From contig JASHPR010000469.1 of the NCBI GenBank assembly GCA_030038015.1, forward strand, positions 1 to 41,273: a stretch of 41,273 nt of DNA, given 5' to 3'. Of this stretch, positions 1 to 41,273 are shown one piece after another (position 1 is the first letter of the stretch; every line of letters begins with the position of its first letter). This DNA comes from Streptosporangiaceae bacterium (GTDB taxonomy: Bacteria; Actinomycetota; Actinomycetes; Streptosporangiales; Streptosporangiaceae). The notes under the pieces were generated by a model. The model worked only from the letters and a program-made list of their open reading frames with translations. It ran no database searches and was not told where the DNA came from. The position numbers were made by a program, and so were the translations under genes.

Positions 1-156
1 GGCCCGTTCAGCTCAGAGTCAAGGGAAGCTGCTCATGGGGTGATCGTAGCCCGGGCCGGCCAGGCTGGCCGGTTCGCACCCAATGTCTGGCCATCACCGC
101 GCCGGCGGAGGACAATTCGAAATCGCGGGAGATCGCCAGCCGTGGAAGGACTGGGC

Positions 157-711
157 ATGACGCTGATCTTCCTGGTGCAGCACGCGGAGAAGGAGCCCGG
201 GCCCGGGGATCCCGGGCTGACCGCCACAGGGCGGCAGCAGGCGGGACGCACGGCGCAGTGGCTGTACGGCTGCGGGCTGAACGCGGTGTACAGCAGCCCG
301 CAGCGGCGGGCCCTCGAGACCGCTGAGCACATCGCCGCGGCGGCCGGTCTGCGCCTCCGGCGTGACGTGCGGCTGCGCGAGCGGATGAACTGGGACGGCA
401 GCCAGACGCTCGATGAGTTCCTCGCCGAATGGGACCGCGCGGCCCGCAGCCGGGACTTCGTGCCGTGTCACGGCGACTCCTCACGACAGGCTGGCGAGCG
501 GCTGCGCGCCTTCCTCCTCGACCTGGCCGCCGAGCCGGGCCCGGTGGCCGCCGCCACGCACGGCGGCGTCACGACCGACCTGCTGCGCACGCTGCTCGGC
601 GAGCACGGGCTGCCGCCGTCGCTGCTGGAGAACGGCGTCCCGCCCGGCGCCATCACCACGCTCCGCAACCTGGACGTGGTCGACATCGCCTCCGTGGCCC
701 ACCTCGCTTAG
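157..711 (+). CDS. Histidine phosphatase (phosphoglycerate mutase-like) family protein
   Basis: ORF 40..711, internal ATG at 157 gives MTLIFLVQHAEKE...; RHG-like motif is QHAE; later ATHGGVT typical of the family. Confidence 0.75.
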   Translation: MTLIFLVQHAEKEPGPGDPGLTATGRQQAGRTAQWLYGCGLNAVYSSPQRRALETAEHIAAAAGLRLRRDVRLRERMNWDGSQTLDEFLAEWDRAARSRDFVPCHGDSSRQAGERLRAFLLDLAAEPGPVAAATHGGVTTDLLRTLLGEHGLPPSLLENGVPPGAITTLRNLDVVDIASVAHLA

Positions 712-819
712 CCAGGAGGTGCGGCCATGCGCGACATCATCGGCCAGGGTGGCGAGGGCCCGTCCCGCTCGCGGCCGCACGGCCTGGCGGCGATCACGGC
801 GCTGCTGCTGGTGGCCGGT

Positions 820-1200
820 GGGCCCGCGCGTGCGATCCGCTCTGCCGGGTCCAGCTGCTCGACCTGGCGACGGGCCGGGGCACGACGGTCGGGCTGCCGG
901 GGGCGAGCTCCGCGGCCAGCGGCGCGTTCAGCCCCGACGGCGACTTCCTCGCCCTGGAGGTGAGCGTCTGCAACGGCGGGGATGACGGGGCCCTGGCGAT
1001 GCACCTCGACGTGGCGTCTGTTGCCAGCGGCCGCCTGGCCGTGGTGCCGGGCACCTGGTCAGCAGCAGGGCCTGGAGCGGCCTGCTGGTGCTGGGCATGG
1101 ACCTGCTCGCCCTCGGCGCAGGCCCCGGGGTCATGGCAGCGGCGTTGCACCCCTGCCGGAACGACAACCAGCGCCGTCGCAAGCCCGTGCCCGCCATGAA
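820..1200 (+). pseudogene. Probable beta-propeller/WD40-like gene remnant
   Basis: VQLLDLATGRGTTVGLPGASSAASGAFSPDGDFLALE in one frame, continuing as SGLLVLGMDLLALGAGPG in another frame; no intact ORF. Confidence 0.3.
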
Positions 1201-1550
1201 CCCGGTCACGTGGCGGCGGCCCAGGTGGGCACGGCGTCACGTTCAGGTTTATTGCCCGTGTCACGGGTAGCTGGGATGCGATGGTCACGATCGCCGCTTC
1301 GGCGACCGCGGGCATCTACTTCCTGGTCGCCCTGGTCTTCCCCGGTCGTGGCCCGTCGGCTGCCGGCAGGGGCCCAACGGGCAGGCCCGGCCAAGCGGCG
1401 GATGGTGGAGGTCAGGCTGCACGTCCACGGCCGGACCCCAGTCAACGAGCTGGCGGCCTCGCTGTCCGAGCTTGACGGCGTGGACGCGGTCCTGGCCAGC
1501 GACATCAACGCGGTGCACGAGCACCCGGGTGCTGCGCCGGAGGGAGGCCG

Positions 1551-2456
1551 CTACTCCTTGACCGCGGTGAGGTAGGCGATGGCCCGGCGCTCGCGCCCGG
1601 TGCCTGCCTCAATGAGCGGCCTGAGGCAGTCGGTGAACGCGGTGAACTCCCCCGGGCTCAGCACCTGGCCCAGTGCCTCGGCCAACGGCGGCATGAGCGG
1701 GTTGCCGGACATGCGCAGGAACCGCTCCCAGGGCACCGGCTGCTTAGCGGACCTGACGCTGACCTGCAGTTCAAGGTCGACGGCGGGGAACCCGGCATCC
1801 ACGGCGTGGCCGACCAGGTCACGGTCGTCGAAGTCGAGCATGGGGTCGACGCCGGGCGGCTGGATGGAGTCGTAGAGCGCCTCGACCTTCGCCGCCAGTT
1901 CCCTGACCGGGCCGACGTCGTAGCCGAAGAACAGGCCGGGATCGCAGGGCGACATCAGCACGTTGATCGGCTCGGACAGGCTGACCCGCCCGCCGGGCCT
2001 CAGCACCCGGTAGAACTCGCGCAGCGCCGCCGCCTTGTCCTTCACGTAGATCAGCACCGACCGGGTGGTGACCACGTCGACCGAGGCGTCCGGCACACCG
2101 TCCAGGCTGTCCGCCGGGGCGAGCACGAACCGGCACCGGCCGGCCAGGCCCTCCGCGGTGGCGGCCTTGCGGCAGTGGTCGAGCAGGTCCTGCGAGATGT
2201 CGGAGAAGATCACCTGGCCGGACGGGCCGAGCCGCTCCAGCGCGCCGAAGGCGATGAGACCGTCGCCCGCGCCGACGTCGAGGACGGTGTCGCCTGGCTG
2301 CAGCCGCGCCCGGTCGAGCACCGAATCGCGAACCGGATACAGGTACCTGGTGAGATCCTGCTGGCGGGCCGCTGCGTCGCCGCCGAACCGCACATCGAGC
2401 AGCCACCGGTGCCAGCGGTCCTGGCCATCGGTCACGATTACCCATTCTGCCCGCAT
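1551..2456 (-). CDS. Class I SAM-dependent methyltransferase
   Basis: 301 aa; motif I VLDVGAGDGLIAFGAL, downstream VDVVTTRSVLIYVKDKAAALREFYRVLRPGG. Confidence 0.85.
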   Translation of the reverse strand: MRAEWVIVTDGQDRWHRWLLDVRFGGDAAARQQDLTRYLYPVRDSVLDRARLQPGDTVLDVGAGDGLIAFGALERLGPSGQVIFSDISQDLLDHCRKAATAEGLAGRCRFVLAPADSLDGVPDASVDVVTTRSVLIYVKDKAAALREFYRVLRPGGRVSLSEPINVLMSPCDPGLFFGYDVGPVRELAAKVEALYDSIQPPGVDPMLDFDDRDLVGHAVDAGFPAVDLELQVSVRSAKQPVPWERFLRMSGNPLMPPLAEALGQVLSPGEFTAFTDCLRPLIEAGTGRERRAIAYLTAVKE

Positions 2457-2687
2457 TAGCTCCGCGCCGCATGCCGTCCGCGGGGGCCGCCGCGGCGTGC
2501 CGGAGGCGTCGCAGAATGCGGATGTGCGGATGAGCCATGGCTACTGCGGCTGGCGGCGCCCCTGACCGGGCGGCACTGTCCATTCGCGCACATCGACACG
2601 CGGCTGCCCGGGCTGGGCGGCCGTTTTGTTTTGCCTTGACCCGGCCGCGTGGCCCGGGCGGCGGCCTGAGGCAGAGGAGCAAGGCCG

Positions 2688-3667
<980 letters not shown>

Positions 3668-3677
3668 GCCGCGGTTC

Positions 3678-4077
3678 TCAGAAGATGAAGGGGATCAGCA
3701 TTTTGGATGACTGCTTGTAGCGGGGATACGCTTCGGGAAAGCGCTTGGCCATGTAACGCTCTTCCATGGCAGCGCTATAGAGGAAGTACCCTGCCAGCAG
3801 GATAACCGCTATCAGCCAATACAGGCTGACCGCCACCGTGGTGTCGGCCATCGCAAGGATGATGCCGGAGTAAATGGGATGACGGATAGCACGGTATGGC
3901 CCAGTCGTTATCAGTTCCGGGTCGGCTTTCTCGGACATTGGCATTCCCCAGTTCCGGCCGAGATATACCCCTGGCCCAGACGGCCAGCGCCAATCCCAGC
4001 AGGAAGATGGACGCAGCGATCCAGTAGATCCAGAAGACAACCCAGCCGAGGAGCATGACAATGTCGACAGCATACAT
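3678..4077 (-). pseudogene. Isoprenylcysteine carboxyl methyltransferase/phospholipid methyltransferase-like membrane protein, frameshifted
   Basis: MYAVDIVMLLGWVVFWIYWIAASIFLLGLALAVWARG joins by one missing base near 3966-3972 to YLGRNWGMPMSEKADPELITTGPYRAIRHPIYSGI. Confidence 0.7.
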
Positions 4078-4166
4078 CGACGAAACTCCATAACTGCTAC
4101 GCCAGAGTCGGCACCGCGGGCAGGCATGCGAAGTGAGCCTGGCTGGGAACCTGGAAAGAAGTGAGC

Positions 4167-4649
4167 CTAGCGGGGAACCTGGAAACCAGCCCCGCTGTCC
4201 TGCACCCGGTAGAAGACCTTGGACGGGTGCTTCGGCAGCCCAAGCCCGGCATAGAAGGCTTGCGCGCCGGCGTTGCCCGTGTCGGTGGTCCATTCGATCC
4301 TGCTGCAGCCTTGCCGGGCGGCCGTCTCGAACACGGCCCCCATCAGGAGCTTGCCGACACCTTGGTGCCGGTGCCCGGCACCGACGTACAACTCCTTCAG
4401 GTACAGCGAACGGGTGAGGCCAACAGCAGGCCACAGGAACGAATACGCAGCCATGCCCGCGAGCCGGGTGCCGTCCCACGCGAGCAGCGCACAGGCAGCA
4501 GGGTGGCCTGAGAAGAGCGCGTCATTGATCTGCCGTACCCGCTCATCCACCGGCTCGGTCCTGCTCGCGCCGTAGAAGTCGTCCATCTCCGCCAGCAGCC
4601 CGGCCAGGGCCAGGCCGTCACCCGGGCTGGCCGGGTTGATGCTGATCAT
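4167..4649 (-). CDS. GNAT family N-acetyltransferase
   Basis: MISINPASPGDGLALAGLLAEMDDFYG...LYLKELYVGAGHRHQGVGKLLMGAV...GLGLPKHPSKVFYRV. Confidence 0.85.
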   Translation of the reverse strand: MISINPASPGDGLALAGLLAEMDDFYGASRTEPVDERVRQINDALFSGHPAACALLAWDGTRLAGMAAYSFLWPAVGLTRSLYLKELYVGAGHRHQGVGKLLMGAVFETAARQGCSRIEWTTDTGNAGAQAFYAGLGLPKHPSKVFYRVQDSGAGFQVPR

Positions 4650-4695
4650 CGCGACGAGGCCCCCTCGCTGTCCATCAGCGGCCGTGCGCCCCACG

Positions 4696-5235
4696 TCAGA
4701 GCGGCGCCAGGACCATAAGTATCTCGTCGCGGTCGTCGCCGGGGGCGACACGCAGCGCCCGGGGCCAGCTGCCGACCACTTCCCAGCCCAGCCGGCCGTA
4801 GAAGCGCTCCAGGCCGGTGCCACCCCGTAGCGCCAGATGGAGCTGCTCGAGGCCCATCTCCTCGCGGGCGACCTGCCTTGCCAGCGTCATCAGCGTGCGG
4901 CCGATCCCGCGGCCACGGAACCCGGGGTGTGTCTGCAGGTGGTTGATGGTCCCCCAGTGCGCCACCAGCGGGCTCAGCTCACGCCGGATGTTGAGCCAGC
5001 CCGCCAGGATCTCACCGTCCAGCGCCAGCAGGAGCCTGCTGCACTGCGGGTCCAGGCCAGTGACCAGCCGGGCAACCACTGGCGACACCTGAGTGCTGTC
5101 TGCGGGCGGGAGAAAGCCCACCGCCCCACCAGCGTTGCTGACCGTCACCCAGCAGTCGGTCAGCTTTCGCCTCAGCCCGGCGCTGATCTCACCGGGATGG
5201 GCACACTGACGCACCTGCGGACCATCGTCACCCAC
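4696..5235 (-). CDS. GNAT family N-acetyltransferase
   Basis: INHLQTHPGFRGRGIGRTLMTLARQVAREEMGLEQLHLALRGGTGLERFYGRLGWE. Confidence 0.85.
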   Translation of the reverse strand: MGDDGPQVRQCAHPGEISAGLRRKLTDCWVTVSNAGGAVGFLPPADSTQVSPVVARLVTGLDPQCSRLLLALDGEILAGWLNIRRELSPLVAHWGTINHLQTHPGFRGRGIGRTLMTLARQVAREEMGLEQLHLALRGGTGLERFYGRLGWEVVGSWPRALRVAPGDDRDEILMVLAPL

Positions 5236-5460
5236 GCGGCAACCCTCCAGAATGCTCAGCCGTGCCGCTCAAGACGAGCTCTTGTGCCCGCGGGTGCCCG
5301 CGGTGCGCCCGCCGCCGACCGCCCGCCAGCCCGCGGCCGTTCCCGCCCTGATCTGCCGGGGCGATGTCCGGGCGGTACTTCGTCCCCAGGTGACCTGCCC
5401 GACCCGGCCGCCCCTGGTGATGCTGAGAACGCCAGCAGCATCAGGCCCAAGGGGTGAGCG

Positions 5461-7119
5461 ATGATCGACGTACGCAATCCTGGCGACGGGTTCACGTCAC
5501 TGCGCGCCCGCGTCAACGCCCTGGGGCCGCCCGCCGCCGGGGACCGCGGGCAGGACGGCGCCCCGCTGACCGTCGGCGAATGGGCTCTGCTCATAGACGA
5601 TATCGTCGCTCACCCGCGGGACAACACCGAGCCGTTGTGGAACGTAGCCGCCCCCGGGGAGGACAGCCGCGAGTACGACGCCATTTTCGTCGGCGGGGGC
5701 GCCGCCGGCCGGTTCGGCTCCGCGTACCTGAAGGCCAGGGGCGGCCGCCAGCTCACCGTGGACGCCTGGCCGTTCCTCGGCGGATCCTGCCCGCATCAGG
5801 CGTGCGTGCCGCACCACCTGTTCTCTGAATGCGCTCGCGAGCTCGACCTGGCCAGGCACATGCAGGGCCGGCTGTGGTACCCGCCTTTCGACGAGAAGCG
5901 AGCCAGCATCAGGGAAATCGTTGAGCTGTTCAAGGCCGGACGGGGATACCCGCACGCCATCATGAACTGGCAGTCCAAGGAACAGCTCGACATGGAGTAC
6001 ATCCTGAACGCAGCCGCCACGATCATCGATGAGCACACCATCGAGGTGGCGGGCCAGCGGTTCCGGGCCAGGAACCTGGTGCTATGCACCGGGGCGCGGA
6101 CCAGCTACCCCCAGGTGTCCGGCATCGCAACCAAGGGGGTCTACGACTTCGCCACCTTGATCGAGGGCCTCGATTACGAGCCGAACCGCTGTGTCATCGT
6201 CGGCGGCTCGAAGGTGGCCTTGGAGTACGGGTCGTTCTTCCAGGCCACCGGGTGCCAGACCACGATACTGACGCGCAGCCCGTTGATGGAGACGGCGAAC
6301 CTGCACCACGTTGACGCAGGGTTGCGAGACTACGTGGTCGCGATGATGGCCGACCGGGGCATCGGGATCGTAGTGGGGGCGGAACTCCTCGAGGTGCTGG
6401 GCGACGGCAAGGTCACCGGCGTCAGGTACCGGGAGCCCACCGGTGAGATCAGGCAGATCGACACCGACTTCGTGTTCGTCGGCACCGGGGAGCGCCCGGA
6501 CCTGAGCATGTACGCGCCGCTGGGGCTGGCGACCGACGCGCGGGGCTTCGTGGTCGCGGACACGCACATGCGGACCTCCGTGCCGGATGTCTACGCCGCG
6601 GGGGACCTGGTCGGCCCGCCGATGGAGATGTTCAAGGCGCGCAAGTGCGGCGTCGGCGCAGCCCGCAACATCATGGGCGACGACTATGAGTTCGACTACA
6701 CCGAATACCCGGACTTCCTGCACACCACGTACGAGGTGACCTGGTGCGGGCTGTCCGAGGCCGAGGCCCGCGCCAGGTACGGCAACGTCATAAAGATCCA
6801 GATGCCGCCGGACGACGCAGACCCGGAGACGTTCGCGCTGCCGGCCGCCGAGGGTTCCATGCTCTACGCGTTCACCCGGCCGATCCTGTCTGGCTGGCTC
6901 AAGCTCGTCATCGACGCGGACTCGCGCAAGGTCCTGGGCGCGCACCACGTCGGTTTCGGCGCCAAGGACGCCTTTCAGTACATCGACTACCTGATCCGCA
7001 GGCCCGAGGGCTTCACGATGGATGACATGGCCGAGCTGAACGAGCTGTTCCTCAACCCGGAGCACTTCATCCAGCTCTGCAGGCTGCGCGCTGGCCAGGT
7101 CAACCCGGTAAACCTGTGA
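5461..7119 (+). CDS. xecC: 2-ketopropyl-CoM oxidoreductase/carboxylase (2-KPCC) homologue
   Basis: EYDAIFVGGGAAGRFGSAYLKARGGRQLTVDAWPFLGGSCPHQACVPHHLFSECA; C-terminal ELNELFLNPEHFIQLCRLRAG; 2-KPCC rather than generic disulfide reductase signature. Confidence 0.88.
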   Translation: MIDVRNPGDGFTSLRARVNALGPPAAGDRGQDGAPLTVGEWALLIDDIVAHPRDNTEPLWNVAAPGEDSREYDAIFVGGGAAGRFGSAYLKARGGRQLTVDAWPFLGGSCPHQACVPHHLFSECARELDLARHMQGRLWYPPFDEKRASIREIVELFKAGRGYPHAIMNWQSKEQLDMEYILNAAATIIDEHTIEVAGQRFRARNLVLCTGARTSYPQVSGIATKGVYDFATLIEGLDYEPNRCVIVGGSKVALEYGSFFQATGCQTTILTRSPLMETANLHHVDAGLRDYVVAMMADRGIGIVVGAELLEVLGDGKVTGVRYREPTGEIRQIDTDFVFVGTGERPDLSMYAPLGLATDARGFVVADTHMRTSVPDVYAAGDLVGPPMEMFKARKCGVGAARNIMGDDYEFDYTEYPDFLHTTYEVTWCGLSEAEARARYGNVIKIQMPPDDADPETFALPAAEGSMLYAFTRPILSGWLKLVIDADSRKVLGAHHVGFGAKDAFQYIDYLIRRPEGFTMDDMAELNELFLNPEHFIQLCRLRAGQVNPVNL

Positions 7120-7862
7120 CCGGGCCCGCTGCCGAACTGGCCGGCAAGGTGGCGGTGGTCACCGGCGGCGGGTCCGGCATCGGCCTGGCTAGCTGCGCAC
7201 GGCTGGCCGCGGACGGCTTCACCGTCGCCGTGCTCGACCTGCAGCCCGCCGCAGCGGCCGGCGCGGCCGCGATGACCCTCCGGTGCGACGTCACCGACGA
7301 GTCATCCGTAGCGACGGCGATCACGGCTGTCCTTGGTCAGCTCGGCGGGATCGACGTGCTGGTGAACAACGCCGGGATCACCGGGTCCCGGCAGGCGGCC
7401 CGGTGCCACGAGACCCCGGTGGCGGAGTGGGACAAGGTGCAGGCGGTGAACGTGCGCGGGCCCTTCCTGTGCAGCCGCGCCGTGCTTCCGTCGATGATCG
7501 CCAGAGGATCGGGCCACATCATCACGATCGCGTCGGTCGCCGGCCTGGTCGCCTTCCCGGGCCGGTGCGCTTACACCGCGTCCAAGGGGGCGGCGCTCAT
7601 GCTGACCCGGTCGATCGCCGTGGACTACGCGGCCGCGGGGATCCGGGCCAACGCCGTGTGCCCGGGGATGGTCTACACGCCGATGACCAGCTGGCGGCTC
7701 GACCAGCCGCAGCTGCGGGCTGAGGTGGAAGAACGGATTCCGTTTGGCCGGGTCGCCGCGCCCGAGGAGATCGCGGACGCGGTCGCGCTGCTGGCCTCCG
7801 GCCGGCTCGGCTACATGACCGGCCACCCGCTGGTGGTCGACGGTGGCATGTCCGCGTTGTGA
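7116..7862 (+). CDS. xecD: SDR, probable (R)-2-hydroxypropyl-CoM dehydrogenase-like
   Basis: GTG start overlaps upstream TGA; VLVNNAGITGS, SVAGLVAFPGRCAYTASKGA, IRANAVCPGMVYTPMTSWRLDQPQLR resemble R-HPCDH as remembered. Confidence 0.7.
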   Translation: MTGPAAELAGKVAVVTGGGSGIGLASCARLAADGFTVAVLDLQPAAAAGAAAMTLRCDVTDESSVATAITAVLGQLGGIDVLVNNAGITGSRQAARCHETPVAEWDKVQAVNVRGPFLCSRAVLPSMIARGSGHIITIASVAGLVAFPGRCAYTASKGAALMLTRSIAVDYAAAGIRANAVCPGMVYTPMTSWRLDQPQLRAEVEERIPFGRVAAPEEIADAVALLASGRLGYMTGHPLVVDGGMSAL

Positions 7863-7878
7863 CGACCGGGAGGCTGCG

Positions 7879-8652
7879 ATGACAGGAAAGCTGGCCGGCC
7901 AGGTGGCGGTCGTGACCGGCGCAGGTTCCGGCATCGGCCGGGCAACCGCGGCGCTGTTCGCCCGCGAGGGCGCCACGGTGGCCATCGTGGATCTCGCCGC
8001 CCCGGCCGCCGAACAGGCCGCCGAGGAGATCACCGGGGCCGGCGGCAGCGCGCGCGCGATCGCCGCCGACATCGCCGATCCGGGACAGGTGGACAGCGCC
8101 TTCGGCGACATACTGGGCGAGCTCGGCCGGGTGGACGTGCTGTACAACAACGCGGGGGTGAACAGCGCGGGCTCGGTGCTCGACGCCACCGACGAGGACT
8201 GGGACCGGTGCTTCGCCGTCAACGCCAAGGGGACGTTCCTGTGCTCCCGGGTGGCTGCCCGGGCCATGGTGGCCGCCGGCCGCGGGTCGATCATCAACCA
8301 GGGCTCTGTCGCGGCGGTGGTCGGCGTGGCCAACTTCGCCTCATACTGCGCGTCCAAGGGCGCGGTCGTGGCACTGACCCGGTCCATGTCCGTGGACCTG
8401 GCTCCGCGCGGCGTCAGGGTCAACGTCATCTGCCCCGGCACCGTGTACACGCCGCTGATGGAACCCATGCTGCGCGCCCGAGGTAACGGCGATATGGCCG
8501 CCGGGCTGGCGCTGACCACCGCCAAGTACCCGATCGGGCGGCTCGGCACGCCAGAGGAGATCGCCGCGGTTGCACTGTTCCTCGCCTGCGACGACTCCTC
8601 TTTCCTCACCGGTTCGGTGATCACCGCGGACGGTGGCATGACCGCTCAGTAG
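7879..8652 (+). CDS. SDR, possible (S)-2-hydroxypropyl-CoM dehydrogenase-like
   Basis: GAGSGIGRATAALF, ASYCASKGAVVALTRSMSVDLAPRGVRVNVICPGTVYTP, AKYPIGRLGTPEEIAA, DGGMTAQ. Confidence 0.6.
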   Translation: MTGKLAGQVAVVTGAGSGIGRATAALFAREGATVAIVDLAAPAAEQAAEEITGAGGSARAIAADIADPGQVDSAFGDILGELGRVDVLYNNAGVNSAGSVLDATDEDWDRCFAVNAKGTFLCSRVAARAMVAAGRGSIINQGSVAAVVGVANFASYCASKGAVVALTRSMSVDLAPRGVRVNVICPGTVYTPLMEPMLRARGNGDMAAGLALTTAKYPIGRLGTPEEIAAVALFLACDDSSFLTGSVITADGGMTAQ

Positions 8653-8668
8653 CACGCCCCAGCCTGCG

Positions 8669-10390
8669 GTGGGACGATGTGACCTCAGGGTGGTGGAAGT
8701 GGTCGCAGTCGCGTCATCGTCGCAGGCTAACGGAGAGACGCTGGCCTCGCTGCGGAGCCAGCTGACCAATCTGCGTGCCCTACTGGTGCTGTCCATCCTG
8801 ATGACCGAGAGCGCCGACGAGGAGCAGATACTGCGGCTCGCCACCTCTGCAGCCTCCTCGCTGGGCGTGTGGCGGGTCGCCGGGTTCGTGATCGGTGACC
8901 GGTGGTGGAGCGGAAACCAGGCCGCCGGCCCCGTCGACCCGGCGCTGGCTGGGCAGCTCTGCGAACTGCCCGAGACGGGTGGCCCGGTGACGGCTCTGGA
9001 CGCCGTGTGGGCCTGGGCGTACCCGCTGCGCAGCATCGGAGGGCGGCTCGGCTACCTGGTTGTCCGCGCCCCGCGCGAGCCCGCGGCCGAAGAACAGTTC
9101 CTGGTACAGGTGCTGGCCCAGCAGACCGGCGTGGCGGTATCCAACGCCAAGCTGCACGGCCGGGAACGGGAAACCGCGCAGCAGCTGGCCCAGACCAACC
9201 AGGCGCTGAAGGAGACGGTCGCCACTCTCAGCCGCGGCATGCAGATCCACGAGCGGCTCACTGCCGTGGCCGCGGCCGGGGAAGGGGCGGCAGGGATCGC
9301 CGAGGCCCTGAACGACCTGACCGGGCTGGCGGTCGCGGTGGAGGACCGGTACGGCAACCTGATTGCCTGGGCCGGGCCGGGCAAGCCTGCCTGCTACCCC
9401 AAGCCGTCGGCCTACGACCGGGAGCGGCTGCTCCGCCGCCTCATTACCGCGGGCCGGTCGGTGCGGGATTGTGACCGGGTCGTCGCGCTGGCCTCGCCGC
9501 GTCCTGGAGTGCTGGGCCTGCTGGCTCTGATGGACCCGGGCCGTCACGCGAGCACGACGGACGTGATGGCCCTCGAGCACGGTGCCACCGTGCTGGCGGT
9601 CGAGCTGGCGCGGCTGCGCGGGCTGGCCGACACCGAGCTGCGGGTAGGCCGTGAGCTGGTGCGCGACCTCCTCACCGGCACCGACGACGAAAGTGCTTAC
9701 CTGCGCGCCGAGGCACTGGGCTATGACCTGGGGCTGCCGCATCAGGCGGCGGTGGTGGAGGTCAGCGAAGGTTTCCCCGCGCACGAGGATGTGCTGCACG
9801 CCGCCAGCCGTGCGCTGCGTCGTCAGCAGCTGCCCGGCCTGCTCGGCACGATGGCAGGGACCGTGGTCATCCTCGCCCCGGGCGGTGGCACCGATTGGGA
9901 GACGCTGCGCCTGGCCATCGTGGCTGAGCTGGGCGGAGGCCGCTGCCGGGTGGGCGTGGGTGACCCGTACCCGCGGCCGTCGCAGCTGGCCCAGTCGCTG
10001 CGTGAGGCGCGCCTGGCGCTGCGCCTGCAGAAGGCCTCATCGGCGGTGGAGCGGACGTCGGTCTTTGCCGACCTCGACGTGCTCAGGATCCTGGCATCCG
10101 TCGAGGACCTGGCCGATGTGGAGGGCTTCGTGCACAAGTGGCTCGGGACCCTGGCCGATTACGACGGGCGCAAGCACACCGAGCTGGTGACGACCCTCAC
10201 CCAGTACCTCCGGCACGGCGGCGGTTATGAGGCCACCTCTCGCGCGCTGTCCGTGCACCGCAGCACGCTGAAATACCGGCTGCAGCGGATCCGTGAGCTG
10301 ACCGGCTTCGACCTGGGCGATCCCGAGACGCACTTCAACCTGCAGCTAGCGACGAGGGCCTGGCTGACCCTCCAGGCCCTCCGCGGTTGA
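8669..10390 (+). CDS. PucR-family (GAF/CdaR-like plus C-terminal HTH) transcriptional regulator 1
   Basis: C-terminal LSVHRSTLKYRLQRIRELTGFDLGDPETHFNLQLATRAW; paralogous to 20556..22313; exact start uncertain. Confidence 0.85.
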   Translation: MGRCDLRVVEVVAVASSSQANGETLASLRSQLTNLRALLVLSILMTESADEEQILRLATSAASSLGVWRVAGFVIGDRWWSGNQAAGPVDPALAGQLCELPETGGPVTALDAVWAWAYPLRSIGGRLGYLVVRAPREPAAEEQFLVQVLAQQTGVAVSNAKLHGRERETAQQLAQTNQALKETVATLSRGMQIHERLTAVAAAGEGAAGIAEALNDLTGLAVAVEDRYGNLIAWAGPGKPACYPKPSAYDRERLLRRLITAGRSVRDCDRVVALASPRPGVLGLLALMDPGRHASTTDVMALEHGATVLAVELARLRGLADTELRVGRELVRDLLTGTDDESAYLRAEALGYDLGLPHQAAVVEVSEGFPAHEDVLHAASRALRRQQLPGLLGTMAGTVVILAPGGGTDWETLRLAIVAELGGGRCRVGVGDPYPRPSQLAQSLREARLALRLQKASSAVERTSVFADLDVLRILASVEDLADVEGFVHKWLGTLADYDGRKHTELVTTLTQYLRHGGGYEATSRALSVHRSTLKYRLQRIRELTGFDLGDPETHFNLQLATRAWLTLQALRG

Positions 10391-10457
10391 CCCCCCGGCC
10401 CCGGTTGGGCCCGCCAGGACGAAGCCGCCGGTGCCCGGCCGCCGTAACGTCCAGGTC

Positions 10458-11435
10458 ATGGACGCCCCCGATGACCTGGACCTTTTTGGGCGAATGTGTT
10501 TTTTGCGGTTTTTTGAGGAGCGGGTCGACTCGCTTTACCGGCAAGGGCAGGTTCACGGGCCGGTGCACCTGGGGCTTGGCCAGGAAGCCATCGCGGTCGG
10601 GGCGGCGTCGGTGCTCCGCCCCGACGACTACTCGCTGGGCACGTACCGGGGCCATGCGCACGCCCTGGCCCGCGGCGCGCCGCCCGGCGCGGTGCTCGCG
10701 GAGCTGCTGGGCCGGGCCGGCGGAATCTGCGCGGGCAAGGGCGGGTCGATGCACATCACCAGCGTCGAGCATGGGTACTACGGGTCCTACGCCATCGTCG
10801 GCGCGCACCTGCCGATCGCCTGCGGGCTCGGCTGGGCTGCGAAGATCCGCCGTAGCGGCCAGGTGACGGTGTGCTTCTTCGGCGACGGGACCACCAACAT
10901 CGGTGCGTTCCACGAGGCGGTGAACCTGGCCGCGGTCTGGCGGCTGCCGGTCGTCTTCGTCTGCGAGAACAACTGGTACATGGAGTACACGCCGATCGGC
11001 GACGTCACACCGGTAGCGCTGCCCGCCGCCGACCGGGCCGCCGCCTACGGGCTGGACCGGGTCGTGGTGGACGGGAACGACGTCACCGCCGTACGGCAGG
11101 TGGTCGCCGCGGCGGTGGACGCGGCCCGCGGTGGGCAAGGGCCGAGCCTGGTCGAGGCGCAGACCTACCGGCTGAAGGGTCACTCGGCGGCCGACGGCGG
11201 CACCTACCGCCCAGCCGAGGAGGTGGCCCGGTGGCGCGAGCGTGACCCGCTGGTGCGCACCAGAGCCGCGCTGCTGCAGGCGGGCATGGCCGAGGAAAAG
11301 CTGACCGAGATCGAATCGCGCATCCGGTCTGACGTGGCCGGCCTGGCGCGGGAGGTGCTCAGCCGGCCCGCACCCGATCCGTCCGGCGCCTGGGCGGACG
11401 TATGGAGCGACGGGAGCTGGCAGTGGCGGAACTGA
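10458..11435 (+). CDS. Thiamine-diphosphate-dependent dehydrogenase E1 alpha subunit (acetoin/pyruvate dehydrogenase family)
   Basis: CAGKGGSMHI; TPP motif GDGTTNIGAFHEAVNLAAVWRLPVVFVCENN. Confidence 0.9.
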   Translation: MDAPDDLDLFGRMCFLRFFEERVDSLYRQGQVHGPVHLGLGQEAIAVGAASVLRPDDYSLGTYRGHAHALARGAPPGAVLAELLGRAGGICAGKGGSMHITSVEHGYYGSYAIVGAHLPIACGLGWAAKIRRSGQVTVCFFGDGTTNIGAFHEAVNLAAVWRLPVVFVCENNWYMEYTPIGDVTPVALPAADRAAAYGLDRVVVDGNDVTAVRQVVAAAVDAARGGQGPSLVEAQTYRLKGHSAADGGTYRPAEEVARWRERDPLVRTRAALLQAGMAEEKLTEIESRIRSDVAGLAREVLSRPAPDPSGAWADVWSDGSWQWRN

Positions 11436-12403
11436 CCTACCGGCAGGCCATCGCCGCGGCGCTGGCCCAGGAGATGGCCCGGGACGACCGGGTTGTCCTG
11501 CTCGGCGAGGACGTGGCCTCCGGCGGCGTCTTCAAGACCACCGGAGGGCTCCGCGAGCGGTTCGGGCCTGACCGGGTCTGGAACACGCCGATCTCCGAGC
11601 AGGCCATCGCGGGCGCCGCGATGGGCGCGGCCATGGGCGGGCTGCGGCCCGTCGCGGAGATCATGTTCGCCGACTTCTACGCGGTCTGCTGGGATCAGGT
11701 GGCCAACGAGATCGCCAAGGTCCGTTACATGACCGGCGGCCAGGTCAGCATGCCGTTGGTGCTGCGCGGCGCGAACGGCTCGGGCGGCTTGGGGTTTGGC
11801 AGCCAGCACGGCCAGTCGCTGGAGAACTGGGCCATGTGCGTGCCCGGGCTGAAGATCGTCTCACCGGCGGGCCCGGCTGAGGCATTCGGGCTGCTCGCCG
11901 CAGCGATCCGGGACGACGATCCGGTCATCGTGTTCGAGCACAAGGCGCTGTATGGCCGCAAGGAGGAGGTCGGCGACGGCGAGCACGTGCTTCCGCTGGG
12001 CCAGGCCCGCACCGTGCGGGCGGGCCGCGACATCACGCTGGTGGGGTTGTCAATCACCGTCGGTGCCTGCCTGGCGGCCGCCGATGCGCTCGCCGACGAG
12101 GGCGTGCGGGCTGAGGTCCTCGACCTTCGGACACTGGTGCCGCTGGATGCGGCAGCGGTGCTGGCGTCGGTTCGCCGCACCGGGCGGCTGGTGGTGGCCG
12201 AAGAGAACCCGGGCCAGCTCGGCTGGGGCGCCGCGATCGCGGCGATCGCCGCGGAGGAGGCGTTCCGCGACCTCGCCGCACCGGTGACCCGGGTCAGCGG
12301 CGGCAATGTCCCGCTGCCGGTGGCGGCCTCGCTTGAGGCCGAGGTGGACGTCTCGGCCCAGCGCATCGCCGCTGCCAGCCGGGCCGTGCTGAGCGATCGC
12401 TGA
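11402..12403 (+). CDS. Thiamine-diphosphate-dependent dehydrogenase E1 beta subunit
   Basis: LTYRQAIAAALAQEMARDDRVVLLGEDVASGGVFKTTGGL...RVWNTPISEQAIAGAAMGAAM; overlaps E1 alpha. Confidence 0.9.
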   Translation: MERRELAVAELTYRQAIAAALAQEMARDDRVVLLGEDVASGGVFKTTGGLRERFGPDRVWNTPISEQAIAGAAMGAAMGGLRPVAEIMFADFYAVCWDQVANEIAKVRYMTGGQVSMPLVLRGANGSGGLGFGSQHGQSLENWAMCVPGLKIVSPAGPAEAFGLLAAAIRDDDPVIVFEHKALYGRKEEVGDGEHVLPLGQARTVRAGRDITLVGLSITVGACLAAADALADEGVRAEVLDLRTLVPLDAAAVLASVRRTGRLVVAEENPGQLGWGAAIAAIAAEEAFRDLAAPVTRVSGGNVPLPVAASLEAEVDVSAQRIAAASRAVLSDR

Positions 12404-12607
12404 GCCGCGCGCGCAAGGCCGTCTTTCCTGTCCCGCAAGGGCCGGACCTGCCGGCGAGTTCGTCCAGGCAGGTCATGGCCGGCGGGGTGGCGCCGGACAC
12501 AGAGTGAACCGTGGGCCCAGGGGCCAGGCCAGCAGGGCACGGTGCTGCCGCAGCCTAGGCAGCCGCGCCACACATAGAGGAACCCGTGAGCTGGAGAGGT
12601 GACATCG

Positions 12608-13648
12608 ATGGAGATCCGCGGTGAAGAGGTGCTGCTTCCCGTCTCGGCCGTGTCGGCGTTCCCGCGGCCGCACTGGCTGCAGGGCCGCGTCCTCGGCTCG
12701 CTGAGCGAGCCCGTCTACCGCAGCCACAACCTGCGGGTGGCCTACGAGGACGCTTGCAAGATCTGCTCGCGCGAGCAGGAGAAGGCCGGGCTGGACATCC
12801 TGTGCGACGGTGCGCAGTACTACGAGTGGGAGGCGCCCGGGTTCCAGCTGGAGCCGATCTTCCACTTCATCCCGGAGAACCTGGGCGGTTTCGCACCGTA
12901 CGGCCCGCCGGGTGATGGGCCGAAGTACCGGCCGTTCTATCAGGCGCTCGTCAAAGACAAGATCACCTGGGAACGGCCGATCTTCGAAAGCGTGGTCATG
13001 ACCATGCAGAACGCCACCGACAAGCCGTTCAAGGTCGCGTTCCTCGGGCCCGCCCAGCAGAGCATCATCGTCAAGGACGAGTACTACGGTGACCAGCTCG
13101 CGGTGGCCAGGGACCTGGCGATCGCGCTGAACAAGGAGCTCAGGTACCTGGTGAGCATGGGCCTGGAGGCGGTGCAGCTGATCGACGTGCTGCCGCCGTA
13201 CACCACCGACATGTGGCAGATCGAGATGCAGAACATCCTGTTCGACGGGGTCGACGCGATCAAGTTCTGGCACGTCTGCTACGGCAGCGTGGACGGCCAG
13301 CGCGACGTGTTCGACGATCACGCCACGTCGATGATGCCGCTGTTCAAGGAGTCGCCCGCGGACGTGATCCACCTCGAGTTCACCAGCAAGGGCTTCAACG
13401 AGCTGGAGGCCTTCCGCGACTTCCCCACCGACAAGGTGCTCGGTGTCGGGGTGGTCGACGCCAAGAACCTGCAAGTGGAAACCGTCGAGCAGATCGAGGC
13501 CAGGATCCGCCGCGCGCTCGAGGTAGTGCCCGCCGGCCGGCTGCTGGTCGCGCCCGACTGCGGGCTCGGTTATTTCAGCCGCACCACCGCCTATGCGAAG
13601 CTGCGCAACATGGGCCAGGCGGCCCGGTCTGTGCGGAGCACGCTCTGA
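12608..13648 (+). CDS. MetE-family zinc transferase 1 (cobalamin-independent methionine synthase II/epoxyalkane:CoM transferase-like)
   Basis: SAFPRPHWL N-terminus; zinc ligand pattern FWHVCYG...IHLEFTSK...LLVAPDCGLGYFSR; alternative GTG start at 12599. Confidence 0.75.
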   Translation: MEIRGEEVLLPVSAVSAFPRPHWLQGRVLGSLSEPVYRSHNLRVAYEDACKICSREQEKAGLDILCDGAQYYEWEAPGFQLEPIFHFIPENLGGFAPYGPPGDGPKYRPFYQALVKDKITWERPIFESVVMTMQNATDKPFKVAFLGPAQQSIIVKDEYYGDQLAVARDLAIALNKELRYLVSMGLEAVQLIDVLPPYTTDMWQIEMQNILFDGVDAIKFWHVCYGSVDGQRDVFDDHATSMMPLFKESPADVIHLEFTSKGFNELEAFRDFPTDKVLGVGVVDAKNLQVETVEQIEARIRRALEVVPAGRLLVAPDCGLGYFSRTTAYAKLRNMGQAARSVRSTL

Positions 13649-13653
13649 TGGCG

Positions 13654-13697
13654 CCGCGTGGGCCGGGACGCGGTCAGCAAGAGCCCGGCCCACGCGG
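13654..13697 (+). terminator. Strong inverted repeat, 14-bp perfect stem, 16-nt loop
   Basis: CCGCGTGGGCCGGG / CCCGGCCCACGCGG beginning 6 nt after stop of MetE-like 1. Confidence 0.6.
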
Positions 13698-13745
13698 ATT
13701 AACCCTGCGCGCCGGGCGGCGGCGCTTGATGCGAAGGCGAAGACC

Positions 13746-14369
13746 ATGACCGCACAAGCACGGCATGAGGTGCTGGGCCTGCAGCTGAGCCTCGGCGATC
13801 ACATCTGCGGCTTCTACCGCCGGCCAGCCGAGCGCGACGACATCCTCATCCCATTCCTCGTCGAGGGACTCAAGGCGGGGGACAAGTGCACCTGCGTGGT
13901 GGACAGCTGCACCCCCGGCGACGTGCTGGCCAGGATGTCCGAGCACATCGAGGTGGGCCCGTACGTATCGGTCAGTCAGCTCGAGGTGCTCGACTCCTAC
14001 GACACCTACCTGGCCGAGGGCGGATTCCTGCCCCAGCGCATGCTCGAGTTCTGGGAGGCCAAGGCCCGGCAGGGCCCGTGCGCGGACGGGCCGGGGCTCG
14101 CCCGGAACATCGGGGACATGAGCTGGGCGCATCGCAACGAGCGCGTCGTCGGGGACCTGATCGGCTACGAGTCCGAGCTGAACCGCATCATGTCAAACTT
14201 CCCCCAGGTCAACCTCTGCCTGTACGACCTGACCAGGTGCTCCGGCGAGCTGATCATGGACGTGCTGAAGACGCACCCCAAGGCGCTTCTCGGGGGCATG
14301 GTCATCGACAACCCGTACTACCTCGAGCCCGACGAGTTCCTGGCCAGCCGCATGGACCGGGAGAGTTGA
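13746..14369 (+). CDS. MEDS-domain (DcmR-like sensory) protein 1
   Basis: LGDHICGFYRRPAERDDILIPFLVEGLKAGDKCTCVVD...IGYESELNRIMSNFPQVNLCLYDLTRCSGELIMDVLKTHPKALLGG. Confidence 0.75.
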   Translation: MTAQARHEVLGLQLSLGDHICGFYRRPAERDDILIPFLVEGLKAGDKCTCVVDSCTPGDVLARMSEHIEVGPYVSVSQLEVLDSYDTYLAEGGFLPQRMLEFWEAKARQGPCADGPGLARNIGDMSWAHRNERVVGDLIGYESELNRIMSNFPQVNLCLYDLTRCSGELIMDVLKTHPKALLGGMVIDNPYYLEPDEFLASRMDRES

Positions 14370-14551
14370 CGCCGCGGGCGTGACCGTTCCCGGATCCGAT
14401 TCCACTGGTCTGGCGGGTCGAGCCCGAGCCGGTTCTTTGTCCCGGCAAGACCTGACCGCCACCGGGACGCTGCCGCATGCTCGTCCCTAAGCGACGTTGC
14501 CGGCCCGGCACCGTGGTGCGCTCACGGGCCGGTGGAAAGGCGAGGCGACAG

Positions 14552-15952
14552 ATGGCACGGCTCGTCGTGATCGGCGGAGGGGCCGCGGGGATGTCGGCCG
14601 CGTCCGCAGCCCGGCGGGTCGCGCCCGCGCTCGACGTGGTGGTCTGCGAGGCAGGCGGTTTCGCCGCCTACGGCATGTGCGGGATCCCTTACTTCCTCGG
14701 CGGCACCGTGCCGGAGGCGGAAGGCCTGCTCGCCTACCCGCCCAGCGAGTTCCGCGACCGGCGCGGCATCGACCTGCGGCTGCACACGCGGGTCACCGCG
14801 ATCGACACCTGCGCGCGCCAGGTGCACATCGCCGGCCCGGGCGGCGATGGCCCGCTCGGCTACGACGCGGCGGTCGTGGCCAGCGGCGCCGCGCCCGTGC
14901 GGCCGCCGGCACCCGGACTCGACGGGTCCCGGGTCTTCACGATCCGGTCGCTCGATGAGGCGATCGAGCTGCGGCGGCTGCTGGAGGGGGGCACCATCCG
15001 CCATGCCGTCGTGGTGGGAGCCGGGTACATCGGCTTGGAGGCGGCCGAGGCCCTGGTCTGCGCGGGCGCGGAGGTGGAGGTCATCGAGGCGCTACCGCGG
15101 GTGCTGGGCAACGTGGACGAGCCGGTCGCCGAGCTGGCCCGGGCCGAGATGGAACGGCACACCAGGCTGAGGCTGGGCGCCAGGCTGGGCGGGGTACGCG
15201 AGGGCGGGGGCTGGGGCGCGCTGACCGTGATGGTGGACGGTGCCGAGATCGGCACCGACCTGGTGGTCGTGGCGACGGGGGTGCGCCCGGCCACCGACCT
15301 GCTGATCCGCGCGGGCGCAGAGCACCTTCCGGATCGGTCGGTGCTGGTCGATGCGAGCATGCGCACGTCGCTGCCGGGTGTGTTCGCGGCCGGCGATTGT
15401 GTTGCGCTGCAGCACCGGGTGCTTGGCCGGCCGGCCTGGATACCGCTGGGTCCGGCCGCCAACAAGACCGGGCGGGTGGCCGGCACCGTCGCAGCCGGCG
15501 GTGCCGCTGCCTTCGCCGGCATCGTCGGCACCGCGGTGGTGAAGGTGTTCGACCTCGAGGTGGCGCGCACCGGGCTGACGCTCGCCGAAGCCCGGGCCGC
15601 GGGTCTGGCCGCCGCCGCCACCGATGTGGTCAGCCGGTCCCGGGCCAGGTACTACCCGGGCGCGCAGCCGCTGCACGTCAGGCTGGTGCACACGGCGGAG
15701 GGCCGGCTGCTCGGCGGCCAGCTGGCGGGCCGGGAGGGCGCGGCGAAACGCATCGACGTGCTGGCCACCGCGCTGCATGCCGGGCTGACGGTGACCGATC
15801 TGGCGGCGCTCGACCTCAGTTACGCGCCTCCGTTCGCCCCGGTCTATGACCCCGTGCTGGCCGCTGCGATCAAGGCCTGCGGTCTGGTGGCCAGCCCAGA
15901 ACCCGCGGCCGCCGGCGGTGCCGGGTGGCCAGCCGTCACTCTCGGAGGATGA
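14552..15952 (+). CDS. CoA-disulfide reductase-like FAD/NAD(P) pyridine nucleotide-disulfide oxidoreductase
   Basis: VVIGGGAAGMSAASAARR; active-site region YGMCGIPYFLGG; VVVGAGYIGLEAAEAL; VFAAGDCV. Confidence 0.8.
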   Translation: MARLVVIGGGAAGMSAASAARRVAPALDVVVCEAGGFAAYGMCGIPYFLGGTVPEAEGLLAYPPSEFRDRRGIDLRLHTRVTAIDTCARQVHIAGPGGDGPLGYDAAVVASGAAPVRPPAPGLDGSRVFTIRSLDEAIELRRLLEGGTIRHAVVVGAGYIGLEAAEALVCAGAEVEVIEALPRVLGNVDEPVAELARAEMERHTRLRLGARLGGVREGGGWGALTVMVDGAEIGTDLVVVATGVRPATDLLIRAGAEHLPDRSVLVDASMRTSLPGVFAAGDCVALQHRVLGRPAWIPLGPAANKTGRVAGTVAAGGAAAFAGIVGTAVVKVFDLEVARTGLTLAEARAAGLAAAATDVVSRSRARYYPGAQPLHVRLVHTAEGRLLGGQLAGREGAAKRIDVLATALHAGLTVTDLAALDLSYAPPFAPVYDPVLAAAIKACGLVASPEPAAAGGAGWPAVTLGG

Positions 15953-15954
15953 CC

Positions 15955-16869
15955 ATGAGCCTGCAGCCGCTGCGAGATAAGCGAGCCAGTCTTACCGACG
16001 CGATCGCACTGGTCGGTGACGACACGATCGTTGCGCTCGGCGGCGGGCTGTGCGCGCGGCTGCCCATGGCGATGGTGCGGGAGCTGGTCCGGCAGGGCCG
16101 CCGCGGCCTGCACGTGGTTGGGTCGGCCCACAGCATCGACGTGGACATGCTGGTGGCAGCCGGGGCCGTGCGCCGTCTCGAGGAAAGCTACGTGGGGTTC
16201 GAGCAGGACCTCGGCCTGGCGCCCGCCTACCGCCACGCGGCCGAGGAGGGCACCATCGAGGTGGCGGAGAGCTGCTGCGCGACCATTCTCGCCCAGCTGC
16301 GCGCCGCGGAGATGGGCCTTCCGTTCCTGCCGGTCCGCGGGGTCCGGGGGTCGGGCATCGCCGGGCTGCATCCCGAGTACGCCGAGATCACCTGCCCGTT
16401 CACCGGGGAGACCCTGGTCGCGGTGCCCGCGCTGCGCCCGGACGTCGCGCTGCTGCATGCGCCATCCGGGGACCGGTACGGCAACCTGCACCTGGAGCAG
16501 CCGTACGTCCTGGACGAGCGGGTTGCCGCCGCATCCCGGACGGTGATCGCGACCGTGGACGAGCTGGTGTCCACCGACGCCGTGGCCGCGTCCGGCGTCA
16601 CCATCCCCGGCCACCTGGTGGCTGCCGTGGCGGAGGTGCCGTTCGGCGCGCATCCGGCCTCCTGCTACCCGCGTTACGCCTACGACCGCAGCCACCTGCG
16701 CGAGTACGTGTCGGCAGCCCGGTCCGGACCGGCGGGGCTGGACAAGTACCTGGCCAGCTACGTGGATGGCGATGAGGAAAGCTACCGGGCGGCCGTCGGC
16801 CCCGGCCGCCTCGCCGCGCTGACCACCTGGTCGGAGTCCACCGCCGCGTGGCAGGAGCTGTTCGCATGA
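15955..16869 (+). CDS. CoA-transferase subunit A (glutaconate CoA-transferase-like)
   Basis: LTDAIALVGDDTIVALGGGLCARLPMAMVRELVRQGRRGLHVVGSAHSIDVDMLVAAGAVRRLEESYVGFE; alternate start 15949. Confidence 0.8.
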   Translation: MSLQPLRDKRASLTDAIALVGDDTIVALGGGLCARLPMAMVRELVRQGRRGLHVVGSAHSIDVDMLVAAGAVRRLEESYVGFEQDLGLAPAYRHAAEEGTIEVAESCCATILAQLRAAEMGLPFLPVRGVRGSGIAGLHPEYAEITCPFTGETLVAVPALRPDVALLHAPSGDRYGNLHLEQPYVLDERVAAASRTVIATVDELVSTDAVAASGVTIPGHLVAAVAEVPFGAHPASCYPRYAYDRSHLREYVSAARSGPAGLDKYLASYVDGDEESYRAAVGPGRLAALTTWSESTAAWQELFA

Positions 16870-17693
16870 GCTGGTCGATCGATGAATGGTTCGTTGTCGC
16901 GCTGGCCCGGACCATCCGGCCGGGCGAGACCGTGTTCCACGGGTTCGGCAGCCCGTGTGCGCAGGTCGCGATGCACGTGGCGCGGCATACCCACGCACCG
17001 GACATGCTGCTGGTCGAGGGCGCGACGTACGCGGTCAACCCCGATCCGCTGTTCATCCCGCCGACCAGCAACGATGCCAGCCTCAGCCGGGGTGCGGCCT
17101 ACAGCATGCGGTTCGAGGAGTTCTTTGACGCCGCCATCCGCGGTGACGTGGACCGTATGTTCCTGTCCGGCGGGCAGATCGACAGGTTCGGCAACACGAA
17201 CGTCACCGCAATCGGCCCGGCAGGCCGGCCGGAGGTGAAGCTGGGCGGGGGCGGCGGTGGCTGCAACCTGTCCGCGACGATCGGCGCGCTGACGCTATGG
17301 ACCACCCGGCACCGGTCCGGCCGCACCCTGGTGGAGAGCTGTGACTTCATCACCGACATGGGGCACCGTACCCCGCTGGGAACCCGGGCCGAGCTCGGCT
17401 TCACCGGTGGCGGCCCGCAGTGGCTGGTCACCGAGCTGGGCGTGTTCGACTTCCGGGATGGCCGCGCCCGCCTGGTTCTCCTCTTCCCGGACGTCAGCGT
17501 GGCCGAGATCCGCGCCGCCACCGGCTTTCCGCTGGAGGTGGCCGGTGACCTGCGTACCGTCGCGCCGCCGTCAACGGCCGAGCTGGCCGCGATCCGCTCG
17601 GTGGATCCGCTCAAGGTGCGCAGGTCGGAGTTCTCGCCCCGTGAGCTGGACCGGGTCTTCGAGCCCGGTGGCGGCCCGGACTGCGCATGCTGA
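16866..17693 (+). CDS. CoA-transferase subunit B
   Basis: ATGA overlap with subunit A; VEGATYAVNPDP, FLSGGQIDRFGNTNVTAIG, KLGGGGGGCNLSATIG. Confidence 0.8.
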   Translation: MSWSIDEWFVVALARTIRPGETVFHGFGSPCAQVAMHVARHTHAPDMLLVEGATYAVNPDPLFIPPTSNDASLSRGAAYSMRFEEFFDAAIRGDVDRMFLSGGQIDRFGNTNVTAIGPAGRPEVKLGGGGGGCNLSATIGALTLWTTRHRSGRTLVESCDFITDMGHRTPLGTRAELGFTGGGPQWLVTELGVFDFRDGRARLVLLFPDVSVAEIRAATGFPLEVAGDLRTVAPPSTAELAAIRSVDPLKVRRSEFSPRELDRVFEPGGGPDCAC

Positions 17694-19747
17694 CCGGCCG
17701 CGACGGCCTCGCCGCCGTCTTCGAGCCGCGCCGGGTGGCCCTGGTCGGTGCCTCCGACCGGGCCGGGACGGTGGGCCGGCTGCTGTGGGACAACCTGGCT
17801 GACTTCCCGGGTGAGGTGCTGCCGGTCTGCCCGGCGGCGACGGTCGGTGGCCAGCCGGCATACGCCGACCTGCGTGACGTTCCTGGCGACGTCGACCTCG
17901 CCGTCATCGCGACGCCGGCCGCCGCCGTGCCCGACATCGTCAGCGCCGCGGCGGACAAGGGGGTCAAGGCGGTGGTCGTGCTCAGCGCCGGGTTCGCGGA
18001 GGTGGGCGCCGAGGGGGCGAAACTGCAGGCGGACGCGGTGGCCGCGGCCCGGGCCGGCGGTGTGCGCCTGGTCGGGCCCAACTGTTTCGGCGTGCAGAAC
18101 GCGGGCCTGCCGCTCAACGCCTCCATCGCGGCCGGGGCCCCGCGCGGCGGCGGGGTGGCCGTCGTCACCCAGTCCGGGTCGTACGGCATGGCGGTGCACG
18201 AGCTCGGCCGGGATGAGGGACTGGGTGTCGGCAAGGTGTTCGCGGCCGGCAACAAGGCGGACATCACCGACGCGGAACTCCTCGCCTACCTGCGCCAGGA
18301 TCCGGAGACGACCGTGATCTGCCTGCTGCTCGAGTCGATCACCGACGCCCGCCGGTTTTTCACCGAGGCCTGCCTCACCACCAGCGTCAAGCCGGTCATC
18401 GTGGTCATCGGCGGGCGCACCGGGGCTGGGCGGCGGGCCGCAGTGTCCCATACGGCCGCGCTGGCCACCGACGACGCGGTGCGCGACGCCGCGATGCGGC
18501 AGGCGGGGGTGGCCCGGGTCCGCACCGGGCTGCAGGCCCTGGACGCGGCGCGGGCCCTGTCCGGCCAGCCGCTGCCGCGCGGGCCCCGGGTCGGGGTGGT
18601 GACCAACTCCGGGGGCACCGGTGTGGAACTGGCCGACCTGCTGGCTGACGAAGGCCTGGCGGTTCCCGAGCTGAGCGGGCCGCTGCAGGACAAGCTGCGG
18701 GCGCTGCTGCCCGGCTATGCCAGCGCGCGCAACCCGGTGGACATGACCCCGGCCTGGCGGCTGTTCACCACCCTGTACCCGGCCGCGATCGAGATGCTGG
18801 CCCGCTCCGGTGAGGTCGATGTGGTCGTGCCGGTGCTGCTGCAGCGCTCCGCGTCGCCAGAGGTGGCCGTGGCCGTGCGGGACGCGGTGGCCCGGCTGCG
18901 GCGGGACGGGGTACCGGTGCCGGTCTATGTCTGCTGGGTGGCGCCGCGCACCGCGGACCCGCACGCGAGCCTGCTCCAGAACGCAGGAGTGCCGTGCTTT
19001 GCGTGGCCGGAGCGTACCGCCCGGGCGGCCGGCACCGCCGTCCGCTGCGGCCTGCGGGTGGCCCAGGGGCCGGACGCGGCGCCGCCGCGGCCGGCGAAAC
19101 GGGCAGTGCTCCCGCCCTCCAGCGGGCTGCTTCCCGCCACGACCGCACGGGATCTGCTCGCTGATGCCGGGATCCCGGTTGCCGAGACCATCCGGTGCAC
19201 CAGCGCGCAGGCCGCGGCCGCGGCCGCGGATCGGGTCGGCTACCCCGCCGTCGTCAAGGTCGACCACCCGGACCTGACGCACAAGAGCGACGTGGGCGGG
19301 GTGCGGCTGGCGCTTGCCGACCGGGCGGCGGTCCGGGCAGCAGCGGCTGACCTGCTCAGGCTGGCTGAGGGAGCGGCCGTCGTGGTGCAGCAGCAGCTCG
19401 AGGGTGTCGAGCTGCTGGTCGGCGGGGTCCGCGACCCGGAGTTCGGGCCGATGGTGCTGGCCGGCCTCGGCGGCGTGCTCGCGGAGACCTGGCGCGACGT
19501 CCAGCTGGCGGTCGCGCCGGTGGACCGGGCGCACGCGACCGCCATGCTGACATCGCTGCGCAGCGCGGACATCTTCAGCGGGCTGCGGGGCCGGCCTCCG
19601 GTGGACCTTGGGCCCGTCGCGGCCGTGATCGCGTGCGTCGGCGATCTGATGGCCGGCAACCCGGAGATAGCCGAGCTCGACTTGAACCCGGTGCTGGCCA
19701 CCGGCACCTGGTGCGCCGCGGCTGACTGGCGGATCCGGATCCGCTGA
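17687..19747 (+). CDS. Acyl/acetyl-CoA synthetase, NDP-forming, fused alpha-beta
   Basis: CoA-binding RRVALVGASDRAGTVG, VSHTAALATDD catalytic His region, C-terminal ATP-grasp YPAVVKVDHPDLTHKSDVGGVRL, AELDLNPVLA. Confidence 0.85.
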   Translation: MLTGRDGLAAVFEPRRVALVGASDRAGTVGRLLWDNLADFPGEVLPVCPAATVGGQPAYADLRDVPGDVDLAVIATPAAAVPDIVSAAADKGVKAVVVLSAGFAEVGAEGAKLQADAVAAARAGGVRLVGPNCFGVQNAGLPLNASIAAGAPRGGGVAVVTQSGSYGMAVHELGRDEGLGVGKVFAAGNKADITDAELLAYLRQDPETTVICLLLESITDARRFFTEACLTTSVKPVIVVIGGRTGAGRRAAVSHTAALATDDAVRDAAMRQAGVARVRTGLQALDAARALSGQPLPRGPRVGVVTNSGGTGVELADLLADEGLAVPELSGPLQDKLRALLPGYASARNPVDMTPAWRLFTTLYPAAIEMLARSGEVDVVVPVLLQRSASPEVAVAVRDAVARLRRDGVPVPVYVCWVAPRTADPHASLLQNAGVPCFAWPERTARAAGTAVRCGLRVAQGPDAAPPRPAKRAVLPPSSGLLPATTARDLLADAGIPVAETIRCTSAQAAAAAADRVGYPAVVKVDHPDLTHKSDVGGVRLALADRAAVRAAAADLLRLAEGAAVVVQQQLEGVELLVGGVRDPEFGPMVLAGLGGVLAETWRDVQLAVAPVDRAHATAMLTSLRSADIFSGLRGRPPVDLGPVAAVIACVGDLMAGNPEIAELDLNPVLATGTWCAAADWRIRIR

Positions 19748-19783
19748 ACTCGGCCTTGCCCTGCCGCGGCCACCGGGCGGCCC

Positions 19784-19839
19784 GGACGAACGCTCTGCCC
19801 GAACCATCGCACTTCCGGAACGATCGCTCTGCCCTGAAC
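19784..19839. repeat. Imperfect tandem-spaced direct repeat (ggacgaacgctctgcccgaac / ggaacgatcgctctgccctgaac), possible operator
   Basis: 19784-19804 and 19817-19839, 33-bp phase, in intergenic region upstream of MEDS 2. Confidence 0.45.
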
Positions 19840-19937
19840 GGCTGGCAGTCCGGCAGATATTCGTCTCCCCGGGGGGAACTCCATGTTTGGTTTCCGAAGT
19901 ACTATCCGCCTATCGCGGTCACGAGGTGGTGGGCAAG

Positions 19938-20546
19938 ATGACCGGACCAGTGCCCAGCGGCATCGATGACATAGGCCTGGCGCCGGGGAGTCACGTATGC
20001 GCGTTCTACCGCGGGGACGCTGACCGGGACCGGCTGCTCACCGGCTACCTGGGCGCGGGACTGGCCGCCGGGGACAAGTGCATCTGCGTCGTCGACTCTG
20101 CGCTCACGGCAAAGCGGCTGAAGTCGTTGCCCCGCTCCCGCAGCCAGCCCGGCCCGCCGGACGGGCAGCTGGATATTCACCTTCCTGAGTCGACCTACCT
20201 GGCCGGCGGCGAGTTCACGACCAGCCACATGCTCGCGTTCTGGACCGAAAGCATGATCAAGGCGGAGATCGACGGCTACTCGTTCTTCCGCCTGGCCGGC
20301 GAGATGACCTGGGCTCTGCGGGACGCGCCCGGGGTGGAGCACCTGATCGGCTACGAATCCGAGCTGAACCGGGTCACCTCCAGCTACCCGGTCATCGTGC
20401 TCTGCCTGTACGACCTGGACCGGTTCAGCGGCGAGATCGTGGTGAACGTCGTGAAGACTCATCCGCAGGTGCTGGTCCAGGGCATCCTCGTGGAGAATCC
20501 TTACTACGTCGGGCCTGATGAGTTTCTCAGGTCGGCGGGCGCCTGA
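19938..20546 (+). CDS. MEDS-domain (DcmR-like sensory) protein 2
   Basis: LAPGSHVCAFYRGDADRDRLLTGYLGAGLAAGDKCICVVD...IGYESELNRVTSSYPVIVLCLYDLDRFSGEIVVNVVKTHPQVLVQG; parallels 13746..14369. Confidence 0.75.
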   Translation: MTGPVPSGIDDIGLAPGSHVCAFYRGDADRDRLLTGYLGAGLAAGDKCICVVDSALTAKRLKSLPRSRSQPGPPDGQLDIHLPESTYLAGGEFTTSHMLAFWTESMIKAEIDGYSFFRLAGEMTWALRDAPGVEHLIGYESELNRVTSSYPVIVLCLYDLDRFSGEIVVNVVKTHPQVLVQGILVENPYYVGPDEFLRSAGA

Positions 20547-20555
20547 CCCGCTGCG

Positions 20556-22313
20556 ATGGCTGCCGAACGAACCGCAGCAGACGGGCTGGCGCCCCCGGCT
20601 GTGCTCCGCCCCGGCGCACCCGCGGACGGCGCGCCGCGCGCAGCACCCAGGGACACCGCGCAGGAGAACCTGCGGGAGCGGCTGAGTGAGTTCCGGGCGT
20701 TGCTGGTGATCTCGCTGCTGATGACCGAGTCGGTCAATGAGGACCAGATCCTGGAACTCGCTGCCTCGTCGGCACCGGGTCTTGGCTCGTGGCGGGTCGA
20801 AGGCTACAGCTTCACCGACGGCCAGTGGCGTCCCGGCATCCTCTGCCCCGATCCCTCGCCCCGCGGCCTGGCCGGCCAGCTGGCCACGCTGAGCGCCGCC
20901 GGCGGCAAGGTGGAGCTGCCCGGCCGCGGATGGGCGTGGGCGTACCCGCTGCGTGGCGCCGATGGCCTGCTGGGCCACCTTGTCGCGTCCTGTGACCTGG
21001 AGCCATCCGCGGAGGAGCGGTTCTTGATCCAGGTGCTCGCGCAGCAGACCGGCGTTGCCGTGTCGAACGCCCGGCTGCACGCCAAGGAGCGCGCCACCGC
21101 GGCGGAGCTCGCCGCCACGAATGCCACCCTGGCCGGCACGGTGACCAGCCTGCAGCGCAGCATGGACATCCATGAGCGGCTCACCCGGGTGGCGGTCTCC
21201 GGTGAAGGCCAGCCGGGAATCGCCGGGGCGCTGCACGAGCTCACCGGCATGCCAGTGGCGATCGAGGACCGGTACGGCAACCTGTCCGCCTGGGCCGGGC
21301 CGGGCCAGCCCAGCCCTTATCCGAAGGAGTCCTTCGCCAAGCGTGAGCAGGTGCTCCGCCGGCTCATGCGGGCCGGCAGGCCGGTTCGCGATGGGGAACG
21401 GCTCATCCTGCTCGCCTCCCCGCGATCCGACGTGATCGGCGTGCTGGCGCTCATCGACCCCGGGCACAGGGCCGACAAGGCCGACCTGGTGGCCCTGGAG
21501 CACGGGGCGACCGTGCTCTCGATGGAGCTGGCCCGGCTGCGTGGCATCGCCGATACCGAGCTGCGGCTGCGCCGCGATCTCGTGCACGACCTCCTGGCCG
21601 GGATCGACGATGAGAGCGCGCTGCCCCGGGCCGAGGCTCTTGACTATGACCTGCGGCGCCCGCACCGGGTGGTGCTCGTCGAGGGCAGAGGACGCGCCCG
21701 GGCCCACGACGCCCTGCTGGGCGCGGTCCGGCGGGCCATGCGCCGAGGGCGGCAGGCGGGGCTGTTCGAGACCTGGTCCGGCGACGTCGCCATCGTCACC
21801 GCCGATCAGGTCCCCTGGGAGCAGTTCCGGCGCGCGATCATGTCCGACATCGGCGGTCAGTGCTACATCGGGGTCGGCGGCTTCTGTGCCCGTCCCTCGG
21901 AGCTGCCGCGGTCGCTGCGCGAGGCGCAGCTGGCGCTGCGGCTGCAAAAGACGCTGCTGCCAGGAAGCGGCGCGTGCGAGTACCCCAAGCTCGGCATCTT
22001 CCGCATGCTCGCGGCCATCCCGGACCTCAGCGACGTGGACAGGTTTGTCCGGGAGTGGCTCGGCAGCCTGCTCGACTACGACGAGCGCCGCAAGGCAGAA
22101 CTGGTGCATACGCTGACCCAGTACCTCGAGCATGGCGGCAATTACGATGCCACCGCCGCCGAGTTGTCGGTGCACAAGAGCACGCTGAAGTACCGGCTGC
22201 AGCGGATCCGCGAGCTGACCGGGCTGGAGCTGAACGACCCCGACGTTCACTTCAACCTGCAGCTCGCCACCCGGGCCTGGGGGACACTCCAGGCCCTGCA
22301 CGACGAGCGCTGA
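20556..22313 (+). CDS. PucR-family transcriptional regulator 2
   Basis: LSVHKSTLKYRLQRIRELTGLELNDPDVHFNLQLATRAW; long paralogy with 8669..10390. Confidence 0.85.
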   Translation: MAAERTAADGLAPPAVLRPGAPADGAPRAAPRDTAQENLRERLSEFRALLVISLLMTESVNEDQILELAASSAPGLGSWRVEGYSFTDGQWRPGILCPDPSPRGLAGQLATLSAAGGKVELPGRGWAWAYPLRGADGLLGHLVASCDLEPSAEERFLIQVLAQQTGVAVSNARLHAKERATAAELAATNATLAGTVTSLQRSMDIHERLTRVAVSGEGQPGIAGALHELTGMPVAIEDRYGNLSAWAGPGQPSPYPKESFAKREQVLRRLMRAGRPVRDGERLILLASPRSDVIGVLALIDPGHRADKADLVALEHGATVLSMELARLRGIADTELRLRRDLVHDLLAGIDDESALPRAEALDYDLRRPHRVVLVEGRGRARAHDALLGAVRRAMRRGRQAGLFETWSGDVAIVTADQVPWEQFRRAIMSDIGGQCYIGVGGFCARPSELPRSLREAQLALRLQKTLLPGSGACEYPKLGIFRMLAAIPDLSDVDRFVREWLGSLLDYDERRKAELVHTLTQYLEHGGNYDATAAELSVHKSTLKYRLQRIRELTGLELNDPDVHFNLQLATRAWGTLQALHDER

Positions 22314-22524
22314 CCGGCCGCCGCCGTCCTGGTGCCCCGCTCCGGTCCCGGTCACCGCTGCCGGGTACACCGCCCGGCCGGGCCGCTGAGAACGGGCCGA
22401 ATTCTGCCCCGTCATGGGCATCGGGCGCGCAAGATCGGTCCCCCCGTAGGGAAGAAACCCGCGGGCAGCGCGGCCTACGCTCGGCGCACTCACAGTCACC
22501 TCGCGACCGGAAGGAGCAACCAGG

Positions 22525-23628
22525 ATGCTCGTCGGCGGTCAGGAGATCTTGCTGCCCACCACTATGGTCGGCAACTACCCCAATCCACGGTGGTATGACG
22601 GGCACGCGTTCGCCACGCTGCCCAAGGGTGAGTTCATCCACGACTCGATCAGCAAGGAGGCATTCGAGGACGTGGTCGGTGCGATCGTGCATGACCAGGA
22701 AGCGGCTGGCCTGGACGTGATCAGCGACGGAAAGGTGTACGGCGGCGATTCCCCATACGGCACGATCCTCTACTACTACCTGGAGCGTGTTTCCGGCTAC
22801 CGGCTGTCCGGGCCGCCGATCGGGTTGCCCATCTACTCCACCTTGTACTCCCCCACCTGCATCGGGGAGATCCGCCGGGAGGTCCCGTTCCACCTGGTCA
22901 ACCTGCGCGCGGTGCGGAAGGCGACGAAGAAGCCGGTCAAGGTGTCCTACACGGGCCTGGGCGTGATCGCCGCAGCCACCACGAACCTGCACTACAAGGA
23001 CACGAGGGAAATCGCCATGGCGCTGGCCAGGGCGTTCAACGAGGACTTCAGGGAACTCGCCGACAATGGCTGCGACATCATCCAGCTGGACGAGTTCGTC
23101 TGGCCGTACGGCATGGGCGACTGGGAGATCGAGGCGCTCAACGCCGCGGTCGAGGGTGTGGACTGCCAGTTCTGGGTGCACACCTGCTGGGGCAACTACT
23201 CCGGCACGCCCGCCTACTTCCCGGATGAGACGGAAACCGAGTTCGGCGCCTTCGTGCTCGACAAGCGCGCTGCCGACGCCCCGGCGCCGGAGCGCGCATG
23301 GGCGATCTTCCCGCACGTGCTGAACGCGAACATCCACGCGCTGAATTACGAGGTCGGCCGCACCGGGCCGGACGACCTCAAGCCGCTCACCGACAACAAC
23401 TGGTCAAAGCCGTTCGTGGCAGGCGTGATCGACGTCAAGTCCACGGTCACCGAGAGCGCCGATGAGGTCGCCGACCGGATCAGGCAGGTCCTCGAGTACG
23501 TCCCGGCGGACCGGCTCGGGCTGTCCACCGACTGCGGGCTGATCAACTTGCCACGGATGATCGCCGCGGGCAAGCTGCGGGCACTCGCCGACGGCGCCGC
23601 CCTGGTCCGCGCGGAACTCCGAGCCTAG
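22525..23628 (+). CDS. MetE-family zinc transferase 2 (epoxyalkane:CoM transferase-like)
   Basis: AAGGAG RBS; LLPTTMVGNYPNPRWY; zinc pattern WVHTCWG...NYEVGR...LGLSTDCGLINLPR. Confidence 0.75.
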   Translation: MLVGGQEILLPTTMVGNYPNPRWYDGHAFATLPKGEFIHDSISKEAFEDVVGAIVHDQEAAGLDVISDGKVYGGDSPYGTILYYYLERVSGYRLSGPPIGLPIYSTLYSPTCIGEIRREVPFHLVNLRAVRKATKKPVKVSYTGLGVIAAATTNLHYKDTREIAMALARAFNEDFRELADNGCDIIQLDEFVWPYGMGDWEIEALNAAVEGVDCQFWVHTCWGNYSGTPAYFPDETETEFGAFVLDKRAADAPAPERAWAIFPHVLNANIHALNYEVGRTGPDDLKPLTDNNWSKPFVAGVIDVKSTVTESADEVADRIRQVLEYVPADRLGLSTDCGLINLPRMIAAGKLRALADGAALVRAELRA

Positions 23629-23639
23629 GGGGACCTTGC

Positions 23640-23670
23640 CGGGCCCCGGCCCGTGCCGGGCCGGGGCCCG
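23640..23670 (+). terminator. Very strong GC hairpin, 14-bp perfect stem, TGC loop
   Basis: CGGGCCCCGGCCCG TGC CGGGCCGGGGCCCG, 12 nt after stop of MetE-like 2. Confidence 0.65.
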
Positions 23671-23857
23671 CCCCGGTGCTGGGCCGCGGCGAACCCCGGA
23701 ACTCGCGATTGCCCTGGGCGGGGACCACGGTCGGCCCAGCGCCCGGCCGTTGGCGCCGAGGTCGAAGAAAGCCCCGAACCTCACCCTCCCAGGACAGCGA
23801 AAGTTCCGTTTCGGCGTGCCTATGGTTCGGTCACACCATGAGAGCCGGAGGCGCGCC

Positions 23858-24619
23858 GTGCCGGATGCACCCACGTTCCTGACCCTGCCAGCCCGGTCTG
23901 CCAAGCCGCGCACCCGCGGGATCACCCATGTTCTGGACTCCGGGCTGACGCCGGACGCCACCCGTGCCTTCCTCGAACAGGCTGCGCACCTGGTGGACAT
24001 CGTGAAGGTCGGCTGGGGCATCGGCTACGTGGATCCGGCCCTGAGCGTCCGGGTGAGCATGTGCCAGCGGTACGGCTGCCCGGTGTCGCTCGGCGGAACC
24101 CTGCTTGAGATAGCCGCGCTGCAGAACCGGGTCGCCGAGCTGCGGGACTGGGCAGGCGGCATCGGCGTCACCCACATGGAGGTGTCGAACGGGCTCTGCG
24201 CGCTGCCGGAGGGCCGCAAGCAGGAACTGATCACGGAGCTTGCCGCCGACTTCGTGGTGCTCGCCGAAACCGGCGCGAAGGACGGCAGCTACCCGCCGAC
24301 GCCGGCGGAGTGGGTCAAGGAGATGAGCCGCGACCTCGACTGCGGTGCCTCATGGGTAATCGCCGAAGGCCGGGAGAGCGGGACCGTGGGACTCTACCGC
24401 GCCGACCGTGGGGTCCGGGAGGACGTGGTCTCGGCCATCCTCGGCGTGATCCCGCAGGACAAGGTGATCTTCGAAGCGCCAGCCAAGAATCAGCAGGCCT
24501 GGTTCATCTGTCAGCTCGGCGCTGAGGCCAACATCGGCAACGTGGCGCCGTCCTGCGTGCTGCCGCTGGAGACACTCCGGCTCGGGCTGCGTGCGGACAC
24601 CGCCGGGCGGGCGCGCTGA
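23858..24619 (+). CDS. comA: Phosphosulfolactate synthase (ComA/XcbB-like), coenzyme M biosynthesis
   Basis: PRTRGITHVLDSGLTPDATRAFLEQAAHLVDIVKVGWGIGYV; VTHMEVSNG; VIAEGRESGTVGLY; VIFEAPAKNQQAWFICQLGAEANIGNVA; GTG start with GGAG upstream. Confidence 0.85.
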   Translation: MPDAPTFLTLPARSAKPRTRGITHVLDSGLTPDATRAFLEQAAHLVDIVKVGWGIGYVDPALSVRVSMCQRYGCPVSLGGTLLEIAALQNRVAELRDWAGGIGVTHMEVSNGLCALPEGRKQELITELAADFVVLAETGAKDGSYPPTPAEWVKEMSRDLDCGASWVIAEGRESGTVGLYRADRGVREDVVSAILGVIPQDKVIFEAPAKNQQAWFICQLGAEANIGNVAPSCVLPLETLRLGLRADTAGRAR

Positions 24620-24620
24620 C

Positions 24621-25586
24621 ATGAGCGCGGAGCCCGGGACCGGGGAACCGCAGCCCAACATGATCACCCGCCCGTATCGCGGCCTGTCGGTGCAGGACGT
24701 TGACATCCCGCTGATCCCATCGCGCATCGAGGCCCTGCTGCGAAGCCGCGACATCTACCGGCGGACCACGTTCATCGTCCTGCGCAACGGGCCGCGAGCT
24801 GCGCTGGTCGCGGTGCGGCCGGAGCGCCCGGGCCAGCTTTTCTCGCCCGTGGCGGAGCTGCGTGTGCTGTCCGGCCCGACTGCCACGCTGTGGATCGATG
24901 AGCCCTCGGCGGATGTCGGCAACGCGTCGGCCCTCGCCGCCGCCGCGCTCGCGCACCGCCGCGACGGCGTCCTCGCCTACGTGGTCCACGGTCGCTTCGA
25001 GCATGTGAACTTCATCTGGCGGCCGGCACCGCTCACCGTCCGCGTGACCGAGGTCGTCCCCCCGCACCCGCCGAAGCTCCTGGCCATGGCCGAGCAGGTG
25101 ATCGCCTTCGACGAGGATCTGCCGCCGGTCACGCTCGCGCTTGACGCCGTCGACGTGCGGCAGCTCATGGCGGCCACTCCGGCACCTCACTATCTGCTGC
25201 CCTGCCGCGGCAGCGGCGTGGCAGCCAGCCAGGAGGTCAGCTTCCTGGACTGCCATCCGCCCTACCACCCGGACTGGCTGCTGATCGGCTGTGACCGGTC
25301 CCGCCAGTTCCACCAGCACTTCTACGGTGCCGAACCCAGGCGCGTCGAGCTGTGCCCCAAGCTGCGGGCGGCCAGCCTGCCGGGCGCGCGCGTGCTCACC
25401 AAATGCTGCCTGCTGGAACGGGGCGTTCAGGTGGATGGCACGACGGCGGTGGTGCCCTGGGGGGCAAACCTCGACGAGGTGCGCACCGCGCTGCGCGCGC
25501 TCTGTGGCCTGGCACCGGCTGATCCGCCGGCTCTCACCGCCCTGGCCTCGCCACCGGCGCTGGCCCTCCCGGGTGCCGGCCGGTGA
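24621..25586 (+). CDS. Conserved-looking protein of unknown function with 7 Cys in C-terminal half, inside CoM biosynthesis block
   Basis: ATG 1 nt after comA stop; HYLLPCRGSG, FLDCHPPYHPDWLLIGCDRSRQFHQHFYG, ELCPKL, LTKCCLLERG; 4-nt overlap with next gene. Confidence 0.8.
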   Translation: MSAEPGTGEPQPNMITRPYRGLSVQDVDIPLIPSRIEALLRSRDIYRRTTFIVLRNGPRAALVAVRPERPGQLFSPVAELRVLSGPTATLWIDEPSADVGNASALAAAALAHRRDGVLAYVVHGRFEHVNFIWRPAPLTVRVTEVVPPHPPKLLAMAEQVIAFDEDLPPVTLALDAVDVRQLMAATPAPHYLLPCRGSGVAASQEVSFLDCHPPYHPDWLLIGCDRSRQFHQHFYGAEPRRVELCPKLRAASLPGARVLTKCCLLERGVQVDGTTAVVPWGANLDEVRTALRALCGLAPADPPALTALASPPALALPGAGR

Positions 25587-26941
25587 GCACCGCGCACCCC
25601 GCCGACTCGCGCGTCTACGGCCACCTGTGGTCCACGCCGGAGGTGTCCGCGCTGTTCACCGACGAGGGCAGGACCCAGGCGTGGCTGGACATCCTGGCCG
25701 CGCTTGCGCAGGCACAAGCCGATGTCGGGCTGGTGCCGCGCGGCGCCGCGGACGCCATAGAAGCCAATGCCGATGTCTCCCGGCTGGATCTTGCCCTGGT
25801 GGCCGAGCAAACCAGGGCCACCGGCCACTCAACCCTCGGGCTGATCCGGGCGCTGCGCAGCATCCTGCCGGCGGAGGCGCGCGAGTGGGTCTACTACGGT
25901 GCGACCGTACAGGACGTGTCCGACACCTGGTTCGCCCTGGTCTTCAAGACCCTGGGTGCCATCGCCGAGCGCGACGTGGGCAGGATGCGGGACCGTGCCC
26001 TGGCTCTGGCCGCCGAGCACCGCGACAGCCCGATGTGCGGGCGCTCCCACGGTCAGCCCGGCCTGCCGGTCACGTTCGGCTTCAAGGCGGCCGTGTGGGC
26101 CATGGAACTCGACCGGCACCTGGCACGTCTCCGGCAAGGCCGGAACCGCTGGGAGCTTGTCCAGCTCGGCGGCGCGCTCGGCACGATGGAGTTCTGGGGT
26201 GAGCGCGCGCTCGGCCTGCTCGACGCCTTCGCGGCCCGGCTCGGCCTGGACGCCCCGGACGTGCCGTGGCTCACCTCGCGCGATGGCGTCGCGGAGTTCG
26301 TCTGGCTGCTCGCGGCGATCTCGGCAACGACCGGCAAGATCGGCAACGAGGTCTACCAGCTGCAGCGGCCAGAGATCGGCGAGGTCCGCGAGACGTTCAC
26401 CCCCGGCACAGTCGGTTCGATCACCATGCCGCACAAGCGCAACCCGGAGATCTCTGAGCACCTGGTCACCCTGTCCCGGGCGGCCCGGGCGCAGGCTGGG
26501 CTGGCCCTGGAGGGGATGGTCTGCGAGCACGAGCGTGATGGGCGCGCATGGAAGACCGAGTGGCTGGTGGTGCCCGAGACCGCCATGTACTTCGCGGCCT
26601 GTGTGGACGCGGGCGCGAGGATGCTCGAGGGCCTGTGTGTCGACACCGGGCGGATGCTCGCCAATCTCCGCGCCCACCGCGGGTACCTGCTCTCCGAGCC
26701 AGTGATGCGCGCGCTCGCCAGCACGCTCGGCAAGCACACCGCGCACGAGGCCGTGTACGCGGCCGCCATGGCCGGCATCGACAATCAGCAAGACTTCCGT
26801 GCCGCCCTGCGGGCCGACTCCCGCCTGGACGCCATCTCCGATGCTGAGCTGGACGAGTTGCTCGATGTCCGGGCCTCGCTCGGCTCATGTGCCGCGTTCG
26901 TTGACCGGGCCCGCCGGGCCTGCACCGGGGCCCCGCGGTGA
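25583..26941 (+). CDS. Aspartase/fumarase superfamily lyase 1 (adenylosuccinate lyase/CMLE-like; XcbC/D-type candidate)
   Basis: Superfamily signature GSITMPHKRNPEISE; GRSHGQPGLPVTFGFKAAVWAMEL. Confidence 0.85.
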   Translation: MSTAHPADSRVYGHLWSTPEVSALFTDEGRTQAWLDILAALAQAQADVGLVPRGAADAIEANADVSRLDLALVAEQTRATGHSTLGLIRALRSILPAEAREWVYYGATVQDVSDTWFALVFKTLGAIAERDVGRMRDRALALAAEHRDSPMCGRSHGQPGLPVTFGFKAAVWAMELDRHLARLRQGRNRWELVQLGGALGTMEFWGERALGLLDAFAARLGLDAPDVPWLTSRDGVAEFVWLLAAISATTGKIGNEVYQLQRPEIGEVRETFTPGTVGSITMPHKRNPEISEHLVTLSRAARAQAGLALEGMVCEHERDGRAWKTEWLVVPETAMYFAACVDAGARMLEGLCVDTGRMLANLRAHRGYLLSEPVMRALASTLGKHTAHEAVYAAAMAGIDNQQDFRAALRADSRLDAISDAELDELLDVRASLGSCAAFVDRARRACTGAPR

Positions 26942-27972
26942 CGGCCGAGTATGCCGGCATGGCGGCACCTCCCGGCTCCGCGGTGGCCTCGCCAGGCGCG
27001 GGGCCCTTGGCACGTTATCCCCGCGTCCGTCTCGTCCTGGAGCCAACGCCGCTTCATCCGGCGCCGCGGCTGTCCCGCGAGCTTGGCGTGCCGGTCCTGC
27101 TCAAACGCGACGACCTGGCCGGCGTCGGCCTTGGCGGCAACAAGCTGCGCGGGCTTGAGTACCTCATCGCCGACGCGCTCGGGCGTGGCTGTGACTGCCT
27201 GGTCACCGGCGCGGGCCCGCTGTCGAACTGGACAATGCTCGCCGCGCTGGCGTGCCTGCGGCACCAGATAGAGCCGCACATCGTGTGCTACGGCAGCTCA
27301 GCCGCTGACGAGGGCAACATGCGGCTGCACCGCTGGCTCGGGGTGGACCTACGGTTCACCGGTGACCCGGACCGGTCCTCAGTGGATGCCGGCATCGAGG
27401 CGGTCACGGCTGAGCTGCGCGCCGCAGGCAGCCGCCCGTACCCCATCCCGCGCGGCGGCGCGACTCCGCTCGGCGCGCTCGGCTACGTTCGCGCCAGTGT
27501 CGAGCTGGCCACCCAGCTGGATGCGCTTGGCGAGCGGCCCGCCGCGCTGTGGCTGGCGACCGGGTCGTGCGGCACGCAGGCCGGCCTGGTGGCCGGCGCG
27601 GCCCTGACCGCCGCGCCCTACGAGGTTGCCGGCGTCACCGTGAGCAGGCCCGTCGCTGACAGCCGCGAGCGGGTGCGGGTGCTGGCGGCCGGGGCTGCCG
27701 CGCTGGGCGGCATCCGCGCCCCGCTGAGGGAACCTGTTGTGCTCGGCGGCTGGATCGGGCCAGGCTATGGCGCCGCGTCGCGGGAGGGCCGGGCAGCGGC
27801 ACGCCTGGTGGCGACGATGGAAGGCGTCTTCCTCGACCCGGTGTTCGGGGCGAAGGCGATGGCCGCGCTGATCGCGGAGTGCCGGGCCGGCCGGGTCCGC
27901 GGCACCCAGGTTTTCCTGGTCTCCGGTGGTGCGCCCACGCTGTTCACCGGGGCAGATGGCGGCGTGCCATGA
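26938..27972 (+). CDS. PLP-dependent D-cysteine desulfhydrase/ACC deaminase-like enzyme (XcbE-type candidate)
   Basis: VPVLLKRDDLAGVGLGGNKLRGLEYLIADAL (PLP Lys in GGNKLR); TGAGPLSNWTMLAALAC; ATGSCGTQAGLVAGA. Confidence 0.85.
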   Translation: MTAEYAGMAAPPGSAVASPGAGPLARYPRVRLVLEPTPLHPAPRLSRELGVPVLLKRDDLAGVGLGGNKLRGLEYLIADALGRGCDCLVTGAGPLSNWTMLAALACLRHQIEPHIVCYGSSAADEGNMRLHRWLGVDLRFTGDPDRSSVDAGIEAVTAELRAAGSRPYPIPRGGATPLGALGYVRASVELATQLDALGERPAALWLATGSCGTQAGLVAGAALTAAPYEVAGVTVSRPVADSRERVRVLAAGAAALGGIRAPLREPVVLGGWIGPGYGAASREGRAAARLVATMEGVFLDPVFGAKAMAALIAECRAGRVRGTQVFLVSGGAPTLFTGADGGVP

Positions 27973-29513
27973 ACGGGGAGCCCCGCGTGGGCCCGCGACA
28001 GCCGCCGGAGGGCTACCTGGGTGCCACGGCCAGGATTACCAGCGGCCCCGCGCCGGAACTGGTTGCGGCCGGGTACGCGCTGGAGATCGCCGACGCTCCG
28101 CTGCTGCACCGCGGGCTGACCCTCGCCGATCTCGCCCACATGGTCGAGCTGGTCCGGTGCGGCGCCCTGTCGCGCGGGGAGGCGGCGCCGCTGTGCGCGG
28201 TGCTGCTCGGCCTGCTGGACTCCCCGCCAGCCGCGTTCCCTTACGACCCCGTGTACGGCGATGCGTACAACAGCAGGGAGCGGGAGCTGCAGCGACTCCT
28301 TGGCCAGGCGGCCGGCTGGCTGCACCTCGGCCGCACCCGCAGGGAGGCAGGCCGCATCGCTTTCCGGCTCGCGCTGCGCGGCAAGCTGCTCAGCCTGCAC
28401 GCCGATGTCATCGCATTCGCCGACGTAGCGGGCGGCCTCGAGGCCGAGCACGCCGCCACGATGTGGGCGGACAGCACCTATCTCCAGCCAGCGCAGCCGT
28501 CAACGTTCGGCCACTACCTGGGCGCGTTCGCAGAGCAGGCCGTACGGAACCTGGACCGTATCAAGGCCGCGTACGGCCATGCTGACATCTCGCCTGCGGG
28601 CGCCGGCGGGGCGGGCGGCTCCAGGCTGCCGCTGGACCGTGCCCGTCTTGCCCGGCTGCTCGGCTTCGGCTCCGTCGGCGCGAACACCCGCGACGCGATG
28701 TGGTCGACCGATGTGCTGGCGGATGCCATCGGTGCGGCGACACTCACCGTCGCGAGCCTTGAACAGCTGGCTGCGGATCTGGAGATATTCGCCAGCCCGG
28801 CATTCGGCTACGTGACGCTCGATGCCTCGCTATGCCGGGCCAGCGTGCTGATGCCGCAAAAGCGCAACCCTTACGCGCTTCCCGTGCTGCGGGGCGGAGC
28901 CGGAACGCTGGTCGGCCGCCTCACGGGGCTGCTCGCCACCGGCCTGACCCCATCGGCCCGCACCGACAACTGGCTCTACGCCTACGGTGAGGTCGCTGGC
29001 GCGATCGACCTGGCCGGGCGGCTCGTCCGCCTGGGATCCGCCGTGCTGGCCGGCCTGAGTGTGGACATCAGCGTGCTGGGGGAGCAGGCGGCCAGGGACT
29101 TCACCCTGGCGGCAGACCTTGCCGAGGACCTGTCGCTGCGCTTGCGGCTCGACTACCGCACCGCTTACCGCGTCGTCGGCCGGGCCGTTGCCACCGCCGC
29201 GGACAGCGGTGCGGCCGAGCTGACGGCGGCGCTTGTCAGCGCCGCAACCGCAGACATCACCGGAGCGCCGGAGCCGGCCGCGGCAGAGGCGGCCGCGGCA
29301 GAGGCGGTCGCCGCCGCAACGGATCCCGTCTCGGCCGTGACCGCCCGGGATGGCCTGGGCGGCGCGAGCCCCCGGCGGGTGCGGGAGCACGCGAGGCGCG
29401 TGCGCAGACGGGCGACGGCAGCGCGGCGGTGGAACTCCGGCCGCCGGGCCCAGATGGCCGAAGCCGAAGCTGCCCTGATCCGGGCGGTGCGCGACCTTCT
29501 GGAGCAGGCGTGA
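27969..29513 (+). CDS. Aspartase/fumarase superfamily lyase 2 (argininosuccinate lyase-like; XcbC/D-type candidate)
   Basis: ASVLMPQKRNPYALPVLRG signature; ATGA overlap with PLP gene; C-terminal Ala/Glu-rich extension. Confidence 0.8.
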   Translation: MNGEPRVGPRQPPEGYLGATARITSGPAPELVAAGYALEIADAPLLHRGLTLADLAHMVELVRCGALSRGEAAPLCAVLLGLLDSPPAAFPYDPVYGDAYNSRERELQRLLGQAAGWLHLGRTRREAGRIAFRLALRGKLLSLHADVIAFADVAGGLEAEHAATMWADSTYLQPAQPSTFGHYLGAFAEQAVRNLDRIKAAYGHADISPAGAGGAGGSRLPLDRARLARLLGFGSVGANTRDAMWSTDVLADAIGAATLTVASLEQLAADLEIFASPAFGYVTLDASLCRASVLMPQKRNPYALPVLRGGAGTLVGRLTGLLATGLTPSARTDNWLYAYGEVAGAIDLAGRLVRLGSAVLAGLSVDISVLGEQAARDFTLAADLAEDLSLRLRLDYRTAYRVVGRAVATAADSGAAELTAALVSAATADITGAPEPAAAEAAAAEAVAAATDPVSAVTARDGLGGASPRRVREHARRVRRRATAARRWNSGRRAQMAEAEAALIRAVRDLLEQA

Positions 29514-29516
29514 GCT

Positions 29517-29538
29517 GCCCGGTCAGCGCACGCCGGGC
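29517..29538 (+). terminator. Weak stem-loop after the last CoM-island gene
   Basis: GCCCGG-10 nt-CCGGGC immediately after stop at 29513. Confidence 0.35.
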
Positions 29539-29576
29539 GACCCCTTCCCGGCGCAGACCCGTACCCGCTGGCGGCC

Positions 29577-29954
29577 TCAGCCGTCCGCGGGGATCGGCGG
29601 TGCCCAGCCCGGGCGCGGGATCAGGCAGCACGGGTGACCGGCGGGGTCGGCGTAGACGTTCTCGCCGTCGAGCTTGGTCGCGCCAAGGGCGAGGACGCGG
29701 GGTCCGGCCGCGGTTACGTCTTCCACCATGATGTCGAGATGGAACTGCTGGGGCACGGCGGGGTCCGGCCAGGTGGGTGACCGGTGGTCCGGCGCCAGCT
29801 GGAACGCCAGGCCCGATGAGGTGCTGTCCGGGGCGACGACAATCCAGTCGCCGCTCTGGTACATGATCGGCTGCCCCAGCAGCTTCGAGTAGGACGCTGC
29901 GACCACGGCCGGCGCGCGGCAGTCCAGGACGACGTGATGCATTCTTCCGAGCAT
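29577..29954 (-). CDS. VOC (glyoxalase/bleomycin-resistance) family protein
   Basis: MHHVVLDCRAPAVVAASYSKLLGQPI...QFHLDIMVEDVTAAGPRVLALGATKLDGENVYADPAGHPCCLI. Confidence 0.85.
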   Translation of the reverse strand: MLGRMHHVVLDCRAPAVVAASYSKLLGQPIMYQSGDWIVVAPDSTSSGLAFQLAPDHRSPTWPDPAVPQQFHLDIMVEDVTAAGPRVLALGATKLDGENVYADPAGHPCCLIPRPGWAPPIPADG

Positions 29955-30073
29955 GGCCGCAGCATGGCAGACCCTCGTGCCGAGGCGGCGCTACCAGGAG
30001 CTGATCGGCATGTACCGGGCAGGGTCGACTCCCCGTGTCGTGTCGCTCAGGGTGTGCAGGGCGACAATGAGGT

Positions 30074-30412
30074 ATGGCCGATTTCGGTGGCCCGGGCCAG
30101 TTCACCACCTGGGATGGAGAGCCGGTCAGTCGTGAACCTCCGCATGGGGCGACCGTCGTGGTCGCCGCTCTGGGACCCGATGGATGGCGGTGTCTGCTGC
30201 TGCATCGTGCGCATCATGGTCCGGCCTGGGACGGTGATTGGGCGTGGACGCCTCCCAGCGGGTCACGCAAACCTGGCGAGGCGGTGACCGCATGCGCCGT
30301 CCGCGAGCTGCGCGAGGAGACCGGGTTGGATGTCTGTCCCCGGCCGGTGCTCACCGAGGAGATTGACTGGGCCGTCTTCACCCCTAGCGGCGGACGGCCT
30401 CGGACCTGCTGA
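30074..30412 (+). pseudogene. NUDIX hydrolase, apparently 3'-truncated
   Basis: Nudix box readable GSRKPGEAVTACAVRELREETGLD; ORF ends abruptly after DWAVFTPSGGRPRTC. Confidence 0.65.
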
Positions 30413-30485
30413 GCCCGGTGGCTTCTAGCTGCGCCAGCGCCCGAAGAGTCTCGGCATCCAGACGGATGCTGATGGCTGAGGACAT
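30384..30485 (-). pseudogene. Ribbon-helix-helix antitoxin/repressor-like fragment (33 aa), truncated in helix B
   Basis: MSSAISIRLDAETLRALAQLEATGLSRSEAVRR*. Confidence 0.6.
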
Positions 30486-30495
30486 GCACCACAGT

Positions 30496-30514
30496 GTATC
30501 ACGATTTGTGATAC
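30496..30514. promoter_or_regulatory. Inverted repeat GTATCAC-GATTT-GTGATAC just upstream of the RHH start
   Basis: Perfect 7-bp arms, 5-nt spacer, 11 bp before minus-strand ATG at 30485. Confidence 0.6.
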
Positions 30515-30555
30515 GTGAGTGGTGAGACCGATCGCGCCGATGTACAGCCGCGTTC

Positions 30556-30618
30556 TGACCTGGACTCACATGTCGGAGCGGGCGAGGGGAATCGAACCCC
30601 CATGACCAGCTTGGAAGG
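30556..30618 (-). repeat. tRNA-Gly(TCC)-like 3' fragment, copy 1 (att-like repeat)
   Basis: Reverse complement carries CTTCCAA anticodon loop, GGGGGTTCGATTCCCC T-arm, CGCCCGCTCC acceptor 3' strand; no matching 5' half. Confidence 0.65.
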
Positions 30619-30946
30619 TCGGTGGTACGGGAACCGGCCTACCGGGACCTATGTTCCTGCTGGCTGCCGATGCTGAGTGGCCATGAGTGGCCGCTGGTAA
30701 CCGTGAGAGTTGCTGGCTTATGGCCCATGCGTGGCCGGGCTCGGATTGGCCAGAACGCACATGCCGCCACCGCTGCGGCGACTTCACTCATCTGACCGCT
30801 TCGTGCTATTCAAGCTGCCAGTCAGGTCGTCGGCCGTGGTCGCTCGCCGGTGTCGCGTTTCAGGAACTGGCACCGCGGCCCGCGCAGCTGGCGCTTGCCA
30901 TCCGGGCAGTAGCCCTATGACTCGGCCGTGATCTAGTGTGGCGGCC

Positions 30947-31558
30947 ATGGAGGATGCATCCTTTCGCGTCTCGGATGCCGAGCGCGAGCAGGTTGTCCTC
31001 TCGCTTCGCGATCACCTTATGGCGGGGCGCCTGACGCCGGAGGAGTTCTCCGAACGAGTCGAGGCCGCGCTCAAAGCCCGTGTCAGCGGGGAACTGGCGC
31101 GTGTCCAGGAAGACCTGCCGGGCGTCTCCCCTCAGGCCGTGCGTCCGCGCCGCAAGCCGACCCGCTTCACCACGGCCTTGTTTGGTCATGTCTCGCGACG
31201 GACACGGCTACGGCTACGCAGGTGGACCTTCGCGGTCAGTGCTTGCGGAGACCTGGATCTCGATCTACGGGAGGCCACAATCGACTTTCCGCAGACAGCC
31301 ATGACAGTCTTCGTGGCCTTCGGCAACGTCGATGTCTATGTGCCCGAGGACGTCAACGTCGACGTCGGCGGGTTCACCATCTTTGGTCATCGCAGCGAGT
31401 GGGGGCGCGACCTCGATCGGCCGGACGCCCTGACCTTGCAGGTTCGCGCGCTCGGCTGCGGGACGGTCGATGTATGGCGGGTGCCGCACGACATGCGAGG
31501 CAGCTACCGCGACATCATTCGCCAGCTAAAGGAGCGCCAGCGCCAGCTTCCGGCGTGA
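30947..31558 (+). CDS. DUF1707 (SHOCT-like)/LiaF-like domain protein
   Basis: FRVSDAEREQVVLSLRDHLMAGRLTPEEFSERVEAALKA; C-terminal AFGNVDVYVPEDVNVDVGGFTIFG. Confidence 0.8.
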   Translation: MEDASFRVSDAEREQVVLSLRDHLMAGRLTPEEFSERVEAALKARVSGELARVQEDLPGVSPQAVRPRRKPTRFTTALFGHVSRRTRLRLRRWTFAVSACGDLDLDLREATIDFPQTAMTVFVAFGNVDVYVPEDVNVDVGGFTIFGHRSEWGRDLDRPDALTLQVRALGCGTVDVWRVPHDMRGSYRDIIRQLKERQRQLPA

Positions 31559-31851
31559 AACGGGTGCGGCACGACCTCTGGGGGGTATGCACACGGCTCC
31601 GGAGTCCGGCTTTCCAATCCTTCGAATTTGTATATCCTGCCTGCTTGGACTCGATCGCTCAGCTCGCTTGAGGCTGAGATCATTCCGGGCATATTCCGGA
31701 TCATGGAAACTCCCTCGTGGCCATCCGCGGATCTGAGCCCCGCCCGGACCCTTGCCCCGAGGAGCCGAGCCGTAACGTTCACGGGACGATCCAGGCGTAG
31801 CGTCTGGTTCGTGAGCACGCTGGCTTGGTGGGCAGGACGCGGTGACTGCCG

Positions 31852-33086
31852 GTGCTGGCCGCCGTCAGCCTGCGGTGTCACCGCGAAACTGCGGCCAAGG
31901 TAATCGCTTTTCTTTCGGCTGGCTTGGCGCTGGTGCTGACCGTCGTGCTGGTGCTGGTGTGGGTGGCAGCGGGCCAGGCGTCCTTTGTGAACCTGTGGGA
32001 ACCGGCCGCGCTGGGGGTGGGGTTCGCGGCCGTGGGGTTTGTGGTTGCCCGCCGTCAGCCTGCGAACCCCGTCGGCTGGCTGCTGCCGGCGGGCGCGATC
32101 TTCGTGCTGGTTACCGGTGCCACCTCGGGATATGCGCTGTTGTGTTACCGGCTGGGCCATGGCGGTCTGCCCTTGGGCCGCGCCGTGGTCGTGGGGAGGC
32201 TGTGTCCGGGCCGCTGCCTGCCATAGTCCTGCCGTTGGCGGTCCTGCTGTTCCCTGACGGCGCGCTGCCCTCGCGCCGCTGGCGCTGGGCCGTAGGGATA
32301 CTGGTTGTCTTCGCTGCCCTGGTCGTGGCCGGTGAACTCGCCCAGGCGCTGGGCGCGGTCGTCGGGCACCGATCCGGGTGGACAGCGGTGGCAGCCTGCT
32401 GGCGCTCGATCACGCCGCGTGTGCTGTGGGAATCGGCGGTGGATCGGGTGGGACCCGTTGCCGAGGTGCTGGTGTGGCTGATGGCGGTCGGACGGCAGGT
32501 GGTTGCCTGGCGCCGGGCCGACGGGGTGCGGCGCCAGCAGCTCAAGTGGCTGATGAGCGGGGCGTGCCTGGCCGGGGTCGGGCTGGCGGGCATCACGGTG
32601 GCGGACTCGCTTCCTGGCGCAGCGACCTCTGCTGTGGTGAATGCTTTCGACGGTGTGCTCGGTGTCCTGATTCTGGCCCTGCCGGTGTCCATCGGTGTGG
32701 CGATCTTGAAGTACCGGCTGTATGAGATCGACCGGATCATCTCCCGCACCCTGGCCTACGCTATCCTCACGGGCGTGCTGGTCGGCCTGTACGCGGGCCC
32801 GGTGCTGCTGGCCACCCGGGTGCTGTCGTTCCACAGTACGGTGGCGGTCGCCGTCTCCACGCTGGCCGCGGCGGCGCTGTTCAATCCGCTGCGGCGGCGG
32901 GTGCAGCTGCGGGTGGACCGGCGGTTCAACCGGGCCCGGTATGACGCGGACAAGACCGTGGCCGCGTTCGCGGCGCGGCTGAAAGACACCGTGGATCTGG
33001 AGTCCGTCCACGATGACCTGGCCGGTGTCGTGCAGCAGGCCTTGGAGCCCGCTCACGTTTCGGTGTGGATCAACGAACGCGGGTGA
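31852..33086 (+). pseudogene. Multi-pass membrane sensor-like protein (histidine-kinase N-terminal-like, no kinase domain), -1 frameshift near 32190
   Basis: 31852 frame (GWLLPAGAIFVLVTGATSGYALL) passes into 31842 frame (PLPAIVLPLAVLLFPDGALPSRRWRWAVG ... LYEIDRIISRTLAYAILTG). Confidence 0.65.
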
Positions 33087-33319
33087 CGCGGCCCACATGT
33101 GGGCTGACCTCGGATTTGGCCTCGTGTGGGCCGTACTGGAATTTGAATCAAGTGACCTCTTCCGTGTCAGTTCTGGCCAGATGCGAGCTGTGGCGTCCTA
33201 GCCTCGCGGTTCTTGGTTGTGGTGGGAGGTTGGATCAGCCGGATGCGTGGTGACGTTGCTGTCAGAACTGCTGTCAGCATCGCGGGCACGTTCACGGCCC
33301 CGGACTAGCCTCGGCTGCG

Positions 33320-34180
33320 TGGCTTCCGGGATGTCCGGCTCAGCGATATTGACGAGGCTGCGGTTCGCCGCTGGCGCATGGAACGTCTCGATACCGGCTC
33401 TCGGGCGCAGCGGCCGTTCGGGCCGGTCACGGTGGCCAAGGCCTACCGGTTGCTGCATGCCATCTTCGAGACCGCCGTAGATGATCAGATGGTCCGCCGT
33501 AACCCGTGCCGGATCGAGGGCGCGGGCAAGGAGGAGTCGCCGGAGCGGGAGGTCGTTTCGCTGCCTGTCGTGTTCGCTATCGCTGACGCGCTTCCCGTGC
33601 GCTACCGCGCGATGGCGCTGCTGGCGACGTTCGCGATCATGCGCTGGGACGAGCTGGTCGGCCTTCGCCGGGAGAACATCGACCTGGACGCGTGCGAGAT
33701 CCGGATCGTCGAGACGACGGCCGAGCTGGACCGGGGAGGCCTGCTGCCCGAGACTCCTAAATCACGGGCCGGTCGGCGGACGGTGACGTTCCCGGCCGAG
33801 CTGGTGCCCGAGTTGCGCTGGCATCTGGAACGGTTCGCCCAGGCGGGGGAGCGGGGCCTGGTCTTCGCGGGGCCGAAGGGCGCTGCGCTGCGCCGGTCCA
33901 ACTTCCGGCCGATCTGGAACGCCGCGTGTGACCGGGCTGGCATGCCCGGCCTGCACTTCCACGACCTGAGACACGTGGGTGGGACGCTGGCCGCGGCCAC
34001 CAGGCGAGCCTTAAGGAGCCGATGGCCCGGCTGGGGCATTCGAGCACGCGCGCTGCGATGATCTACCAGCACGCGACCAGAGACCGCGACCAGGCCATCG
34101 CCAAGGCCCTCGGCGGCCTGGTCCAACAGGTCCGCGTCACCACTGCGAATCCGCCAGAAGAGGCCAGCGGTGACGCCTAG
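33320..34180 (+). pseudogene. Tyrosine-type site-specific integrase, N-terminally truncated and frameshifted
   Basis: GFRDVRLSDIDEAAVRRWRMERLD...FAIMRWDELVGLRRENID...HFHDLRHVGGTLAAAT, then another frame EPMARLGHSSTRAAMIYQHATRDRDQAIAKALG. Confidence 0.85.
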
Positions 34181-34264
34181 TTCCCGCCCGCTGTGGCCCG
34201 TGTGTGGCCCAGCTCCGGCCGACCGAGCCGCGACTGATCACCGAGACAACCTACTCTGGCGCAG

Positions 34265-34328
34265 TGACCTGGGCTTACGTGTCGGAGCGGGCGAAGGGAA
34301 TCGAACCCTCATGACCAGCTTTGGAAGG
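34265..34328 (-). repeat. tRNA-Gly(TCC)-like 3' fragment, copy 2 (att-like repeat)
   Basis: Imperfect direct copy of 30556-30618, about 80-90 bp after the integrase remnant. Confidence 0.65.
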
Positions 34329-34641
34329 CTGCGACTATGTCTCGCCAGATCAGCGCTTACCCAGGTCATCGTCACTGTGCTGGCCTCCTGAGTGACCATG
34401 AATCTCCGTGCCTGACCTTTCGATCGGGCACGCAACGGGCACGCACACGGCTCTGGAGGCCGTCCTATCCGGCGATCTTGTGCCGCTGAGCTGGCGCTAT
34501 GTGATGGTCGCGAGCGTTCACAGCCAAGGGTATTCCGCATACTTTCCGGATCGTGGCGCGCGTTCGCCTGATCGGACCCTGTGGCTGTCCGGGTGATCCG
34601 GTGAGGCTGCATGCAGAGCAGCCCGGAGTACTCGTGACCCC

Positions 34642-34683
34642 TTGACAAGCCACGGAGCTAACTGTTAGCTATATATAGCTAAC
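34642..34683 (+). promoter_or_regulatory. Promoter with -35 TTGACA and three half-site palindromic operator AGCTAAC-T-GTTAGCT-ATATAT-AGCTAAC
   Basis: TTGACA 34642-34647; half-sites 34656-34662, 34664-34670, 34677-34683; directly upstream of PadR gene. Confidence 0.7.
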
Positions 34684-34703
34684 CGCTAGGCAGGAGGGGA
34701 CCT

Positions 34704-35255
34704 GTGCAGCAGGAAGTCGTGCTGGCCATGCTGGCCAAGGAGCCGTCGCACGGCTATGAGCTGCGAGCGCGGCTAGGGCAGGCGCTAGGCCCTCTCGGCG
34801 AGGCGATGAACACGGGGCAGATTTACGTCACGCTGGCCCGGCTGGAAAAAGCGGGCCTGGTGGTGTGTGAGCGGTCGGCGGGCCTGCCGGACCGGCCGGA
34901 CCGCAAGATGTATGCGCTGACCGCGGCTGGGCAGCAGCGGGTCACTGACTGGCTGTCGGAGGTGACCTGGCCCCGGCCTGACCTGGCGGAGTTTCACCTG
35001 AAGCTGGTCGCCGCCGCGATGGCGGGGCTGGCCGACCCGGTCGCCATCATCGACGCACAGCGCCGCGAGCTGCTACGGCGGCTGCGGGAGGTCCAGCGGG
35101 CCGCGATGGCCGAGCCGGATCGCTCGGCTGGCGGGCTGCTGCTGGAAGGGATCGTTCTTCGGTTGCAGGCGGACTTGCGCTGGCTGGAGGCCTGCGAACG
35201 ACGCTGGGTCAGCCAGAAGGACGCTCGGTCTGTAGCAAGGCAAGGTGAGTCATGA
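34704..35255 (+). CDS. PadR-family transcriptional regulator
   Basis: VLAMLAKEPSHGYELRARLGQALGPLGEAMNTGQIYVTLARLEKAGLV. Confidence 0.9.
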   Translation: MQQEVVLAMLAKEPSHGYELRARLGQALGPLGEAMNTGQIYVTLARLEKAGLVVCERSAGLPDRPDRKMYALTAAGQQRVTDWLSEVTWPRPDLAEFHLKLVAAAMAGLADPVAIIDAQRRELLRRLREVQRAAMAEPDRSAGGLLLEGIVLRLQADLRWLEACERRWVSQKDARSVARQGES

Positions 35256-36010
35256 GCGGCACGAGTGCCGGCCCTGGGAACGCGTCCGCGCTGCGGGCCC
35301 GCGGGTTGCGTAAGGACTATGGCCAGGGTGAGGGGCTGGTGCGCGCGGTCGACGGCGTCGACCTGGAGGTCGGCTCGGCGGAGACGGTGGCAGTGATGGG
35401 GCCGAGCGGGTGTGGGAAGTCGACACTGCTGCACCTGCTCGGCGGCCTGGACCGGCCATCCAGCGGAGAAATCTTGCTCGGCGACCAGCGCCTCGACCAG
35501 ATGAGCGAGAAAGCGCTGGCCCAGCTGCGCCGCGACGCGGTGGGCTTTGTGTTCCAGGCCTTTCACTTGATGGAGGAACTGACCGCGGCGGAGAACGTGG
35601 AGCTGCCTGCGCTGCTAGCCGGGCGCTCTCCGCGTACGGCCCGGCAGCAGGCGGCCCAGCTGCTGGAGCGGGTCGGATTGGCAGACCGGGCTGGGCATCT
35701 GCCCTCGGCTTTGTCGGGCGGCCAGCGGCAGCGAGTCGCGGTAGCCCGTGCGCTGGTCAACGACCCGCTTGTGGTTTTGGCGGACGAGCCCACAGGCAAT
35801 CTCGACAGTGAGGCGACGCTGGACGTGCTTCGTTTGTTTGAGAGCCTTCGTGAGTCTGGGCAGACACTGGTCGTCGTCACGCATGATGCGCGGATCGCGG
35901 CCACCGCCGACCGGCTGGTCTCGATGCGCGACGGCGCGTTCGTGGATGACACCCGGCTGACCGGCGGCACCACTGGCAGCCTCAGCGCGCTCGCGGGGCT
36001 GGAGGGCTGA
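35252..36010 (+). CDS. ABC transporter ATP-binding protein (MacB/LolD type)
   Basis: Walker A MGPSGCGKSTLLHLLGGLDRPSSG; LSGGQRQRVAVARALVNDPLVVLADEPTGNLDS. Confidence 0.95.
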   Translation: MSGTSAGPGNASALRARGLRKDYGQGEGLVRAVDGVDLEVGSAETVAVMGPSGCGKSTLLHLLGGLDRPSSGEILLGDQRLDQMSEKALAQLRRDAVGFVFQAFHLMEELTAAENVELPALLAGRSPRTARQQAAQLLERVGLADRAGHLPSALSGGQRQRVAVARALVNDPLVVLADEPTGNLDSEATLDVLRLFESLRESGQTLVVVTHDARIAATADRLVSMRDGAFVDDTRLTGGTTGSLSALAGLEG

Positions 36011-36013
36011 GGG

Positions 36014-37822
36014 GTGGGCCGGGTCGTCCTGGTTTGGCGGCTGGTCGCGCGGGATCTGCGGCGCCGCCGCGCTGAGGCGTTGCTCCTGCTGCTGGTGATC
36101 ACCGCCGCCACCGCCACGCTCACTCTCGGCCTGGCTTTGAACGGGGTGACCAGTAACCCCTACCAGCAAACCCGGGCGGCAACCCGCGGCCCGGATGTGG
36201 TGGCCAGCTACCTCAACCTGGGCCAGCCGAAAGGTGAATTGCGCATCGGCCTGGCGGACCTGAACGGCCTGGCCCGTGCGCGCGGTGTGACTGGTCACGC
36301 GGGGCCTTATCCGGTGGCCTGGGCCGTGCTGCGGGCACACGGCATCAAGGCCGGGGTCCTGGCAGAAGGACGGGACCTTGCCCCGGCGCCGCTCGATCAG
36401 CCGAAGCTGACCGAAGGCAGCTGGGTGCGCCCCGGCGCCGTGGTCGTGGAGCGCAGCTTCGCCAATGCCCTCGGCCTCCAGGCCGGTGACCGGATCACCT
36501 TGAATGGCCGCCGGTTCTTGGTGGCGGGGGTTGCGGTCACTGCCGCCAACCCGCCCTACCCGTTTGCCACGTTCGTCATGCAAGGCGGCCCATTCTTCAC
36601 ATCTGACACCGGCCTGCTCTGGCTCACCCGCGCCGATGCCCGCAGCCTTGCCACGGCGGCGCTGCCGCTGTCCTATATCACAAACCTCAAACTGGCCGAC
36701 CCGGGCGCTGCACCGGCGTTCGCCAGCATCCATAACAACAACAGCCCGGCCTTCCTCACCCCCTGGCAGGCCATCAGTGTTGAGGATGGCAGGCTGGTCG
36801 CTACCGTGCAGCGTGTCCTGCTGGTGGGCACCTGGCTGCTTGGACTTCTCGCGGTAGCCAGTGTCGCTGTGCTGGTCGGCGGCCGGATGTCCGACCAGAC
36901 CCGGCGGGTCGGACTGCTCAAGGCCATCGGCGGCACGCCGAAACTGGTCGCCGCTGTGCTCCTGGCGGAGAATTTCCTGGTGGCGCTGGCAGCCAGTGCG
37001 GCCGGGTTGGTGATCGGATGGCTGGCCGCGCCACTGCTTACCAGTCCGGGCTCCGGGCTGGTCGGCACTCCCGGGCCACCATCACTCACCGTGGCCACGA
37101 TCGCGTGGGTCGCCGGGGTAGCACTGGCGGTGGCAGCGGCCGCGACGCTGGTTCCCGCCATCCGCGCCGCCCGGACCAGCACGGTTCGCGCCCTCGCCGA
37201 CGCCGCCCGGACCCCACGCCGTCATGCCCGGCTGATCGCAGCATCCGCGCGGCTGCCCGTGCCGCTGCTGCTCGGGCTGCGCCTGGCCGCCCGGCGCCCG
37301 CGCCGCGCTCTGCTCAGCGCCGCCAGCATCGCCATCACGGTCACGACCATCGTCGCGGTCGTGACCGTCCACGCCCACCAGCTCGAACAGGGCTATACGG
37401 GGTTCTCGGCGCTGAACAATCCGCGCACCGACCGGGTCAACCAGGTGCTGCTCGTTCTCACGGTGATGCTGGTCGTCCTGGCTGCGGTGAACGTGGTCTT
37501 CATCACCATGGCGACCGCGCTGGACGCCCGGCACTCCGCTGCGCTGACCCGGGCGCTCGGCGCGACGCCCCGGCAGGTCAGTGCTGGTCTGTCCGCGGCA
37601 GTGCTGCTACCCGCGCTCGCCGGTGGCCTTGTTGGCATCCCGGCAGGTATCGGGCTAGTCACCGCCGTAAGCCACGGGGGCACAACCACCATCCCGCCAG
37701 CATGGTGGCTGATCGCCGCAATCCTCGGAACCCTCCTCGCCGTCGCAGGGCTCACCGCCATCCCCGCTGGCATCGGCACCAGGCAACCGGCAGCCGAAAT
37801 CCTCCAATCCGAGACGGCCTGA
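36014..37822 (+). CDS. FtsX-like ABC transporter permease
   Basis: Repeated FtsX-like regions; RRVGLLKAIGGTPKLVAAVLLAENFLVAL and SAALTRALGATPRQVSAGL. Confidence 0.9.
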   Translation: MGRVVLVWRLVARDLRRRRAEALLLLLVITAATATLTLGLALNGVTSNPYQQTRAATRGPDVVASYLNLGQPKGELRIGLADLNGLARARGVTGHAGPYPVAWAVLRAHGIKAGVLAEGRDLAPAPLDQPKLTEGSWVRPGAVVVERSFANALGLQAGDRITLNGRRFLVAGVAVTAANPPYPFATFVMQGGPFFTSDTGLLWLTRADARSLATAALPLSYITNLKLADPGAAPAFASIHNNNSPAFLTPWQAISVEDGRLVATVQRVLLVGTWLLGLLAVASVAVLVGGRMSDQTRRVGLLKAIGGTPKLVAAVLLAENFLVALAASAAGLVIGWLAAPLLTSPGSGLVGTPGPPSLTVATIAWVAGVALAVAAAATLVPAIRAARTSTVRALADAARTPRRHARLIAASARLPVPLLLGLRLAARRPRRALLSAASIAITVTTIVAVVTVHAHQLEQGYTGFSALNNPRTDRVNQVLLVLTVMLVVLAAVNVVFITMATALDARHSAALTRALGATPRQVSAGLSAAVLLPALAGGLVGIPAGIGLVTAVSHGGTTTIPPAWWLIAAILGTLLAVAGLTAIPAGIGTRQPAAEILQSETA

Positions 37823-38099
37823 ACCAGCCGCGAGGCTCCCCGCCCCTCACAGGCGAGCTGCCCCCCTCCTGCCCCGCAGGCTGTCGCCGTGAGCACAGGC
37901 AGCCTGGTCAGCCAGAGGAGGACTCGCCGCATGATCCTCGGACGCCTTGCCTTCGAAGGTGGTTCCCGTACCCGGCACTGGCGACCACCCGGACCTGCTG
38001 TGGGTCTAGCCTGCTCCGTTCCCTCGCAGGCGCCATGATCCGGGCGAGTGGGTGCCGGGTCTAGGTTCGGCGAAGCCGATCGCATGCGACGCGACCGTA

Positions 38100-38560
38100 G
38101 GGCCAGGTGGTACAGGCAATGCCAAGCCAAAGGCCAGGCGCAAGCGCTCGACCCGGCGGCGCCAGGACGCCCCGGACCTGCCCCGCCGCAAGATCACCGA
38201 TTGCACGATCGGCCGCACGTTCACCGCCCGGGACGGCAAGATCTACCGGCCGTCGATGTTCCTGACCCTCACCTGCGACAGCTACGGCCCGGTTCGTGAC
38301 GACGGCACCCCCGCTGATCCCGCCGCCTACGACTACCAGCGCGCCGCCCGCGACGCGCTGCACTTCGCGTCGCTTTCGACCGGTTCGTCCAGAACATGCG
38401 CCGCTTCCTCGGCTACGACCTGCAATACTTCGCCACCATCGAGCCGCAGCGGCGCCTGGCCCCGCACGCCCACATGGCGCTGCGCGGCGCCATCTCCCGC
38501 GCCGACCTGCGCCGGGTGATCGCCGCGACCTATCACCAGCAGGCGCTCACGTCGGCCCGG
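38100..38560 (+). pseudogene. RepSA-like plasmid/AICE replication initiator remnant
   Basis: RPSMFLTLTCDSYGPVRDDGTPADPAAYDYQRAARDALHF then -1 shift into DRFVQNMRRFLGYDLQYFATIEPQRRLAPHAHMALRGAISRADLRRVIAATYHQ; ends in unrelated sequence. Confidence 0.75.
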
Positions 38561-38668
38561 CGGAAGAGCGCGACGAGGAACCGATCGGGCACGTATCGGG
38601 CACGACGGAAAGGGCACGGCTTCCTGATGACTGTCCAGCGCCTTGGTGGCAACTGGCTTGACGTGGGC

Positions 38669-39151
38669 TTATACAGCGGACAGGTCCTCACGTTTGGCGG
38701 TGACCTGTGGTAACGGGCGCTGATCGCGGGCGTGTCCACAGGTTAAGCGCGGCGCGGCCACAGTGTTATGCGATGGTTTGCCTGGTGTGGCGGGCGGGGC
38801 GGCGGGGCGGCGTTTCGCCCGCGGGTCGGTGTCGGCGATGGCCAGGGTCAGGGCTTCGAGCTCGGCGACTAGGGCGCGGAGCCGGCGGTGGTTGTCGAGC
38901 CAGTGCCGGTAGTCGTCGAGCTGGTCGTCGGCGACGAGCCGGGTGACGGTCTTGCCGTTGATCTTGCGGGTCCACTGCCAGTAGGGGCCGTGCAGGACGG
39001 GCGGGTCGGCGTGGCAGCGGCAGCTGGGCTTGCCGCAGCGGACGTGCCGCTCGATGAGGGTGCCGGGCAGGGCGAAGCCGAGGCTGGCGAGCTCGGCGGC
39101 GATGGCGGCGGCGCGGGCCTGCTCGTGGGTGGTGGGCGACACGCTGTCCAT
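38669..39151 (-). CDS. DUF6788-like protein associated with mobile elements
   Basis: RHVRCGKPSCRCHADPPVLHGPYWQWTRKINGKTVTRLV...LRALVAELEALT. Confidence 0.6.
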   Translation of the reverse strand: MDSVSPTTHEQARAAAIAAELASLGFALPGTLIERHVRCGKPSCRCHADPPVLHGPYWQWTRKINGKTVTRLVADDQLDDYRHWLDNHRRLRALVAELEALTLAIADTDPRAKRRPAAPPATPGKPSHNTVAAPRLTCGHARDQRPLPQVTAKREDLSAV

Positions 39152-39187
39152 GGTGGCACGCGGGTCCGTGATCCCGGCGCTTTCTTC

Positions 39188-39202
39188 CAGTAAGAATTAC
39201 TG
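39188..39202. promoter_or_regulatory. Palindrome CAGTAA-GAA-TTACTG between divergent genes
   Basis: 6-bp perfect arms ending 1 nt before ATG at 39204. Confidence 0.4.
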
Positions 39203-39203
39203 T

Positions 39204-40094
39204 ATGACCACGGAGGTGGCCGGCTACATTGCCGCCTGGCAGCCCTCGTCGGTGCCGGCGCGGGCGGCCGCGTTCGCGCGCGCTGTGGTGACCGCCGCCG
39301 GGCCGCACCGCCGCGACCGGGCGAAGAACCTGCTGTGGGCGGCGGGCAGGCTGGCCGGCTGGGCGATCCCGCTCGGGCTCGAGCCGGCGCCGCAGGTGCT
39401 GCTGCACCCGCCGGTGACCGGGCGGTTTGCCGCGCACGCCCCCGGCCTGTCGCCTCCGGCCCGCCGCACGCTGCGCACGAACCTGCGGTTCCTGGCCCGG
39501 AAGGTGGTACCGCAGCTTCACCCGGCGGATGCACCGCTGCCCCGCGAGCACGCCAAAGCCCCCTGCACCCCGGCGCAGATCGACGGCTACCTCGCCCTGG
39601 CTGATGCCCAGCCGACCGCGGCGCGGCGGATGCGCGCCACGGGCTTGGTCTGCCTGGGCGCCGGCGCCGGGCTGATCCGCGGCGACCTGCGCCAGGTGCG
39701 CGGCAGCGACGTGGCCTGCCGCTGCGGCGGCGTCATCGTCGAAGTCCGCGGCCGCAGGCCGCGGCCCGTGCCAGTGCTGGCCCGCTACCACGAGCCGCTG
39801 CTGGCAGCAGCGCAGTTCGCCGGCGGCCAGCTGATCACCGGCGGGACAGACCCGCAGCGGCACAACCTCACCACCCCGCTGACCGCCGCGCTGGCCGGCG
39901 GGACCGGGCTGCCCCGGCTGGACACCAGCCGGCTGCGGGCCACCTGGCTGGCTGACTGCGCGGAACTGCTCGGGCTGGCCACGTTCCTGCACGCGGCTGG
40001 GATCACCTGCAGCCAGCGGCTGGGCGACATCACCGCCGCCCTCGACCCTGGCACCGAGGCTGAGGCGGTCGCGCTGCTGGGCGGGACCAGGTGA
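39204..40094 (+). CDS. Mobile-element-associated protein of unknown function (recombinase-accessory-like)
   Basis: 296 aa, GTGA overlap with following transposase-like gene; weak resemblance to integrase-like fold (LVCLGAGAGLIRGDLRQVRGSDV). Confidence 0.5.
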   Translation: MTTEVAGYIAAWQPSSVPARAAAFARAVVTAAGPHRRDRAKNLLWAAGRLAGWAIPLGLEPAPQVLLHPPVTGRFAAHAPGLSPPARRTLRTNLRFLARKVVPQLHPADAPLPREHAKAPCTPAQIDGYLALADAQPTAARRMRATGLVCLGAGAGLIRGDLRQVRGSDVACRCGGVIVEVRGRRPRPVPVLARYHEPLLAAAQFAGGQLITGGTDPQRHNLTTPLTAALAGGTGLPRLDTSRLRATWLADCAELLGLATFLHAAGITCSQRLGDITAALDPGTEAEAVALLGGTR

Positions 40095-41273
40095 CCATCA
40101 CGCTGGCCGTGCTCGAGGCCATCATCGACACCTCCGGCATCGCGCTGCGGATCGAGATACTGCTCCCCGCCGGCGTGCGGCACCGTCAGCTGCGGGTGCG
40201 GACCTTAATCCTGGGCATGCTGCTGGCCCTGGCCGGCCGCCGGCCCGCGTTCCTCACCGAGGTCCACGCGGCACTGACCACGCTGCCGCACGCCGAACAG
40301 GCGCGGCTGGGCGTCACCGAGGACTGGAACAGCGGCGCGCACCTGCTCACCTACCGGCAGGTCGAACGCACCTTCGGCCTCGTCAAAGACGCGCTAGCCA
40401 AACACGAACCCGACGGCGCGCCGTCAGCCATCCTCGCCGCCGTCCTGGACGACCTGCTCGAAGCCACCATCCCCGCCTGGGCCAAAGACACCTCCACCGC
40501 GCTGGCCGCCGACTGGACCGACGTCGAGGCCTGGTCCCGGCCACCGCGGCACGGCAGCACCGAATGCGCCGGCCCCGAGGCATCCTGGGGCCACCGCAAC
40601 TCCAACCTGCCCGGCCCCAAGGGCGAGATGTTCTTCGGGTTCTACCTGTCGGCGGCCACCATGACCCGCGAGGAAACCGGTCCCGCCGTCCCCGAGCTAG
40701 CCCGCCGGATGACCCTGACCTCCTGCCACCTCGACCCCGCCCGGGCCCTGGCCGCCGTCCTGCTGCGCATGGCCGCGGCCGGGATCGCGCTCGGCGACAT
40801 CGCCGGCGACTCCGGCTACGCCCACCGCGCCGCCGAAGCCTGGGCCATCCCGCTGCGCACGGCCGGCGCGCAGCTGATCCAGGACCTCCATCCCAGTGAT
40901 CGCGGGCCGCAGGGCACCCACCAGGGCGCGATCATCGCCAACGGCAGCCTGTACTGCCCGGCCACCCCCCGCCCGCTGCTCGAGCTCGCCCCGCTGCCGC
41001 CCGCCGCCACCGCCGAGGACACCGCCGCGCACGACCAGCAGGCCGCCGAACTGTCCCGGCACAAGCTCGGCCGGCTCACCAGCGACGACGCCGACGGCTA
41101 CCACCGCGTCACCTGCCCCGCCACCGCGGGCAAGATCCGCTGCCCGCTCCGCCCCGCCTCCATGACCCTGGCCCGGGACCGGCCCGAGATCCTGTCCCCG
41201 CCCCAGCACCCGCCGTCCTGCTGCACCCAGCAGACCATCACCGTCCCGCCGCAGGTCGCAGCCAAGACCCGGC
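40091..41273 (+). CDS. Putative DDE transposase-like protein, incomplete at window end
   Basis: GTG start, open reading frame without stop to window edge (my own reading; not in the ORF list); ALAADWTDVEAWSR and GDIAGDSGYAHRAAEAW resemble DDE acidic regions. Confidence 0.55.
   Translation, partial: MTITLAVLEAIIDTSGIALRIEILLPAGVRHRQLRVRTLILGMLLALAGRRPAFLTEVHAALTTLPHAEQARLGVTEDWNSGAHLLTYRQVERTFGLVKDALAKHEPDGAPSAILAAVLDDLLEATIPAWAKDTSTALAADWTDVEAWSRPPRHGSTECAGPEASWGHRNSNLPGPKGEMFFGFYLSAATMTREETGPAVPELARRMTLTSCHLDPARALAAVLLRMAAAGIALGDIAGDSGYAHRAAEAWAIPLRTAGAQLIQDLHPSDRGPQGTHQGAIIANGSLYCPATPRPLLELAPLPPAATAEDTAAHDQQAAELSRHKLGRLTSDDADGYHRVTCPATAGKIRCPLRPASMTLARDRPEILSPPQHPPSCCTQQTITVPPQVAAKTR

Follow-up and report, generated by a model that had tools for sequence, protein, structure and literature searches.

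Here we show that an uncultivated actinomycete of the family Streptosporangiaceae carries a five-gene operon which, as read from its sequence, represents a complete bacterial gene set for coenzyme M (CoM), predicted to encode ComA/XcbB, XcbA, XcbD, XcbE and XcbC. With high confidence, we propose that all five are transcribed as a single unit, which would make CoM by the bacterial (Xcb) route for a neighbouring epoxyalkane:CoM transferase pathway. The DNA analysed, referred to here as the window, is an entire contig of 41,273 nucleotides from a 6.69 Mb genome in 786 contigs (91% complete, 6.9% contamination). The operon is not new, being a further member of a published type: the same cluster was described in Mycolicibacterium and Nocardioides JS614 (PMC8727900, 2021), and CoM biosynthesis clusters have been reported in methanotrophs (PMC11507031, 2024). 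Its presence puts the full bacterial pathway to CoM in the same uncultivated actinomycete as epoxide genes of both the propene and the ethene type, and adds to the evidence that aerobic, CoM-using consumption of alkenes and epoxides is patchily spread through the actinobacteria.

A sequence-only reading of the window had claimed a five-gene CoM operon at 23858-29513, with genes separated by 1-nt gaps or overlapping by 4 nt. Open reading frames and family matches bear this out, the ORF calls giving five co-directional genes on the + strand, the first pair separated by 1 nt and each later pair overlapping by 4 nt. These are comA/xcbB (23858..24619; GTG start, 253 aa, GGAGG 6 nt upstream), xcbA (24621..25586; ATG start, 321 aa, 1-nt gap after comA), xcbD (25583..26941; GTG start, 452 aa, 4-nt overlap with xcbA), xcbE (26938..27972; GTG start, 344 aa, 4-nt overlap with xcbD) and xcbC (27969..29513; ATG start, 514 aa, 4-nt overlap with xcbE). 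In gene order, the Pfam domains are ComA, DUF7714 (E-value 1.8e-86), Lyase_1 with ADSL_C, PALP (3e-36) and Lyase_1, the two Lyase_1 matches having E-values of 3e-33 and 5e-31. All frames are open, third-position GC (GC3) is 0.86-0.89 across the five genes, and each gene has a dN/dS of ~0.2-0.25 against its nearest relative, the complete locus L011 (75-80% protein identity); on the strength of these two measures, the five frames are taken to be coding.

The best models in NCBIfam (release 20.0) for genes two to five are those of XcbA (NF052538, 402 bits, cut-off 150), XcbD (NF052536, 679 bits, cut-off 600), XcbE (NF052537, 315 bits) and XcbC (NF052535, 363 bits). The last two scores fall under the exception-level cut-offs of 450 and 575, respectively, as do those of Nocardioides sp. 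JS614 (XcbE 313, XcbC 378) and Mycolicibacterium chubuense NBB4 (XcbE 310, XcbC 399), whereas the Xanthobacter autotrophicus Py2 proteins pass them with 525 and 783 bits. Since the alkene degraders JS614 and NBB4 score alike, the cut-offs mirror a Py2-centred model and no failing of the window genes, and for the same reason we do not use them to define the operon.

Both lyases belong to the aspartase/fumarase superfamily, and model scores together with motifs assign lyase 1, which is adenylosuccinate-lyase-like, to XcbD, and lyase 2, which is argininosuccinate-lyase-like, to XcbC, a predicted phosphosulfolactate phosphate-lyase. XcbD is 45% identical to Py2 XcbD1, with the motifs TGHST, GATVQD and GSITMPHK kept in both, and XcbC is 38% identical to Py2 XcbC1. 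XcbC motifs were compared among the window, Py2, JS614, NBB4, Methylocystis and the actinobacterial loci, using only loci in which the regions are complete. RREA, TYLQ.AQP and RxSxx[ML]PQKRNPY occur in every complete XcbC, that of Py2 included, and are absent from Escherichia coli ArgH. Relative to ArgH, RSRND has thus become R-x-R-R-E-A, THLQ has become TYLQ, and the loop GSSLMPQKKNPD has become (A/S/T)SxxxPQKRNPY following an Arg; the window protein itself, instead of the ArgH signatures RSRND, THLQ and GSSLMPQKKNPD, has RTRREA, TYLQ and RASVLMPQKRNPY. It also scores 212 bits on the argH equivalog, against a cut-off of 279.5. Best model and subfamily motifs therefore set this XcbC-type lyase apart from ArgH, and an ArgH/PurB identity was rejected for both lyases on model scores and motifs. 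The XcbC-specific arginines, missing in ArgH, could hold phosphate or sulfonate; a PDB search returned no solved structure of XcbC or XcbD. The sequence-only reading would have been refuted by lyases lacking the sulfonate-binding residues of XcbC1 and XcbD1; at the level of motifs, the window lyases agree with those of Py2. It had also assigned the two lyases to different subfamily flavours: the adenylosuccinate-like and argininosuccinate-like pair is indeed present, but it makes no difference from Py2, which has the same pair.

The comA product is a predicted phosphosulfolactate synthase, which would act on sulfite and phosphoenolpyruvate (PEP), and it matches PF02679 with 250.9 bits (E 1.5e-74). 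On the archaeal ComA equivalog TIGR03849 it scores 209 bits, under the cut-off of 280, and an archaeal-type identity was rejected on that score. Its PDB relatives are 1u83 and 1qwg. The protein is 36% identical to Py2 ComA, where a 'KKD' stands in place of the 'AKD' of actinobacterial ComA, a substitution that we counted against the CoM-operon reading, together with the scores of ComA, XcbE and XcbC under their curated cut-offs. XcbE is a PLP enzyme of the D-cysteine desulfhydrase family that keeps the PLP-lysine motif GGNK and is 48% identical to Py2 XcbE1; its best model is that of XcbE.

The block was claimed to correspond, in actinobacteria, to the Xanthobacter genes, and this holds, in that every gene has a Py2 homologue at 36-48% identity. 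Best-match searches of the whole genome agree, with Py2 XcbC1 and ComA matching only the window gene, XcbE1 matching the window gene first, and the XcbD model likewise returning the window gene as its best hit. The Py2 set (xcbA1-E1 on pXAUT01) adjoins XecA, 2-ketopropyl-CoM oxidoreductase/carboxylase (2-KPCC) and two short-chain dehydrogenase (SDR) genes, and it is arranged A-B-C-D-E, in contrast to B-A-D-E-C in the window. By tblastn, the order comA-xcbA-xcbD-xcbE-xcbC recurs outside the window in 16 actinobacterial loci (JS614, NBB4 and 14 others), and annotation places it also in a second NBB4 plasmid and, across phyla, in Methylocystis iwaonis. JS614 pNOCA01 and the NBB4 plasmids share not only the five genes and their order (53-60% identity to the window operon proteins for JS614) but also neighbours, namely EtnE, CoA-transferases, acyl-CoA ligase, SDR, disulfide reductase, and MEDS and PucR regulators. 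They differ from the window in that their CoM operon diverges from the catabolic genes, whereas in the window all lie on the + strand, with the operon downstream of the transferase. The Methylocystis iwaonis plasmid pSS37A-Re-1 has the identical order at 38-45% identity, and no epoxyalkane:CoM transferase or epoxide genes are annotated within the 17 kb inspected. This locus (L050, 7175-12749) is thus a complete CoM operon with no CoM consumer apparent in its surroundings.

What surrounds the window operon gives it a likely purpose. An epoxyalkane:CoM transferase (EaCoMT) of the EtnE/XecA type, the CoM consumer, lies 229 nt upstream of comA (22525..23628, +); it is 80% identical to JS614 EtnE and 50% to Py2 XecA, and has the HxC and DCGL zinc-ligand motifs. 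Farther upstream on the same strand are a 2-KPCC-like enzyme (5461..7119; 54% identity with its Py2 counterpart across 523 columns) and two SDR dehydrogenases (7116-7862 and 7843-8652; Pfam adh_short_C2), homologues of which adjoin the KPCC gene in Py2; we regard the two SDRs as candidate hydroxyalkyl-CoM dehydrogenases. A CoA-disulfide-reductase-like flavoprotein (14477..15952, +; TIGR03385 358 bits, cut-off 579) precedes CoA-transferase subunits (15925-16869 and 16848-17693, +) and an ADP-forming-type acyl-CoA ligase (17687-19747, +), assigned by Pfam and found as the same block in JS614. These are followed by a MEDS-domain sensor (19887-20546, +) and a PucR-type regulator (20556-22313, +), also Pfam assignments, which form the same pair in JS614 and NBB4. 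Because the transferase, the 2-KPCC-type enzyme, the SDRs, the CoA-transferases, the ligase and the reductase flank the operon, its CoM probably serves alkene-epoxide breakdown. CoA-transferase/synthetase genes have been linked to ethylene assimilation and 2-KPCC to propylene assimilation (PMC6440738), and the contig holds both.

The flavoprotein is a candidate CoM (mixed) disulfide reductase with an accessory role. Its CG[IL]PY cysteine motif is present in 13/13 homologues near xcb operons, and the xcb operons of at least a dozen actinobacterial loci have a CoA-disulfide-reductase-like gene with this motif nearby.

In the proposed pathway, ComA would join sulfite to PEP, giving phosphosulfolactate, and XcbC would eliminate phosphate to yield sulfoacrylate, two steps established in Py2 (Partovi et al. 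2018, as reviewed in PMC8727900). XcbD, going by its NCBIfam name '3-sulfopropionylcysteine synthase', would add cysteine to sulfoacrylate to form the 3-sulfopropionyl-cysteine adduct. The step then left over would fall to XcbA and is most likely a decarboxylation yielding S-sulfoethyl-cysteine; XcbE would release free CoM by PLP-dependent cleavage of a C-S bond, and the CoA-disulfide-reductase-like protein nearby may hold CoM in its reduced form. The sequence itself shows which genes are present, their order, their conservation, the motifs they retain and their neighbours; what each protein does in this organism, how the late steps follow one another, the part played by XcbA and the function of the reductase are inferred. 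Wu et al. 2022 reportedly speak in their abstract of decarboxylation, thiolation and reduction, which is not a neat fit to the NCBIfam name of XcbD.

Several other explanations of the operon can be weighed against CoM synthesis. Matches to Pfam and PDB alone would place the lyases and the PLP enzyme in the ArgH, PcaB/PurB and D-cysteine desulfhydrase families, so that ordinary enzymes of these kinds might stand beside a ComA homologue by chance; moreover, no argH scores above cut-off elsewhere in the incomplete genome, so that in principle XcbC might do its work. The Xcb models nevertheless outscore the generic ones throughout (XcbD 679 vs purB 255, XcbC 363 vs argH 212, XcbE 315 vs D-cysteine desulfhydrase 224), the catalytic-loop and histidine motifs of ArgH are altered in the XcbC manner, and a chance assembly is hard to square with a five-gene order kept across phyla, all of which makes this explanation very improbable. 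We consider it just as improbable that the product is another sulfonate, for example sulfolactate or cysteate. ComA homologues of Bacillus also serve sulfolactate formation, a point that we count in favour of such a product, along with the annotation of PDB 1u83 as a phosphosulfolactate synthase and the 233 bits that XcbE also scores on the D-cysteate sulfo-lyase model. Against it, the XcbE model is ahead of the latter by 82 bits, and the cluster around the operon also holds a CoM transferase of the EtnE type and an enzyme of the 2-KPCC type.

A relic operon, decayed or silent, is the least credible of these alternatives, with hardly any probability left to it. The deposited xcbA of Py2 is frameshifted, which indicates that decay or sequencing error does occur in the family, and no consensus sigma-70 promoter was found at the window operon by a scan that covers actinobacterial promoters poorly. 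This weakness of the scan in turn weakens the argument for a relic, as do the five open frames and the purifying selection seen against L011. We therefore retain CoM synthesis as the preferred reading of the operon.

XcbA is the least understood component of the operon. The sequence-only reading called the second gene unknown; this has to be corrected, as the gene belongs to the named family XcbA (DUF7714). The name xcbF1 had been given to a conserved protein of 308 residues and unknown function that is encoded in the clusters of mycobacteria and JS614 (PMC8727900), and XcbA is listed among the CoM biosynthesis enzymes of Py2 (PMC11507031). The window protein is 41-46% identical to the Py2 homologue, which aligns in two pieces. 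The Py2 gene lies directly upstream of xcbB1; a frameshift divides it in the deposited sequence (L009 10647-11578; pXAUT01 85861-86792), where it carries no annotation. Linkage to the pathway is close: all six XcbA-bearing records among 72,556 plasmid records also carry xcb genes, and XcbD adjoins XcbA in 4/4 XcbA-bearing genomes among 60 relatives, the genome of the window included. Across 25 homologues, C195, C224, C245, C262, C263, H128 and H231 are invariant. A structure predicted from 21 sequences, with plasmid-record rows left out, reached a mean pLDDT of 88.9 and a pTM of 0.84; searched against the PDB, it matched no chain at E <= 0.001, the best match being at 2.7e-3, with TM-scores near 0.1. 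By elimination, XcbA probably carries out the remaining, decarboxylating step of the pathway. A more specific proposal, that it is an enzyme of unsolved fold whose five-Cys/two-His active site decarboxylates a sulfopropionyl-thioether in an unusual reaction of bacterial CoM synthesis, is put forward only tentatively, and we lean against it. XcbA is closely linked to the operon across two phyla, and its conserved Cys/His core lends itself to direct biochemical tests. In Methanosarcina acetivorans, used as a control genome, the XcbA model gave a match below cut-off, possibly an archaeal relative in a CoM-making methanogen.

Compared with JS614 and NBB4, the window is also set apart by the alkene monooxygenase, no gene for which was found among the ORFs scanned on the contig, and the epoxide source is accordingly not local, a further point against the CoM-operon reading. 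The genome contains one soluble di-iron monooxygenase set, split between two contigs, with the alpha subunit (37% identical to EtnC) on C385 and the reductase, beta and coupling genes on C254, in an order that appears to resemble that of propane monooxygenases. A genome search for a particulate-type monooxygenase gave no match, with an uninformative control.

No tRNA on the contig marks an integration site. A phage-integrase-family ORF (33378-34061) lies about 4 kb downstream of the operon and hints at a mobile origin; XcbA is carried by only 4 of 60 related genomes, including that of the window.

A further difference from JS614 and NBB4 is a block at 10431-13648, in which a second MetE-like gene, divergent in sequence, comes after a pyruvate-dehydrogenase-type E1 alpha/beta pair. 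This MetE-like gene bears the HxC and DCGL zinc motifs and is 29% identical to the window EaCoMT, and 28-31% to EaCoMT and archaeal MetE-like proteins. The block may be another CoM-dependent module, one that includes a thiamine-diphosphate enzyme, and the same three genes recur in locus L028 (17984-21064), where they adjoin a CoM operon.

What the first reader, a model, noticed from the sequence alone, without database searches (positions are those of the whole stretch)
24621..25586. Cys/His-rich unknown protein locked inside the CoM biosynthesis operon
Sequence: starts 1 nt after comA stop and overlaps the next gene by 4 nt. All 7 Cys are in the C-terminal half (LLPC, FLDCHPPYHPDW, IGCDRSRQFHQHF, ELC, TKCC, ALC). 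I do not recognise the family. Inference: candidate for a thiolation, persulfide-carrier, metal-binding or reductive step late in CoM assembly, or for CoM-thiol handling.
Basis: partly seen in the sequence, partly recalled or inferred. Interest (0 to 1): 0.78.

Follow-up and report, generated by a model that had tools for sequence, protein, structure and literature searches.

The report
XcbA protein of bacterial coenzyme M operon
The gene is real and belongs to XcbA (Pfam DUF7714), an already named family that in bacteria is found almost only beside the genes for making coenzyme M; its exact chemistry is not settled by anything I could read, but five unchanging cysteines in a fold without known relatives point to a late step of coenzyme M assembly.

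Summary
The ORF at 24621-25586 is confirmed: 1 nt after the comA stop, 4-nt overlap with the next gene, all seven Cys in the C-terminal half. The family is not unknown: NCBIfam NF052538 (XcbA family, 402 bits, cut-off 150) and Pfam DUF7714 (290 bits, cut-off 25). Orthologues were already noted in mycobacterial operons ('xcbF1', PMC8727900) and named XcbA in Xanthobacter Py2 (PMC11507031). The pathway paper (Wu 2022) could not be read. New here: in 396 genomes of the class, XcbA occurs in 15, all with ComA and a strong XcbD; 78 of 80 named homologous loci carry a CoM gene, the other two being cut by contig ends. Five Cys (195, 224, 245, 262, 263) are invariant in all 57 aligned homologues; Cys211 and Cys295 are not conserved. 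The confident AlphaFold2 model (pLDDT 94.9) puts the five just after the ends of strands and has no significant match in PDB or the viral library. Best reading: a dedicated enzyme of late CoM assembly acting after XcbD, with a Cys-built metal, Fe-S or redox centre; the decarboxylation that pathway logic leaves without an enzyme is my first candidate. The chemistry is inferred, not shown.

The parts
24621..25586 (+). xcbA-family gene (DUF7714), 321 aa; the finding
25203..25205 (+). codon of invariant Cys195 (motif LLPCRG), 2 residues after strand 190-193
   Evidence: 57/57 homologues; DSSP of the model
25290..25292 (+). codon of invariant Cys224 (motif IGCxRSxQFHxHFYG), directly after strand 219-223
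25353..25355 (+). codon of invariant Cys245 (motif CP), 2 residues after strand 240-243
25404..25409 (+). codons of invariant vicinal Cys262-Cys263 (motif KCCLLE), at the end of strand 258-262
23636..24619 (+). comA / xcbB (phosphosulfolactate synthase); start codon uncertain, Pfam domain at 23891-24598
   Evidence: PF02679 E 2.5e-74
25583..26941 (+). xcbD (aspartase/fumarase superfamily; NCBIfam '3-sulfopropionylcysteine synthase XcbD')
   Evidence: NF052536 678.9 bits, cut-off 600
26938..27972 (+). xcbE-like PLP enzyme (D-cysteine desulfhydrase family)
   Evidence: NF052537 315 bits, below its cut-off of 450, still the best family
27969..29513 (+). xcbC-like argininosuccinate-lyase homologue (ATG at 27969; an upstream GTG at 27879 is also open)
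   Evidence: NF052535 362.6 bits, below its cut-off of 575, still the best family
22525..23628 (+). MetE-fold protein in the place of epoxyalkane:CoM transferase (EtnE), the CoM-using enzyme
   Evidence: PF01717 E 3.4e-24; same neighbourhood in 24 of 45 full-length homologous loci

Best explanation
The gene encodes XcbA, a dedicated component of the bacterial coenzyme M pathway that works late in the route, on the branch opened by XcbD. ComA makes phosphosulfolactate, XcbC makes sulfoacrylate, XcbD joins it to cysteine, and XcbE (or another PLP C-S lyase) cleaves the cysteine part (from literature and NCBIfam names). XcbA most likely finishes the molecule: it takes the product of XcbD/XcbE to CoM, the removal of the spare carboxyl group being my first candidate. 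Its five invariant Cys would form a metal, Fe-S or redox-active thiol centre that holds the substrate thiol. Shown here: gene, family, operon position, co-occurrence, Cys conservation, predicted fold without a known relative. Inferred: place in the pathway after XcbD, nature of the centre, and the reaction.
For: Family: NF052538 and PF24830. Co-occurrence: XcbA in 15 of 396 class genomes, all 15 with ComA and with an XcbD match of at least 419 bits, a level only one other genome reaches (hypergeometric 3e-26). Nine genomes have ComA but neither XcbA nor a strong XcbD, so XcbA tracks the XcbD branch rather than ComA. Of 80 named loci 78 carry a CoM gene; eight of nine genomes whose locus lacked a nearby or complete ComA have it elsewhere. 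Independent draws from Actinomycetota and Chloroflexota also sit beside ComA, XcbC or XcbD, except one locus on a contig end. In Py2 each of three xcbA copies lies directly upstream of a ComA gene. XcbA and XcbD persist in two genomes without a convincing XcbE. Five Cys are invariant. Model pLDDT 94.9, no significant fold match.
Against: No reaction is shown. The distances between the Cys could not be measured (coordinates not released). PMC11507031 states that the Methylohalobius crimeensis cluster has no sequence homologue of XcbA and lists a sulfoacetaldehyde dehydrogenase in its place, so XcbA may be replaceable or may act on another intermediate. DUF7714 also occurs in Methanosarcina acetivorans, where the ComA model finds nothing. 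The decarboxylation assignment is by elimination. Genomes are related, so the p-value overstates independence, and the 419-bit line for XcbD was drawn after seeing the scores (next lower score outside the set 337).
Confidence: 0.5

Rival explanations
1. XcbA is not an enzyme of the pathway itself but a partner or carrier: it binds CoM, its thiol precursor or a metal through its Cys and passes it on, for instance to the zinc site of epoxyalkane:CoM transferase.
For: Five invariant Cys and conserved His; an EtnE-type gene lies within 8 kb in 24 of 45 full loci.
Against: 21 of 45 full loci have no EtnE-type gene nearby while 44 of 45 have XcbD. The many invariant non-Cys polar residues (Asp210, Arg226, Ser227, Glu266, His128) look like an active site rather than a carrier.
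Confidence: 0.2
2. XcbA acts at the start of the pathway, with ComA: it supplies or handles sulfite, or channels phosphosulfolactate from ComA to XcbC.
For: Directly next to ComA in most loci: 39 with ComA upstream on the same strand, 13 with ComA downstream; in Py2 three of three copies.
Against: Nine class genomes have ComA without XcbA, none with a strong XcbD. In other loci XcbA adjoins XcbD and ComA lies elsewhere in the genome.
Confidence: 0.15
3. XcbA is the reductive, thiol-forming enzyme of a sulfoacetaldehyde-type last step, as MMP16/ComF is in methanogens, with an Fe-S centre.
For: PMC11507031 lists sulfoacetaldehyde dehydrogenase as the functional analogue of XcbA; a DUF7714 protein exists in M. 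acetivorans; the Cys pattern could hold a cluster.
Against: No sequence match to a COG1900 or ferredoxin-type family in NCBIfam or Pfam; the cysteine-adduct route implied by the XcbD and XcbE names already brings in the thiol sulfur.
Confidence: 0.15

Closest known systems
XcbA family (NCBIfam NF052538; Pfam PF24830 DUF7714), with XcbA of Xanthobacter autotrophicus Py2 (Xaut_5051, Xaut_5070 and the copy beside Xaut_4872)
   Same: Same family by curated score; next to ComA, XcbC, XcbD and usually XcbE; all five Cys shared
   Different: About 41-43% identity to the Py2 copies; gene order differs (this window and most actinobacteria ComA-XcbA-XcbD-XcbE-XcbC, Py2 XcbA-ComA-XcbC-XcbD-XcbE)
'xcbF1' hypothetical protein of mycobacterial and Nocardioides etn clusters (PMC8727900; WP_006247532, WP_011751547)
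   Same: Same position between ComA and the next com gene; 58-61% identity
   Different: Named separately by those authors; same family by our scores
MMP16/ComF, methanogen CoM synthase (COG1900; PMC12068725)
   Same: Proposed late step of CoM formation
   Different: No sequence similarity found; different pathway branch
Thioredoxin-like 2Fe-2S ferredoxins (NuoE) and Suc_Fer-like proteins
   Same: Small Cys-rich alpha/beta domain, superficially similar order of elements
   Different: Profile comparison negative (probability below 1%); fold search negative

Membership tests
XcbA family (NF052538 / DUF7714) | Score above the curated cut-off | tested here: met
   402.2 bits vs 150 and 290.2 bits vs 25
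XcbA family (NF052538 / DUF7714) | Encoded in a bacterial CoM operon with ComA, XcbC, XcbD, XcbE | tested here: met
   XcbD above its cut-off, XcbE and XcbC best matches but below theirs
XcbA family (NF052538 / DUF7714) | Invariant Cys 195, 224, 245, 262, 263 | tested here: met
   57 of 57 aligned homologues, and all further full-length loci that could be read
XcbA family (NF052538 / DUF7714) | Biochemical activity of XcbA in CoM formation | not testable with these tools
   Wu et al. 2022 not held
MMP16/ComF (COG1900) | COG1900 domain plus ferredoxin domain | tested here: not met
   no Pfam or NCBIfam match other than DUF7714/XcbA
Thioredoxin-like [2Fe-2S] ferredoxin | Thioredoxin-like fold and sequence profile | tested here: not met
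   hhalign probability 0.1% for the NuoE profile; no thioredoxin-like ferredoxin among the 50 best fold matches of the C-terminal domain
Suc_Fer-like (PF06999) | Sequence profile | tested here: not met
   hhalign probability 0.6%

The most novel reading that the evidence does not exclude
XcbA is the terminal CoM-forming enzyme of bacteria, a thiol-acid decarboxylase with a new fold and a Cys-built metal or Fe-S centre placed just after the ends of its strands, and the DUF7714 relative in Methanosarcina marks an evolutionary link to archaeal CoM metabolism.
Probability: 0.25. Interest if true: 0.7.

Novelty: new member of a known kind. Interest (0 to 1): 0.4.

Why it matters
Coenzyme M lets aerobic bacteria use small alkenes and their toxic epoxides, including vinyl chloride. 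If XcbA carries out the finishing step, the bacterial route could be rebuilt from five genes, and a confidently modelled protein without any solved relative would become a clear target for structure and metal analysis. The strict co-occurrence also makes xcbA a useful genomic marker of CoM-making bacteria, better than comA, which also occurs without the rest of the pathway.

Tried and rejected
Sequence search of the PDB with the protein, the 57-row profile and the C-terminal profile: nothing significant. Fold search of the full model against PDB and BFVD and of the C-terminal domain against PDB: no match at E <= 0.001. Thioredoxin-like ferredoxin and Suc_Fer relationship suggested by the order of elements: profile comparison negative, rejected. 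Internal duplication of the two halves: negative. Literature: the primary pathway papers (PNAS 2022, JBC 2018) are not in the library; DUF7714 appears in no held paper. The M. acetivorans relative could not be fetched, because the control genomes have no handle and the only scan of genome contigs was used for bacteria.

Full report
What is there. The ORF at 24621-25586 on the + strand is real: 321 aa, one base after the comA stop and overlapping the next gene by GTGA. It has coding-type codon-position composition. Pfam names it DUF7714 (290 bits, cut-off 25) and NCBIfam places it in the XcbA family, CoM_XcbA_fam (402 bits, cut-off 150). The operon reads EtnE-like MetE-fold protein, ComA, XcbA, XcbD, XcbE-like, XcbC-like, inside a larger set of disulfide oxidoreductases, short-chain dehydrogenases, CoA transferases, a CoA ligase, MEDS and PucR regulators typical of epoxide breakdown through CoM.

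What was known. PMC8727900 (2021) noted the same gene between xcbB1 and xcbE1 in mycobacterial etn clusters, called it xcbF1 and suggested that it may explain missing intermediates. PMC11507031 (2024) speaks of XcbA of Xanthobacter Py2 as one of five CoM enzymes studied in Py2, functional analogue of a sulfoacetaldehyde dehydrogenase. PMC12068725 says the bacterial route has been completely determined in Py2. The source, Wu et al. 2022, could not be opened, so a published activity of XcbA cannot be excluded; this caps the novelty.

Is XcbA bound to CoM synthesis? In 396 genomes of the class, XcbA occurs in 15. All 15 have ComA, and all 15 have an XcbD match of 419 bits or more; only one other genome reaches that level (G226, 437 bits, without XcbA or ComA), and the next score outside the set is 337. 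Nine genomes have ComA without XcbA or a strong XcbD, so XcbA follows the XcbD branch, not ComA. The hypergeometric chance is 3e-26, which overstates independence because the genomes are related, and the XcbD line was drawn after seeing the scores. In 80 named loci from Actinomycetota, Chloroflexota, Pseudomonadota and others, 78 carry a CoM gene; the two that do not (L047, L094) are cut by contig ends. For L047 the ComA gene lies further along on the same contig; for L094 no ComA was found in the genome bin. Independent draws from the phylum and from Chloroflexota also lie beside ComA, XcbC or XcbD, except L155 on a contig end. In Py2 three xcbA copies each sit directly upstream of a ComA gene.

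Position in the pathway. In two genomes (Solirubrobacter soli, L081; a Solirubrobacterales MAG, L080) XcbA, XcbC, XcbD and ComA are kept, but the best XcbE match is only 98 and 20 bits. XcbA is therefore not just a partner of XcbE, and XcbE can perhaps be replaced by another PLP lyase (inference).

What the protein looks like. In 57 homologues Cys195, 224, 245, 262 and 263 never change, nor do His128, Asp210, Arg226, Ser227, Glu266 and Trp280; Cys211 and Cys295 vary. The AlphaFold2 model is confident (pLDDT 94.9, pTM 0.89). In it Cys195 follows strand 190-193, Cys224 follows strand 219-223, Cys245 follows strand 240-243, and Cys262-263 end strand 258-262. The C-terminal 115 residues fold on their own (pLDDT 92.4). 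Neither model has a significant match in 350,542 PDB chains, nor the full model in the viral library, and sequence searches of the PDB are empty. A thioredoxin-like ferredoxin relation was tested and rejected.

Mechanism. The NCBIfam names (XcbD as 3-sulfopropionylcysteine synthase, XcbE in the D-cysteine desulfhydrase family) imply that cysteine is added to sulfoacrylate and then cleaved. By simple atom counting the product still has one carboxyl group more than CoM. XcbA is the one constant operon member without a family-level reaction, so the removal of that group, perhaps by way of a transient thioaldehyde as in thiol-dependent decarboxylases (analogy from general knowledge), is the reading I commit to: about 0.5 for a late-step enzyme in general, about 0.25 for the specific decarboxylase with a Cys-built centre.

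Verdict. A well supported orthologue of a named but poorly explained family.

Noticed in passing
L018:12001-12860 (CP000782.1 85927-86825): In the deposited Py2 plasmid the xcbA copy beside xcbB1 lacks 4 bp relative to the copy Xaut_5051 and is frameshifted, with no CDS listed; Xaut_5051 and Xaut_5070 are intact. This may be why xcbA was left out of early operon descriptions.
   Followed up: yes
control genome Methanosarcina acetivorans (not fetched): A DUF7714 protein above the Pfam cut-off (below the XcbA cut-off) in a methanogen in which the ComA model finds no match; the only hit among 14 control genomes.
   Followed up: partly
genomes G017, G019, G022, G056, G058, G100, G325, G333, G349: Nine genomes of the class have ComA but no XcbA and no strong XcbD: ComA must serve something else there.
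   Followed up: no
L080, L081: CoM clusters with XcbA, XcbC, XcbD and ComA but no convincing XcbE anywhere in the genome.
   Followed up: partly
L019, L020, L052: A TIGR03564 F420-dependent LLM oxidoreductase recurs near the CoM genes in three actinobacterial clusters; in L052 also a metallo-beta-lactamase/rhodanese protein a few kb away.
   Followed up: no
window 8669-14369 and 19887-23628: Two similar sets of genes in one window: PucR-type regulator, MEDS-domain protein and MetE-fold protein each occur twice.
   Followed up: no
window 26938-27972 and 27969-29513: XcbE and XcbC of this window are the best match to their families but score below the NCBIfam cut-offs (315 vs 450, 363 vs 575).
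   Followed up: no
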